36,471 bases of DNA, from IMG/VR virus record IMGVR_UViG_3300021091_004934, positions 1-36,471 of that record; one strand, written 5' to 3'. Source of the stretch: a virus. A model generated the notes under the pieces. That model saw only the letters and a program-made list of their open reading frames with translations. It had not been told where the DNA came from and ran no database searches. Of the stretch, positions 1 through 36,471 are shown in pieces. Made by a program: the position numbers and the translations under genes. Within the stretch, counting starts at the first letter, position 1. Each line of letters opens with the position of its first letter.

Positions 1-94
1 GTGTTCCGCGGAATGGACGCCGTCTTGCCTCGTGCTGCCCGGTGAGCTCCTCGATCCGCCTGGGAGGAATATTCGGGTGTTGATTTTTCTTCAC
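1..94 (-). CDS. Possible 5' end of a gene running off the left edge
   Basis: A GTG at 94 opens a reading frame that stays open to the window edge. Its 31 visible residues begin VKKNQHPNIPPRRIEELTGQ and are rich in Arg, Pro and Glu. It would follow the 125-454 gene on the same strand after a 30-base gap, as expected for the next gene of that operon. An in-frame TAA just upstream limits the choice of start, and no convincing Shine-Dalgarno sequence precedes it. Too little is visible to assign a family. Confidence 0.35.
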   Translation of the reverse strand, partial: MKKNQHPNIPPRRIEELTGQHEARRRPFRGT

Positions 95-124
95 TGCTGC
101 GACTAGGCGGATGGGTTACAGGAA

Positions 125-454
125 TCACTTAACGGTGGTGGAAAGACCTAGCCGGTGGGCGTAGTCGTCGACAATCGCACGCTGTTTTGCCGATAGTTTG
201 TCGAGTCTCTCGGGTATGTAGGTCCATTTCCAGTTATCGGTGTCCCAGAGGGCCATCTTGTGGATCTTGTGTGTTGCTCTGTATACCTCGAAGTACATCA
301 TTCTCATGTCTCCCCCTAATGAGAACATCTTCTTTTTGATCAGAGGGTGTTTGGTCTCTCTCTTTGATAGGCAGTTCATTCCCAGGACCCCAGCATTGAA
401 GAAATGAAGGCGCGTCGTTTCTTCCCCAGCGTCGATTAGAAACTCCCTGGTCAT
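125..454 (-). CDS. Hypothetical protein, 109 aa, coupled to WhiB
   Basis: The family is not recognised. The product is soluble and mildly basic with several aromatic residues (WDTDNWKWTYIPERLD in the middle) and no membrane segment or metal-binding cluster. Its ATG overlaps the TAA stop of the upstream WhiB gene by one base (TAATG), so the two are very probably translated together from the WhiB promoter. The last codons overlap, on the other strand, the first copy of the ACGGTGGTGGAAAG motif at 132-145. It could be an effector or target of the WhiB regulator, but nothing in the sequence proves this. Confidence 0.6.
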   Translation of the reverse strand: MTREFLIDAGEETTRLHFFNAGVLGMNCLSKRETKHPLIKKKMFSLGGDMRMMYFEVYRATHKIHKMALWDTDNWKWTYIPERLDKLSAKQRAIVDDYAHRLGLSTTVK

Positions 455-738
455 TAGTGAGCACCCCGCAAACCGATGGGGTGTTCTAGGGTGAAACCGG
501 CTTTATGTCTTTCTAGTTCGTTTTCTCCGCCCCAGAATCCGTACTCTCGGTTTTGGCGTCCGTACTCCAAACACTGTTGGCTAACTGGACAGCTCCGGCA
601 GAGTGACGCGGCGGTTTTCTCTCGGCGCTCTCGCGCTTGAGGTCGTTCGGAGAATGGCGCAAAGAAGAGTTCGCCCCTCCCCCGGCAGATTGCTAGGGAC
701 ATCCAGTCGACGCAAAGAGCGAGTGCAGCAGTAGTCAT
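454..738 (-). CDS. WhiB-family iron-sulfur transcription factor (copy 1)
   Basis: WhiB-like proteins bind a 4Fe-4S cluster and act with the housekeeping sigma factor of actinobacteria. The four cluster cysteines are visible: one in LAICRGRG and three in CRSCPVSQQC (C-x2-C-x5-C), followed by the family turn GFWGGE and a basic tail. The start is taken at the ATG at 738, giving 94 residues. The frame is open upstream but that stretch looks non-coding and overlaps the probable leader. A TATAAT-like -10 lies at 855-860 on this strand and a 22-bp palindrome covers its -35 position, so the gene may be repressed or autoregulated there. It is one of four unlike WhiB genes in this window. Confidence 0.9.
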   Translation of the reverse strand: MTTAALALCVDWMSLAICRGRGELFFAPFSERPQARERREKTAASLCRSCPVSQQCLEYGRQNREYGFWGGENELERHKAGFTLEHPIGLRGAH

Positions 739-854
739 GCCGCCATGATACGTGGACCTCGGGCAATTTCCAACACGCGCGTAGGAGAAATCCCATGGGG
801 CGATTCGAAGGCGGGGGAGTGATTTCTGAGCTCGAGGAGATGGGGGCCTCAAAA

Positions 855-897
855 ATTATATACGCGTGCATCTGTGTTTGGATAAATTTATCTAAAC
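855..897 (-). promoter_or_regulatory. Promoter of the WhiB copy 1 operon with palindromic operator
   Basis: Reading the minus strand, TATAAT is at 860-855. The matching -35 position (about 878-883) falls inside a palindrome at 876-897 whose half site is GTTTGGATAAA and whose other half is TTTATCTAAAC. Only one base pair breaks the symmetry and there is no central loop, which is typical of a dimeric repressor site rather than a terminator. The predicted leader is about 110 bases. Which protein binds is unknown; the HTH protein encoded at 1389-1763 and the WhiB itself are nearby candidates. Confidence 0.55.
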
Positions 898-1043
898 GCG
901 AAGGGGTGCAACACGCGACGGTGGTGGAAGAGCTCGCGAAAAAAAAATCGCTTTAGCTTCGCTTTCTGCTGCGGGTCCTTATGGCTAGTGGCGCCGCTCG
1001 ATGGGGGCTGGGAGAAAATTGCGGAATTGATTTTTTTTGGGTG

Positions 1044-1079
1044 CCGCCGGGTCGGATAAAGTCCTCCGCCGGATCGGAT
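1044..1079 (+). repeat. Pair of 14-bp direct repeats spaced two helical turns
   Basis: CCGCCGGGTCGGAT at 1044-1057 and CCGCCGGATCGGAT at 1066-1079 differ at one base. Their starts are 22 bases apart, which places them on the same face of the helix. This suggests a cooperative protein-binding site. No function can be assigned. Confidence 0.5.
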
Positions 1080-1100
1080 GAAAATAATTCGGAAAACAAA

Positions 1101-1137
1101 TTCCCGCCGAGTTGGCCACCTGGAAACTCGACGGGAA
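1101..1137 (-). terminator. Hairpin terminator of the 1763-1190 operon
   Basis: Arms TTCCCGCCGAGTT (1101-1113) and AACTCGACGGGAA (1125-1137) pair over 13 positions with one C-A mismatch around an 11-base loop. On the minus strand the stem follows the end of the small membrane gene (stop at 1190) and is followed by a T-rich run (TTTGTTTTCC), as for a Rho-independent terminator. Confidence 0.6.
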
Positions 1138-1189
1138 CTGCTTTTCTGCGCGGAGTGCCGTGCGAAGGACTCCGATGCGGAAATCTGTT

Positions 1190-1378
1190 TTATTTTTTGG
1201 CGATGAGGGCCGCCATCCAGAGCTTGACCCACAGGATGATTGCAGCCAAGATCCCGGATTGACGCCATTCGAGGTCATTGCCGATGATGTCAGCGTCACT
1301 GAGTACTCTGGCTACTATCCAGATCGCGAGATCCAGGATCAGCAGCGTCAGTGCCCAGATGAATAGCACCGGGCCCAT
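1190..1378 (-). CDS. Small membrane protein, two TM segments
   Basis: About 62 residues from the ATG at 1378 (a TTG at 1414 would add 12 residues and overlap the upstream gene). Two hydrophobic segments are clear: VLFIWALTLLILDLAIWIVA near the N terminus and ILAAIILWVKLWMAALIA at the C terminus, ending in two lysines. A short charged loop containing DADIIGNDLEWRQS joins them. It follows the 1389-1763 gene by 10 bases and is followed by a terminator hairpin. The topology could fit a holin or a superinfection-exclusion factor, but no family is recognised. Confidence 0.55.
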   Translation of the reverse strand: MGPVLFIWALTLLILDLAIWIVARVLSDADIIGNDLEWRQSGILAAIILWVKLWMAALIAKK

Positions 1379-1388
1379 CCCGGGATGC

Positions 1389-1763
1389 TTAGGCAGAGAT
1401 GCTTCGCCGGACAATCTGATGCACCCGCTGGCGGCTCAAGTTGTACTGATCGGCGATCTGGGCCAATGACTTGCCGTTATTGCGCATCTGTGCAATTTCG
1501 CTGTTGCGCTCGCGCTTATCCTTGGGTCCTGGCTTTAGCGGGCCCCAGCTCCAACTTGGAATTTGCTCCAAAATCATTTTCTGGGACTCTTTGAGCCTGT
1601 CCGCCTTGTTGCGTTGGCGCATGTAGCCAACCCAGGTACCCAGATGGATAGAAGTCCCTTCGAGTATCTCGACGTGACTGGCCGGTACCAGCGCATTACC
1701 CTCCCTGGTAATGTACTGTTGCAGTGCGGTGATGTATCTGTTGAAACGCGTGGTGTTGTCCAT
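1389..1763 (-). CDS. Helicase-associated-domain plus HTH protein
   Basis: The start is taken at the ATG at 1763 (MDNTTRFNRYITALQQY). The middle matches the small helicase-associated (HA) domain pattern: LGTWVGYMRQ, then ILEQIPSWSWGP. The C-terminal 30 residues form a sigma-region-4-like helix-turn-helix (LAQIADQYNLSRQRVHQIVR). The combination implies a DNA-binding protein, probably a transcription regulator or DNA-topology factor. It is transcribed away from the 1852 gene, so the roughly 90-base gap between them is a shared divergent control region. Confidence 0.7.
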   Translation of the reverse strand: MDNTTRFNRYITALQQYITREGNALVPASHVEILEGTSIHLGTWVGYMRQRNKADRLKESQKMILEQIPSWSWGPLKPGPKDKRERNSEIAQMRNNGKSLAQIADQYNLSRQRVHQIVRRSISA

Positions 1764-1851
1764 AACGACAACTGTACATACCAACAACAGTTAGCTCCAG
1801 TGTTCTTAACACTTTGTTAAACTAGTGTCATACGGTGGTGGAAAGGCGTAT

Positions 1852-2313
1852 ATGGATCACGAAGACTATGGCTTCGAATCGGTCAACGAGCTTGAGTTCT
1901 TCCTGGAAATCCTACGCGGAGTTCCCCTGGACCAGCGAAATAACCTCAAAGACGTCATTGATACATTTTTGCTCGAAGTCACCGGTGAGGAAGACCCTGA
2001 TGGGGGCCCGCGCAAAGACGTGTTATTCATCGGCTCATCAGGTAGCCATGTCGTAAAGTGCCTACACTATCCGCGCGATGTTATCGGAGGAGACGGACCG
2101 ATTTTACTTCCGACGTCATCAAAGTTTTTAATTATAGGCGCATATGCGGATGAGTTTATTAATGAAAGAGCTAATGAGATTCACCAGGACTACGACACAA
2201 CTGAAGAACAGAATGATGCCTGGACACAGTTGATGAACGCGTACGCAGTTGATATTGTTCATGCCCATGAGCAACAACCTCCTCCAACGTTCGACACCCT
2301 TCTCTTCGACTGA
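1852..2313 (+). CDS. Hypothetical acidic protein
   Basis: The family is not recognised. About 153 acidic residues with no membrane segment; it ends in a Pro-rich stretch (EQQPPPTFDTLLFD). The start is taken at the ATG at 1852, preceded at a suitable distance by GGAAAGG, which is part of the ACGGTGGTGGAAAG motif; a GTG at 1825 is an alternative that would put the motif inside the gene. It is the first gene of a plus-strand pair, and its 3' end overlaps the beginning of the Nmad1-like gene. Confidence 0.65.
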   Translation: MDHEDYGFESVNELEFFLEILRGVPLDQRNNLKDVIDTFLLEVTGEEDPDGGPRKDVLFIGSSGSHVVKCLHYPRDVIGGDGPILLPTSSKFLIIGAYADEFINERANEIHQDYDTTEEQNDAWTQLMNAYAVDIVHAHEQQPPPTFDTLLFD

Positions 2314-2845
2314 TCAGTCCTGGCAAGAAGCTGCAGAAATTCAAATTGTACGTATTTTTTCGCGAGACCTTCTGTCCGCCGCGGAAAAGATGCAGGGAAT
2401 TCCCCCTCTTGTTCAGCTGCGTTCTTATTTAGACGTGATGATCGCCGAACTGCAAGATGTGCCCGCAGGAAAAATAGCCGAGATGTTTATCGAGCTTGGG
2501 CGGATCGCCCTGGACCTGGGGAATAATTTAAAATTTTTGAATTCAGAATATTTTCTCGAACACACCGGGCTCCTCAATGTGATTATTCGTAAGCAGCGCG
2601 ATTATGGGCACGAGAATATCGCGCGCTTCGGTCGCATCGGTCTTCTTGTTCGTCTGCACGATAAGGTAGCACGCTTGGAGAACCTACTGGGGTCCGGCAA
2701 TGTGCCTAATAATGAATCCATTGAGGATAACATCGGCGACGTTATTGGCTATTGTGCCATTGGCGCCATGTGGGAAGAAAATACATTCCACTTCGCGTTG
2801 CAACCCGTTACGGTGGTGGAAAGCGCAGCGGCCGTACAACCCTGA
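2261..2845 (+). CDS. Nmad1/DUF1599-like protein
   Basis: Roughly 195 residues. The C-terminal half carries the pattern of the nucleotide-modification-associated domain 1 family (DUF1599): IIRKQRDYGHENIARFG, then RLHDKVARLENLL, then ESIEDNIGDVIGYCAIGAMW. Members are common in phages, and their neighbourhoods suggest a role linked to modified DNA bases or nucleotide handling; the reaction is not established. The N-terminal half is helical and unfamiliar. The start is uncertain (ATG at 2261 or 2267, no good ribosome site), and the 50-base overlap with the previous gene suggests coupling. A motif copy (2810-2823) sits near the 3' end. Confidence 0.6.
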   Translation: MPMSNNLLQRSTPFSSTDQSWQEAAEIQIVRIFSRDLLSAAEKMQGIPPLVQLRSYLDVMIAELQDVPAGKIAEMFIELGRIALDLGNNLKFLNSEYFLEHTGLLNVIIRKQRDYGHENIARFGRIGLLVRLHDKVARLENLLGSGNVPNNESIEDNIGDVIGYCAIGAMWEENTFHFALQPVTVVESAAAVQP

Positions 2846-2881
2846 GGCTGAATAACTCGAAAATTGTATTTTCTTCAATCT

Positions 2882-2908
2882 GCGCAGTTCTAGCTCGAGG
2901 AGCTGCGT
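2882..2908 (+). terminator. Hairpin after the Nmad1-like gene
   Basis: The arms at 2882-2891 and 2899-2908 pair over 10-11 positions including G-U pairs, around the loop AGCTCGA. It lies 37 bases after the stop codon. There is no U tract, so it may be a weak terminator, an mRNA 3' stabiliser, or the first helix of the structured region that follows. Confidence 0.4.
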
Positions 2909-2935
2909 CGGGATAATTCAGTAATTTATAATTAG

Positions 2936-3055
2936 TGAGGGAGTGAACCCGGAGTCGTCCACATCTCCGGGTCCACTCAACCCCAGTGTCAGGCAGGGGA
3001 AAGGGGAAACCCGGCCGACGGAACTGAACACTAGGCAGTCGCGGGTATCACCAGG
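2936..3055 (+). ncRNA. Candidate structured RNA or cis-acting leader
   Basis: Several helices can be drawn in about 120 bases. GAGTGAACCCGGAG (2941-2954) pairs with CTCCGGGTCCACTC (2963-2976) with one mismatch around a short loop. Next, AGTGTCAG can pair with CTGAACACT (one bulge), enclosing GGG-GAAA-CCC, a hairpin with a GNRA tetraloop. G- and A-rich single-stranded segments lie between. The stretch has no long reading frame and directly precedes the small ORF at 3056-3232. The order suggests a cis-acting leader (riboswitch-like) or a small RNA. It does not match any riboswitch consensus I could recall, including the cobalamin box. Confidence 0.45.
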
Positions 3056-3232
3056 GTGTTAATTCTTGAACTAATTATTGTTTTTAACTTTTTGTTCAAT
3101 GTCGAGTATTTTGATGGGCGACCGTGTACTGTGTCCTCACAAATTCAGGGGCCCCACAGCACCTTGGACGGCATCGACTCGAAATTCGAATGCCTACTTT
3201 GTGCTGTCCAAAATCAGGCGGAGCAAAAATAA
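3056..3232 (+). CDS. Small CxxC protein, 58 codons
   Basis: A frame of 58 codons from a GTG at 3056 (or a TTG at 3092) to TAA at 3230-3232. Its second half looks like real protein: GRPCTVSSQ, PHSTLDGIDSKF, then ECLLCAVQNQAEQK, giving a His and a CxxC pair that could hold zinc. Several other small proteins in this window end in similar CxxC knuckles. The N-terminal part is hydrophobic and T-rich at the DNA level, so the TTG start is plausible. No strong ribosome site is seen. The main interest is its place directly behind the structured leader. Confidence 0.4.
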   Translation: MLILELIIVFNFLFNVEYFDGRPCTVSSQIQGPHSTLDGIDSKFECLLCAVQNQAEQK

Positions 3233-3233
3233 A

Positions 3234-3262
3234 GGTTCCCCCTGGAACCCCCTCCAAAGGGG
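3234..3262 (+). promoter_or_regulatory. Back-to-back hairpins
   Basis: GGTTCC (3234-3239) pairs with GGAACC (3244-3249), and CCCC (3249-3252) pairs with GGGG (3259-3262). The two stems abut right after the stop of the small ORF. No U tract follows, so this may be an mRNA end or part of the leader of the replication genes. Confidence 0.4.
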
Positions 3263-3328
3263 TGTACACCTCCTGTTGAGTTTTCTCTTCGTGGAGAGAT
3301 GCATTGAGATGTGCACTAATCCGATTGC

Positions 3329-3365
3329 TCTCTGTAGCGAGTCTTGTTGAAACAGAGAAAGACTC
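3329..3365 (+). promoter_or_regulatory. Two mutually exclusive hairpins
   Basis: TCTCTGT (3329-3335) is complementary to ACAGAGA (3352-3358), and GAGTCTT (3339-3345) is complementary to AAGACTC (3359-3365), each over 7 perfect pairs. The arms interleave and the second and fourth segments leave no linker, so only one helix can form at a time. This is the arrangement of an RNA switch or attenuator. It lies about 100 bases before the likely start of the DnaD-like gene. Confidence 0.4.
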
Positions 3366-3465
3366 TTCACGTTATCGCGTGCGCGCGCGAGGAGTAATAT
3401 TTACTTTTTTCTTTTTTATTTGCTTGATGTTGGAGTTTCAGTATTTGTCGGCTATCGTGTTTTCC

Positions 3466-3945
3466 ATGACGACGACATCACGCCGACGAGTTAACCTGAT
3501 GCGAGTGAGTATGATCCCTGACCCCGACCAGCAATCGCTTTTCCCCGATGAGTTAGTGGACGTTTCCCCTGCTCTTGAGCCCAAGAAAACCCGTGGCCCG
3601 AGTTCTTTGACTAAACAAAAGCAGGAGAAGGCCGCCACGGTGGTGGATGACTTAGCCCAACAGTTGTATGGCTACTGGTGTGAGATTATGCGACCTGGCC
3701 GCAAGCGTGTTCCACATCTGGATATCAGGCGCATGGTGGCTATCAAGGCGGCCATACATGATTTTGGCATCGAGGACTGCATGAGGGCCATCGACGGCTG
3801 TGCTAAATCCGATTTCCACATGGGGCGCAACAAACATAACCGGCGCTACGACGACATCGAGCTGATCCTGCGGGATCAAGAGCATGTCGAGAGATTTATT
3901 GGCTATTGCAACAAGGCAGATGGAGAACAGGGAGCAGATTGGTGA
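3466..3945 (+). CDS. DnaD-like phage replication protein
   Basis: The C-terminal half has the conserved pattern of phage replication-initiation or helicase-loading proteins: RMVAIKAAIHDFGIEDCMRA, IDGCAKSDFHMGRNK, then YDDIELILRDQEHVERFI. The N-terminal part contains a PDPDQQSLFPDE segment and a basic linker. The start is uncertain: ATGs at 3466, 3499 and 3511 are in frame and none has a strong ribosome site; the family-like N terminus favours the later ones. Its TGA overlaps the GTG of the helicase-loader-like gene, so the two are translated as a pair, consistent with a joint role at the replication origin. Confidence 0.65.
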   Translation: MTTTSRRRVNLMRVSMIPDPDQQSLFPDELVDVSPALEPKKTRGPSSLTKQKQEKAATVVDDLAQQLYGYWCEIMRPGRKRVPHLDIRRMVAIKAAIHDFGIEDCMRAIDGCAKSDFHMGRNKHNRRYDDIELILRDQEHVERFIGYCNKADGEQGADW

Positions 3946-4430
3946 CCGACGGGAAAGTTGAGCCGTCTCAACTCAAGAATGAATTTGAACAATTTGTTAA
4001 ACAGGTATTCGCGACATACAACCAAACCCTCTTCGAGGTGGACAGGAAGCCCATTTTGCGCGCTTGGTGGTCGTTGCTGAAAGATATCCATCTAGATGAT
4101 TTGTATATCGTCCTGAATGAGATTGCGTTGACATCCAAATACATGCCAACACCAGGGATGATCCGCCGCCACTACAAGGATTCCAGGATTGCCGACATGC
4201 CGCCGTCGCCCCAGGAGGCTTGGGTGATTTTGCAGTCAATTATTCGTAAGATTTCCTCGGGAACCCAGCCTTCTGATACGCCCCAACACCCCACGGTGGT
4301 GCAAACCATTAAATCTTTGGGAGATACGGCTTTGTCGCTGTCGACCAATGGCGACAGGGAGTATTTTATGGAGACATACGAGCGCAACAGGATGCGCTTT
4401 TTGACCGAGGCTTACAAGGTGGAGTCATGA
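3942..4430 (+). CDS. Helicase loader-like protein (G39P pattern)
   Basis: 162 residues from a GTG at 3942 that overlaps the preceding stop (GTGA) and has GGAG seven bases upstream. Residues 10-70 follow the pattern of the G39P family of replicative-helicase loaders: FVKQVFATYNQTLFEVDRKP, AWWSLLKDIHLDDLYIVL, then SKYMPTPGMIRRHY. Proteins of this type bring the hexameric helicase to single-stranded DNA in Gram-positive phages. The C-terminal half is helical and less conserved. It is coupled upstream to the DnaD-like gene and downstream to a ribbon-helix-helix gene by an ATGA overlap. Confidence 0.55.
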   Translation: MTDGKVEPSQLKNEFEQFVKQVFATYNQTLFEVDRKPILRAWWSLLKDIHLDDLYIVLNEIALTSKYMPTPGMIRRHYKDSRIADMPPSPQEAWVILQSIIRKISSGTQPSDTPQHPTVVQTIKSLGDTALSLSTNGDREYFMETYERNRMRFLTEAYKVES

Positions 4431-4597
4431 AGAAAAATACCGGGCGGCCGCCCACTGTCCCGACCAAGGAACACACGACCATCACAATGAAAATCCCTTC
4501 GACTTTGAAGGTCTCGATCCTCCGGCAGTCCCAGGCCTACGACATGACAATCACCGAATACATCCGCATGCTGGTCGAGAGAGATACCGCAAGTTAG
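4427..4597 (+). CDS. Small ribbon-helix-helix protein, 56 aa
   Basis: Starts at ATG 4427, overlapping the stop of the loader-like gene (ATGA), and ends at TAG 4595-4597. After a basic, Pro-rich arm (KKNTGRPPTVPTKE) come a strand (TTITMKIPSTLK) and two helices (ILRQSQAYDMTITEYIRMLV), the layout of Arc/CopG-type DNA-binding dimers. Size and position suggest a regulator, perhaps of the giant gene whose promoter region starts directly behind it. Two other RHH-like proteins are encoded at 12111 and 22077. Confidence 0.7.
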   Translation: MKKNTGRPPTVPTKEHTTITMKIPSTLKVSILRQSQAYDMTITEYIRMLVERDTAS

Positions 4598-4602
4598 TGC
4601 GT

Positions 4603-4640
4603 TATAATGGTGTTTCGTGCGATAATGTAAGCACGGAGGT
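4603..4640 (+). promoter_or_regulatory. Promoter and ribosome site of the giant gene
   Basis: Between the RHH gene and the giant gene lie TATAAT (4603-4608) and an extended -10, TGCGATAAT (4618-4626). GGAGGT (4635-4640) follows, five bases before the GTG at 4646. No clear -35 is seen. A near-perfect Shine-Dalgarno sequence fits a highly translated gene and fixes the GTG start. Confidence 0.6.
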
Positions 4641-4645
4641 CGTAC

Positions 4646-7600
4646 GTGGGTGATTCTCTTTTTGACAAAATCCTGAATGGCGACGTCTCGATTATTCTTA
4701 CCCGAGATGAGCGCGATGACGGCAGACAGACTTCTGCCGCGTCGACCTCTGGCGTCTCTGAAAAGGCCATAGGCAGTCGTCTGGCTGGCCGCAGGGGCCT
4801 GGGGAGCGTCATCGGCAGTGGATTGCTTGCTCCTCCCCCTGGGATGGTCTACGTCGATATAACGGGGGCCATAGACGGTGACGGGGACGGCATTGTCTTT
4901 GATAGAACCAAGTTCCAGCGGCCCATTATCCCCCGCGCCGTTATCCCCAAGAGTGTCGCAGATGCCCAACAGACCCAAGCCAACGAGCGCGCACTACAAA
5001 ATGAGAGCAAGCGGCGCGGAGATGGCCCCAAAAAGCGCCGGGAGATGACCGACGCAGACGTTGAGCGGATGTACCAGGAGCGACAGGGCATGACCCCCGC
5101 ACGCGAGATGGCTGGCTCGCGGTCTAGGACAGATCGCTACCGGGTATTAGAGCGCCCCGTTGATGAGATCCTCGATGACCTAGAGATGACCGATGACGAA
5201 AAGAAGGTTGCCCGAGATCAATTGAGATTGAGCGTCAAGATGGCAACACAATTATTGAAGGCCCTGAAACAGGATTCGGTTCCTGAAGATATTTTCCCGT
5301 ATTTGACAAAGTCTGAAGCCATCGAAATGTTGGAGTCAATATCTCTCGCTATTTCGCAAAACGGAATTCCGATGATCTCGTTTAAGAAACATCCGTACTA
5401 TGCAAAATATTCGGGTGACAGGGACTATCAAAGTGTGGAGATACTGGATATTAATCAGATCGATGAGCTTTTGCAAAAAATAGCAGAATCAGAGAATATT
5501 CCGGTACGTGAAACCCTAGAACAGGAAGAATATACGAACTTTGTTAGCTCGCTAGCCGACTTAATATCTCCATCCATTGGTGGGAATGTCGACCCAAAGG
5601 ATACTGAAAGACTTTACGATCTTGCCATTTCTCTTGGTGTCGACTATGCCGTTTTAGACCTATATGCGGATAACCCCATCGCATTACTTATACGTTCGTT
5701 CTATGGCGGACAGGGGAAGCATGATGGCCAGGATCATCTTTCAACCGGTCGAGGATTTGATAGAAACGGGGAGTGGGCTGCTGGCTTGGCACGAATGAAC
5801 GAAATGCGGCGACAGCTAGAAGGAGCTCGCGAACTATTTAGTTACCTGATCAACAATCCAAAGACTACAAAAACAAAAGATGAGTTGATTGAGGAGTTCG
5901 GAGTTAGCGAACGTACATTTACCGCAATTCTTCGCAGATTCATGGCCTCAGATAAAAATAATCCATCGACATTATTTAACCCAACCGATGAAGAAATAAT
6001 GTCAGCAGTAGTCCATGATTTTGCTTTTAGTAATTTGAGTGCCTTTCTCGGTATGCAAATCAATAAGTGGGTTGAATCATCTATTAACGATCTCGGTATA
6101 GATGATCCAGATCTCCTAAAGGAGGCTAAGGCTCCGATCCAGGAAGAAGCCGAACGCCTGCGTAGTGGACTAAGGGGAATGAATACAGAAACATTAATGA
6201 GAACCTTTGGGACATTAGACGAATTTCTTGACTTTATTGATCCACGCGATGAAGATGGTCAGTACATCAATGGCAGCAAGTCAACGACAAAACAAATCAA
6301 AAGCATAAATAAGATAAACAATGCAGACATTGAACAGATAGTCGATGAAATTCCAAATCACCATATTGATGGTTCTAAATCAAGAACCGACTCCTATCCG
6401 GTTATTGGTCGCGACATAGAGAAAATTTTTACCGACCTTGAACTGACGGATGCGGAAAAAGCAATAGCTAGTAATCAGTTAATGGGGGACATCAAGAGGG
6501 TTGAAGCCCTGCTGCGCTTACTGAAGGATCCAAATATCGAGATGGATACGCCCGGTATTTCGCGTGAAGAAGCAATTCAGATGTTTGAGTCCATATCACT
6601 TTCCATTTCCCCAAATGGGACACCCATGATTTCATTCATGCCCCATCCAGTGCTCTCTCGCTTTGTTCCGCCTGGTCGTGATTATGGAAGTGTTTTGGTA
6701 CCGGGTATTGAGGTGTGGGAGAGCTTTCTTGACGAAATAGACAATCGTACTTCGTTCATGAGTCCTGATGAGGATTTTTTCCCCTCAGGAGAAAATGAAA
6801 GCAAAATCGCTATGAGCACTTTGCCTACGGTACGTATTAAAAAATATCTTGAAACAATGCAAGAGGCTTTCCCGATAGAGGGCGGTGAGTCTCTATCAGC
6901 AGAAGAGACGCGTAAAATACGAGGTGAAAATGCACTAAAGAGCAAAAACATGGGTTTGATTTTAGATTATGCCCCAGAGATAGGAAACATATTTAGCACC
7001 GATTCCGTAATTTCCATGATTATAACCTCAATCCTGTATCCAGAAGCCGGAACTCTGGGTATTCACGACTCCACAGAGCATCTTGCGGTGGGTCGAGGAT
7101 TTGATAGACACGGGGAGTGGGCTGCTGCTCTCGGCCTATTTGACTCTATTGATCCTGGGCCAGATGCCACTGAAGGAGAAAAAAATGCACATGCTGCTGC
7201 GATCTTGTCTTATCTGCCAAACGTGATAGGTCTAGTTTTAACGGAACTCGATACGGAATTTACTAAAGCATTCGGACCATATGATGCCGAAGAATCCAGC
7301 CCGGAACGACGCGACCGCAAAATATTAGCACGCAGAAGAATACGAGACGTATTCGACAGATTGAGGCAACTAACTTCTGAATCCAACAAACCCTCACGCG
7401 GTTACGTATCTGCAGCATTCACTGGGGAGGAACTGCTTCGATATTTTTCCCCACCTCGTGATGAAGAATCATCAATAGTTGGAAGCAAATCAACCACCGG
7501 TCGCTCCACCCCAATGCGCGACTTTAGCGCCGAGCAGATTGATGCGATATCAGCAGAAACCGCACGACATCACCTTAACGGGTCTGGTGCTCCCAGCGGT

Positions 7601-10600
7601 CCGATTGAATTAATAGGCCAAGAAGCCGCATTTGACCTAGATCGAACAGACCTTACTCCCGAACAGAAGAAAATTCTTTCAGATGCCTTGCCGGAAAGCC
7701 TGGACACTATTCGATCAGTAATCAACATGCTTGAGCGGGGAGAAGTTCCGGAGTGGACTCATCCTGGTCTTTCAACGGAGCAGGCTCTAAAAATGCTCAA
7801 ATCGTTTAAGGTATCTATTTCCTCCAATGGAATACCGATGATTACCTTTGATCCACACCCCCTGTATTCAACAGGTATTCCAATGGACAGAAATTGGTCC
7901 AAGGTAGAAGCACCTTCAGTGGATCAAATACGGGCAATGATAGAAAAATTGCGGGAATTCGGGGATAGAGATCCAGATGATGACTCACATGAGTGGGCCC
8001 TGTCGTTTTGGAAATATGCTTCAGGGGCAAGGCTTGGGTTCAACTATGGCTCATTGTTTGATGAACTATTTCCAGCCGGGGGCCTGTTAACTGAAGATGG
8101 GAAGTCCAACGCAGTAAGTCCAATAGCGAGCTTCCTGGTGGGGAAGATTGAATGGCAGATACCACAAAATATTCTTGACATGGTTTTAGCGCGCATGTTT
8201 GATCCTATGTTCAATACACATGACGTATTCGAACATCTGGCAACTGGTCGTAGCTTCGATAGACATGGCGAATGGGCGGCTATGGTTGGTGCTGCGCGCA
8301 GGGTTTACCATAATCCTGATATTAGCGAAAAAGATAAAAAAAGAATGCTGATTGATCTATTATTTAGTAGGACACGTCTTCTTAATCTCCAGGTCGATAC
8401 AGCATCGAAATCCGATTTGCCCGATTCAGACCTTGAAGATATCCGTGAGGAGATTGACGACGGTGACCTTTTTTTTGATAGCCCATCGCTGTACGCAAGG
8501 GTCTCAAGTTCTGAACTCATCGAACTGATTGATCCAAGTGATGAAAATGGACGACCGATTAATGGAAGTAAGTCCAAGACCAGCAGAACGATTCCACTGA
8601 ACGCATCTTCTGACTCTTTGTTATCCGACGTAGTGGCCGAAACCGCCCCCCACCACGTGCTGAGGGCCAGAGGGGTGAACCTGCGCCCAGAAGGCGAGCG
8701 CCAGAAAAACGAAGACGAAGCTAGTTTGGAAAAAACGACTGCTGATTTTGAGTTAAACGCAGCTCAAAGGGATATTGCTGCCCAGCAGAGTGAAGAGCGG
8801 TCGCGTAGGCGCGGTGAGATTGTTGTTCAGGATCCAATAAACAATCTGGCCAGACCATTTCCTCGGTCTCCATTTAAACGCCTTATTGCGGAGATGTCTG
8901 CAAAGCAAAACCGAACGGATTCTTCGGTCAGTGGTTCTAGAAGTCAAACGAGTTCGCGTATTGCTTCCGTAGCTGCGCGAACTATGTCCGACGTGGGTCG
9001 TGGTCGTGGCGATCTGGTGATCGAAAGGATTAAGGACCTGATTCGGGCACGAAAAAACGTTGAAGATCAACTTAGATATCTCGAATCAAAGCTTTCAGAT
9101 ATCGATGACGAAATGTTTGAAGAAAATGATGCTCGACACTCGCAGCTTGAGGATATAGGCGAAGGCATAGATGCCGAGATCAGGGAGATTACTAAGTCGC
9201 TTGGCTTAATGATTGAGAATCATCGAACAGCCGATATCGCCAGACAAGCGTCTTCACTTGCAAAGAAAATCATCGGGCTTGAAATGACTGGGAACCGCAG
9301 CCGCATATCTGAGCAATTTAACTTTACAGATGATGAAATGGGCAACATTTTAGAAATGCTGAATGTTGACACAAGGGCACTTAGAGAAATGTTGATTTTG
9401 GCACCAAGTACAAAGTCGCTACTGGACACGGTATATCAAATTAATAATCTGATTAGTGACGTTGGATACTACGTTACGATTGACGACAACTTTATTGACT
9501 TGGACGAAGATAATGATGAAATATCTAATTTGGCCCAAGACTTGATTAGTCATGCTGTTTCGATTGCTGCAAGAAAGAAGGGGTTGGACAGTATCGCGCG
9601 TACGGTCTTGGACGTTGAGTCGCGCCCAGACGACGACATGGTCGATTCGCCAATTGAAATCGGTCCCGGCAGTAAGTCGCGTACTTCGAGAACAGACATC
9701 GAAAAATATCTGGCAAACGATTTAACAGGCGAAGATACAATTGAAACGATTGTTGAGAGGTTCAATATTTCGCCACAGGAATTACAAAACATAGTTCTAC
9801 GAATGGGCGGCCTTCCAAAACTTAGGCGGAATCGTGGAATAAAGATAGGAAATCGTGGTCAGCAGCGTTTGACTGGAACATCGGAGCTCGAAAACTATCT
9901 ATTAGAAGGATTAAGTTCCGATGATACTGCCTCATCTTTGGCCAAAAGATTCAATATGCCGGTGGGAAGGGCTCGGTCGATTATTAATAGGATGGGTGGA
10001 ATTAGTAAGCTGCGTTCCGATAGGGGCATTGTGCCAAATAGTAATCGGACAGCAGATGAGGGAATACAAAAGCTTGAACAGCATCTGACCAGCTCCTTGC
10101 GTGATACCGACACAATAGAATCGCTTGCTAGTGAATTCGGTGTAACGTTTGGTGGGGCAATTTATCTAGTTAATAAACTCGGTGGTCTGAGAAAGCTTCG
10201 CAATAGAACAAGATTGAACTCTGGTGTAAGTGAATCAACAGCGTCGCGTCCGTCCGGACCGCAAACTAGCGCATTGCGTGAACGCTTGACTACTAGTCTA
10301 AGAGAAGAAGATACTATTGCTTCGCTGGCTGATGAATTCGGTCTCTCGGAAAATCTTGTTAAATATGAGTCTGAGAAACTCGGTGGTCTTAGAAGTTTGC
10401 GTGCTGCTTCTGGCGCAAAAGCATCTGGGCGAAAAGTCAATCGTGCCCAAGGCGCAGAACAGGATTTAGCAGATCATGTGCAAAATAATTTACGAGATAC
10501 CGACACCATGGCATCGCTCAGTAGAGAGTTTGATCTACCGCTAGATGTTGTTCGCTCCGTGACTGATGGTCTCGGCGGATTACGGCGCCTCAGGAGTACG

Positions 10601-12019
10601 AAAGGGAACGAAGTCAACAGTGGTAGTAAGTCACAGACGCGCATTGGCAAAGTCAGCAACAAGCCAATCGAAGTACTGGACTCCCTTGAATTTGCGCAAC
10701 TTAGCCAATGGTATCCCAATGAGGGTGGGGTCCCTGACCCGACTAGGGACGCCACTTCTCAGTATTCATTGCCGGTTTATGATGTTGACGGCAAACGTAT
10801 CGCATTTGGCACCAAGGGTCTTGGGAGGTTTGATCCAGACTTCGTAGACGAAGACGTTGAGATTATTCCGGTCAACCCATACCTGATAACTGGACACGGC
10901 GCAGATTCCTCACTGGGACAATCGTATGCAAGGATATTTTTTGACGCCATGCAGGGACAGGGGATCGAATCTGACGGCACTAATAAAAATCTTGGTCTGG
11001 TTGCAGCCTTACTGTATTCGGCATCACGCGGTGACGTCGAGGCGATGCAGGAGCTTGAGCGTCTAGCTTCAGTTGCTCGTGAGAAAATGATCCAGGAACG
11101 AAAGAAAGAGAAATTAAATCTGCTATCGTTCATGGGCGATGATCCACAAGATTTTAACTGGAAATATGATGGTGCCGATTATTTGGTGAATGCGGGCAGC
11201 GCCGCCAACGGCGAAGCCATTTTCCGTCCAGCAGGAATAGACGATCTTTTTTTGGTACACCAAACGTCTTATCAGCCGACATTTGATGAAGGCGGGAACA
11301 TTGTTCTACGTCCTGTGTCTGAATATTCGCCAATCGACCGAAATACGGGCAAGCCAATGATTGACCCAATCACGGGAAGGCTCGTTGACGTTGTGCAGAG
11401 AGAGACAATCCACTTCGCGCTAAATCATCTTGCTCAGCCGCATGAGATGAGGACTGTTGATGGAGATACTTACGTAATTATCGTACCACTACGTGACGTA
11501 TTGGACGCAAATCCTGGATCACTTGACAACCTATATGCCGTCGACACCTACCTGACGCCCAAGCCAGGCGAGCCGCTGGTAATCCCAATGAAAAGTGGAA
11601 AAGTTGTCAATCTGGCGGCAGATAATTCAAATAGCAGTGATGTTGTTAAAGCACTAGGTGATGTTGGGCGACAACACAATGGATCAGACACCTATGAGAC
11701 TCGTATCTTCCCTGGTGGTCGTCATTACTCTGCGGATGCGGTCGATAGGCGAGTAGCGTATTTGGCCAAAGTTGAAGTTCCAGAAAATTACCCAGAGTAT
11801 GAAGGCGGCGTCAGTGTTGGGATTCACCAAGGGCAACCGAATTGGTTCATAGAAAATGCTGTGCCGCACAGTGCAGTGGATTATCGCAGTGCGATGATGA
11901 CACCACCATACTGGTGGAGGCTATCGCCCAACTTCATATTGAGAATGTTTGATAGCGATGTATTTACAACCGGATCGCTTATTGAAATGTTTAAAGAGCG
12001 CGTTTTGAGAGTTTTATAG
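4646..12019 (+). CDS. Giant modular repeat protein, 2457 aa
   Basis: The function is unknown. Residues 1-156 include an EF-hand/dockerin-like acidic loop (DGDGDGIVFD, from residue 77). Three related modules of about 330-390 residues follow (from 157, 576 and 979), each with an ISxNGxPMI(S/T)F stretch and an HDxxxHLxxGRxFDRxGEWAA signature (from 359, 807 and 1192). Residues 1430-1674 are highly charged and helical. Five HTH-like repeats of about 47-60 residues ending in GGLxxLR span 1684-1987. The C-terminal 465 residues form a separate domain with VHQTSYQP and RETIHFALNHL. A tag GS[KR]S[RTKQ]T stands at residues 157, 543, 576, 946, 1307, 1430, 1675 and 1993, mostly at module borders. There is no signal peptide. 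It may be a polyvalent or minor-capsid-type protein delivered with the DNA, possibly cut at the tags; this is inference. Confidence 0.85.
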   Translation: MGDSLFDKILNGDVSIILTRDERDDGRQTSAASTSGVSEKAIGSRLAGRRGLGSVIGSGLLAPPPGMVYVDITGAIDGDGDGIVFDRTKFQRPIIPRAVIPKSVADAQQTQANERALQNESKRRGDGPKKRREMTDADVERMYQERQGMTPAREMAGSRSRTDRYRVLERPVDEILDDLEMTDDEKKVARDQLRLSVKMATQLLKALKQDSVPEDIFPYLTKSEAIEMLESISLAISQNGIPMISFKKHPYYAKYSGDRDYQSVEILDINQIDELLQKIAESENIPVRETLEQEEYTNFVSSLADLISPSIGGNVDPKDTERLYDLAISLGVDYAVLDLYADNPIALLIRSFYGGQGKHDGQDHLSTGRGFDRNGEWAAGLARMNEMRRQLEGARELFSYLINNPKTTKTKDELIEEFGVSERTFTAILRRFMASDKNNPSTLFNPTDEEIMSAVVHDFAFSNLSAFLGMQINKWVESSINDLGIDDPDLLKEAKAPIQEEAERLRSGLRGMNTETLMRTFGTLDEFLDFIDPRDEDGQYINGSKSTTKQIKSINKINNADIEQIVDEIPNHHIDGSKSRTDSYPVIGRDIEKIFTDLELTDAEKAIASNQLMGDIKRVEALLRLLKDPNIEMDTPGISREEAIQMFESISLSISPNGTPMISFMPHPVLSRFVPPGRDYGSVLVPGIEVWESFLDEIDNRTSFMSPDEDFFPSGENESKIAMSTLPTVRIKKYLETMQEAFPIEGGESLSAEETRKIRGENALKSKNMGLILDYAPEIGNIFSTDSVISMIITSILYPEAGTLGIHDSTEHLAVGRGFDRHGEWAAALGLFDSIDPGPDATEGEKNAHAAAILSYLPNVIGLVLTELDTEFTKAFGPYDAEESSPERRDRKILARRRIRDVFDRLRQLTSESNKPSRGYVSAAFTGEELLRYFSPPRDEESSIVGSKSTTGRSTPMRDFSAEQIDAISAETARHHLNGSGAPSGPIELIGQEAAFDLDRTDLTPEQKKILSDALPESLDTIRSVINMLERGEVPEWTHPGLSTEQALKMLKSFKVSISSNGIPMITFDPHPLYSTGIPMDRNWSKVEAPSVDQIRAMIEKLREFGDRDPDDDSHEWALSFWKYASGARLGFNYGSLFDELFPAGGLLTEDGKSNAVSPIASFLVGKIEWQIPQNILDMVLARMFDPMFNTHDVFEHLATGRSFDRHGEWAAMVGAARRVYHNPDISEKDKKRMLIDLLFSRTRLLNLQVDTASKSDLPDSDLEDIREEIDDGDLFFDSPSLYARVSSSELIELIDPSDENGRPINGSKSKTSRTIPLNASSDSLLSDVVAETAPHHVLRARGVNLRPEGERQKNEDEASLEKTTADFELNAAQRDIAAQQSEERSRRRGEIVVQDPINNLARPFPRSPFKRLIAEMSAKQNRTDSSVSGSRSQTSSRIASVAARTMSDVGRGRGDLVIERIKDLIRARKNVEDQLRYLESKLSDIDDEMFEENDARHSQLEDIGEGIDAEIREITKSLGLMIENHRTADIARQASSLAKKIIGLEMTGNRSRISEQFNFTDDEMGNILEMLNVDTRALREMLILAPSTKSLLDTVYQINNLISDVGYYVTIDDNFIDLDEDNDEISNLAQDLISHAVSIAARKKGLDSIARTVLDVESRPDDDMVDSPIEIGPGSKSRTSRTDIEKYLANDLTGEDTIETIVERFNISPQELQNIVLRMGGLPKLRRNRGIKIGNRGQQRLTGTSELENYLLEGLSSDDTASSLAKRFNMPVGRARSIINRMGGISKLRSDRGIVPNSNRTADEGIQKLEQHLTSSLRDTDTIESLASEFGVTFGGAIYLVNKLGGLRKLRNRTRLNSGVSESTASRPSGPQTSALRERLTTSLREEDTIASLADEFGLSENLVKYESEKLGGLRSLRAASGAKASGRKVNRAQGAEQDLADHVQNNLRDTDTMASLSREFDLPLDVVRSVTDGLGGLRRLRSTKGNEVNSGSKSQTRIGKVSNKPIEVLDSLEFAQLSQWYPNEGGVPDPTRDATSQYSLPVYDVDGKRIAFGTKGLGRFDPDFVDEDVEIIPVNPYLITGHGADSSLGQSYARIFFDAMQGQGIESDGTNKNLGLVAALLYSASRGDVEAMQELERLASVAREKMIQERKKEKLNLLSFMGDDPQDFNWKYDGADYLVNAGSAANGEAIFRPAGIDDLFLVHQTSYQPTFDEGGNIVLRPVSEYSPIDRNTGKPMIDPITGRLVDVVQRETIHFALNHLAQPHEMRTVDGDTYVIIVPLRDVLDANPGSLDNLYAVDTYLTPKPGEPLVIPMKSGKVVNLAADNSNSSDVVKALGDVGRQHNGSDTYETRIFPGGRHYSADAVDRRVAYLAKVEVPENYPEYEGGVSVGIHQGQPNWFIENAVPHSAVDYRSAMMTPPYWWRLSPNFILRMFDSDVFTTGSLIEMFKERVLRVL
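5114..6271 (+). repeat. Giant protein module A1
   Basis: Residues 157-542 of the giant protein. It starts with GSRSRTD, continues with DILDDLEMTDDEKK-type helices and the ISQNGIPMISFKKHP stretch, and carries HDGQDHLSTGRGFDRNGEWA from residue 359. Its GRGFDRxGEWAA coding DNA (5747-5783) matches module A2 (7091-7127) at all but one of 37 bases. Confidence 0.75.
6371..7480 (+). repeat. Giant protein module A2
   Basis: Residues 576-945, starting GSKSRTDSY. It has the same order as A1: LELTDAEKAIASNQL, ISPNGTPMISFMPHP, then HDSTEHLAVGRGFDRHGEWA from residue 807. It is joined to A1 by a 33-residue linker with a GSKS tag at each end and a conserved HH pair (NHHIDG). Confidence 0.75.
7580..8563 (+). 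repeat. Giant protein module A3
   Basis: Residues 979-1306, the most diverged copy: DLTPEQKKILSDALPE, ISSNGIPMITFDPHP, then HDVFEHLATGRSFDRHGEWA from residue 1192. Its leading tag has decayed to GSGAPSG, but the linker before it keeps GSKSTT and the HH pair (RHHLNG). The linker after it starts GSKSKT and again has an HH pair. Confidence 0.75.
9695..10606 (+). repeat. Five tandem HTH-like repeats in the giant protein
   Basis: Each unit reads roughly L-x-D-T-I-x-S-L-A-x-E-F-x(7-10)-K-L-G-G-L-x-x-L-R. Examples are DTIETIVERFNISPQ with GGLPKLR, DTASSLAKRFNMPVG with GGISKLR, DTIESLASEFGVTFG with GGLRKLR, DTIASLADEFGLSEN with GGLRSLR, and DTMASLSREFDLPLD with GGLRRLR. The helix-turn-helix spacing and basic ends suggest nucleic-acid binding. 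Units are separated by short basic linkers. Confidence 0.7.
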
Positions 12020-12110
12020 ATAGAAGCACATCAAGTATTTTATTTGCTAATTACGCGACCTGGATGTTGTAATTTAATGATGTTGACGAACCTGGCTAAG
12101 GACTAATTGG

Positions 12111-12452
12111 ATGAAAAAGGCTTCAAAGACTAGACACATAAATCACTTATGCAATATTGTCCTACGGGTCAAGGGGTCGGTTAAAAACGAAATAGTAGAC
12201 GCTGCGCGAAAACACAAAATGCCGCTTTCACAGTATGTAATGTATTGCGTCTGGGAACACATGCGCTCTGAGCGCGGAATTCCTCAGCCTGGTTCTGCTC
12301 AGTTCGCCGTCCCTGATACTAGGACAGAATTGGAAGCATACTTGAGGGGTGAGCAAGTTCTAATGCCATGCGGAAAACTATCATGCGATATGGTTGTAAG
12401 TGAATTTCAAAATATGGAGTTTTGTGAAACTTGCAATGTGAGGATCAAGTGA
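12111..12452 (+). CDS. RHH-like DNA-binding protein with C-terminal CxxC
   Basis: 113 residues. The N-terminal half fits a ribbon-helix-helix fold: strand NIVLRVKGS, helix VKNEIVDAARKHK, helix PLSQYVMYCVWEHMR. The C-terminal half has CGKLSC and CETC, four cysteines that could bind zinc. It resembles in plan the 22077-22400 protein on the other strand (RHH plus a terminal C..C knuckle), so the two may be distant paralogues. It follows the giant gene by 91 bases and overlaps the next gene by GTGA. Confidence 0.6.
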   Translation: MKKASKTRHINHLCNIVLRVKGSVKNEIVDAARKHKMPLSQYVMYCVWEHMRSERGIPQPGSAQFAVPDTRTELEAYLRGEQVLMPCGKLSCDMVVSEFQNMEFCETCNVRIK

Positions 12453-12832
12453 AAATCGATATAAAAGATGTATCTGTGTTTTCTAATCCGGCTGATGCTC
12501 TAGTATTTTTCGTAGACGACAGTGGTAATGCCCCAAAACAGGCGACTATTGCTGTTCCAGATATTTGTCAAGTAGCCCAGATGATGTTTTTGGCGAACTG
12601 TTTTCCCGAAGCGGGATTGGTTTTTACTACTCTAAATAATCAGAAAATTATCGTTTCTCGTCCGAAGTCTGGTCACGACATAATCGCAACCATTTTTGAT
12701 CTGATCCAAGAATACGAAATCAAATCTGTCAACATTGCGCCAACTGATTTTTTCGATTCCGAGATTGTCGCAGCAATACAACAAGCGAACGAATTAGATG
12801 TAACTATGGTCTTTTGTAAATCACTGACGTAA
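12449..12832 (+). CDS. Hypothetical alpha/beta protein, 127 aa
   Basis: The family is not recognised. It starts at the GTG at 12449, overlapping the TGA of the previous gene, with GAGG seven bases upstream. The sequence alternates predicted strands and helices (ALVFFVDD, ATIAVPDICQVAQMMFL, GLVFTTLNNQKIIVSR, DIIATIFDLIQEYEIK, VTMVFCKSLT), which looks like a compact alpha/beta fold. It is the last gene before the convergent terminator region, and coupling suggests it works with the RHH-like protein. Confidence 0.6.
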   Translation: MKIDIKDVSVFSNPADALVFFVDDSGNAPKQATIAVPDICQVAQMMFLANCFPEAGLVFTTLNNQKIIVSRPKSGHDIIATIFDLIQEYEIKSVNIAPTDFFDSEIVAAIQQANELDVTMVFCKSLT

Positions 12833-12837
12833 ATGCG

Positions 12838-12900
12838 GAGCCCCTGCCGCGGAGGGGGGTGGGCAGGGGCTCAACGCACGCGGAGGTAGGGGTGACCTCC
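12838..12900 (+). terminator. Strong hairpin pair between convergent genes
   Basis: GAGCCCCTGCC (12838-12848) pairs perfectly with GGCAGGGGCTC (12862-12872) around a G-rich loop. A second stem GGAGGT (12882-12887) / ACCTCC (12895-12900) follows. The pair lies between the plus gene ending at 12832 and the minus SNF2 gene ending at 12938, so it probably stops transcription from both sides. No T tract follows the first stem. Confidence 0.65.
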
Positions 12901-12937
12901 CAGGGCCATGTTAGCGCCAAAAAACAACGATGCAAAC

Positions 12938-14920
12938 CTAGGGGGCAGAATCCAGCAAACTAAATATAATGTTTGTTGCATCCGTTGAATCAAATACTGT
13001 ATCACCGTCAACGGCAATATCAATAACAGATCGTTTTTTATCGATTAGTGAATATATTTCTTGGTCGATGGTCCCATTGGTCATCATGTAGGTTGCGGTG
13101 ACTGAACCTTTTTGCCCAATTCTGTGACACCTGCTGTATGTCTGGTCTACGTCGGCGGGTGTCCACGGTAATTCAACAAAAAGAACATCTTGAGAAGCAG
13201 TGAGTGTATGCCCGGTCTTTGCTGCCTGAATAGACAGAACGATGACAGGCGCATCTTCGCATGAAGCTGTTTGAAATTTGTACTTCATGTCTTCGACGGT
13301 TTGAACATCCATTTGTCCCTGTATCTTGAGACCACCATATTTGTCTGCAAGTTCATTCACAATTTCTCGATGATGTGCCGCAACAACTACCTTGCGTCCC
13401 TCAGAGATACGTTCGTCAATCCACTCGTGAACCATGTCCATTTTTGCTTTGGCGGCGATTTTTCGCAATACACTTATTCGGAGAAGATGGTCGTGGGCCT
13501 CCGCTTTTAGTCTTGCCTTTACTGCGGCATTACCAACAGGAAGTCCCATTTCTGCGGCTATCCTCTTGGCCTGCTCAACTAGATAGTTTACGATATCTGC
13601 CTGGGCTCGCGAATATTCCTTCATAATTGAAGGGTTGCCATCAACCAGAAGTGGATTATGGACAACTGGGGGTAGGTCTTGCATGACCTGGTCTTTTGTG
13701 CGTCGTATATAGCATGTTGAGCGAAGCTTGTCGTTGAGTTCCTCTAGATTCGAGTTGCCTTCGAGGTGCCACTGCCCCCACTTGTCTCTGTAGGCCGCGC
13801 AGTACCTTCGATAAAAACCCCACAATCCACCAAACTTATCTAGACGCCCAATAATATCTAACTGTGGGGCGTATTCTGCTGGCCTATTTGTCACTGGTGT
13901 CCCCGTTAGACACAACACAACAGCAGATGCTGATGCGGATTTGACGATTTTGCGGGCGGCCCTAGTTCGTTGCGCGTCCATTGATTTACAGTAATGAGAC
14001 TCATCAAAAACATATGCGTTATGTTTCATTAAATTCTTTTCCCATGCGGCCAGATTGCTATACCCGATAACGACAACGTCGTATGTTCCGAACATAGGAA
14101 TCTGCTTGCGGTTGAGGCAAACTTCAACAATGCGTTCTGGGAAAAATCTATTGTATTCATTTTTCCAGTTTAAAACCAGATTTGGTGGGCATACGACTAC
14201 TGCTGGATATGAGGGAAATCCATTGAAGTTCTCATAATCCTGATGAAGGTACTCAAGGGTGGCCATCGCCTGCAGGGTCTTGCCCAAACCCATCTCGTCA
14301 GCAATAAAGGATCTGCGCGCATTGGCGGCATAGGCAATACCCGCACGCTGATAGGGAAGCAACGACCCATTGAGTGTAGTTATATTAATTTCAGCATCAG
14401 TGGATCGACTTGCCTCACGGAGGGCAGAAAGTTCGGCCACAATTCCGTTAGCGACACTCATAACATCATCGCTGAGCTCTTGACGAAAAGTGTTTGCCCA
14501 TTTGATAACGGATTGAGAAGCGGAAAGTGGAGCCCTCCACGCCTTCGTATCGGCGTCCCATGTAATTCCATCAATCTGCTTTACTGATCGAACCATTACT
14601 TGGTCGTATTTAAATGAAAGTATAAAATAGTCGCCGTCGACACTGATGCCATCACCGGGGTTTAGATGTAAGGGCATATTGAAGGCCAGCACCTCGTTGC
14701 TAATTTGAAAATCGTGCTGTAGCGCGAATTCGCGAGCACGTTCAAGGCTTGAAACTGGCACTCGCCAAACTTTTCCGAGCTTATCCCATTTAGCTCCTTG
14801 GATTTTCTTTATCTGATTCACCCGAGATTCATCAAATGGGAAATCAAGGACAAGAAAATCATCGAGCAAGTAGAGGGTGGATGCCTGCTGGCCGTTCTGA
14901 TTTCTCTGAATACCGCTCAT
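12938..14920 (-). CDS. SNF2-family helicase with HARP-like repeats
   Basis: 660 residues. Two similar N-terminal segments (around 22-68 and 97-143, each with a K/T-x-WRxP core) resemble the HARP repeats of SMARCAL1-type annealing helicases. Motif I is ADEMGLGKT (207-215), motif II is FDESH, motif III is LTGTP, and the C-terminal RecA-like lobe ends in YSRCHRIGQKG. It is an ATP-dependent DNA translocase that probably remodels or anneals DNA at replication forks. Its ATG lies 62 bases inside the upstream deaminase gene, so they are co-expressed. Similar enzymes are frequent in large phages. Confidence 0.93.
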   Translation of the reverse strand: MSGIQRNQNGQQASTLYLLDDFLVLDFPFDESRVNQIKKIQGAKWDKLGKVWRVPVSSLERAREFALQHDFQISNEVLAFNMPLHLNPGDGISVDGDYFILSFKYDQVMVRSVKQIDGITWDADTKAWRAPLSASQSVIKWANTFRQELSDDVMSVANGIVAELSALREASRSTDAEINITTLNGSLLPYQRAGIAYAANARRSFIADEMGLGKTLQAMATLEYLHQDYENFNGFPSYPAVVVCPPNLVLNWKNEYNRFFPERIVEVCLNRKQIPMFGTYDVVVIGYSNLAAWEKNLMKHNAYVFDESHYCKSMDAQRTRAARKIVKSASASAVVLCLTGTPVTNRPAEYAPQLDIIGRLDKFGGLWGFYRRYCAAYRDKWGQWHLEGNSNLEELNDKLRSTCYIRRTKDQVMQDLPPVVHNPLLVDGNPSIMKEYSRAQADIVNYLVEQAKRIAAEMGLPVGNAAVKARLKAEAHDHLLRISVLRKIAAKAKMDMVHEWIDERISEGRKVVVAAHHREIVNELADKYGGLKIQGQMDVQTVEDMKYKFQTASCEDAPVIVLSIQAAKTGHTLTASQDVLFVELPWTPADVDQTYSRCHRIGQKGSVTATYMMTNGTIDQEIYSLIDKKRSVIDIAVDGDTVFDSTDATNIIFSLLDSAP

Positions 14921-15299
14921 GTATCAACCTGCTAATTCGTGATTTTCCCCAACCCGTAGGCTCTGTCCATATTGCCATGTAGACCCCGTTCTCAATGAGC
15001 ATAGCCTGACATCTGGCGCATGGTCTGGCTAAGCCTATTTCTCCGCTCCTGGTGAGTCGCGCAACATATATTGTTGCTCCAGATGGGTCCCCGGCTTTGC
15101 GCATGGCCACCTCTTCGGCGTGGTAAGAAACATCCCCCACTTCGACCTTAGACGGATGATTCCTGTATCTGTTGACGCCAACGGAAAGCACACGTCCACC
15201 CTTTACCAGAACAGCACCAACCCTCCACTGGGAGTGAGACGCATTGGAGCACTCGTCTACGGCATAGGTTAGCCACTTCAGCTCTGAAGTAGAAAGCAT
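14859..15299 (-). CDS. Cytidine/deoxycytidylate deaminase-family enzyme
   Basis: 146 residues with both zinc motifs of the family: YHAEEVAM (His ligand and catalytic Glu) and RPCARCQAML (two Cys ligands). WRVGAVLVKGGRVLSVGVN is the usual substrate-pocket strand. It hydrolyses the amino group of a cytosine nucleoside or nucleotide, probably feeding dUMP/dTTP synthesis during infection; the substrate cannot be told from sequence, and an acidic dCMP-specific insert is not obvious. Its ATG overlaps the WhiB stop (TAATG), and its 3' end overlaps the SNF2 gene. Confidence 0.85.
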   Translation of the reverse strand: MLSTSELKWLTYAVDECSNASHSQWRVGAVLVKGGRVLSVGVNRYRNHPSKVEVGDVSYHAEEVAMRKAGDPSGATIYVARLTRSGEIGLARPCARCQAMLIENGVYMAIWTEPTGWGKSRISRLIHERYSEKSERPAGIHPLLAR

Positions 15300-15658
15300 T
15301 ATATATCCCGTTCGGAGGCGAGTTTCGCTCCGGGTTCGGCTCCGCCTCCTAGCTGAAAGGCTTTTCGTAGTGATGCTTTTCTTGCCTCTTCGGCTTCACG
15401 GGAGGTAATCTCATCGCCAACCTTAGTAATGGTCGCCTTAGATTTCGTGGGGCGACGGAGACGTGGCGAAACTCCGCCCCAGATTCCAAACTCTGTTTCA
15501 TTTGAGTCGATGGCGTAAATCAGGCATTCCATTCTTACCTGACACTCTCTGCATACCGCTATCGCCGTAGAGATTCCAGGGTCACCGGGCTCCAAATAAA
15601 ACAGACCCGGATCTAATCCACGACAAAGGGCATCTTTGAAAAATGCTGGTGAACCCAT
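15299..15658 (-). CDS. WhiB-family iron-sulfur transcription factor (copy 2)
   Basis: The start is fixed at the ATG at 15658 by GGAGG five bases upstream. Cluster cysteines are ALCRGLD and CRECQVRMEC, followed by GIWGG and the basic patch SPRLRRPTKSK. The C-terminal 50 residues (EEARKASLRKAFQLGG) are longer than in the other copies and lack a known motif. It is the first gene of an operon with the deaminase and SNF2 helicase, driven by the promoter at 15675-15703. A WhiB heading a DNA-metabolism operon suggests redox- or time-dependent control of host or phage transcription. Confidence 0.92.
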   Translation of the reverse strand: MGSPAFFKDALCRGLDPGLFYLEPGDPGISTAIAVCRECQVRMECLIYAIDSNETEFGIWGGVSPRLRRPTKSKATITKVGDEITSREAEEARKASLRKAFQLGGGAEPGAKLASERDI

Positions 15659-15674
15659 GTTCCCTCCTAAGGCA

Positions 15675-15703
15675 ATGATACGAACACGTGTTGCTGCCGT
15701 CAA
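15675..15703 (-). promoter_or_regulatory. Promoter of the WhiB2-deaminase-SNF2 operon
   Basis: On the minus strand TTGACG (15703-15698) and TATCAT (15680-15675) are separated by exactly 17 bases, a near-consensus sigma-70/SigA-type promoter. The spacer contains the 10-bp perfect palindrome AACACGTGTT (15683-15692), a plausible operator. The predicted start point gives a leader of about ten bases before GGAGG and the ATG. Confidence 0.75.
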
Positions 15704-15801
15704 GTCTGAATATAGAAAACTAAATAAAGTATTTATCTTTACTTAAGCAGCCAGTCGAACTCAGCCTGGGCCAAATCGGTCAGCATTATTCGCTTCCCTC
15801 T

Positions 15802-17751
15802 TCACTTGATAGGACACGCACCTGTCGTACAATCGTCAAGTTCGACCAGGCCGTCGAATGCCGGACGATGTAGCGACACGCCGAAATCAATTTTGCTCAA
15901 TATTTTCTCGTACGCCTCTTTGGTGATTTCCTCGTATGGGGGCAGTGGGAAGTTGTGGTCGGTATGCAGGAGGAACGACACCGACTTTACGGAATCATCG
16001 TAGTTCTTGGAAAGCCAGTCCTTGATTTCCGCAAGTTCTTCCTTGCGATAATAGACGGTTACTGATACGGCATTGTCTGCCCACTCGGTCTGCATCTTCT
16101 TTACCCACTCCAACTGAGCCACAGCAGTCATGTCCTTTGCGAGAACAGAACCTTCTGGGGATTCGCATGGGAACTCAACGACAAAGCGTGTGTGGTCTTC
16201 ACGTCCGTCAATGCCAACGTCGTACTGAACCCTGTAGCCTCGCTTGCGACACGCATCCACCAACGGGTCAGACGAACCGAAGCGAACACGCCGGATGTAA
16301 TACTGAGCAAATGCTGGGTGGATTCCTGGAGTTACGCCCGGGAGTAGCGATAGTGTCCCAGAAGGCTGAACAGTAGTGAGACGTACCGATACGGGGAGAC
16401 CATTTTCATTGGAGTACGCGGAATCAAGTGCTTCAAGTGCTTTGTAGGCAGGGTCAAGCCAAGTGATCTTCTCTGCAGGGCACTGAAGGATTCCGGTGAT
16501 CGACTGACCAAGGCGAGCATTCTTCTGGACGATCTTCGTAGTCTTCTCGTATGGATAGTTCAGGCGCGTGATCTGCTTCTGCGTCTTGTAGAGAAGGTAC
16601 GAGATGTCGGTCAGTTGCTCTAGAGAATCAATGTTGGGCAGGAAGATGGTGGAGAGGTTGCATGACTCGCCATCACCCAGTGCGATTTCGGCGCAAGGGT
16701 TGTATCCCTCAATGGTATGGTCTGGCTTTGCCTGACCGATGCGACCATATTTGCGTGCCAAACGACGATTTACGAGGCCATATGGTTCGCCAGAGCCGTC
16801 ATAGCCCTTCCACAGCTCTTTTTGAATCATTCCGAAGTTGTCTGCATAAATGCTGTTGTTGGAGTTTGCTCGCCATGCCGGGACGGTTCCGGTTGACCAG
16901 TTCTTCGCGCGAAGGAAGAGAACATCGTCGGGGTCACCAATCGCGATTTGTGCTGAACGACGACTTGAGCCAGAAACAACAATGCGACCAATGATGTTGC
17001 AGATGTCCAGAACATCAATGGAGCGTAACTTTTTGCCTTCGGGGGGCTTTTTCTCATAGTCCACGCGGTTCTCAAAAATCTTGCAGATATCAGCGATCCC
17101 CTCAATGAGCGCTCCCGGGCCAGACGCAGTGCCACCGAAGGTCTTCAACGGAGCTCCGTACTCGCGGATCAGGATTGTTGAATACGAGAACGACTTACCA
17201 GTCTCAAAGTATGACTTCAGGACAGCGTGAAGTAGGCGACGCCAGCCTTGACGCGAGTCAGGGACAATGATGTCGGCATCGTTGGAGCGTTCGTGTGTGA
17301 TTGATACGCCCGTCTTGACTTTGGGCAGTTCATGAATTTTTGAACGCTCAACCGAAAAGCCGACACCACCACCGAGCATGAGGTAGTCAAAGAGGAGTTC
17401 AAAGTCTTCAATGCTCTCAATATTGGTGAAATAGCAGTTGTTAAGACTCGTTCCAGAGAACTTGTGTGTTAGCGGAGTACCCAACTGCCACAGTGACCGA
17501 CCGGAGAATGAGCAACGAAGGTTAAACATGTGGTCAAAGAGTCGCTCCGCCTCCTCTTGTGTATAGGGCACGCCAATGTCAATAGCGCCATTGATGACAC
17601 GCTGAATTGTTTCCGGCCATGACTCAGTGTCGCCATTTTCTTTCTTGCGACTGTAGGTGCGCAAGAAAACAATTTCACCCATACCATTGAATCCCCATGG
17701 CGGTGTTTGTTCTGAATATGAACGGACAAAATCATCGTTAATGCGAGCCAT
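15802..17751 (-). CDS. nrdJ: Adenosylcobalamin-dependent (class II) ribonucleotide reductase
   Basis: 649 residues. RCSFSGRSLWQLGTP and NNCYFTNIESIEDF lie near the N terminus, GGGVGFSVERSKI follows, the radical site NPCAEIALGDGESCNLS is near residue 350, then VQPSGTLSLLPGVTPG, and the redox-active C terminus is DDCTTGACPIK. These are the marks of the monomeric class II enzyme that makes deoxyribonucleotides with adenosylcobalamin and without oxygen. No small subunit gene is present, as expected. It is slightly shorter than the classical Lactobacillus enzyme. AAGGAA precedes the ATG. The phage must rely on host cobalamin. Confidence 0.95.
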   Translation of the reverse strand: MARINDDFVRSYSEQTPPWGFNGMGEIVFLRTYSRKKENGDTESWPETIQRVINGAIDIGVPYTQEEAERLFDHMFNLRCSFSGRSLWQLGTPLTHKFSGTSLNNCYFTNIESIEDFELLFDYLMLGGGVGFSVERSKIHELPKVKTGVSITHERSNDADIIVPDSRQGWRRLLHAVLKSYFETGKSFSYSTILIREYGAPLKTFGGTASGPGALIEGIADICKIFENRVDYEKKPPEGKKLRSIDVLDICNIIGRIVVSGSSRRSAQIAIGDPDDVLFLRAKNWSTGTVPAWRANSNNSIYADNFGMIQKELWKGYDGSGEPYGLVNRRLARKYGRIGQAKPDHTIEGYNPCAEIALGDGESCNLSTIFLPNIDSLEQLTDISYLLYKTQKQITRLNYPYEKTTKIVQKNARLGQSITGILQCPAEKITWLDPAYKALEALDSAYSNENGLPVSVRLTTVQPSGTLSLLPGVTPGIHPAFAQYYIRRVRFGSSDPLVDACRKRGYRVQYDVGIDGREDHTRFVVEFPCESPEGSVLAKDMTAVAQLEWVKKMQTEWADNAVSVTVYYRKEELAEIKDWLSKNYDDSVKSVSFLLHTDHNFPLPPYEEITKEAYEKILSKIDFGVSLHRPAFDGLVELDDCTTGACPIK

Positions 17752-17830
17752 CGGAAGGTTCCTTCTGTGTGCAATTCGTGGAGGACCCAGTTTACCTCAG
17801 GACAAAATAATGAAATTGTCTACTGTAAAA

Positions 17831-18145
17831 CTAATCTTGTTTTAGTAAACCAATTCTTATTGCCTCATCCCTTGTAATACTGGTCCCCCTCCTATGAACG
17901 AGCACCTTAGCACGAGTGTATGGAGTGATGTCGCGCTCCTCCCAATAATCTTCTTCCAAAAAATACATTGGAGTTGCTATGTTGGTATTGAAATCAAATC
18001 CGACAACGTGGTCGATCTGTTTTTCACCAGCACAATCCCCTGTTGGGTGCCCACATACGGGGCACGGCTCTCGATCTGCCCTGATTATGCTGTAGCCATC
18101 TCCGCGAGCACCGGAGCCATTGAGGTAGTCGAAGAAGTATCCCAT
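17831..18145 (-). CDS. Hypothetical CxxC protein
   Basis: 104 residues from the ATG at 18145. A knuckle CPVCGHPTGDC (residues about 28-38) could bind zinc. The rest (YFLEEDYWEERDITPYTRAK, then TRDEAIRIGLLKQD) is acidic and aromatic and is not recognised. It lies between the tRNA and the reductase gene, all on the same strand, about 80 bases upstream of the reductase start. A function in nucleotide metabolism is only suggested by position. Confidence 0.65.
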   Translation of the reverse strand: MGYFFDYLNGSGARGDGYSIIRADREPCPVCGHPTGDCAGEKQIDHVVGFDFNTNIATPMYFLEEDYWEERDITPYTRAKVLVHRRGTSITRDEAIRIGLLKQD

Positions 18146-18169
18146 GCTCAAATTTTACAAGATAATAGT

Positions 18170-18241
18170 GAGCCAGACGGGAATTGAACCCGCGACCTGC
18201 ATTTTATAAGAATGCTACTCTAACCACTGAGTTACTGGCTC
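18170..18241 (-). tRNA. tRNA-Ile(UAU)
   Basis: A complete cloverleaf on the minus strand: acceptor arms GAGCCAG/CTGGCTC, D stem ACTC/GAGT, anticodon stem GCATT/AATGC with loop CTTATAA, T stem GCGGG/CCCGT with loop TTCAATT. The anticodon is TAT (18206-18208), which reads AUA isoleucine. CCA is not encoded. Most bacteria read AUA with a lysidine-modified CAU tRNA, so a phage UAU tRNA is notable; AUA codons appear in several genes here. Confidence 0.9.
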
Positions 18242-18276
18242 GTGTTGTCAAACATTATGCACAATGAACTTTGTGG

Positions 18277-18924
18277 TCAAGCCACGAACTCCTGAACATT
18301 GAAGCCCATCTTTTTGATAGCCTCAACTGATGAATTTATCTCATCGTCTGTTATTTCGTTGGGGTGATCAGCCGTCAAGCAGTCGATAAGCATTTTCGGG
18401 AGAGGTGAATTTTTTAACACCACGTCGGCTCCACTGACAAAGCCTATTGGACCACCCCAATGTACCTCCCTGCCCAGCGCATAGCTATATGTGACAGAAG
18501 CCAAGTGAACTTCCAGGGAAGACGTGACTTCGTTGGGTTCGCAATGTGTAACTGTAATGCATTCTTTTACTAAATTATCCTCTTCCACAAAAGCAACCGA
18601 AAGTTCACGGCCGTCCAGGGAGTTTTTGTCGAGTGTCTCAAATCCTTCGGCGACAATGCTTATCGCGTCTATTGCCCATCCATGTCGCATGTGGGCCAAA
18701 ACCGCTGACGATAACATCAGTCGCTTAGTCAATGGGACCACAGCAAATTCTTGGCGCAACTGCGCTACAATAACCAATTTATTCTCGCTCCACCCGAAAA
18801 AATTGAAAGTAAGATCCTCGCCTATACCAAACTCATCAACAAATGATTCTTTTGCTAGTTGTGCGGCGCTCATGCATAGTGCCATTTTGCTCATGGGGTC
18901 TGGATACGTGTTCATTAAATGCAT
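18277..18924 (-). CDS. Hypothetical protein, about 215 aa
   Basis: The family is not recognised. The likely start is the ATG at 18924 or 18915 (MNTYPDPMSKMALCMSAAQL); upstream frame up to 18987 is open but has no good ribosome site. The sequence looks like a mixed alpha/beta globular protein (LTFNFFGWSENKLVIVAQL, SLEVHLASVTYSYALG, GGPIGFVSGADVVL) and ends in an acidic helix (DDEINSSVEAIKKMGFNVQE). No catalytic motif or membrane helix is seen. It is transcribed divergently from the histone-like gene, with a gap of about 80 bases. Confidence 0.6.
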   Translation of the reverse strand: MHLMNTYPDPMSKMALCMSAAQLAKESFVDEFGIGEDLTFNFFGWSENKLVIVAQLRQEFAVVPLTKRLMLSSAVLAHMRHGWAIDAISIVAEGFETLDKNSLDGRELSVAFVEEDNLVKECITVTHCEPNEVTSSLEVHLASVTYSYALGREVHWGGPIGFVSGADVVLKNSPLPKMLIDCLTADHPNEITDDEINSSVEAIKKMGFNVQEFVA

Positions 18925-19006
18925 ACTAGTACATCCAATAGTTGCAGCAGGGAAGGAGGGTGTGCTATTAGTATCTACTGCCGACACACATAGTCAAGGA
19001 GATGAT

Positions 19007-19426
19007 ATGGCCAGCAAGAAGACAAACCCAAAGAAGGCAACTGCCAAGAAGCCTGCCCCAACCAAGAAGACGGCAGCGCCCAAGTCTAAAGAGAAATCCG
19101 CGGGAAAGGCTACTCCAGCCCAAAAGCCCGACCGCCCAAGCAAGAAGGCTGGCCATAAATCCCAGACCGCGGTAAAGTCTCAGGCTGTCGCCAACCCTAC
19201 TTCCACAAATGGAGGTGCTTCGAAGGTGACGGTCAGCTCAGGCGTTTTTGCGCCGACCGCGATTCCGTCGAATACTTCTTTTTCGGCCGCCACCGGATCG
19301 GTACCACCGGAGTCAGTCCGCAAGCAGTTTGCGGATTCACTGGCGTCTAATGCTCCGGTGAGAAAAAATTTCAAGAAGAAGAGCCGAATCCGGCGCCTTT
19401 TTGGTCTTTTCAAGCGCTCCAAGTAG
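19007..19426 (+). CDS. Histone H1-like Lys/Ala/Pro-rich protein
   Basis: 139 residues; the ATG at 19007 has AAGGAG seven bases upstream. Residues 1-65 are a low-complexity basic tail (KKTNPKKATAKKPAPTKK and related repeats), as in histone H1 and mycobacterial HupB tails. The middle is Ser/Thr-rich, and the C terminus is a strongly basic amphipathic stretch (KKKSRIRRLFGLFKRSK). No HU core is present. It probably binds DNA and could compact phage DNA or compete with host nucleoid proteins; the C-terminal stretch could also touch membranes. Confidence 0.75.
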   Translation: MASKKTNPKKATAKKPAPTKKTAAPKSKEKSAGKATPAQKPDRPSKKAGHKSQTAVKSQAVANPTSTNGGASKVTVSSGVFAPTAIPSNTSFSAATGSVPPESVRKQFADSLASNAPVRKNFKKKSRIRRLFGLFKRSK

Positions 19427-19452
19427 GCGCCAATCCTCGCAGTATTGTCGTA

Positions 19453-19458
19453 TATAAT
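19453..19458 (+). promoter_or_regulatory. -10 element before the small-gene cluster
   Basis: TATAAT at 19453-19458 stands 21 bases before the ATG at 19479, with no good -35. The gap after the histone-like gene is short, so this may be an internal promoter for the run of small genes up to about 20957. Confidence 0.4.
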
Positions 19459-19478
19459 ATGACGGCAGAGGTGATGAC

Positions 19479-19661
19479 ATGGACAAGAAACTTAGCGCAA
19501 TAGATGAGGCTGCGGCGCTGATCGGCGCTGATCCTGAGAATATCACAGAAGAGCAAGCGAGAAATATTCTTCGCCGCATGGTGATGACAAGGGAAAATAT
19601 CCGCATTAGGAAGGGTCTGGCATCATTCGAGAGAGCTCGGGAAGAGTCCGACAATGAGTGA
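19479..19661 (+). CDS. Hypothetical small helical protein, 60 aa
   Basis: Preceded by GAGGTG at a good distance. The sequence is a highly charged pair of helices (SAIDEAAALIGADPENITEE, then ARNILRRMVMTRENIRIRKG) and ends in REESDNE. No family is recognised. It overlaps the next gene by eight bases, so the two are coupled. Confidence 0.6.
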   Translation: MDKKLSAIDEAAALIGADPENITEEQARNILRRMVMTRENIRIRKGLASFERAREESDNE

Positions 19662-19908
19662 GCTTGTTTCTCGTGTCCGCGAATTGAGTGCGAGGATTTT
19701 CGAGCTCGAAGACCTTCTATTGTCGGAAAAACGTAAATACGCAGACGAAGTCGATAATGCTGATAATTTAGCATACTTACTGACGCTCACGCACGACGGA
19801 AGGCACTGTCCCCCGATCTGTTCATTTTGTGATGGGATCAGGACACATGAGCGGCGTAGGGCAATTGATTATGGATTGATTGGTTCTAGTGAAGAAACAA
19901 CAGCGTGA
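19654..19908 (+). CDS. Small coiled-coil protein with HxxxxxC/CxxC knuckle
   Basis: 84 residues. The first 45 form a heptad-rich helix (SELVSRVRELSARIFELEDL, then SEKRKYADEVD). Then comes HDGRHCPPICSFCDGIRTHE, with several His and Cys that could bind zinc. The start ATG overlaps the end of the previous gene. The coiled coil plus knuckle suggests a small dimeric regulator or adaptor; no family is recognised. Confidence 0.6.
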   Translation: MSELVSRVRELSARIFELEDLLLSEKRKYADEVDNADNLAYLLTLTHDGRHCPPICSFCDGIRTHERRRAIDYGLIGSSEETTA

Positions 19909-20101
19909 CCCTGACGTCGTCTTTGGGCCAGTGTCGGTTGCCCTATTTATCCTTATCTACGATCTTGTTGCTATTCGCAAAAAGCGGAAAACAATAAGCA
20001 CCAGCATTCGTCGACTCACTACGCAAAGCTCTTTTGGTCCTGAAATAGCTGGAGCGGTACTTGGGGGATTGGCTTTTCATCTCTTTTTGAGGCAAAATTG
20101 A
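19889..20101 (+). CDS. Small membrane protein, two TM segments
   Basis: About 70 residues from a GTG at 19889 (a TTG at 19880 is possible), overlapping the previous stop. The hydrophobic segments are VVFGPVSVALFILIYDLVAI and GPEIAGAVLGGLAFHLFL, separated by a very basic loop (RKKRKTISTSIRRLTT). The size and layout fit a holin-like or accessory membrane protein, but it is far from the lysis cassette. No strong ribosome site. Confidence 0.5.
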   Translation: MKKQQRDPDVVFGPVSVALFILIYDLVAIRKKRKTISTSIRRLTTQSSFGPEIAGAVLGGLAFHLFLRQN

Positions 20102-20132
20102 CACCCGTCCCATGACGTGGTAATTATTTGGT

Positions 20133-20450
20133 GTGCACTTAGCGATACTCGAAGACTACATTTGCAAACTCATGGATCAATCCCTTGACAAACCACACGC
20201 TCGACGGCGCTTAGACGTTATGTGCGGCGAACTTATGGATATACTACTTTTACAAGAGCAGGTAATTCCGGACTTTGTGATAGATGGAGATTCGAAGACA
20301 ATTAACATCTATGGAGAGAATCCTAAATTGAGCGATCTGTTGAATCACCAAGGACAACGGAGGTTTAAAATGAAAAAACTCGTGTGGCTTGGGTTGGCCG
20401 CAGCTTTTGGCGGAGTCTGTTTTCTGATTGGGTTTTTTGTGGCGCCATGA
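20133..20450 (+). CDS. Small protein with C-terminal membrane helix; strong internal start
   Basis: The frame from a GTG at 20133 (or ATG at 20172) gives up to 105 residues: an acidic helical part (ARRRLDVMCGELMDILLLQE) followed by a C-terminal membrane helix. The ribosome-site evidence favours a much shorter product: CGGAGGT ends six bases before an in-frame ATG at 20370, giving a 26-residue peptide MKKLVWLGLAAAFGGVCFLI plus six residues. Either both are made or only the short one. The stop overlaps the next gene by ATGA. Confidence 0.5.
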   Translation: MHLAILEDYICKLMDQSLDKPHARRRLDVMCGELMDILLLQEQVIPDFVIDGDSKTINIYGENPKLSDLLNHQGQRRFKMKKLVWLGLAAAFGGVCFLIGFFVAP

Positions 20451-20800
20451 CGACAGATGATGAACAAAAAATAACGGTGGCGTCACTATCGCCAGAATAC
20501 CAAGAATCATTTGTGGCAACTCGCATGGAGTATATGGGACGAATTTGGCAGCTTGATTGGAACGTCGAACAAGCACTGATGAGGCTATCTGTTGTCAAAC
20601 CACCAGATAATGGAAATAATATTGAGCTTATAAGTATTGTTTCTTATATGAGGCCCGGACACAAGGACTACGTTGAGGGGCGCAGCCTAAATGAAACTCT
20701 CCGTGCTATTATTCTACAGTTTTCCGATCATGGGCCAGTAACCGAAAATGATTATGTATCGCCATGGGAAAGACATTTTAACCACAAAAGAAAGGCCTAA
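20447..20800 (+). CDS. Hypothetical protein, 117 aa
   Basis: The ATG at 20447 overlaps the stop of the membrane peptide (ATGA). The product is acidic and soluble (SPEYQESFVATRMEYMGRIW, then QALMRLSVVKPPDNGNNIEL), with a C-terminal WERHFNHKRK. No motif or family is recognised. It forms part of a chain of coupled small genes. Confidence 0.6.
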   Translation: MTTDDEQKITVASLSPEYQESFVATRMEYMGRIWQLDWNVEQALMRLSVVKPPDNGNNIELISIVSYMRPGHKDYVEGRSLNETLRAIILQFSDHGPVTENDYVSPWERHFNHKRKA

Positions 20801-20801
20801 A

Positions 20802-20957
20802 ATGCTCTCGAATAAAAAAATTTCTGCTGAGCGCCTATCGATTTGTTTCGATTGTGACAGGTTCTACAAACCGACCAGGCAGTGCAAGGAGTGTGGTTGT
20901 TTCATGAAAGTTAAAACCCGAATCCCAACGGCGACATGCCCACTGGACAAGTGGTGA
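20802..20957 (+). CDS. Small zinc-ribbon protein, 51 aa
   Basis: The ATG at 20802 directly follows the previous stop and has AAAGG upstream. The sequence contains CFDCDRFYKPTRQCKECGCF and ends KTRIPTATCPLDKW. The pattern CxxC...CxxCxC...CPxxKW is shared by a family of very small phage proteins, found for instance in T4-like and cyanophages. The role is unknown; the metal-binding knuckle is the only prediction. Confidence 0.75.
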   Translation: MLSNKKISAERLSICFDCDRFYKPTRQCKECGCFMKVKTRIPTATCPLDKW

Positions 20958-21003
20958 TCATTCCTCTCGAAACCGGTTTACGAGCCGTCGGGGGCGGAAC
21001 CGC

Positions 21004-21732
21004 ATGAATCTGTTGACACAGAATAGCGAACTACGCCGTGTTGGCGTGTGGAACTGGACAATCCCAGCACACGTCGTTGATCTCGGCGACGGGACACGGT
21101 TCAACTGCTGTCCTAACGCTCTAGCCTGCGGCCGAGTGTGCTACGCAAAGTTTGGCACCTACACCTTCAGCAACGTGCGACGCAAACACCTCGCCAACCT
21201 GATGATGGTGCTGGAAACACCGAAAAAATGGCAGACCGAAATGGCTATTGAGCTCGCTCACAAACGAATGCGCCCCACCGGTAAACCGACACAAATTGAC
21301 CACGACCCCAACGACGAATGGCTGGCAGGCTGGATCGCTGACGGCGGTGTAGCAGTTCGAATCCACGATGCCGGAGACTTCTTTTCCGAGGACTACCTAC
21401 AACTATGGATTAACCTGGCCGAAGACTGTGAAGACGTAATGTTCTACGCCTACACCAAAGAAGTCGACATGCTAAAAAACACCAGACTGCCAACCAACTT
21501 TCGCGTGATTTACTCGTACGGCGGGAAACAAGACCACATGATCGACCGAAACACCGACCGCCACGCCGACGTGTTTCCGACGCTCGAAGCGTTGACCAAG
21601 GCCGGATACTACGACCAGTCCGACAACGACCTACTGGCTGTCTGCGCGCCAAGCAACAAGATCGGCATCGTTGCTAACAACCTTCCGGTTGCCAACAAAC
21701 GATTCGACGGACGAACAATGAGCGACCTATGA
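21004..21732 (+). CDS. GP88-family actinophage protein
   Basis: 242 residues matching the GP88 family named from a mycobacteriophage gene: CPNALACGRVCYAKFGTYTF, AVRIHDAGDFFSEDYLQLW, VMFYAYTKEVDM and DRHADVFPTLE. Conserved Cys (CCPN...CGRVC), the RIHDAGDF block and the YTKE block suggest a metal-dependent enzyme, but its activity is not known. The gene uses more C- and G-ending codons than its neighbours and lies in a GC-rich patch, as if acquired separately. The stop overlaps the small ORF at 21729 (ATGA). Confidence 0.85.
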   Translation: MNLLTQNSELRRVGVWNWTIPAHVVDLGDGTRFNCCPNALACGRVCYAKFGTYTFSNVRRKHLANLMMVLETPKKWQTEMAIELAHKRMRPTGKPTQIDHDPNDEWLAGWIADGGVAVRIHDAGDFFSEDYLQLWINLAEDCEDVMFYAYTKEVDMLKNTRLPTNFRVIYSYGGKQDHMIDRNTDRHADVFPTLEALTKAGYYDQSDNDLLAVCAPSNKIGIVANNLPVANKRFDGRTMSDL

Positions 21733-21800
21733 ACCCGCTGTCCGACGACGAGTTTTTTCAGCTCACCACTACCGAACAAGACGAATATTTGCGTCAATAA
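21729..21800 (+). pseudogene. 23-codon remnant after GP88
   Basis: An ATG overlapping the GP88 stop opens a frame that reads MNPLSDDEFFQLTTTEQDEY plus three residues and then stops. The D-E-F-x-x-L-T-x-x-E-x-x-E-Y-L pattern looks like the N-terminal tip of a larger phage protein (terminase large subunits often start this way). The frame ends where base composition drops, and it overlaps the end of the convergent minus gene. It is best read as the cut-off start of a gene at a recombination joint. Confidence 0.4.
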
Positions 21801-22119
21801 TTCCCTCTGCAATCGTGACTCCGACCATATCGCAGTTCCAGCACAAGACAGAACTTGGCTCATCGCTTCTATTTCTAGCCCAGTAGACCTCGCAAGCAAA
21901 GCAGTACATTACGACTGAAGTGGGCGGCATTAGTGACAGGGTTTGTATTAGGTACTGCGGCCACACGACTCCGCTTCCTGGCCCGACCTGATCTTCGGTT
22001 CCATTATCCTTGGGCGACCGATGAGGCGGACCTGTGATTATGAAATTAACACCTTCATCGACTAATTCGGAAGAAGTTAACGGAGGCGTCGGTTGCAACG
22101 AAGACAAAATTCTGACCAT
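21769..22119 (-). CDS. Hypothetical protein with paired CxxC
   Basis: About 116 residues from the ATG at 22119 (MVRILSSLQPTPPLTSSELV). Two knuckles, CFACEVYW and CWNCDMVG, spaced as in a zinc ribbon, lie in the C-terminal third. The N-terminal part is Pro/Gly-rich. The start lies 43 bases inside the RHH gene, so it is coupled to it. The last codons overlap the GP88-linked remnant on the other strand, so its natural C terminus may have been altered by the joint. Confidence 0.55.
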   Translation of the reverse strand: MVRILSSLQPTPPLTSSELVDEGVNFIITGPPHRSPKDNGTEDQVGPGSGVVWPQYLIQTLSLMPPTSVVMYCFACEVYWARNRSDEPSSVLCWNCDMVGVTIAEGIIDANIRLVR

Positions 22120-22400
22120 GGGTAAGATTTGCGCATATCCAAGGGGTGCGCGCAATCTAATATTTCTACGACTTTTTCATTTATGGTGTTGCGCAAAAAT
22201 TCTGCGAGACTAAGTCCACGCGCCTGCGCTGCTTGCTTCCAGCGCTCCCTATCATCATCAGTCGTCCTAACCAGGACCTGCTTATCTGCCGGTGTGTCCC
22301 CTGAAATCTTTGTCGAAATCGAGTGGTCCATACTCTCGGCAATGTCGTACATTGCTTGCTCCAAATTATCCACTGGTTCCGTATTCTCAGCGTTCGACAT
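22077..22400 (-). CDS. RHH-type DNA-binding protein with C-terminal knuckle
   Basis: 107 residues. After an acidic N terminus comes a ribbon-helix-helix pattern (KQVLVRTTDDDRERWKQAA, then GLSLAEFLRNTINEKV). The C terminus has CAHPLD and CLRCNRRLR, a possible zinc knuckle. It overlaps the upstream TerS-like gene by 14 bases. The plan is the same as for the protein at 12111. Confidence 0.65.
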   Translation of the reverse strand: MSNAENTEPVDNLEQAMYDIAESMDHSISTKISGDTPADKQVLVRTTDDDRERWKQAAQARGLSLAEFLRNTINEKVVEILDCAHPLDMRKSYPWSEFCLRCNRRLR

Positions 22401-23025
22401 GATTGTCTGCCTCCGGGCGCGATTCTACTTCACTTACTACCTCTGCATCAACGATAACATCTTTGGGTGAAAGCAATTCGCCAACTATTTGTGATGAAAT
22501 AATTCCAGATCGACCCATTAATTCCAGCAGTGCCCTTGCTTCCGCTTCTGGGTTGAAGGTTTCCAGATTGGCCGCTGCGGTTTCGCCCACAAGAGTTGAT
22601 TTGATATTGTCTTGGGTTGTTACGTCCATCTGAATACTGAGATTGCTTCTGTCCATCCCAAGTAGCTTGGACCGTCTATCCATGATTAAAAGAACCTGCT
22701 GAATCGCCTTAAGATCTGGCTCGACCTGGACTTCGGTACCATCGTCCATGCGCACCTTACGGTGCTGGGTCAACGGCCAAATAGAGGCCTGGAGACTATC
22801 TAGTCGCTCCAACTCCATCCTCAGGACCTCCGGATAGGCGAGCATTGTTTCTCTATTTAGTTTTTCTAGCTGCCTATTGATGGCCTTCTGCACGACGCCG
22901 CTCGAAACACCGAAACGTTTTGCTATGTCGGCAACAGCCATCCCGCCCTGTCGCATTTTGAGCATGCGGGAATCTCTTTCGGCAAGAAACTCTTTCGTCA
23001 TTACTGATGGTGTGTTGTCTTTCAT
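22387..23025 (-). CDS. HTH protein resembling phage terminase small subunits
   Basis: 212 residues. Residues 25-52 are a helix-turn-helix (MAVADIAKRFGVSSGVVQKA). The helical middle has ELERLDSLQASIWPLTQHRK and PDLKAIQQVLLIMDRRSKLL, a pattern common in phage terminase small subunits and related DNA-binding proteins. The C terminus is acidic and variable. It overlaps the primase-helicase stop by ATGA. No large terminase follows here, so it may instead serve in replication or regulation. Confidence 0.6.
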   Translation of the reverse strand: MKDNTPSVMTKEFLAERDSRMLKMRQGGMAVADIAKRFGVSSGVVQKAINRQLEKLNRETMLAYPEVLRMELERLDSLQASIWPLTQHRKVRMDDGTEVQVEPDLKAIQQVLLIMDRRSKLLGMDRSNLSIQMDVTTQDNIKSTLVGETAAANLETFNPEAEARALLELMGRSGIISSQIVGELLSPKDVIVDAEVVSEVESRPEADNHVER

Positions 23026-24842
23026 CTGTTCACCGCCCGGAATTCAAGTGGTTCGAAAGGCCACTTTTTGCCTCGCTTCATTTTGGTGGGCCAACGTCTC
23101 TCATCGCGCTCACCACGGAAATGGCGAACGTCATATACACATTCTCCCACACTTGTGGCATCTGGTTGTAAAGATAGACCGAATTCAGGCCAACGCGACC
23201 AGACCGCTGATCCGAACGGTCGCAAATTCCGGCTAGTCATTGACTCACCAAGAGGGGCGTGATGCTCTAGCCAAAGGGCGCAACCGAACGCAACGCGAAT
23301 AGTGTCAAGATATTTTATCACTTCAACCGCTACTGATTCAGATGTCTTGTTCCCGGGGTCCAGGAAGGCCTTATAGATGGGACCGAGAACCAAAAGGCTT
23401 GGCTTAATGAGCTCTAGTTGGGTTTCGAGATATAGGCGGTCAGCGGAAGAAAGCAAGTTGAGGCCGTCTGGCTTCATGAGCAAGTGTGATTGGGACCGCA
23501 TAGCGTAATTCATTGACATTGCTGCGCCGTGAATCGCCCGCGATGTGCGGCGAATAATGCGCTCAGGGTTTTCCAGGTCAACAAAGAGTGTTGTGATGGG
23601 TTTTATCCTCTCGAACGTAAAGGGATGAACCCCCCAAGATGGAAGAATGGCAACCTGCCTTGCAAGCATCGTCTTACCCACGCCCTCCGCTGCGACCAAA
23701 ATGACCCGCTCTCGCCTCTCCAAAAGATCAGGAATAAGCCAATCATAAGAATCATCAGTCTCTTCTTTAACGAACTCATGCCAATCAACAAGGCGTCCGT
23801 CGTTTGTCAAAGACTCCGACAGCGCAGATGATGCCAACAGGGAGACTTTTGTCAATGTGCGAAGAGGCGTTGACCCGTCGTCAATCAGGAGCGACTTAAT
23901 CTTTGACAGCATTTCATCTGCCTTAGTTGGGAACACCTCCTCAAAGTTTTCGTCAGAATCTTCATCAGCAAGTTCCTCAATTAAGCTTGATTCGCTGGTT
24001 TCCGAACCCTTCGTTGCGCTAGATTCGTCAAAATTAATTAGCTCACTCATCTGACCACCATTTTCAAGGAAGTCGGTAATATCTTTTTTGTGCGGACATA
24101 CCCAACCCTGTACATCGGTGCCAGCTTTTCGTAATTCGTCAATAACGTGGGCGGCATGGATTCGCCCTGGCTCGTCATTGTCGGCAATTACGTCAACTGT
24201 TGCGCCAGCCAAGACCCGGGTGTGAATGTCGAGCCACTTACCAGCACCGCCCGGCATCGTGGTCGCACAAAGACCAAGGGCAGTCAGCGTGTCTGCGTCT
24301 TTTTCGCCCTCAACAACTATAATTGTTTCGTTATTTTCTTTTGCTCGCATAACTTGCGGCAGGTTGTACAGGACCTTGGGCGTGTCCTCTAGTTTGTAGC
24401 TATACCCACCTCTTCCATCTGGACGACGTTGGCGAAAGGTTTTTTTTCCGTCTTCCTTTACGTATCGAACTTTTTGAAATAGCAACTCACCGTGCTCTGA
24501 GACGTAGTTGTATATTGCCACTAACTTTAATTTTTGCGGCTCTTCAATTTTGAGTGGACGAGATGATTTCGGCTTCCAGCGGTCATTCTCAGTCGGTGAC
24601 CATTCGCGAGATGAATCAGGGGACATTAAATCTTTTATTGTTAGACCAACCGAAGCGGCAATTTGGTCAACCGTACATCCGCCCGCCCGGTGGCAGTGAA
24701 CGAGAATGACCCCATCTCTTTCGGCGACAGACAGGGAAGGGTTTTTGTCATCATTTCGGCAAGGACAACGCGCGTCCCAGCCATTGGACGTCTTCATGAC
24801 TCCGTCCAGGCGTGAGAGAAACTCTTGCGTGTTATAAAGCAC
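23022..24842 (-). CDS. Bifunctional primase-helicase
   Basis: 606 residues. An N-terminal zinc-finger-like part (CPC at 26-28, HCHRAGGC at 49-56) is followed by a TOPRIM domain with VVEGEKDAD (176-184) and DNDEPG (221-226). A linker rich in Asp, Glu and Ser (about 270-305) leads to a RecA/RepA-like ATPase with Walker A AAEGVGKT (384-391), FVDLENPE (Walker B-like), LVLGPIYKAF and WLEHHAPLG. It should make primers and unwind DNA at the phage fork. The gene lies between WhiB copy 3 and the TerS-like gene with overlaps at both ends. Confidence 0.88.
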   Translation of the reverse strand: MLYNTQEFLSRLDGVMKTSNGWDARCPCRNDDKNPSLSVAERDGVILVHCHRAGGCTVDQIAASVGLTIKDLMSPDSSREWSPTENDRWKPKSSRPLKIEEPQKLKLVAIYNYVSEHGELLFQKVRYVKEDGKKTFRQRRPDGRGGYSYKLEDTPKVLYNLPQVMRAKENNETIIVVEGEKDADTLTALGLCATTMPGGAGKWLDIHTRVLAGATVDVIADNDEPGRIHAAHVIDELRKAGTDVQGWVCPHKKDITDFLENGGQMSELINFDESSATKGSETSESSLIEELADEDSDENFEEVFPTKADEMLSKIKSLLIDDGSTPLRTLTKVSLLASSALSESLTNDGRLVDWHEFVKEETDDSYDWLIPDLLERRERVILVAAEGVGKTMLARQVAILPSWGVHPFTFERIKPITTLFVDLENPERIIRRTSRAIHGAAMSMNYAMRSQSHLLMKPDGLNLLSSADRLYLETQLELIKPSLLVLGPIYKAFLDPGNKTSESVAVEVIKYLDTIRVAFGCALWLEHHAPLGESMTSRNLRPFGSAVWSRWPEFGLSLQPDATSVGECVYDVRHFRGERDERRWPTKMKRGKKWPFEPLEFRAVNR

Positions 24843-25152
24843 GATTGCCGACCCCCAATACGTCCTGAATAGTTGGTCTTTTCATTTTTATATTTAAAGA
24901 TTTGCGCAACTTTTCACGCTCAATCTCCGGGATGCCACCCCATATCCCAAACGGCTCCCATTCCAATGAGTAGTCGAGGCATGTCAGTCGAATTGAGCAT
25001 TGGTTACAAATGCTTACGGCCTTGCTGGCGTCACGCTGTGCCTGTTTCCGTTCTTCAACCGGCTGACGATTTGAAAAATTTGGAAACCACCAGTGGGTCG
25101 GTTGCCCGACACAGGAGCCACCAGTCGGCGGATATTGAATTTGTTCCCCCAC
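24832..25152 (-). CDS. WhiB-family iron-sulfur transcription factor (copy 3)
   Basis: 106 residues from a GTG at 25152, preceded by GAGGGG. Cysteines are in GSCVGQP and CNQCSIRLTC, followed by GIWGGIPEIEREKLRK and a basic tail. The start lies one base after the stop of the upstream gene, and the 3' end overlaps the primase-helicase start by 11 bases. It is thus embedded in the replication operon that begins at SSB. Confidence 0.9.
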   Translation of the reverse strand: MGEQIQYPPTGGSCVGQPTHWWFPNFSNRQPVEERKQAQRDASKAVSICNQCSIRLTCLDYSLEWEPFGIWGGIPEIEREKLRKSLNIKMKRPTIQDVLGVGNRAL

Positions 25153-25153
25153 T

Positions 25154-25609
25154 TCATCCCCTCACGTTCGTAAGTCGTGCTATGTCTTTGGCTGAAAGAA
25201 ATATGTATGCTGATGTGATCGTCAATCGGCCTGATGCAGCGTCCGTATTGACGCTGACTGCGTCTACCGGAATGCCGAGCAGTGCGGCAATCTCCGCAGC
25301 AACACGTCGCACCAGAATTTCATCTTCGCTGATGGAGTCATCGAAATCAAGTCGCGCATCAAAGTATTTCGATGGAATGGCCGGAGCATTAGCGAGCTCT
25401 GCTTCTCGTCCATCAGAATTTTTGATTTGCTGGTTTGAGGTTTTAAAAGACAGGCAAACTGAGCACGCGATACGCTTGGCCGATGATGCCCGCAGCAATA
25501 GTTCGGAATGTCCGCACTCCAATTGATGTTCATATCTCACCGAGCCCCATGAGCCGATTTTGTTAATCGTGATGATGGCACGCTTTGGTGCTTGACGACG
25601 TCCGCTCAT
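25154..25609 (-). CDS. Hypothetical protein with CxH/CxxC knuckle
   Basis: 151 residues from the ATG at 25609. The first third has a strand-rich region with LECGHSELLL and IACSVC, a possible zinc site. The C-terminal half (EDEILVRRVAAEIAALLG, then VDAVSVNTDAASGRLTITSA) looks like an alpha/beta domain. No family is recognised. A TATTCT hexamer ends seven bases before the ATG, so a leaderless transcript is possible. It sits between SSB and WhiB copy 3. Confidence 0.6.
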   Translation of the reverse strand: MSGRRQAPKRAIITINKIGSWGSVRYEHQLECGHSELLLRASSAKRIACSVCLSFKTSNQQIKNSDGREAELANAPAIPSKYFDARLDFDDSISEDEILVRRVAAEIAALLGIPVDAVSVNTDAASGRLTITSAYIFLSAKDIARLTNVRG

Positions 25610-25656
25610 TGGGCAAAGAATACACGACTGGTGGAGCCTATTTCGGACAAGCAAAA

Positions 25657-25676
25657 GCCCGCCATTTCTGGCGGGC
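25657..25676 (-). terminator. Rho-independent terminator after SSB
   Basis: GCCCGCCA (25657-25664) pairs perfectly with TGGCGGGC (25669-25676) around TTTC. On the minus strand the stem is followed by TTTTGCTT. It lies about 50 bases after the SSB stop and before the next gene, so it should limit read-through and raise SSB output relative to the rest of the operon. Confidence 0.8.
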
Positions 25677-25727
25677 CCTGCTATCGATTCCTTCTCTCTG
25701 AGGGGAATTATCGATGTGTGGTGGAGA

Positions 25728-26174
25728 TCAGAACGGCTCGCTGTCCTCTTCGATGACCTGGCGAGCAGCCTGGCGTGGCGCTGAGGCCTTCTTGGTTTGC
25801 TGGCCGTCCGGGCTGCTGCGACGCTTGCGCTCAAAGGAATCAATCGAGCGCGTCTGAACGCCTATGGCGTCTGCGACCAACTCGACGATAGACCGCTTTG
25901 CTCCGGTTTCTTTGTCCTCCCAGGAGCGCTGCTCCAGGCGACCGGTAACGATGATGCCTACGCCCTTTTCCAGAACGTTGGCTGAGTCGTCGGCCAGGTA
26001 GCGCCACGCGATGACGTTGATATAGGAAACCTTCTCCTGCTTGTCGCCAGACGCATCGGTCCAATAGTGATTAACTGCTACGGAAAATGCCAGACGTGGC
26101 TTGCCGTCCGCAGTAAACGTGAGCTTCGGGTCATCGGTCACGTTGCCGATGATCGTCGCGGGTGATTGACTCAT
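25728..26174 (-). CDS. ssb: Single-stranded DNA-binding protein
   Basis: 148 residues from the ATG at 26174 with AAAGAG upstream. An OB fold is evident: TIIGNVTDDPKLTFTADGKP, LAFSVAVNHYW, VSYINVIAWRYLADDSANVL, KGVGIIVTGRLEQRSWEDKE. A basic, Gln/Ala-rich linker leads to the acidic tip EEDSEPF, the docking peptide for partner proteins. It protects single-stranded DNA during replication and heads the minus-strand replication operon. Upstream (26229-26363) is a divergent control region. Confidence 0.93.
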   Translation of the reverse strand: MSQSPATIIGNVTDDPKLTFTADGKPRLAFSVAVNHYWTDASGDKQEKVSYINVIAWRYLADDSANVLEKGVGIIVTGRLEQRSWEDKETGAKRSIVELVADAIGVQTRSIDSFERKRRSSPDGQQTKKASAPRQAARQVIEEDSEPF

Positions 26175-26329
26175 TGTTATCTCTTTCTGTGTTTTTGGGG
26201 CGCGCCCCAACTCGATGAGTCGGAACATTACTTACTCAAAAACGTTGGAGCAAGTCCTCCTAGCGGAATCACTGAAAATATACGAGACTAGTGTAGCGAC
26301 AATTCATACATTACATAATTTGGCACGAC

Positions 26330-26357
26330 TTGACATCGGTCGCCGTAGTGTTAAAGT
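26330..26357 (+). promoter_or_regulatory. Promoter for a leaderless transcript
   Basis: TTGACA (26330-26335) and TAAAGT (26352-26357) are 16 bases apart. The -10 ends six bases before the ATG at 26364, so transcription should start at or next to the start codon. Leaderless mRNAs are common in actinobacteria, and no usable Shine-Dalgarno is present. Confidence 0.7.
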
Positions 26358-26363
26358 CGGAGT

Positions 26364-26621
26364 ATGAGCGAGAACTTTGAAGCGAATTTAACAGTGGCAA
26401 ACAACATTGCTGGAGCTCTTTTTGCGTACGCAACACTGGACTTGGGTAACCTGAGTGATGCTGAAAAAGACGCACAAATGGAGACATGTCAAGATATCGC
26501 AGATTTTTTGGTATTCTCATTTTCCATGAGCTGCGGAGTGTCTGAAGACGGTGAATCGTTCACCGCAACGGGTAAGTTCGGCCAATATGTTGAACTTTTA
26601 GAAAAATTTCTCGACCAATAA
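26364..26621 (+). CDS. Hypothetical protein, 85 aa, probably leaderless
   Basis: The product is acidic and helical (ANNIAGALFAYATLDLGNLS, then DIADFLVFSFSMSCGVSEDG) and ends in YVELLEKFLDQ. No family is recognised. The strong promoter just before its ATG suggests early or high expression. Confidence 0.65.
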   Translation: MSENFEANLTVANNIAGALFAYATLDLGNLSDAEKDAQMETCQDIADFLVFSFSMSCGVSEDGESFTATGKFGQYVELLEKFLDQ

Positions 26622-26666
26622 CACCAGGTCAATACATTAATTTGTGATTTTTGCACCGTCAAGGGG

Positions 26667-26694
26667 TTGCGCAACTGTAATCAGATGGTAATAT
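26667..26694 (+). promoter_or_regulatory. Promoter upstream of the secreted lysozyme-fold genes
   Basis: TTGCGC (26667-26672) and TAATAT (26689-26694) are separated by 16 bases. The predicted start gives a leader of about 70 bases to the ATG at 26772, which has GGAGA upstream. Confidence 0.5.
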
Positions 26695-26771
26695 TCGTAC
26701 GGTAATGGGGCAACCCGTTCATACGGAGGCACACCAAGTCTCCAGCCGTATCCGCCGAACACTGGAGACAT

Positions 26772-27326
26772 ATGAAACATCCGCTGAGGCTTTTTCTTCC
26801 TATTCTCATCGTCATCCTTGGTTCCGCAATCGGAGTCAGCGCCATTGGAAAGGAGGAACCCAGCGTCGTGTCCACAACGACAACAACTGTTGCTCGTGCC
26901 GTTACCACAACGACACTGCCAACAACTGTTGCCCCCACGACAACCACGGTTGTCGCGATATCTCCTCTGGAGTTCTTGTCTTTTGCGTTGGCAATCCCCG
27001 CCGATGTCCCTTGCTTAGAATGGGCCGGGGTCGCCCATCTTGCTGGTTGGCCTGTCGCCCTATTGCCAGAAATACTCACGATTGCCCATCGTGAGTCTCG
27101 TTGTCGAAACGTCATTTTTGGTCACCCCGACTGGAACGGCTCCGACAGCGGACCACTACAAATCAACAAGGTGTGGCTTGACGAAATTGAGTCCAAGTAC
27201 GGGCATCAGGGGTACGTAAATATGCCCTTCTACAACTTTGCCTGGGCCTGGGAGATGTATGTGTGGTTCGACGTTCATCGTGGGTGCGGGTTTGCCCCGT
27301 GGTACAAAACCTATTCATGTAAATAA
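26772..27326 (+). CDS. Secreted lysozyme-fold (transglycosylase-like) protein 1
   Basis: 184 residues. A signal peptide or anchor (LFLPILIVILGSAIGVSA) is followed by a Thr/Val-rich linker (STTTTTVARAVTTTTLPTT), then a lysozyme-like domain: ILTIAHRESRCRNV with the likely catalytic Glu, and SDSGPLQINKVWLDEI. Pairs of Cys (CLEW, SRC, GCGF, YSC) may form disulfides outside the cell. It should cleave peptidoglycan glycan strands. Its neighbour at 27336 is a related protein in tandem. Being secreted by its own signal, it need not depend on a holin. Confidence 0.75.
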   Translation: MKHPLRLFLPILIVILGSAIGVSAIGKEEPSVVSTTTTTVARAVTTTTLPTTVAPTTTTVVAISPLEFLSFALAIPADVPCLEWAGVAHLAGWPVALLPEILTIAHRESRCRNVIFGHPDWNGSDSGPLQINKVWLDEIESKYGHQGYVNMPFYNFAWAWEMYVWFDVHRGCGFAPWYKTYSCK

Positions 27327-27335
27327 GGGGGCGTT

Positions 27336-27848
27336 ATGAAAAACGCAAGACGGTTCGTTGTTAGCATTTTCCTCACCATTTTAGTGTTTGCCGTTGCCAC
27401 CTGTGATGTTGATTGGCATAAGGCGAAAGCCATCAGCGTCACCAACAGCACTCAGCCCATTGACCTTTCCGGGGTTGATTGGACGGGACTGGCACGCCTT
27501 GTCCATGGCAAGTGCGGGGAGTGGCACGACCTTGCTATTGCTGTTGGCTGGTCTGAGGCCCAATGGCCCAAGTTGAGTTACATCATTCATCGTGAAAGCC
27601 GCTGCAAAATCAAATCACTCAATAAAACCGACCCCAATGGCGGAAGTCGTGGTTTGATGCAAATCAATGGCTACTGGTGCCGAAAAAATAAATACAATCC
27701 GACCGGCTGGCTTCAGGCAAAGGGAATCCTTAATAATTGTGATGATCTGTTTAATCCCGAAGTCAACCTCCGTGCCGGACTTGCCATGTGGAACTACAGC
27801 CAAGAGCGCAATAAGTGTGGCTGGCGTCCCTGGGCTACTCGCTGCTGA
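27336..27848 (+). CDS. Secreted lysozyme-fold (transglycosylase-like) protein 2
   Basis: 170 residues. A signal peptide (FVVSIFLTILVFAVATC) and a short spacer precede the domain: LSYIIHRESRCKIKSLN with the likely catalytic Glu, DPNGGSRGLMQINGYWCRKN, then FNPEVNLRAGLAMWNYS, which is the usual SLT/lysozyme pattern. It lacks the Thr-rich linker of protein 1 but shares HRESRC and several Cys. It begins nine bases after the previous stop with AAGGGGG upstream. The pair probably arose by duplication and diverged. Confidence 0.8.
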   Translation: MKNARRFVVSIFLTILVFAVATCDVDWHKAKAISVTNSTQPIDLSGVDWTGLARLVHGKCGEWHDLAIAVGWSEAQWPKLSYIIHRESRCKIKSLNKTDPNGGSRGLMQINGYWCRKNKYNPTGWLQAKGILNNCDDLFNPEVNLRAGLAMWNYSQERNKCGWRPWATRC

Positions 27849-27962
27849 GCAGCAGAATACGCATCCCAATTTTGGGGCGATACGTAATGGAAAAGCGCCC
27901 TGTCGCTTGACCGACCATAGGCGAAGATGTATTATGCGGAAAGCCAATCAAAGGGACGTGCG

Positions 27963-28229
27963 GTGTCGACTCAAGTCATAAACTCACTAGAGGTTTGTGG
28001 AACTCGCGTAAAATCACTCGACGAGGCTCGCAGGGTAATCGTCGATGCGCATGAGCAGAAGTTTGGTAAACCGCTTGCGTCGATGTTGCCCGCGGAATAC
28101 TCAAAAATGATACGCGAACTTGACGCTATGGGCTTTTTCGCACTAAGGGGCGCTGCTACATACCTCTCAAAGAGGCTTGGTGTTTCTCGGGTCACAATTT
28201 ATAATTCCTTAAAGAAAAGCAATTTGTAA
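27963..28229 (+). CDS. Small HTH protein (YheO-type C-terminal HTH)
   Basis: 88 residues from a GTG at 27963 with AAAGGG six bases upstream (an ATG at 27927 is less likely). The C-terminal 35 residues, MGFFALRGAATYLSKRLGVS followed by RVTIYNSLKK, match the Fis-like HTH seen at the end of YheO-family regulators. The N-terminal part (SLDEARRVIVDAHEQKFGKP) is helical. It is probably a small DNA-binding regulator. Confidence 0.65.
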   Translation: MSTQVINSLEVCGTRVKSLDEARRVIVDAHEQKFGKPLASMLPAEYSKMIRELDAMGFFALRGAATYLSKRLGVSRVTIYNSLKKSNL

Positions 28230-28267
28230 TTTATTACTAAGTGCATACCGCTTGGCGGAGATCAATA

Positions 28268-28414
28268 ATGTATTATTTGTTGTTTGCATATATTGCAATT
28301 TTATTGATCTGCTGCGTGACTGGGGGCGAACATGTGCCTATTTTTTTACTTGTGTGGTGTGGCTACAGGCTATATCGCCTGGCGCCTCGTAACTGCTCCT
28401 CGTCTGTGGGATAG
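28268..28414 (+). CDS. Small membrane protein, 48 aa
   Basis: ATG at 28268 with GGAGAT six bases upstream; TAG at 28412-28414. Two hydrophobic stretches (YYLLFAYIAILLICCVTG and VPIFLLVWCGY) precede a basic, Cys/Ser-containing tail. The ribosome site is good. Its second half shares DNA with another frame (28332-28496), so one of the two may be spurious. Confidence 0.45.
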   Translation: MYYLLFAYIAILLICCVTGGEHVPIFLLVWCGYRLYRLAPRNCSSSVG

Positions 28415-28496
28415 CGAAGAGGAGGCAAGGCTGTGGAGAACAAAATGGTTGTCTGCTCAAAAGCTACTAGATGAGATAAATATTAATAAAGATTGA
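28332..28496 (+). CDS. Small membrane protein in overlapping frame, 54 aa
   Basis: ATG at 28332, TGA at 28494-28496, overlapping the previous ORF by 83 bases. It has a single N-terminal membrane helix (LFFYLCGVATGYIAWRLV) and then a charged, amphipathic tail (DSEEEARLWRTKWLSAQKLL). The protein-like tail makes this the better-looking product, although its ribosome site is weak. It precedes the DUF932 gene. Confidence 0.45.
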   Translation: MCLFFYLCGVATGYIAWRLVTAPRLWDSEEEARLWRTKWLSAQKLLDEININKD

Positions 28497-28574
28497 TATT
28501 GCCTATTGACGGCTTGTATGAGCTATCTGGCACGTGTACACTTCTTCTATCTGAATTCATCCAGAGGAGCTGCA

Positions 28575-29624
28575 ATGTCTCACGGCCTAGATAAAACGAG
28601 AGCTGGCAAGGTTCGCATGGCCTACTCGGACGTCGAGATACCCTGGCATCGCATTGGGACACCAATGACTGGCCTTCAGACTTCATCGGAGATGCTGAGG
28701 GCTGCTGGGGCGGATTTCCGGGTTGTTTTGACCAGGGTTGCCGCAGTGGACGAAAACGGAAACGTGATTTATGTTGTTGACGGTGACGGCAATCATGCTC
28801 CGCTAATTGTGGACGATAGTCGTGCCACGGTTCGGGTGAATGGCGATGGAACCTACGATGCGCTGTCTACTGTTGGTACCCGCTACGTGGTGCAGCAAAA
28901 TGCCGATTGCCTGAATCGCGCTTTAGAAATTGTCGGGGCGAGCTCGGGCGATGCTGTCGTCGATACCTGCGGGGTGACCAATGGGGGTCGTGAGTTTTTC
29001 GCATCAATCGACCTGGGTCCACTTGTGCTTGATCCAACGGGGGTCAACGACAAAATGGAAAGGTATTTGCTCGTTCGAAATGGTCATGACGGCAAGACCC
29101 CCATAACCTATGCCAATACCTCGGTCAGGGCCGTTTGCAAAAATACGGTTAACGCAGGGCTGAAATCATCTTTACGAATATTTACTGCACGTCATACAAA
29201 AAATCAAGACAATGTCGTAAGTGAAGCTCAGGCTGTTCTGGAAATATCAACAAAATGGGCACGAGATTTTACCGAAACAGCAGAGAGAATGCTCAGAATT
29301 CCCATGCCTATTTCTTCCCGTCGATTCGACTCTTTTATTGGCGAGATGTTTTCCGCCAAGACAAATGAGAGCGCCAGGCAAAAGAAAAATCGTGACGATG
29401 TAGGTGAGATTATTCGTGCCCTTTATGTCTCTGAAAAAAATGCTAGCGGCTTTGGGTTTAATGGGTGGTCGGCATACAACGCCGTTGTTGAATATTTTGA
29501 TCATTTCCGTGACGCAACCCCAGAGGACAGGGCAGCCTCGTCCATGGACCCCACTTCGTGGGTGTCTAGAAAAAAGGAAGAAGCTCAGACTTTAATCCTT
29601 TCAATGGCCGGACGATATTCGTGA
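28575..29624 (+). CDS. DUF932 (phage/plasmid-like TIGR03299) protein
   Basis: 349 residues from the ATG at 28575, with GAGGAG six bases upstream. Family features are IPWHRIGTPMTGLQTSSEML, ADFRVVLTRVAAV, GTRYVVQQNADCLNRALEIV, GREFFASIDLG and ITYANTSVRAVCKNTVNAGL. DUF932 proteins are widespread in phages and plasmids, often near replication or recombination genes; their biochemical role is not settled. It has a full-length domain with no membrane segment. Confidence 0.82.
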   Translation: MSHGLDKTRAGKVRMAYSDVEIPWHRIGTPMTGLQTSSEMLRAAGADFRVVLTRVAAVDENGNVIYVVDGDGNHAPLIVDDSRATVRVNGDGTYDALSTVGTRYVVQQNADCLNRALEIVGASSGDAVVDTCGVTNGGREFFASIDLGPLVLDPTGVNDKMERYLLVRNGHDGKTPITYANTSVRAVCKNTVNAGLKSSLRIFTARHTKNQDNVVSEAQAVLEISTKWARDFTETAERMLRIPMPISSRRFDSFIGEMFSAKTNESARQKKNRDDVGEIIRALYVSEKNASGFGFNGWSAYNAVVEYFDHFRDATPEDRAASSMDPTSWVSRKKEEAQTLILSMAGRYS

Positions 29625-29667
29625 GACAATTAGTCAAGCGTCATTCTTCCGCAAGGGGTGGGCAGCT

Positions 29668-30087
29668 ATGAACTTTGAAGACGAAGATGACAATGAATTC
29701 TCAAGAGCTGACCTGCTAAATTTCCTTGGAGAATTCATCAGCCAAAACCGTGATGCTGACTCGATATATCGTTCTTCCTTGTGCGGAATTCTGGTTGCTC
29801 GCATATATGAAGAATTCGGTCAAGGTGGACTTTGCGAACTGATGATGCAGATTGATATTCGTGGCGGGTGGATATCTGACATAATCTTCGAGGCCTCGGA
29901 CTTCAATAACGCATTATTTAAGCGGCATGGTATTTATGATGATCAAATCATCCTAAAAGCTCGTAGCAGCTCAACAATGAATGAGATGAACAAGAAGGTA
30001 TGGCGACTGCGCAGAAAATACGCAAATATTATTGCTGATGAAATCGTATCCATGAATCAGGAAATGGGCGATGATGCTGCGAGGTAG
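29668..30087 (+). CDS. Hypothetical protein, 139 aa
   Basis: Starts at ATG 29668 with a GGGTGGG ribosome site. It has a very acidic N terminus (NFEDEDDNEFSRADLLNFLG), a central FGQGGLCELMMQIDIRGGW and a C-terminal helical part (KKVWRLRRKYANIIADEIV). No family is recognised. Soluble. Confidence 0.6.
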   Translation: MNFEDEDDNEFSRADLLNFLGEFISQNRDADSIYRSSLCGILVARIYEEFGQGGLCELMMQIDIRGGWISDIIFEASDFNNALFKRHGIYDDQIILKARSSSTMNEMNKKVWRLRRKYANIIADEIVSMNQEMGDDAAR

Positions 30088-30105
30088 ACCGAGGGGGGAA
30101 AAGTA

Positions 30106-30366
30106 GTGTCCCGCTTCCTCAGTCGAATCATTAAGATTTGCCCGCCCTTCAAGGGCAGCCAAGAGCAGGTTATGAAGAATTACGATAGCCATACATGGCG
30201 CGTAATCGATATGGACGAACGATACTCAGTAAGTGGGATCGGAACATTCGTTGAGTGCGAAGTGTGTAGGGTTCTTGCTGATACCGAGTATGCCAAATAC
30301 CCGTGTGGTGAATCTCCACGAGGGATCACCTACGATGATTACGTGCGTAGAACTAGAAACAACTAG
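30106..30366 (+). CDS. Hypothetical small protein with CxxC
   Basis: 86 residues from a GTG at 30106 with AGGGGGG upstream; an ATG at 30172 is an alternative. It contains THTW-like aromatic residues (SHTWRVIDMDERYSV) and FVECEVCRVLADTEYAKYPC, with three Cys that could bind a metal. Its TAG stop overlaps the stop of the convergent DUF305-like gene, so no space is left for a terminator. Confidence 0.6.
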   Translation: MSRFLSRIIKICPPFKGSQEQVMKNYDSHTWRVIDMDERYSVSGIGTFVECEVCRVLADTEYAKYPCGESPRGITYDDYVRRTRNN

Positions 30367-30560
30367 GCCCCCCTGAGCATTTGTTTCATCAGCGCAATCT
30401 CATTTACCTGATTCTGAATTATCGAGTAACACAGCGACTCGACGTCGTGCGAATCTACACTTAAGAGCATTTTCTTAGACATTTTCACCGCCATGTCGTG
30501 ATGGACAATCATTTGAGAGAGAAATGTCTGTTCTTCTGGAGTCAGTAATTCTTTTTTCAT
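30363..30560 (-). CDS. DUF305-like mini-protein, 65 aa
   Basis: Starts at ATG 30560, overlapping the WhiB stop (ATGA). The pattern FLSQMIVHHDMAVKMSKKML followed by VESLCYSIIQNQVNEIALMK is one half of the DUF305 four-helix (ferritin-like) domain, with its HH pair. Full DUF305 proteins are secreted and about twice as long; this one has no signal peptide and could act as a dimer. A metal-binding role is inferred from the family. Confidence 0.65.
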   Translation of the reverse strand: MKKELLTPEEQTFLSQMIVHHDMAVKMSKKMLLSVDSHDVESLCYSIIQNQVNEIALMKQMLRGA

Positions 30561-30862
30561 TCGTAGCCCCACATTTGCGCCAAGGTTGGTCTAGACGGAG
30601 AAATACCACGACGCCTCTGTTCAGCTGCCAATTGCCTACTAGTGAGACCCGCCCAAACTCCGTGCATATCTACCGTAGGGAACTCAAGGGCGTACTCCAG
30701 ACATTGTTCCCTGACCCGACATTCTGCACACATCGCCCTAGCTGCCACGATGTAAGTAATGTCTTTATGTTCTTTGGGGAACATCATTACCGTTTTTCCT
30801 TTGCAGGATGCTTCGTCCATCCATGCGTTTACTGAATCATTCTGATTTTGTTCGTTTTCCAT
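30557..30862 (-). CDS. WhiB-family iron-sulfur transcription factor (copy 4)
   Basis: 101 residues. Cysteines are in ASCKGKT and CAECRVREQC, with the turn GVWAGLTSRQLAAEQRRRG. The usual GG of the turn is AG here. It starts 26 bases inside the Ntn hydrolase gene and overlaps the DUF305-like gene downstream. The N terminus is acidic and Asn-rich. It is divergent from the other three copies. Confidence 0.9.
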   Translation of the reverse strand: MENEQNQNDSVNAWMDEASCKGKTVMMFPKEHKDITYIVAARAMCAECRVREQCLEYALEFPTVDMHGVWAGLTSRQLAAEQRRRGISPSRPTLAQMWGYE

Positions 30863-31499
30863 TTACCTTTGTCCGTGTCGATGGGGTGGCCATTGACGCT
30901 TCCTGAAAAACAACATTGTATGGATAACCGCTATGGGGGTCATTTTTTGCCGCAACCGCAATCGCTTTAATTGCGTTCTTTTTTGCCTGCTGGAGTGTTT
31001 GTAGTTTGGGGCACAGAATCCCTAGCGCACCTAATGCATACGCGGCCCCCGTACCAATGGCATAAACTCCACCACTGTCAGAAAACCACGAGTAATCATT
31101 ATCCACCTGATAGATGACGCGATTTATCGCAACCAAGAGGGTAGATCCAGCTTCGATTGAACGCGAAATGTTTGAGTCCGGGGGCACGTAGGAGTAGCCA
31201 TTTGTCTCGTAGCACGACCGAAGGGCGGGTATGAATTTCGTAGTAAAAAACTCATCTAACTTTTTACCGCGCAGTGACGGGGGTGGCATTGGTGGCTGAA
31301 ATGCGTATGTAACGATGTTGATGGCCCTCACATCGCCGGAGACCCCAATATGGTACGAGCCAACGGAGGCAATCTTTGGCATTGACGATGGGAGGGTTTG
31401 AATGCTCGATGTGTAACCATCAGGATCAACTGTCGATATACGACTGTCGGCACACAGAACGGCGTAACCGTCGCCACATATGCCGACAATGGTTGTCAT
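30837..31499 (-). CDS. Proteasome/HslV-like Ntn hydrolase
   Basis: 220 residues from the ATG at 31499, which lies just after the stop of the phosphoesterase gene. After Met removal the protein would start TTIVGICGDGYAVLCADSRI, with Thr1 as nucleophile, Asp17, and a Lys at 41 (MPKIASVGSYHIGVSGD) in the place of the proteasomal Lys33. GGVYAIGTGAAYALGALGI is the conserved G-rich strand. This matches proteasome beta/HslV-type threonine proteases, which form rings. No ATPase partner gene is present, so it may process phage proteins or borrow the host unfoldase. There is no propeptide. Confidence 0.8.
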   Translation of the reverse strand: MTTIVGICGDGYAVLCADSRISTVDPDGYTSSIQTLPSSMPKIASVGSYHIGVSGDVRAINIVTYAFQPPMPPPSLRGKKLDEFFTTKFIPALRSCYETNGYSYVPPDSNISRSIEAGSTLLVAINRVIYQVDNDYSWFSDSGGVYAIGTGAAYALGALGILCPKLQTLQQAKKNAIKAIAVAAKNDPHSGYPYNVVFQEASMATPSTRTKVNGKRTKSE

Positions 31500-31500
31500 T

Positions 31501-32682
31501 TCAGGAGACCTGATTTGCCTGCCGCTGAGATGAAATAAACTCTTTGCCACGGAACATGCCCCAGCCAGAGTAGATAGGCATGCATTCGTATGAGAACTTA
31601 TGATCACCGCTGTCTTCGTACATTACAATCCCCAGACCCTGCTGCCAGTTCTCGTGGCGCGTCAGTGGTCGTCCGTCCAAATCAACGCCGCCCTTGGTGC
31701 TGGGGATCGCCCCATCGATCCGTGCTAAACACCCAGGGGACGCGGCCATGATTGTCCGTGGCCCATCCCAATCTTCGCGTGTCTTGAACGCACATTCGAT
31801 ACGGTGTATGTGTCCGTAAATCACGCTGCTTTTCTCTGCGTTCAGATAAACGTGAGCCGTGGATCCAGAGCTCTTGACACGGTCGCCATGAATAATGCGA
31901 AGCTTCTGGTTGACCCAAATGTCTGATGCCGGATATCCTGGTCTGTACTCTACGCCGAACTCGTCCATTCGGCACAGGTAAGGAACGGACATAACGGGCC
32001 AAGAGTCGGGCGTATTGCCCTTTCGAAGACCATATGCGGCACCAGCATTCTGAACGATGTACTTGGGCATGCGTTCTTCATGATTTCCGGCAAGCCAGAC
32101 GATCTGCGCATTGGGGGCAGCGTGGCGCATTTCCGCGCAAAAAGTTGTCGCACGGTCAATCGTCGCCTGCGTGGTAAGCGCATAGCTCGGATAGGTGACG
32201 TACTTCCCCATTTCTGGAAGATCGAGGTTGTCACCAACACAAACAATCAACTCTGGCTTTAGGTACTTGATGACGTTCAGCGAAACACTAATTGCCTCTT
32301 CGTCGTGGGTTGGCTCCAGGCAGCTCTCTTTGTTGCGGTAATAACCGAACTGGATATCGGGAACAACGACGCATGTCTTGAATGAGTCTGATGTGCGTGG
32401 TGATGACGTATTTTTCGGGAGCTTAATCTCGGGACCACGCTGAATTATCTGCCACTCGGGCCCGGATTCCCATTTGGGGGAAATTTGAATGGCGGCGAGA
32501 TCGACTACCTGGGCATCGCCGTTCTCGTCTTTGAGCATTGACTGGTAAATGGATATTCTTTTGATATCCCCGACTTCGTCAATGTCGATATTCTTGGATG
32601 CGAGTAAATCAGCGATTGCTCCCAATGTTTTGGCTTTGGCTTCTTTGCTTTTTTCTTCGTTAATTTTACCCGAAAGACTCAT
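31501..32682 (-). CDS. Calcineurin-like metallophosphoesterase
   Basis: 393 residues from ATG 32682 with GGGGAGA upstream. Metal and active-site motifs stand in order: PDIQFG (108-113), GDNLDL (150-155), GNHEER (199-204), HGD (265-267) and GHIHR (290-294). The N-terminal 100 residues are an unfamiliar helical extension. The arrangement resembles phage DNA-repair-type or cyclic-nucleotide phosphoesterases; the substrate is not predictable. It overlaps the upstream gene by ATGA and is followed at once by the Ntn hydrolase. Confidence 0.88.
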   Translation of the reverse strand: MSLSGKINEEKSKEAKAKTLGAIADLLASKNIDIDEVGDIKRISIYQSMLKDENGDAQVVDLAAIQISPKWESGPEWQIIQRGPEIKLPKNTSSPRTSDSFKTCVVVPDIQFGYYRNKESCLEPTHDEEAISVSLNVIKYLKPELIVCVGDNLDLPEMGKYVTYPSYALTTQATIDRATTFCAEMRHAAPNAQIVWLAGNHEERMPKYIVQNAGAAYGLRKGNTPDSWPVMSVPYLCRMDEFGVEYRPGYPASDIWVNQKLRIIHGDRVKSSGSTAHVYLNAEKSSVIYGHIHRIECAFKTREDWDGPRTIMAASPGCLARIDGAIPSTKGGVDLDGRPLTRHENWQQGLGIVMYEDSGDHKFSYECMPIYSGWGMFRGKEFISSQRQANQVS

Positions 32683-32948
32683 TCTGTCTCCCCTGCGAAA
32701 AATCCACACTTACATCTCTTGGTGTTCGTGGCGCAAATACGTGCTGTCGTGAGAGAGTCACGCCCAATCGGTGTACCCTCGTCGGCAAGTAGACGTTCAA
32801 GTGCTCGCAACGACACCGACTGAGTTACGAGTGCGTCAACGAGTGCAATTTTGTCGTTTTCTGACATGGCACCAGCGATGACCGCAAATTTGCAGGCCTT
32901 CGCCGTTCCACCATTTTGCTGCAGCAGAAGAATTTTATCCGACAGCAT
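32679..32948 (-). CDS. Small HTH-like protein with C-terminal CxC
   Basis: 89 residues; GGAGG precedes the ATG at 32948. The helical body (AKACKFAVIAGAMSENDKIA, then LRALERLLADEGTPIGRDSL) and the end KRCKCGFF fit a group of small phage DNA-binding proteins with a terminal Cys knuckle. It is the first gene of the five-gene overlapped operon down to 30363. Confidence 0.55.
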   Translation of the reverse strand: MLSDKILLLQQNGGTAKACKFAVIAGAMSENDKIALVDALVTQSVSLRALERLLADEGTPIGRDSLTTARICATNTKRCKCGFFAGETE

Positions 32949-33032
32949 ATCCCCTCCGTTGGTTATCTATCTAGGAGTACACTTGGTGTAACCTCGAATA
33001 AGGATCATACGCGGAGTTTGGGGTAGAGATCA

Positions 33033-33362
33033 ATGAGCATTGACAATTTGTTAAGACTGTGGTCTGGCGATAATGAATACACTAGCAAGCCGTCCATCCT
33101 GTCGACCAATATGAAGGTGCTGATGTTGATCACGTTAGACCCAGGCATGACGCAGGTCGCGATGGCTGTGACTCTTGGCGTATCGGAGGCGGCAATTGAA
33201 AAAGCGGTTGCAAATTTACAAAATTTCGGTATCGTGAATACACAAAAAGTTGGCAGACGTAACCAGTACGAGGTAAATCTGTCCGCTCTCCACAATCATC
33301 AAGACTTTATCGCCTTAAAGGAATTTTTCGATCATGTTCAAAAAGGATTCAAACACTCATAG
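33033..33362 (+). CDS. Winged-helix DNA-binding protein
   Basis: 109 residues. Helices MKVLMLITLDPGMTQVAMAV and GVSEAAIEKAVANLQNFGIV, followed by the wing NTQKVGRRNQYEVN, fit a MarR/ArsR-type winged helix. The N terminus (SIDNLLRLWSGDN) is a short helix. A GGGGTAGAG ribosome site precedes the ATG. It overlaps the next, similar gene by 29 bases. Confidence 0.6.
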   Translation: MSIDNLLRLWSGDNEYTSKPSILSTNMKVLMLITLDPGMTQVAMAVTLGVSEAAIEKAVANLQNFGIVNTQKVGRRNQYEVNLSALHNHQDFIALKEFFDHVQKGFKHS

Positions 33363-33588
33363 CCTACTAATGGTGGCTAAAATGTTACGTAAGCCGTTCG
33401 CTGAGTCGGACATTACGTATATTTTGGGAGTTTTCGATGGACCAGCCAAGGTCAGGCGCTCGGCAAATTTGCTCGTTGGGCTGGGATATCTAAGTGTCTG
33501 CGATGATGGTAAATGGGTTATTACTGAAAGTGGCGTAGAGGCAGTTTATGCCAATGCCCTGAAGTCAAGAAGTTCAGACTCTCGCTAA
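33334..33588 (+). CDS. Second winged-helix-like protein
   Basis: 84 residues: AKMLRKPFAESDITYILGVF, GPAKVRRSANLLVGLGYLSV, then a wing-like DDGKWVITESG. The layout resembles the preceding gene, so the two could form a heterodimer. Its stop codon overlaps the stop of the convergent 33585-33974 gene. Confidence 0.5.
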   Translation: MFKKDSNTHSLLMVAKMLRKPFAESDITYILGVFDGPAKVRRSANLLVGLGYLSVCDDGKWVITESGVEAVYANALKSRSSDSR

Positions 33589-33974
33589 TTATTTCCACCC
33601 ATACGGGATTGCATCCAAGCGTGGAATACCTCGTCATTCAGTGGAACAAACCATAGTTGGGACTCGTCCAGGTCGGTGATGTCGCCAACGAGGGACCAGC
33701 AAATATCCAGAACTTCATTAGCCATACATGAACCTACGTTGCAATCCATGCCGAAACGCTGAATGAAGTATTTTACGGCACACCCATGTCGTGGCGAATA
33801 GCACGCCGCCTCCGTGGAACCCATGTGTGGGCAAGCTACGTCGTAGACTTCCAGCTCAGACTTGACAATGCGCAAGAAAATTCGATGACCGTCATTGTTC
33901 CACAGCATCTCGCTGTCATGTATCTGATCGGCCACCCGGCGTCCTTTGTTGAGATTTATCTTTTTCGCCCACAT
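33585..33974 (-). CDS. Hypothetical Cys-rich protein
   Basis: 129 residues from the ATG at 33974. The central part is rich in Cys and His (VACPHMGSTEAACYSPRHGC, then FGMDCNVGSCMANEVLDICW), suggesting a metal site or disulfides, although there is no signal peptide. The C-terminal half has DITDLDESQLWFVPLNDEVF. It is the last gene of the lysis/surface cassette. The frame is open upstream to 34070, but that part overlaps the membrane-protein gene and looks like a shadow. Confidence 0.6.
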   Translation of the reverse strand: MWAKKINLNKGRRVADQIHDSEMLWNNDGHRIFLRIVKSELEVYDVACPHMGSTEAACYSPRHGCAVKYFIQRFGMDCNVGSCMANEVLDICWSLVGDITDLDESQLWFVPLNDEVFHAWMQSRMGGNN

Positions 33975-33999
33975 TTCTGGCGTTGAGGAACTCACCGTA

Positions 34000-34251
34000 T
34001 CACGCCGTGCTATTGTCCTCAGCTTCGTGAAATACGGCTTCCATTTCCTCTGGAGATATTGTACCGTCATTTAGGTATGCTCTGGCTAAACCTTCGATCA
34101 CCTGTGCGACGCTGCCAAAACCGGCCATCATGACTGCTTTCCACAGTGGGATATTGGTGATTGCTCCAGCGCCGACAACACCCAGACCAGATACAGTAAA
34201 GGTAGCCAAAATCCTGTAAAGGACTGGTTTCATATTATTTGAAAATTTCAT
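34000..34251 (-). CDS. Holin-like membrane protein
   Basis: 83 residues. The first hydrophobic stretch (ILATFTVSGLGVVGAGAI) and the second (LWKAVMMAGFGSVAQVIEGL) are followed by ARAYLNDGTISPEEMEAVFH, the order seen in many actinophage holin-like proteins (a TM segment before a D-G-x-[IL]-[ST]-x-E-E-hydrophobic tail). GGAGA stands seven bases upstream. It overlaps the LPITG gene by ATGA. Confidence 0.6.
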   Translation of the reverse strand: MKFSNNMKPVLYRILATFTVSGLGVVGAGAITNIPLWKAVMMAGFGSVAQVIEGLARAYLNDGTISPEEMEAVFHEAEDNSTA

Positions 34252-35618
34252 TTTTTTCTCCCCATGATATTTATGGTGCTTCTAACTATTATTCCAGAAA
34301 TGAGTAGAGAAATAATAAATAGGATCCACTTTACGTGGAGCCGATTTCCAGTAATTGGAAGTATTGACGGGGATTGCTGTTCGTCAGTTGGTGCGGCTGC
34401 CGGAGCTTGCGTGGTCGTCCCTGGGGTTGTAGCCAATGTTGGTTCCGTGGTTATTGGGGCGATAGTCGTGGTTGGGGGTTCGGTCGTCGTGGTTGGGGGT
34501 TCGGTCGTCGTGGGTGCTGCTGTAGTGGTGGGCGGTGCAACCCAGGTGACTGTCGTTGATACGGTCTTGACCACGCCGTTGACAGTTGCTGTCGCCGTAT
34601 AGACGTTTGTACCAACAGATGAAGTATTTATTGTAATTGTTGCCACGCCCGATGAATTAGTTGTTGCAGTAAATGTCTGCCCTGCGTCTGGACCAGTGCT
34701 TACAACCACACTTATCGTGACTCCAGCCTGGGGCACCCCGGCAATAGTTTGTGCGGTCGCCGTAATGGTCAAGGGGGTTCCCGCAGGTGGGTTCTCTGGG
34801 CTTATTGTGAGCGTTAACGAACTAGGCAGAGACACTTCGCCGCCACCGATAGAAACTGCCTTACGTGAAGAAGAGGCCGATGGGTACGGGTAATCAACCA
34901 GCGTCTTTAGCGTCCCCACATTGCCGGTAAAGTATCCGTGCCAACACGCGGCGACAATTGTATTGCTTAGACCAAAGTCGGCTATTCCATCGGCGGTGGC
35001 CTCCGGCCCGCCATTGCAACCACCGTCATTAAACACCGCGCTTGGGAGCAGGGCGGTTAACCAGCCATATGGGTTGTAACTGGCAAAAAGTCCGCCCCCA
35101 GAGTTGACGAAGTCGGCAATCTTTTCGGCGTTGGAGGTGAAAATCGTATTGACGGAAGCACTGCGTCCCCAATCGTCTGGAATCCAAATCATACGTGGTG
35201 AATCGGAGGTAATCCCAGTTGCAAAAAATGCATTAAGTTCGGTTGTCGTAGTAACGAATTGGACTGTTGGGGCAGTTGAGAACCCGGCAAGAAATTTCGT
35301 AGATAAAAGAGTATTCCAGTTATTCCCACATCCACCAGCATTGGTGATACTTGCTATGCCAAGGATGGCAATTTTGCCATTATTGCCAGGCATAGACGAC
35401 TGGTCGTACACACTCTTAACTACTTTGGCAATGTATTGGTCGGTATTCTCGCCGTAAGCAGCATGGCAAACAGGGTCCATGCCATCAAGAACAATTGGGC
35501 CACCGCCACTACTTGTCGCGTAAGCGGGTGCTTGTGGCGTCGAATATAGCGAAGATACCATCCCAAGCAAACCAAAAGCACCGATTAGACATAATAAGAC
35601 ACGACGTAATGCCCTCAT
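34248..35618 (-). CDS. LPXTG-anchored surface protein encoded by the phage
   Basis: 456 residues. The signal peptide is MRALRRVLLCLIGAFGLLG, with likely cleavage after APAYA. An N-terminal domain of about 230 residues has GKIAILGIAS, RMIWIPDDWG and NSGGGLFASYNPYGW, a flavodoxin/ThuA-like pattern. One Ig-like (Big_1) domain follows (SLTLTISPENPPAGTPLTIT ... SGVATITINTSSVGTNVYTA), then a Thr/Pro linker (TTTEPPTTTTEPPTTTIAP), the sortase motif LPITG (residues 420-424), a membrane helix and the basic tail GRKK. The protein should be covalently linked to the host wall by host sortase. GGGGA precedes the ATG. Confidence 0.85.
   Translation of the reverse strand: MRALRRVLLCLIGAFGLLGMVSSLYSTPQAPAYATSSGGGPIVLDGMDPVCHAAYGENTDQYIAKVVKSVYDQSSMPGNNGKIAILGIASITNAGGCGNNWNTLLSTKFLAGFSTAPTVQFVTTTTELNAFFATGITSDSPRMIWIPDDWGRSASVNTIFTSNAEKIADFVNSGGGLFASYNPYGWLTALLPSAVFNDGGCNGGPEATADGIADFGLSNTIVAACWHGYFTGNVGTLKTLVDYPYPSASSSRKAVSIGGGEVSLPSSLTLTISPENPPAGTPLTITATAQTIAGVPQAGVTISVVVSTGPDAGQTFTATTNSSGVATITINTSSVGTNVYTATATVNGVVKTVSTTVTWVAPPTTTAAPTTTEPPTTTTEPPTTTIAPITTEPTLATTPGTTTQAPAAAPTDEQQSPSILPITGNRLHVKWILFIISLLISGIIVRSTINIMGRKK
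34465..34516 (+). repeat. 21-bp tandem repeat in the Thr/Pro linker
   Basis: A 21-base unit containing GTCGTGGTTGGGGGTTCG is repeated about 2.4 times on the plus strand. On the coding strand it gives the TTTEPPT repeats of the LPITG protein stalk. Such repeats change copy number easily, so stalk length could vary between relatives. Confidence 0.7.
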
Positions 35619-35650
35619 TTATTTTCCCCTTTAACTTATTGCACAACAAA

Positions 35651-35830
35651 TTATTGATCAAATTCGCCCTTCGCATGGTCATTGATATGACCATCAACTT
35701 TGGTCTCAATTCGTGACAGTGATTCAAGAACAATATTGTGGTCAGTTTTATTCTCGCGACGACCCTTTTCTACCAGGGCGACGAGAATGATGCTTACGGC
35801 ACCAATTAGGGCAACCACAACCTCAATCAT
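35651..35830 (-). CDS. Small single-pass membrane protein, 59 aa
   Basis: ATG at 35828-35830, TAA at 35651-35653; the start overlaps the upstream gene by ATGA. An N-terminal membrane helix (VVVALIGAVSIILVALVEKG) is followed by a charged helix (NIVLESLSRIETKVDGHIND). This resembles DUF2746-type proteins found next to lysis genes in actinophages. It may be a second holin or antiholin component. Confidence 0.7.
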   Translation of the reverse strand: MIEVVVALIGAVSIILVALVEKGRRENKTDHNIVLESLSRIETKVDGHINDHAKGEFDQ

Positions 35831-36114
35831 TCTTCGGCTGTTTCTGTGTTTTGAGATTCTTCCGAAACTCTTTTCCCGCGACCCTGAATCATCAATCCAG
35901 CAAGTGTGCCCGTAATGAAGGTAGCCACATTCGAAAGCACCCCAAAGAACATCTTGTCATTTTCGGCCTGGGCCCCAATCGGCTGAGTCACAAAAATGAG
36001 TGCGTAGAGGATGGCCAATGTTGTGGTTAGTAGCACTGAACCAAGAATGCATCCAATGACAAACTTAAGACGAGCATCAAGTTCTTCTTCCGTGTACCTG
36101 CGTTTATTCGTCAT
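35827..36114 (-). CDS. Membrane protein of the lysis cassette, 95 aa
   Basis: Starts at ATG 36114, overlapping the stop of the lipoprotein gene (ATGA). Two membrane segments are clear: IGCILGSVLLTTTLAILYAL and GVLSNVATFITGTLAGLMI, with a charged N terminus (RYTEEELDARLK) and an acidic C-terminal tail. The layout fits a holin. Position between lipoprotein and DUF2746-like gene supports a lysis role. Confidence 0.65.
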   Translation of the reverse strand: MTNKRRYTEEELDARLKFVIGCILGSVLLTTTLAILYALIFVTQPIGAQAENDKMFFGVLSNVATFITGTLAGLMIQGRGKRVSEESQNTETAEE

Positions 36115-36311
36115 TGGCCACCCTCTTCGGTCCATCCAAGAATGTCTTCCGTGCAGGTCCCCGTCACCTTGCATGCGGGAGGATTGCATTCTTCGTTCTC
36201 CCAGTTGTCGGGGTCCTGACATGAGTATCTGAAGTTTCCGTCGTATCCACATGACGAAAGTGTTCCTAAAGAAATTGCTGCTAGTGAAAGTAGCAATATT
36301 TTAATTTTCAT
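36111..36311 (-). CDS. Small Cys-rich lipoprotein
   Basis: 66 residues. Signal peptide IKILLLSLAAISLGTLSSCG with lipobox LSSC. The mature part is RYSCQDPDNWENEECNPPAC followed by TGTCTEDILGW, a Cys-rich block that closely recalls small conserved lipoproteins of T4-like and marine phages. It may block superinfection or help disrupt the envelope at lysis; neither is shown. It lies directly after the peptidoglycan-binding gene. Confidence 0.75.
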   Translation of the reverse strand: MKIKILLLSLAAISLGTLSSCGYDGNFRYSCQDPDNWENEECNPPACKVTGTCTEDILGWTEEGGQ

Positions 36312-36331
36312 ACTGCCCCTTTATTTTTATG

Positions 36332-36471
36332 TCAGAACATCTTGTCCCATGTGACAGGACCGATAATGCCGTCATCCTTCAGGCCGTTTGCCTTCTGCCA
36401 TGCCTTGACTTTTGCTTCAGTGCCAGGACCGAAGTCGCCATCAGCCTTAGCACCAACAATTGCCTGAACCA
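36332..36471 (-). CDS. C-terminal part of a peptidoglycan-binding (endolysin?) protein
   Basis: The gene is cut by the right edge of the window; 45 residues are visible. GAKADGDFGPGTEAKVKAWQ followed by ANGLKDDGIIGPVTWDKMF is the PG_binding_1 repeat (D-G-x-F-G-P-x-T ... G-x-x-G-x-x-T-W). Such a domain usually ends an endolysin, and the neighbouring lipoprotein and holin-like genes fit that. The catalytic part is outside the window. Confidence 0.85.
   Translation of the reverse strand, partial: VQAIVGAKADGDFGPGTEAKVKAWQKANGLKDDGIIGPVTWDKMF

What the first reader, a model, noticed from the sequence alone, without database searches (positions are those of the whole stretch)
4646..12019. Giant modular protein with a recurring GS[KR]SxT boundary tag
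The tag occurs eight times (residues 157, 543, 576, 946, 1307, 1430, 1675, 1993), almost always where one module ends and the next starts. This is what one expects of a polyprotein cleavage site or a shared targeting/assembly peptide. If cut, the chain would yield separate module proteins, an HTH-repeat protein and a C-terminal protein, possibly packaged and injected. The phage also encodes an Ntn hydrolase without an obvious partner, which could be the processing enzyme.
Basis: partly seen in the sequence, partly recalled or inferred. Interest (0 to 1): 0.8.

Follow-up and report, generated by a model that had tools for sequence, protein, structure and literature searches.

The report
Phage-specific punctuation in giant proteins
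A family of bacterial viruses strings many protein pieces into giant chains and separates them with a four-letter protein "punctuation mark" that is the same within one virus but different in its relatives, most likely the place where the chain is cut into its working parts.

Summary
In detail: the 2,457-aa ORF carries eight GS[KR]SxT tags at the stated residues (0.009 expected), none in any other frame, with freely varying codons. Relatives show a system. Each phage uses mostly one word of its own: GSKS, STRS, SSRS, GLAS, GFAS, LSSG, GMRS and others. In same-tag contig G002 it occurs 30 times in seven proteins. Where proteins of different tag classes align, 90 of 189 tags have the other phage's own word at the homologous position (chance 7.5, at most 21 in 1,000 trials). 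Tags bound shuffled cassettes. A Peptidase_S78 prohead protease lies beside tagged giants or is fused to their N-terminus; one G002 giant is a polyvalent protein. Best reading: lineage-specific cleavage junctions of polyvalent polyproteins. Cleavage is not shown and the enzyme is open: capsid maturation sites do not follow the tags, which speaks against S78 alone; the window's Ntn hydrolase recurs in 10 of 16 contigs. In the window's own clade only this protein is seen tagged.

The parts
4646..12019 (+). Giant ORF, 2457 aa, GTG start, eight GS[KR]SxT tags
4763..4948 (+). Leader domain, residues 40-101 (KAIG...PPPGM.YVDITGAIDGDGDGIVF....RPIIPRAVIP; EF-hand-like DxDxDG loop by eye), shared by giants of other tag classes
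   Evidence: iterated HMM finds it in proteins of 8 of the 15 contigs given
5114..5131 (+). Tag 1 GSRSRT (residue 157), start of module 1
5132..6271 (+). Module 1 (HDxxxHLxTGRGFDRxGEWAA domain), between tags 1 and 2
6272..6289 (+). Tag 2 GSKSTT (residue 543), end of module 1
6290..6370 (+). 27-aa spacer between two tags; tag pairs 33 aa apart also in G001 (415/448, 804/837) and G002 (548/581, 1092/1125)
6371..6388 (+). Tag 3 GSKSRT (residue 576), start of module 2; homologous position reads GLAS (G004), GFAS (G011), STRS (G003)
6389..7480 (+). Module 2
7481..7498 (+). Tag 4 GSKSTT (residue 946); lies in the low-confidence tail (pLDDT below 50) of the module 2 model
7580..8563 (+). Module 3, preceded by a decayed tag-like GSGAPS (residue 979)
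8564..8581 (+). Tag 5 GSKSKT (residue 1307), end of module 3
8933..8950 (+). Tag 6 GSRSQT (residue 1430)
9668..9685 (+). Tag 7 GSKSRT (residue 1675), start of the repeat region (repeats of about 65 aa)
10622..10639 (+). Tag 8 GSKSQT (residue 1993); aligned with LSSG in G007, GSKSTT in G002 and GFAS in G011
10640..12016 (+). C-terminal cassette, internal in giants of G007 (663-1120) and G002 (2306-2768)
30837..31607 (-). Ntn-hydrolase (proteasome beta-like); likely true start is Met37 at 31499 (MTTIVGI...ADSR); candidate processing enzyme

Best explanation
The giant ORF is a polyvalent-type polyprotein: a chain of separate effector or virion cassettes behind a shared leader. Cassettes are set off by a short junction tag that is specific to the phage lineage and is most likely a proteolytic processing site. 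Shown: the tags are real, selected as peptides, shared among several large proteins of one phage in relatives, replaced by another four-residue word at the same homologous junctions in other relatives, and boundaries of shuffled cassettes. Inferred: a phage-encoded protease reads the tag and cuts the chain, probably during head assembly, so that many injected proteins are made and delivered from a few genes. The words GSKS, STRS, SSRS, GMRS, GFAS and GLAS share only their last serine, suggesting a cut just before or near it; LSSG can be fitted as (R/K)-L-S-S-G. Leading enzyme candidate: the Peptidase_S78 prohead protease next to or fused to tagged giants; second: the Ntn hydrolase of the window; third: zincin metallopeptidases inside the giants of relatives.
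For: Eight tags against 0.009 expected. 30 GS[KR]SxT tags in seven ORFs of G002; GSKS 27 there against a mean of 2.0 and a maximum of 11 for permuted words. Near-diagonal tag-by-contig table, G005 excepted. Own tag of the other lineage at the homologous junction in 90 of 189 cases, chance mean 7.5, maximum 21 of 1,000 (rows not independent: both directions and several related contigs). Tags avoid the inside of aligned blocks (193 against random mean 324, minimum 264 of 1,000). Ends of tag-to-tag fragments fall within 15 aa of a tag or terminus of the matched protein 228 of 456 times, random mean 79, maximum 95 of 500. S78 protease in 11 of 29 contigs: separate in 3, in an open frame of over 1,000 aa in 8. 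The three separate proteases carry no own-lineage tag; in the seven fused proteins examined a tag follows at residue 526 to 1179. 25 of 41 scored protease-bearing sets have a significant xx[KRAS]S word (p<=0.01); three more show words that my filter or pattern missed, without a p-value of their own (L041 SSRS, L146 SSRS, G007 LSSG). The best stretches of the Pfam matches to G002 giants lie between tags. Serine codons of both families.
Against: I found no cleavage data. The window and its close relatives G001, G015 and G016 show no S78 gene; no portal, terminase or capsid gene was seen among the ORFs of the window and G001 that I scanned, so their head genes are unknown, and in this clade only one protein is seen tagged. 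The capsid protein's [FI]K-S[IV]G site is kept in GSKS, STRS and LSSG phages (lysine there in 6 of 8 proteins; moved or lost in G004 and G005), SVKS follows the S78 domain in 70 of 80 loci, and [IVF]KS is not enriched in giants: S78 specificity looks constant while tags vary. Tags also occur in a tape-measure-like protein in all 8 contigs where I saw it, which a protease confined to the prohead should not meet. G012, with a fused protease, shows no tag; L023, L039 and L042 gave no tag-like word; others are weak or mixed.
Confidence: 0.58

Rival explanations
1. The tag is an address, not a cut site: a lineage-specific adaptor, scaffold or chaperone binds each copy to load, unfold or thread the giant chains (and the tape-measure-like protein) for assembly and ejection. 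Repetition gives avidity or one handle per cassette.
For: Tags also occur in the tape-measure-like protein, which would share the ejection route rather than the head; S78 sites in the capsid protein do not follow the tags; a leader domain is shared too.
Against: A binding tag need not sit at module junctions, yet tags avoid homologous blocks and delimit cassettes; where the protease is a separate gene it lacks a tag, and in the seven fused proteins examined a tag follows, as expected of a cut site (the fused protein of G012 has none).
Confidence: 0.25
2. The tags are cut, but by the Ntn hydrolase (proteasome/HslV-like) rather than by the prohead protease, in the cytoplasm before assembly.
For: Conserved in 10 of 16 contigs including the window, with Thr1, Asp17 and a lysine kept in the 9 proteins aligned; a soluble enzyme could reach both giants and the tape-measure-like protein.
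Against: Not found in tagged contigs G002, G003, G007, G023 and G028 (none shown complete) or in untagged G012. No link by neighbourhood or fusion was seen. The whole-contig Pfam search passed the family's cut-off in only 1 of 13 contigs, though the window ORF itself passes.
Confidence: 0.2
3. The tag is a modification site (for example O-glycosylation or phosphorylation of the serine common to the words) in linkers.
For: Tags are Ser/Thr-rich and the words share a serine.
Against: A modification motif would not obviously change word by word between lineages while keeping its place at junctions.
Confidence: 0.08
4. The tags are by-products of recombination or neutral linkers.
For: Cassettes are shuffled.
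Against: Codons differ at nearly every copy (26 of 30 distinct in G002, 32 of 35 in G003), and words stay uniform across unlike proteins of one phage.
Confidence: 0.04

Closest known systems
Polyvalent proteins of phages and conjugative elements (Iyer et al. 2017, PMC5512222)
   Same: Giant multidomain proteins with ArdC-N, MPTase-PolyVal and nuclease domains in relatives; processing of the chains was proposed there (abstract, passages, sections 8 and 29 read).
   Different: No boundary tag is described in what I read; the paper proposes zincin or assemblin processing without naming a shared site there. The window ORF itself hits none of their Pfam domains.
Prohead-protease processing of head and ejection proteins in T4, phiKZ and SPN3US (PMC5694885 and PMC7411985 passages; PMC10052503 abstract)
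   Same: One phage protease cuts several head and ejection proteins at one short motif (AXE in SPN3US; 14 sites in nine proteins).
   Different: There the motif is in the capsid protein as well and cutting removes propeptides. Here the tag is absent from the capsid protein, parts cassettes of giant chains and is swapped between lineages. The protease is Pfam Peptidase_S78; phiKZ gp175 is the type of MEROPS S80.
Cultivated actinophages with the same S78 protease family (Gordonia DalanDe, Gray, GMA6; Brevibacterium Cantare; Streptomyces Gilgamesh)
   Same: S78 protease near portal and capsid genes; inside a 1,633-aa protein in DalanDe (gp27), separate in Gray (gp34); a 4,624-aa protein in Gilgamesh.
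   Different: The motif that stands out in DalanDe and Gilgamesh is ExKS, found in the capsid protein's N-terminal part in all five and in the protease; no junction word of giants stood out in the structural proteins I took.
Mycobacteriophage Sebata gp107 (Bixzunavirus) and Rhodococcus phage E3 gp205
   Same: Sebata gp107 has the HDxxxHxxTGRxFDRHGE motif of the window's modules; E3 gp205, annotated 'structural protein', matches gp107 residues 22-274 at 57%.
   Different: Sebata gp107 is a 433-aa protein without the tag. E3 gp205 itself was not examined.

Membership tests
Polyvalent proteins | Several unlike domains in one large chain | tested here: met
   Window: leader, three copies of one domain, repeat region, C-terminal cassette; relative G002: ArdcN, MPTase-PolyVal, RNase_T in one 3,693-aa chain
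Polyvalent proteins | Known polyvalent-protein domains in the window ORF itself | tested here: not met
   Pfam gave LysM (22.1 bits over the whole protein, cut-off 20.9, no single stretch passing) and a plant DUF below cut-off; PF18818 absent from G000
Polyvalent proteins | Gene among virion structural genes | tested here: inconclusive
   In G002 giants lie between portal/protease and capsid genes, but the relative of the window's giant there lies on the other strand, and no head gene was seen among the window ORFs scanned
Polyvalent proteins | Injected into the host with the DNA | not testable with these tools
   needs virion and infection proteomics
Prohead-protease substrate set | One short motif shared by several proteins of the same phage | tested here: met
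   G002, G003, G004, G006-G009, G010, G028; controls. In the window and G001 only one tagged protein is seen
Prohead-protease substrate set | Prohead protease encoded by the same phage | tested here: inconclusive
   Met in tagged relatives (11 of 29 contigs); not found in the window or in G001, G015, G016, whose head genes I did not find
Prohead-protease substrate set | Same motif at the capsid protein maturation site | tested here: not met
   Capsid proteins of GSKS, STRS and LSSG phages carry a K-S type site independent of the tag
Prohead-protease substrate set | Cleavage demonstrated | not testable with these tools
   no proteomics at hand
Proteasome/HslV-like Ntn peptidase (window 30837-31607) | N-terminal Thr, Asp17 and a catalytic lysine kept across relatives | tested here: met
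   Alignment of 9 proteins; roles of the residues are recalled

The most novel reading that the evidence does not exclude
Tailed phages, probably of actinobacteria, encode much of their injected arsenal as a few polyproteins of up to 4,250 aa, parsed at a phage-private four-residue punctuation mark. The mark and its reader change together between lineages, so every junction in the genome is rewritten to the new word while cassettes are still exchanged and re-tagged. This would be a picornavirus-like polyprotein strategy with an evolving cleavage code in double-stranded DNA phages.
Probability: 0.45. Interest if true: 0.92.

Novelty: new variant of a known kind. Interest (0 to 1): 0.8.

Why it matters
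Polyvalent proteins were described in 2017, but how such chains are divided, if at all, is open. It is also a natural experiment in which a recognition site and some reader apparently changed together several times, so specificity might be read from sequence. If the tag is a cut site, it makes a standing guess about these proteins directly testable.

Tried and rejected
Direct look-ups of the whole ORF: no match in 50,697 phage records at E 1e-5; at E 10, 193 records, of which the 40 listed show a 31-residue motif in mycobacteriophages and one Pelagibacter phage stretch. Fold searches of module 2 (pLDDT 77.8) against PDB and BFVD, and of the C-terminal cassette (pLDDT 63.5) against PDB, gave nothing at E<=0.001, so the cassettes' activities stay unknown. 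The S78-only reading, which I first favoured, was lowered after the capsid and protease sites proved independent of the tag. DNA-level repeat or recombination origin: set aside by codon diversity. Zincins as universal cutter: HExxH occurs in giants of many relatives, but in none of the ORFs over 1,000 aa of the window or G001; PF18818 in 7 of 16 contigs. G005 and G012: no clear tag, kept as exceptions. Mycobacteriophage Sebata: an [RK]TAG word recurs in gp89, gp90, gp98 and gp99; the control words reach 0-2, but TAG[RK] reaches 6, so this is weak and was not pursued. Papers: ten searches over the held open-access library showed, in their listings, no description of lineage-specific junction tags in giant phage proteins; subscription journals and preprints are not covered. 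PMC7150772, PMC7824862, PMC7411985, PMC5694885 and PMC10914622 were seen in passages only, PMC10052503 as abstract and outline, PMC5512222 as abstract, passages and sections 8 and 29.

Limits of the counts: rows are not independent (several LSSG contigs are close relatives and pairs are seen from both sides). Tag words were chosen per contig after seeing the data; the permutation control and the shuffle test address this in part; the highest permuted word reached 11 in G002 and 15 in G003. One search left out G008 and G010 for the same reason, dropped 5 of 46 sets with under 1,200 aa, and by a filter on low-complexity words could not score SSRS. One search imposes a final serine, unrestricted, gives the same kind of words besides Pro/Met-rich ones, repeats and a few others. 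One search used proteins with at least two tags from 13 contigs; G005 was left out. The leader search used 15 contigs and missed the LSSG lineages and G001, whose giant is cut at the contig start.

Full report
What was checked. The window is a 36,471-base virus record (IMG/VR class 'linear'). ORF 4646-12019 translates to 2,457 aa and holds GS[KR]SxT at exactly the eight residues named. The expected number is 0.009 and 2,000 shuffles never gave more than one. No other frame of the window holds the tag. The eight encoding 12-mers are all different and serine uses both codon families. Three copies of one domain (28 and 32% identical to the first) lie between tags.

Relatives and the main result. 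A search of viral contigs with the three-module alignment returned 42 loci, many with an ORF of 1,600-4,250 aa. Counting over-represented words in 19 of them showed that most phages have their own recurring word: GSKSxT in L012 (11) and L013 (8), GFAS-type in L018, L026, L028, L031 and L043, GLAS in L020, STRS in L015, LSSG-type in L032, L035, L044, L050 and L051; L023 and L039 gave none and L042 and L045 only other repeats. In whole contigs the word is not confined to one protein. In G002 (93,761 bases, the contig of L013) there are 30 GS[KR]SxT tags in seven ORFs of 3077, 1163, 2853, 548, 3035, 3693 and 1536 aa, six of them over 1,100 aa. Totals, over 10 contigs, with the mean of letter permutations in brackets: G001 GSKS 11 (0.5), all in one ORF; G002 27 (2.0); G003 STRS 37 (1.9); G004 GLAS 29 (1.8); G006 LSSG 23 (1.2); G007 20 (1.4); G008 18 (1.8); G009 22 (2.0); G011 GFAS 9 (0.3), all in one ORF; G005 GFAS 0 (0.4). 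The highest single permuted words were 15 (G003) and 11 (G002). A 14-contig table of six words is nearly diagonal, with G005 as the exception.

Homologous junctions carry different words. Aligning tagged proteins of different classes (13 contigs), 189 tag positions fall inside an alignment and in 90 the other phage's own tag lies within 8 residues of the aligned position; re-placing tags at random gave 7.5 on average and 21 at most in 1,000 trials. Examples: window 576 HHID-GSKS-RTDSYP, G004 QRN-GLAS-RT-GLAS-RTDR, G011 KRI-GFAS-RTDAVN, G003 DTQ-STRS-RTDTYL; window 1993 GSKSQTRIGKV, G002 GSKSTTRIGSV, G007 LSSGRIGTV, G011 GFASTSSRTNT. Tags avoid the inside of cross-class alignments (193 against a random mean of 324, minimum 264 of 1,000). 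Tag-to-tag fragments behave as cassettes: 228 of 456 extrapolated ends fall within 15 aa of a tag or terminus of the matched protein, against a random mean of 79 and a maximum of 95 of 500. The window's last cassette (1993-2457) is C-terminal here but internal in G007 (663-1120, tag 665) and G002 (2306-2768, tag 2306). Window 1431-1870 aligns with G001 1830-2269, so tags 1430 and 1675 fall at G001 tags 1829 and 2073. These counts are not independent samples.

What the giants are. In G002 the 3,693-aa protein has ArdC-N at 218-330, MPTase-PolyVal at 357-481, RNase_T at 618-809 and a KTSC match below cut-off at 1864-1920, with tags at 160, 191, 573, 885, 1164, 1585, 1833, 2557 and 3032: none of these spans a tag. 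Such chains are polyvalent proteins in the sense of Iyer et al. (PMC5512222; abstract, passages and sections 8 and 29 read). Many giants have one or more HExxH stretches. A leader with a DxDxDG loop is found in proteins of 8 of 15 contigs, including the window (residues 40-101). A WhiB-like gene suggests an actinobacterial host, an inference.

Proteases. G002 has, in order on the minus strand, portal, a 468-aa Peptidase_S78 prohead protease (E 1e-12), then the 3,693-aa giant. S78 is found in 11 of 29 contigs, in its own frame of 462-491 aa in G002, G003 and G023 and in a frame of 1,078-3,381 aa in eight others. In G004 the giant is protease (aligned to about 444), leader (442-495) and a tag at 526; in G006, G007, G009 and G010 the first tag after the protease is at 656-682, in G008 at 699, in G028 at 1179; G012, also fused, has no tag. 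The separate proteases of G002, G003 and G023 have no own-lineage tag. A further scan for S78 (best 80 of 546) with eight contigs offered besides gave 41 scored non-redundant sets; 25 had a significant word ending in [KRAS]S (p<=0.01, 200 shuffles), among them GMRS (15 copies in L156), GMAS, SMRS, GFSS, GMSS and GLRS. Three more show words that my filter or pattern missed: SSRS in L041 and L146, LSSG in G007. L150 and some others have mixed words such as GMSS, GMRS and GLRS. Among the survey loci the unscored or non-significant ones have smaller largest ORFs (median 1,232 aa, n 14, against 2,125, n 21).

Results against a simple S78 story. The capsid protein (437 aa in G002, phrog_10) has [FI]K-S[IV]G at one place in GSKS, STRS and LSSG phages; the lysine is moved or lost in G004 (GLAS) and G005, and capsid proteins of GFAS phages were not seen. 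In Cantare, DalanDe and GMA6 the match to this capsid protein starts at residue 98 or 99, just at that site, though in other Gordonia phages it runs from residue 2. The S78 domain is followed by SVKS in 70 of 80 loci. In cultivated actinophages with this protease family, ExKS stands out in DalanDe (11 against 1.34) and Gilgamesh (8 against 0.55) and lies in the capsid protein's N-terminal part and in the protease. S78 thus seems to keep a K-S preference, which matches GSKS but not LSSG; GLAS and GFAS are undecided. Tags also occur in a 1,469-1,629-aa protein taken as tape measure by position and length only, in all 8 contigs where it was seen. A different or additional reader is therefore possible. 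The Ntn hydrolase (PF00227, E 5e-7) has relatives in 10 of 16 contigs and keeps Thr1, Asp17 and a lysine in the 9 aligned (residue roles recalled). It is not found in G002, G003, G007, G012, G023 and G028.

Mechanism. Shown: presence, specificity, position and peptide-level selection. Inferred: cutting, timing and enzyme. Most words share a serine in position four (imposes this; the unrestricted one search agrees besides Pro/Met-rich words and repeats), consistent with a cut near that serine; LSSG has R or K before it in 69 of 110 copies. The module 2 model puts tag 4 in a segment with pLDDT below 50, as for an exposed linker.

Novelty. Polyvalent proteins and prohead-protease motifs are both known (PMC5512222; PMC5694885 passages; PMC10052503 abstract). 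I found no description of phage-specific junction tags across giant proteins in ten searches of the open-access library. I therefore call it a new variant of a known kind.

Noticed in passing
window 30837-31607 (-): Proteasome beta-like Ntn hydrolase; conserved relatives start at Met37 of this ORF (MTTIVGI), so the true start is probably 31499.
   Followed up: partly
L141 (Streptomyces phage Gilgamesh) 4764-18638: A 4,624-aa protein annotated only as hypothetical, between portal-MuF and the S78 protease: a cultivated giant of possibly similar kind. No junction tag stood out in the structural proteins taken.
   Followed up: partly
L139-L143 (Gordonia GMA6, Brevibacterium Cantare, Streptomyces Gilgamesh, Gordonia DalanDe and Gray): ExKS occurs in the N-terminal part of the capsid protein in all five and in the protease: a probable S78 maturation motif in cultivated actinophages.
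   Followed up: partly
L055 (mycobacteriophage Sebata) gp89, gp90, gp98, gp99: [RK]TAG recurs in head-region proteins; gp99 looks by eye like a prohead-protease domain at the N-terminus of a longer chain.
   Followed up: partly
G002 77291-78442 (+) and 24149-25042 (-): Two genes matching phosphoadenosine phosphosulfate reductase families in one phage contig.
   Followed up: no
L223, L224, L225 (Actinoplanes and Micromonospora genomes): Short matches to the conserved HD...GRGFDRHGEWAA stretch of the modules in bacterial genomes, possibly prophages.
   Followed up: no
window 6290-6370: 27-aa spacer between tag pairs, with tags 33 aa apart in the window, G001 and G002; if cut, it would be released as a small peptide.
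   Followed up: no
window 12938-17751 (-): SNF2-type helicase and a ribonucleotide reductase with a B12-type insertion domain, with dCMP deaminase-like and WhiB-like genes between them.
   Followed up: no
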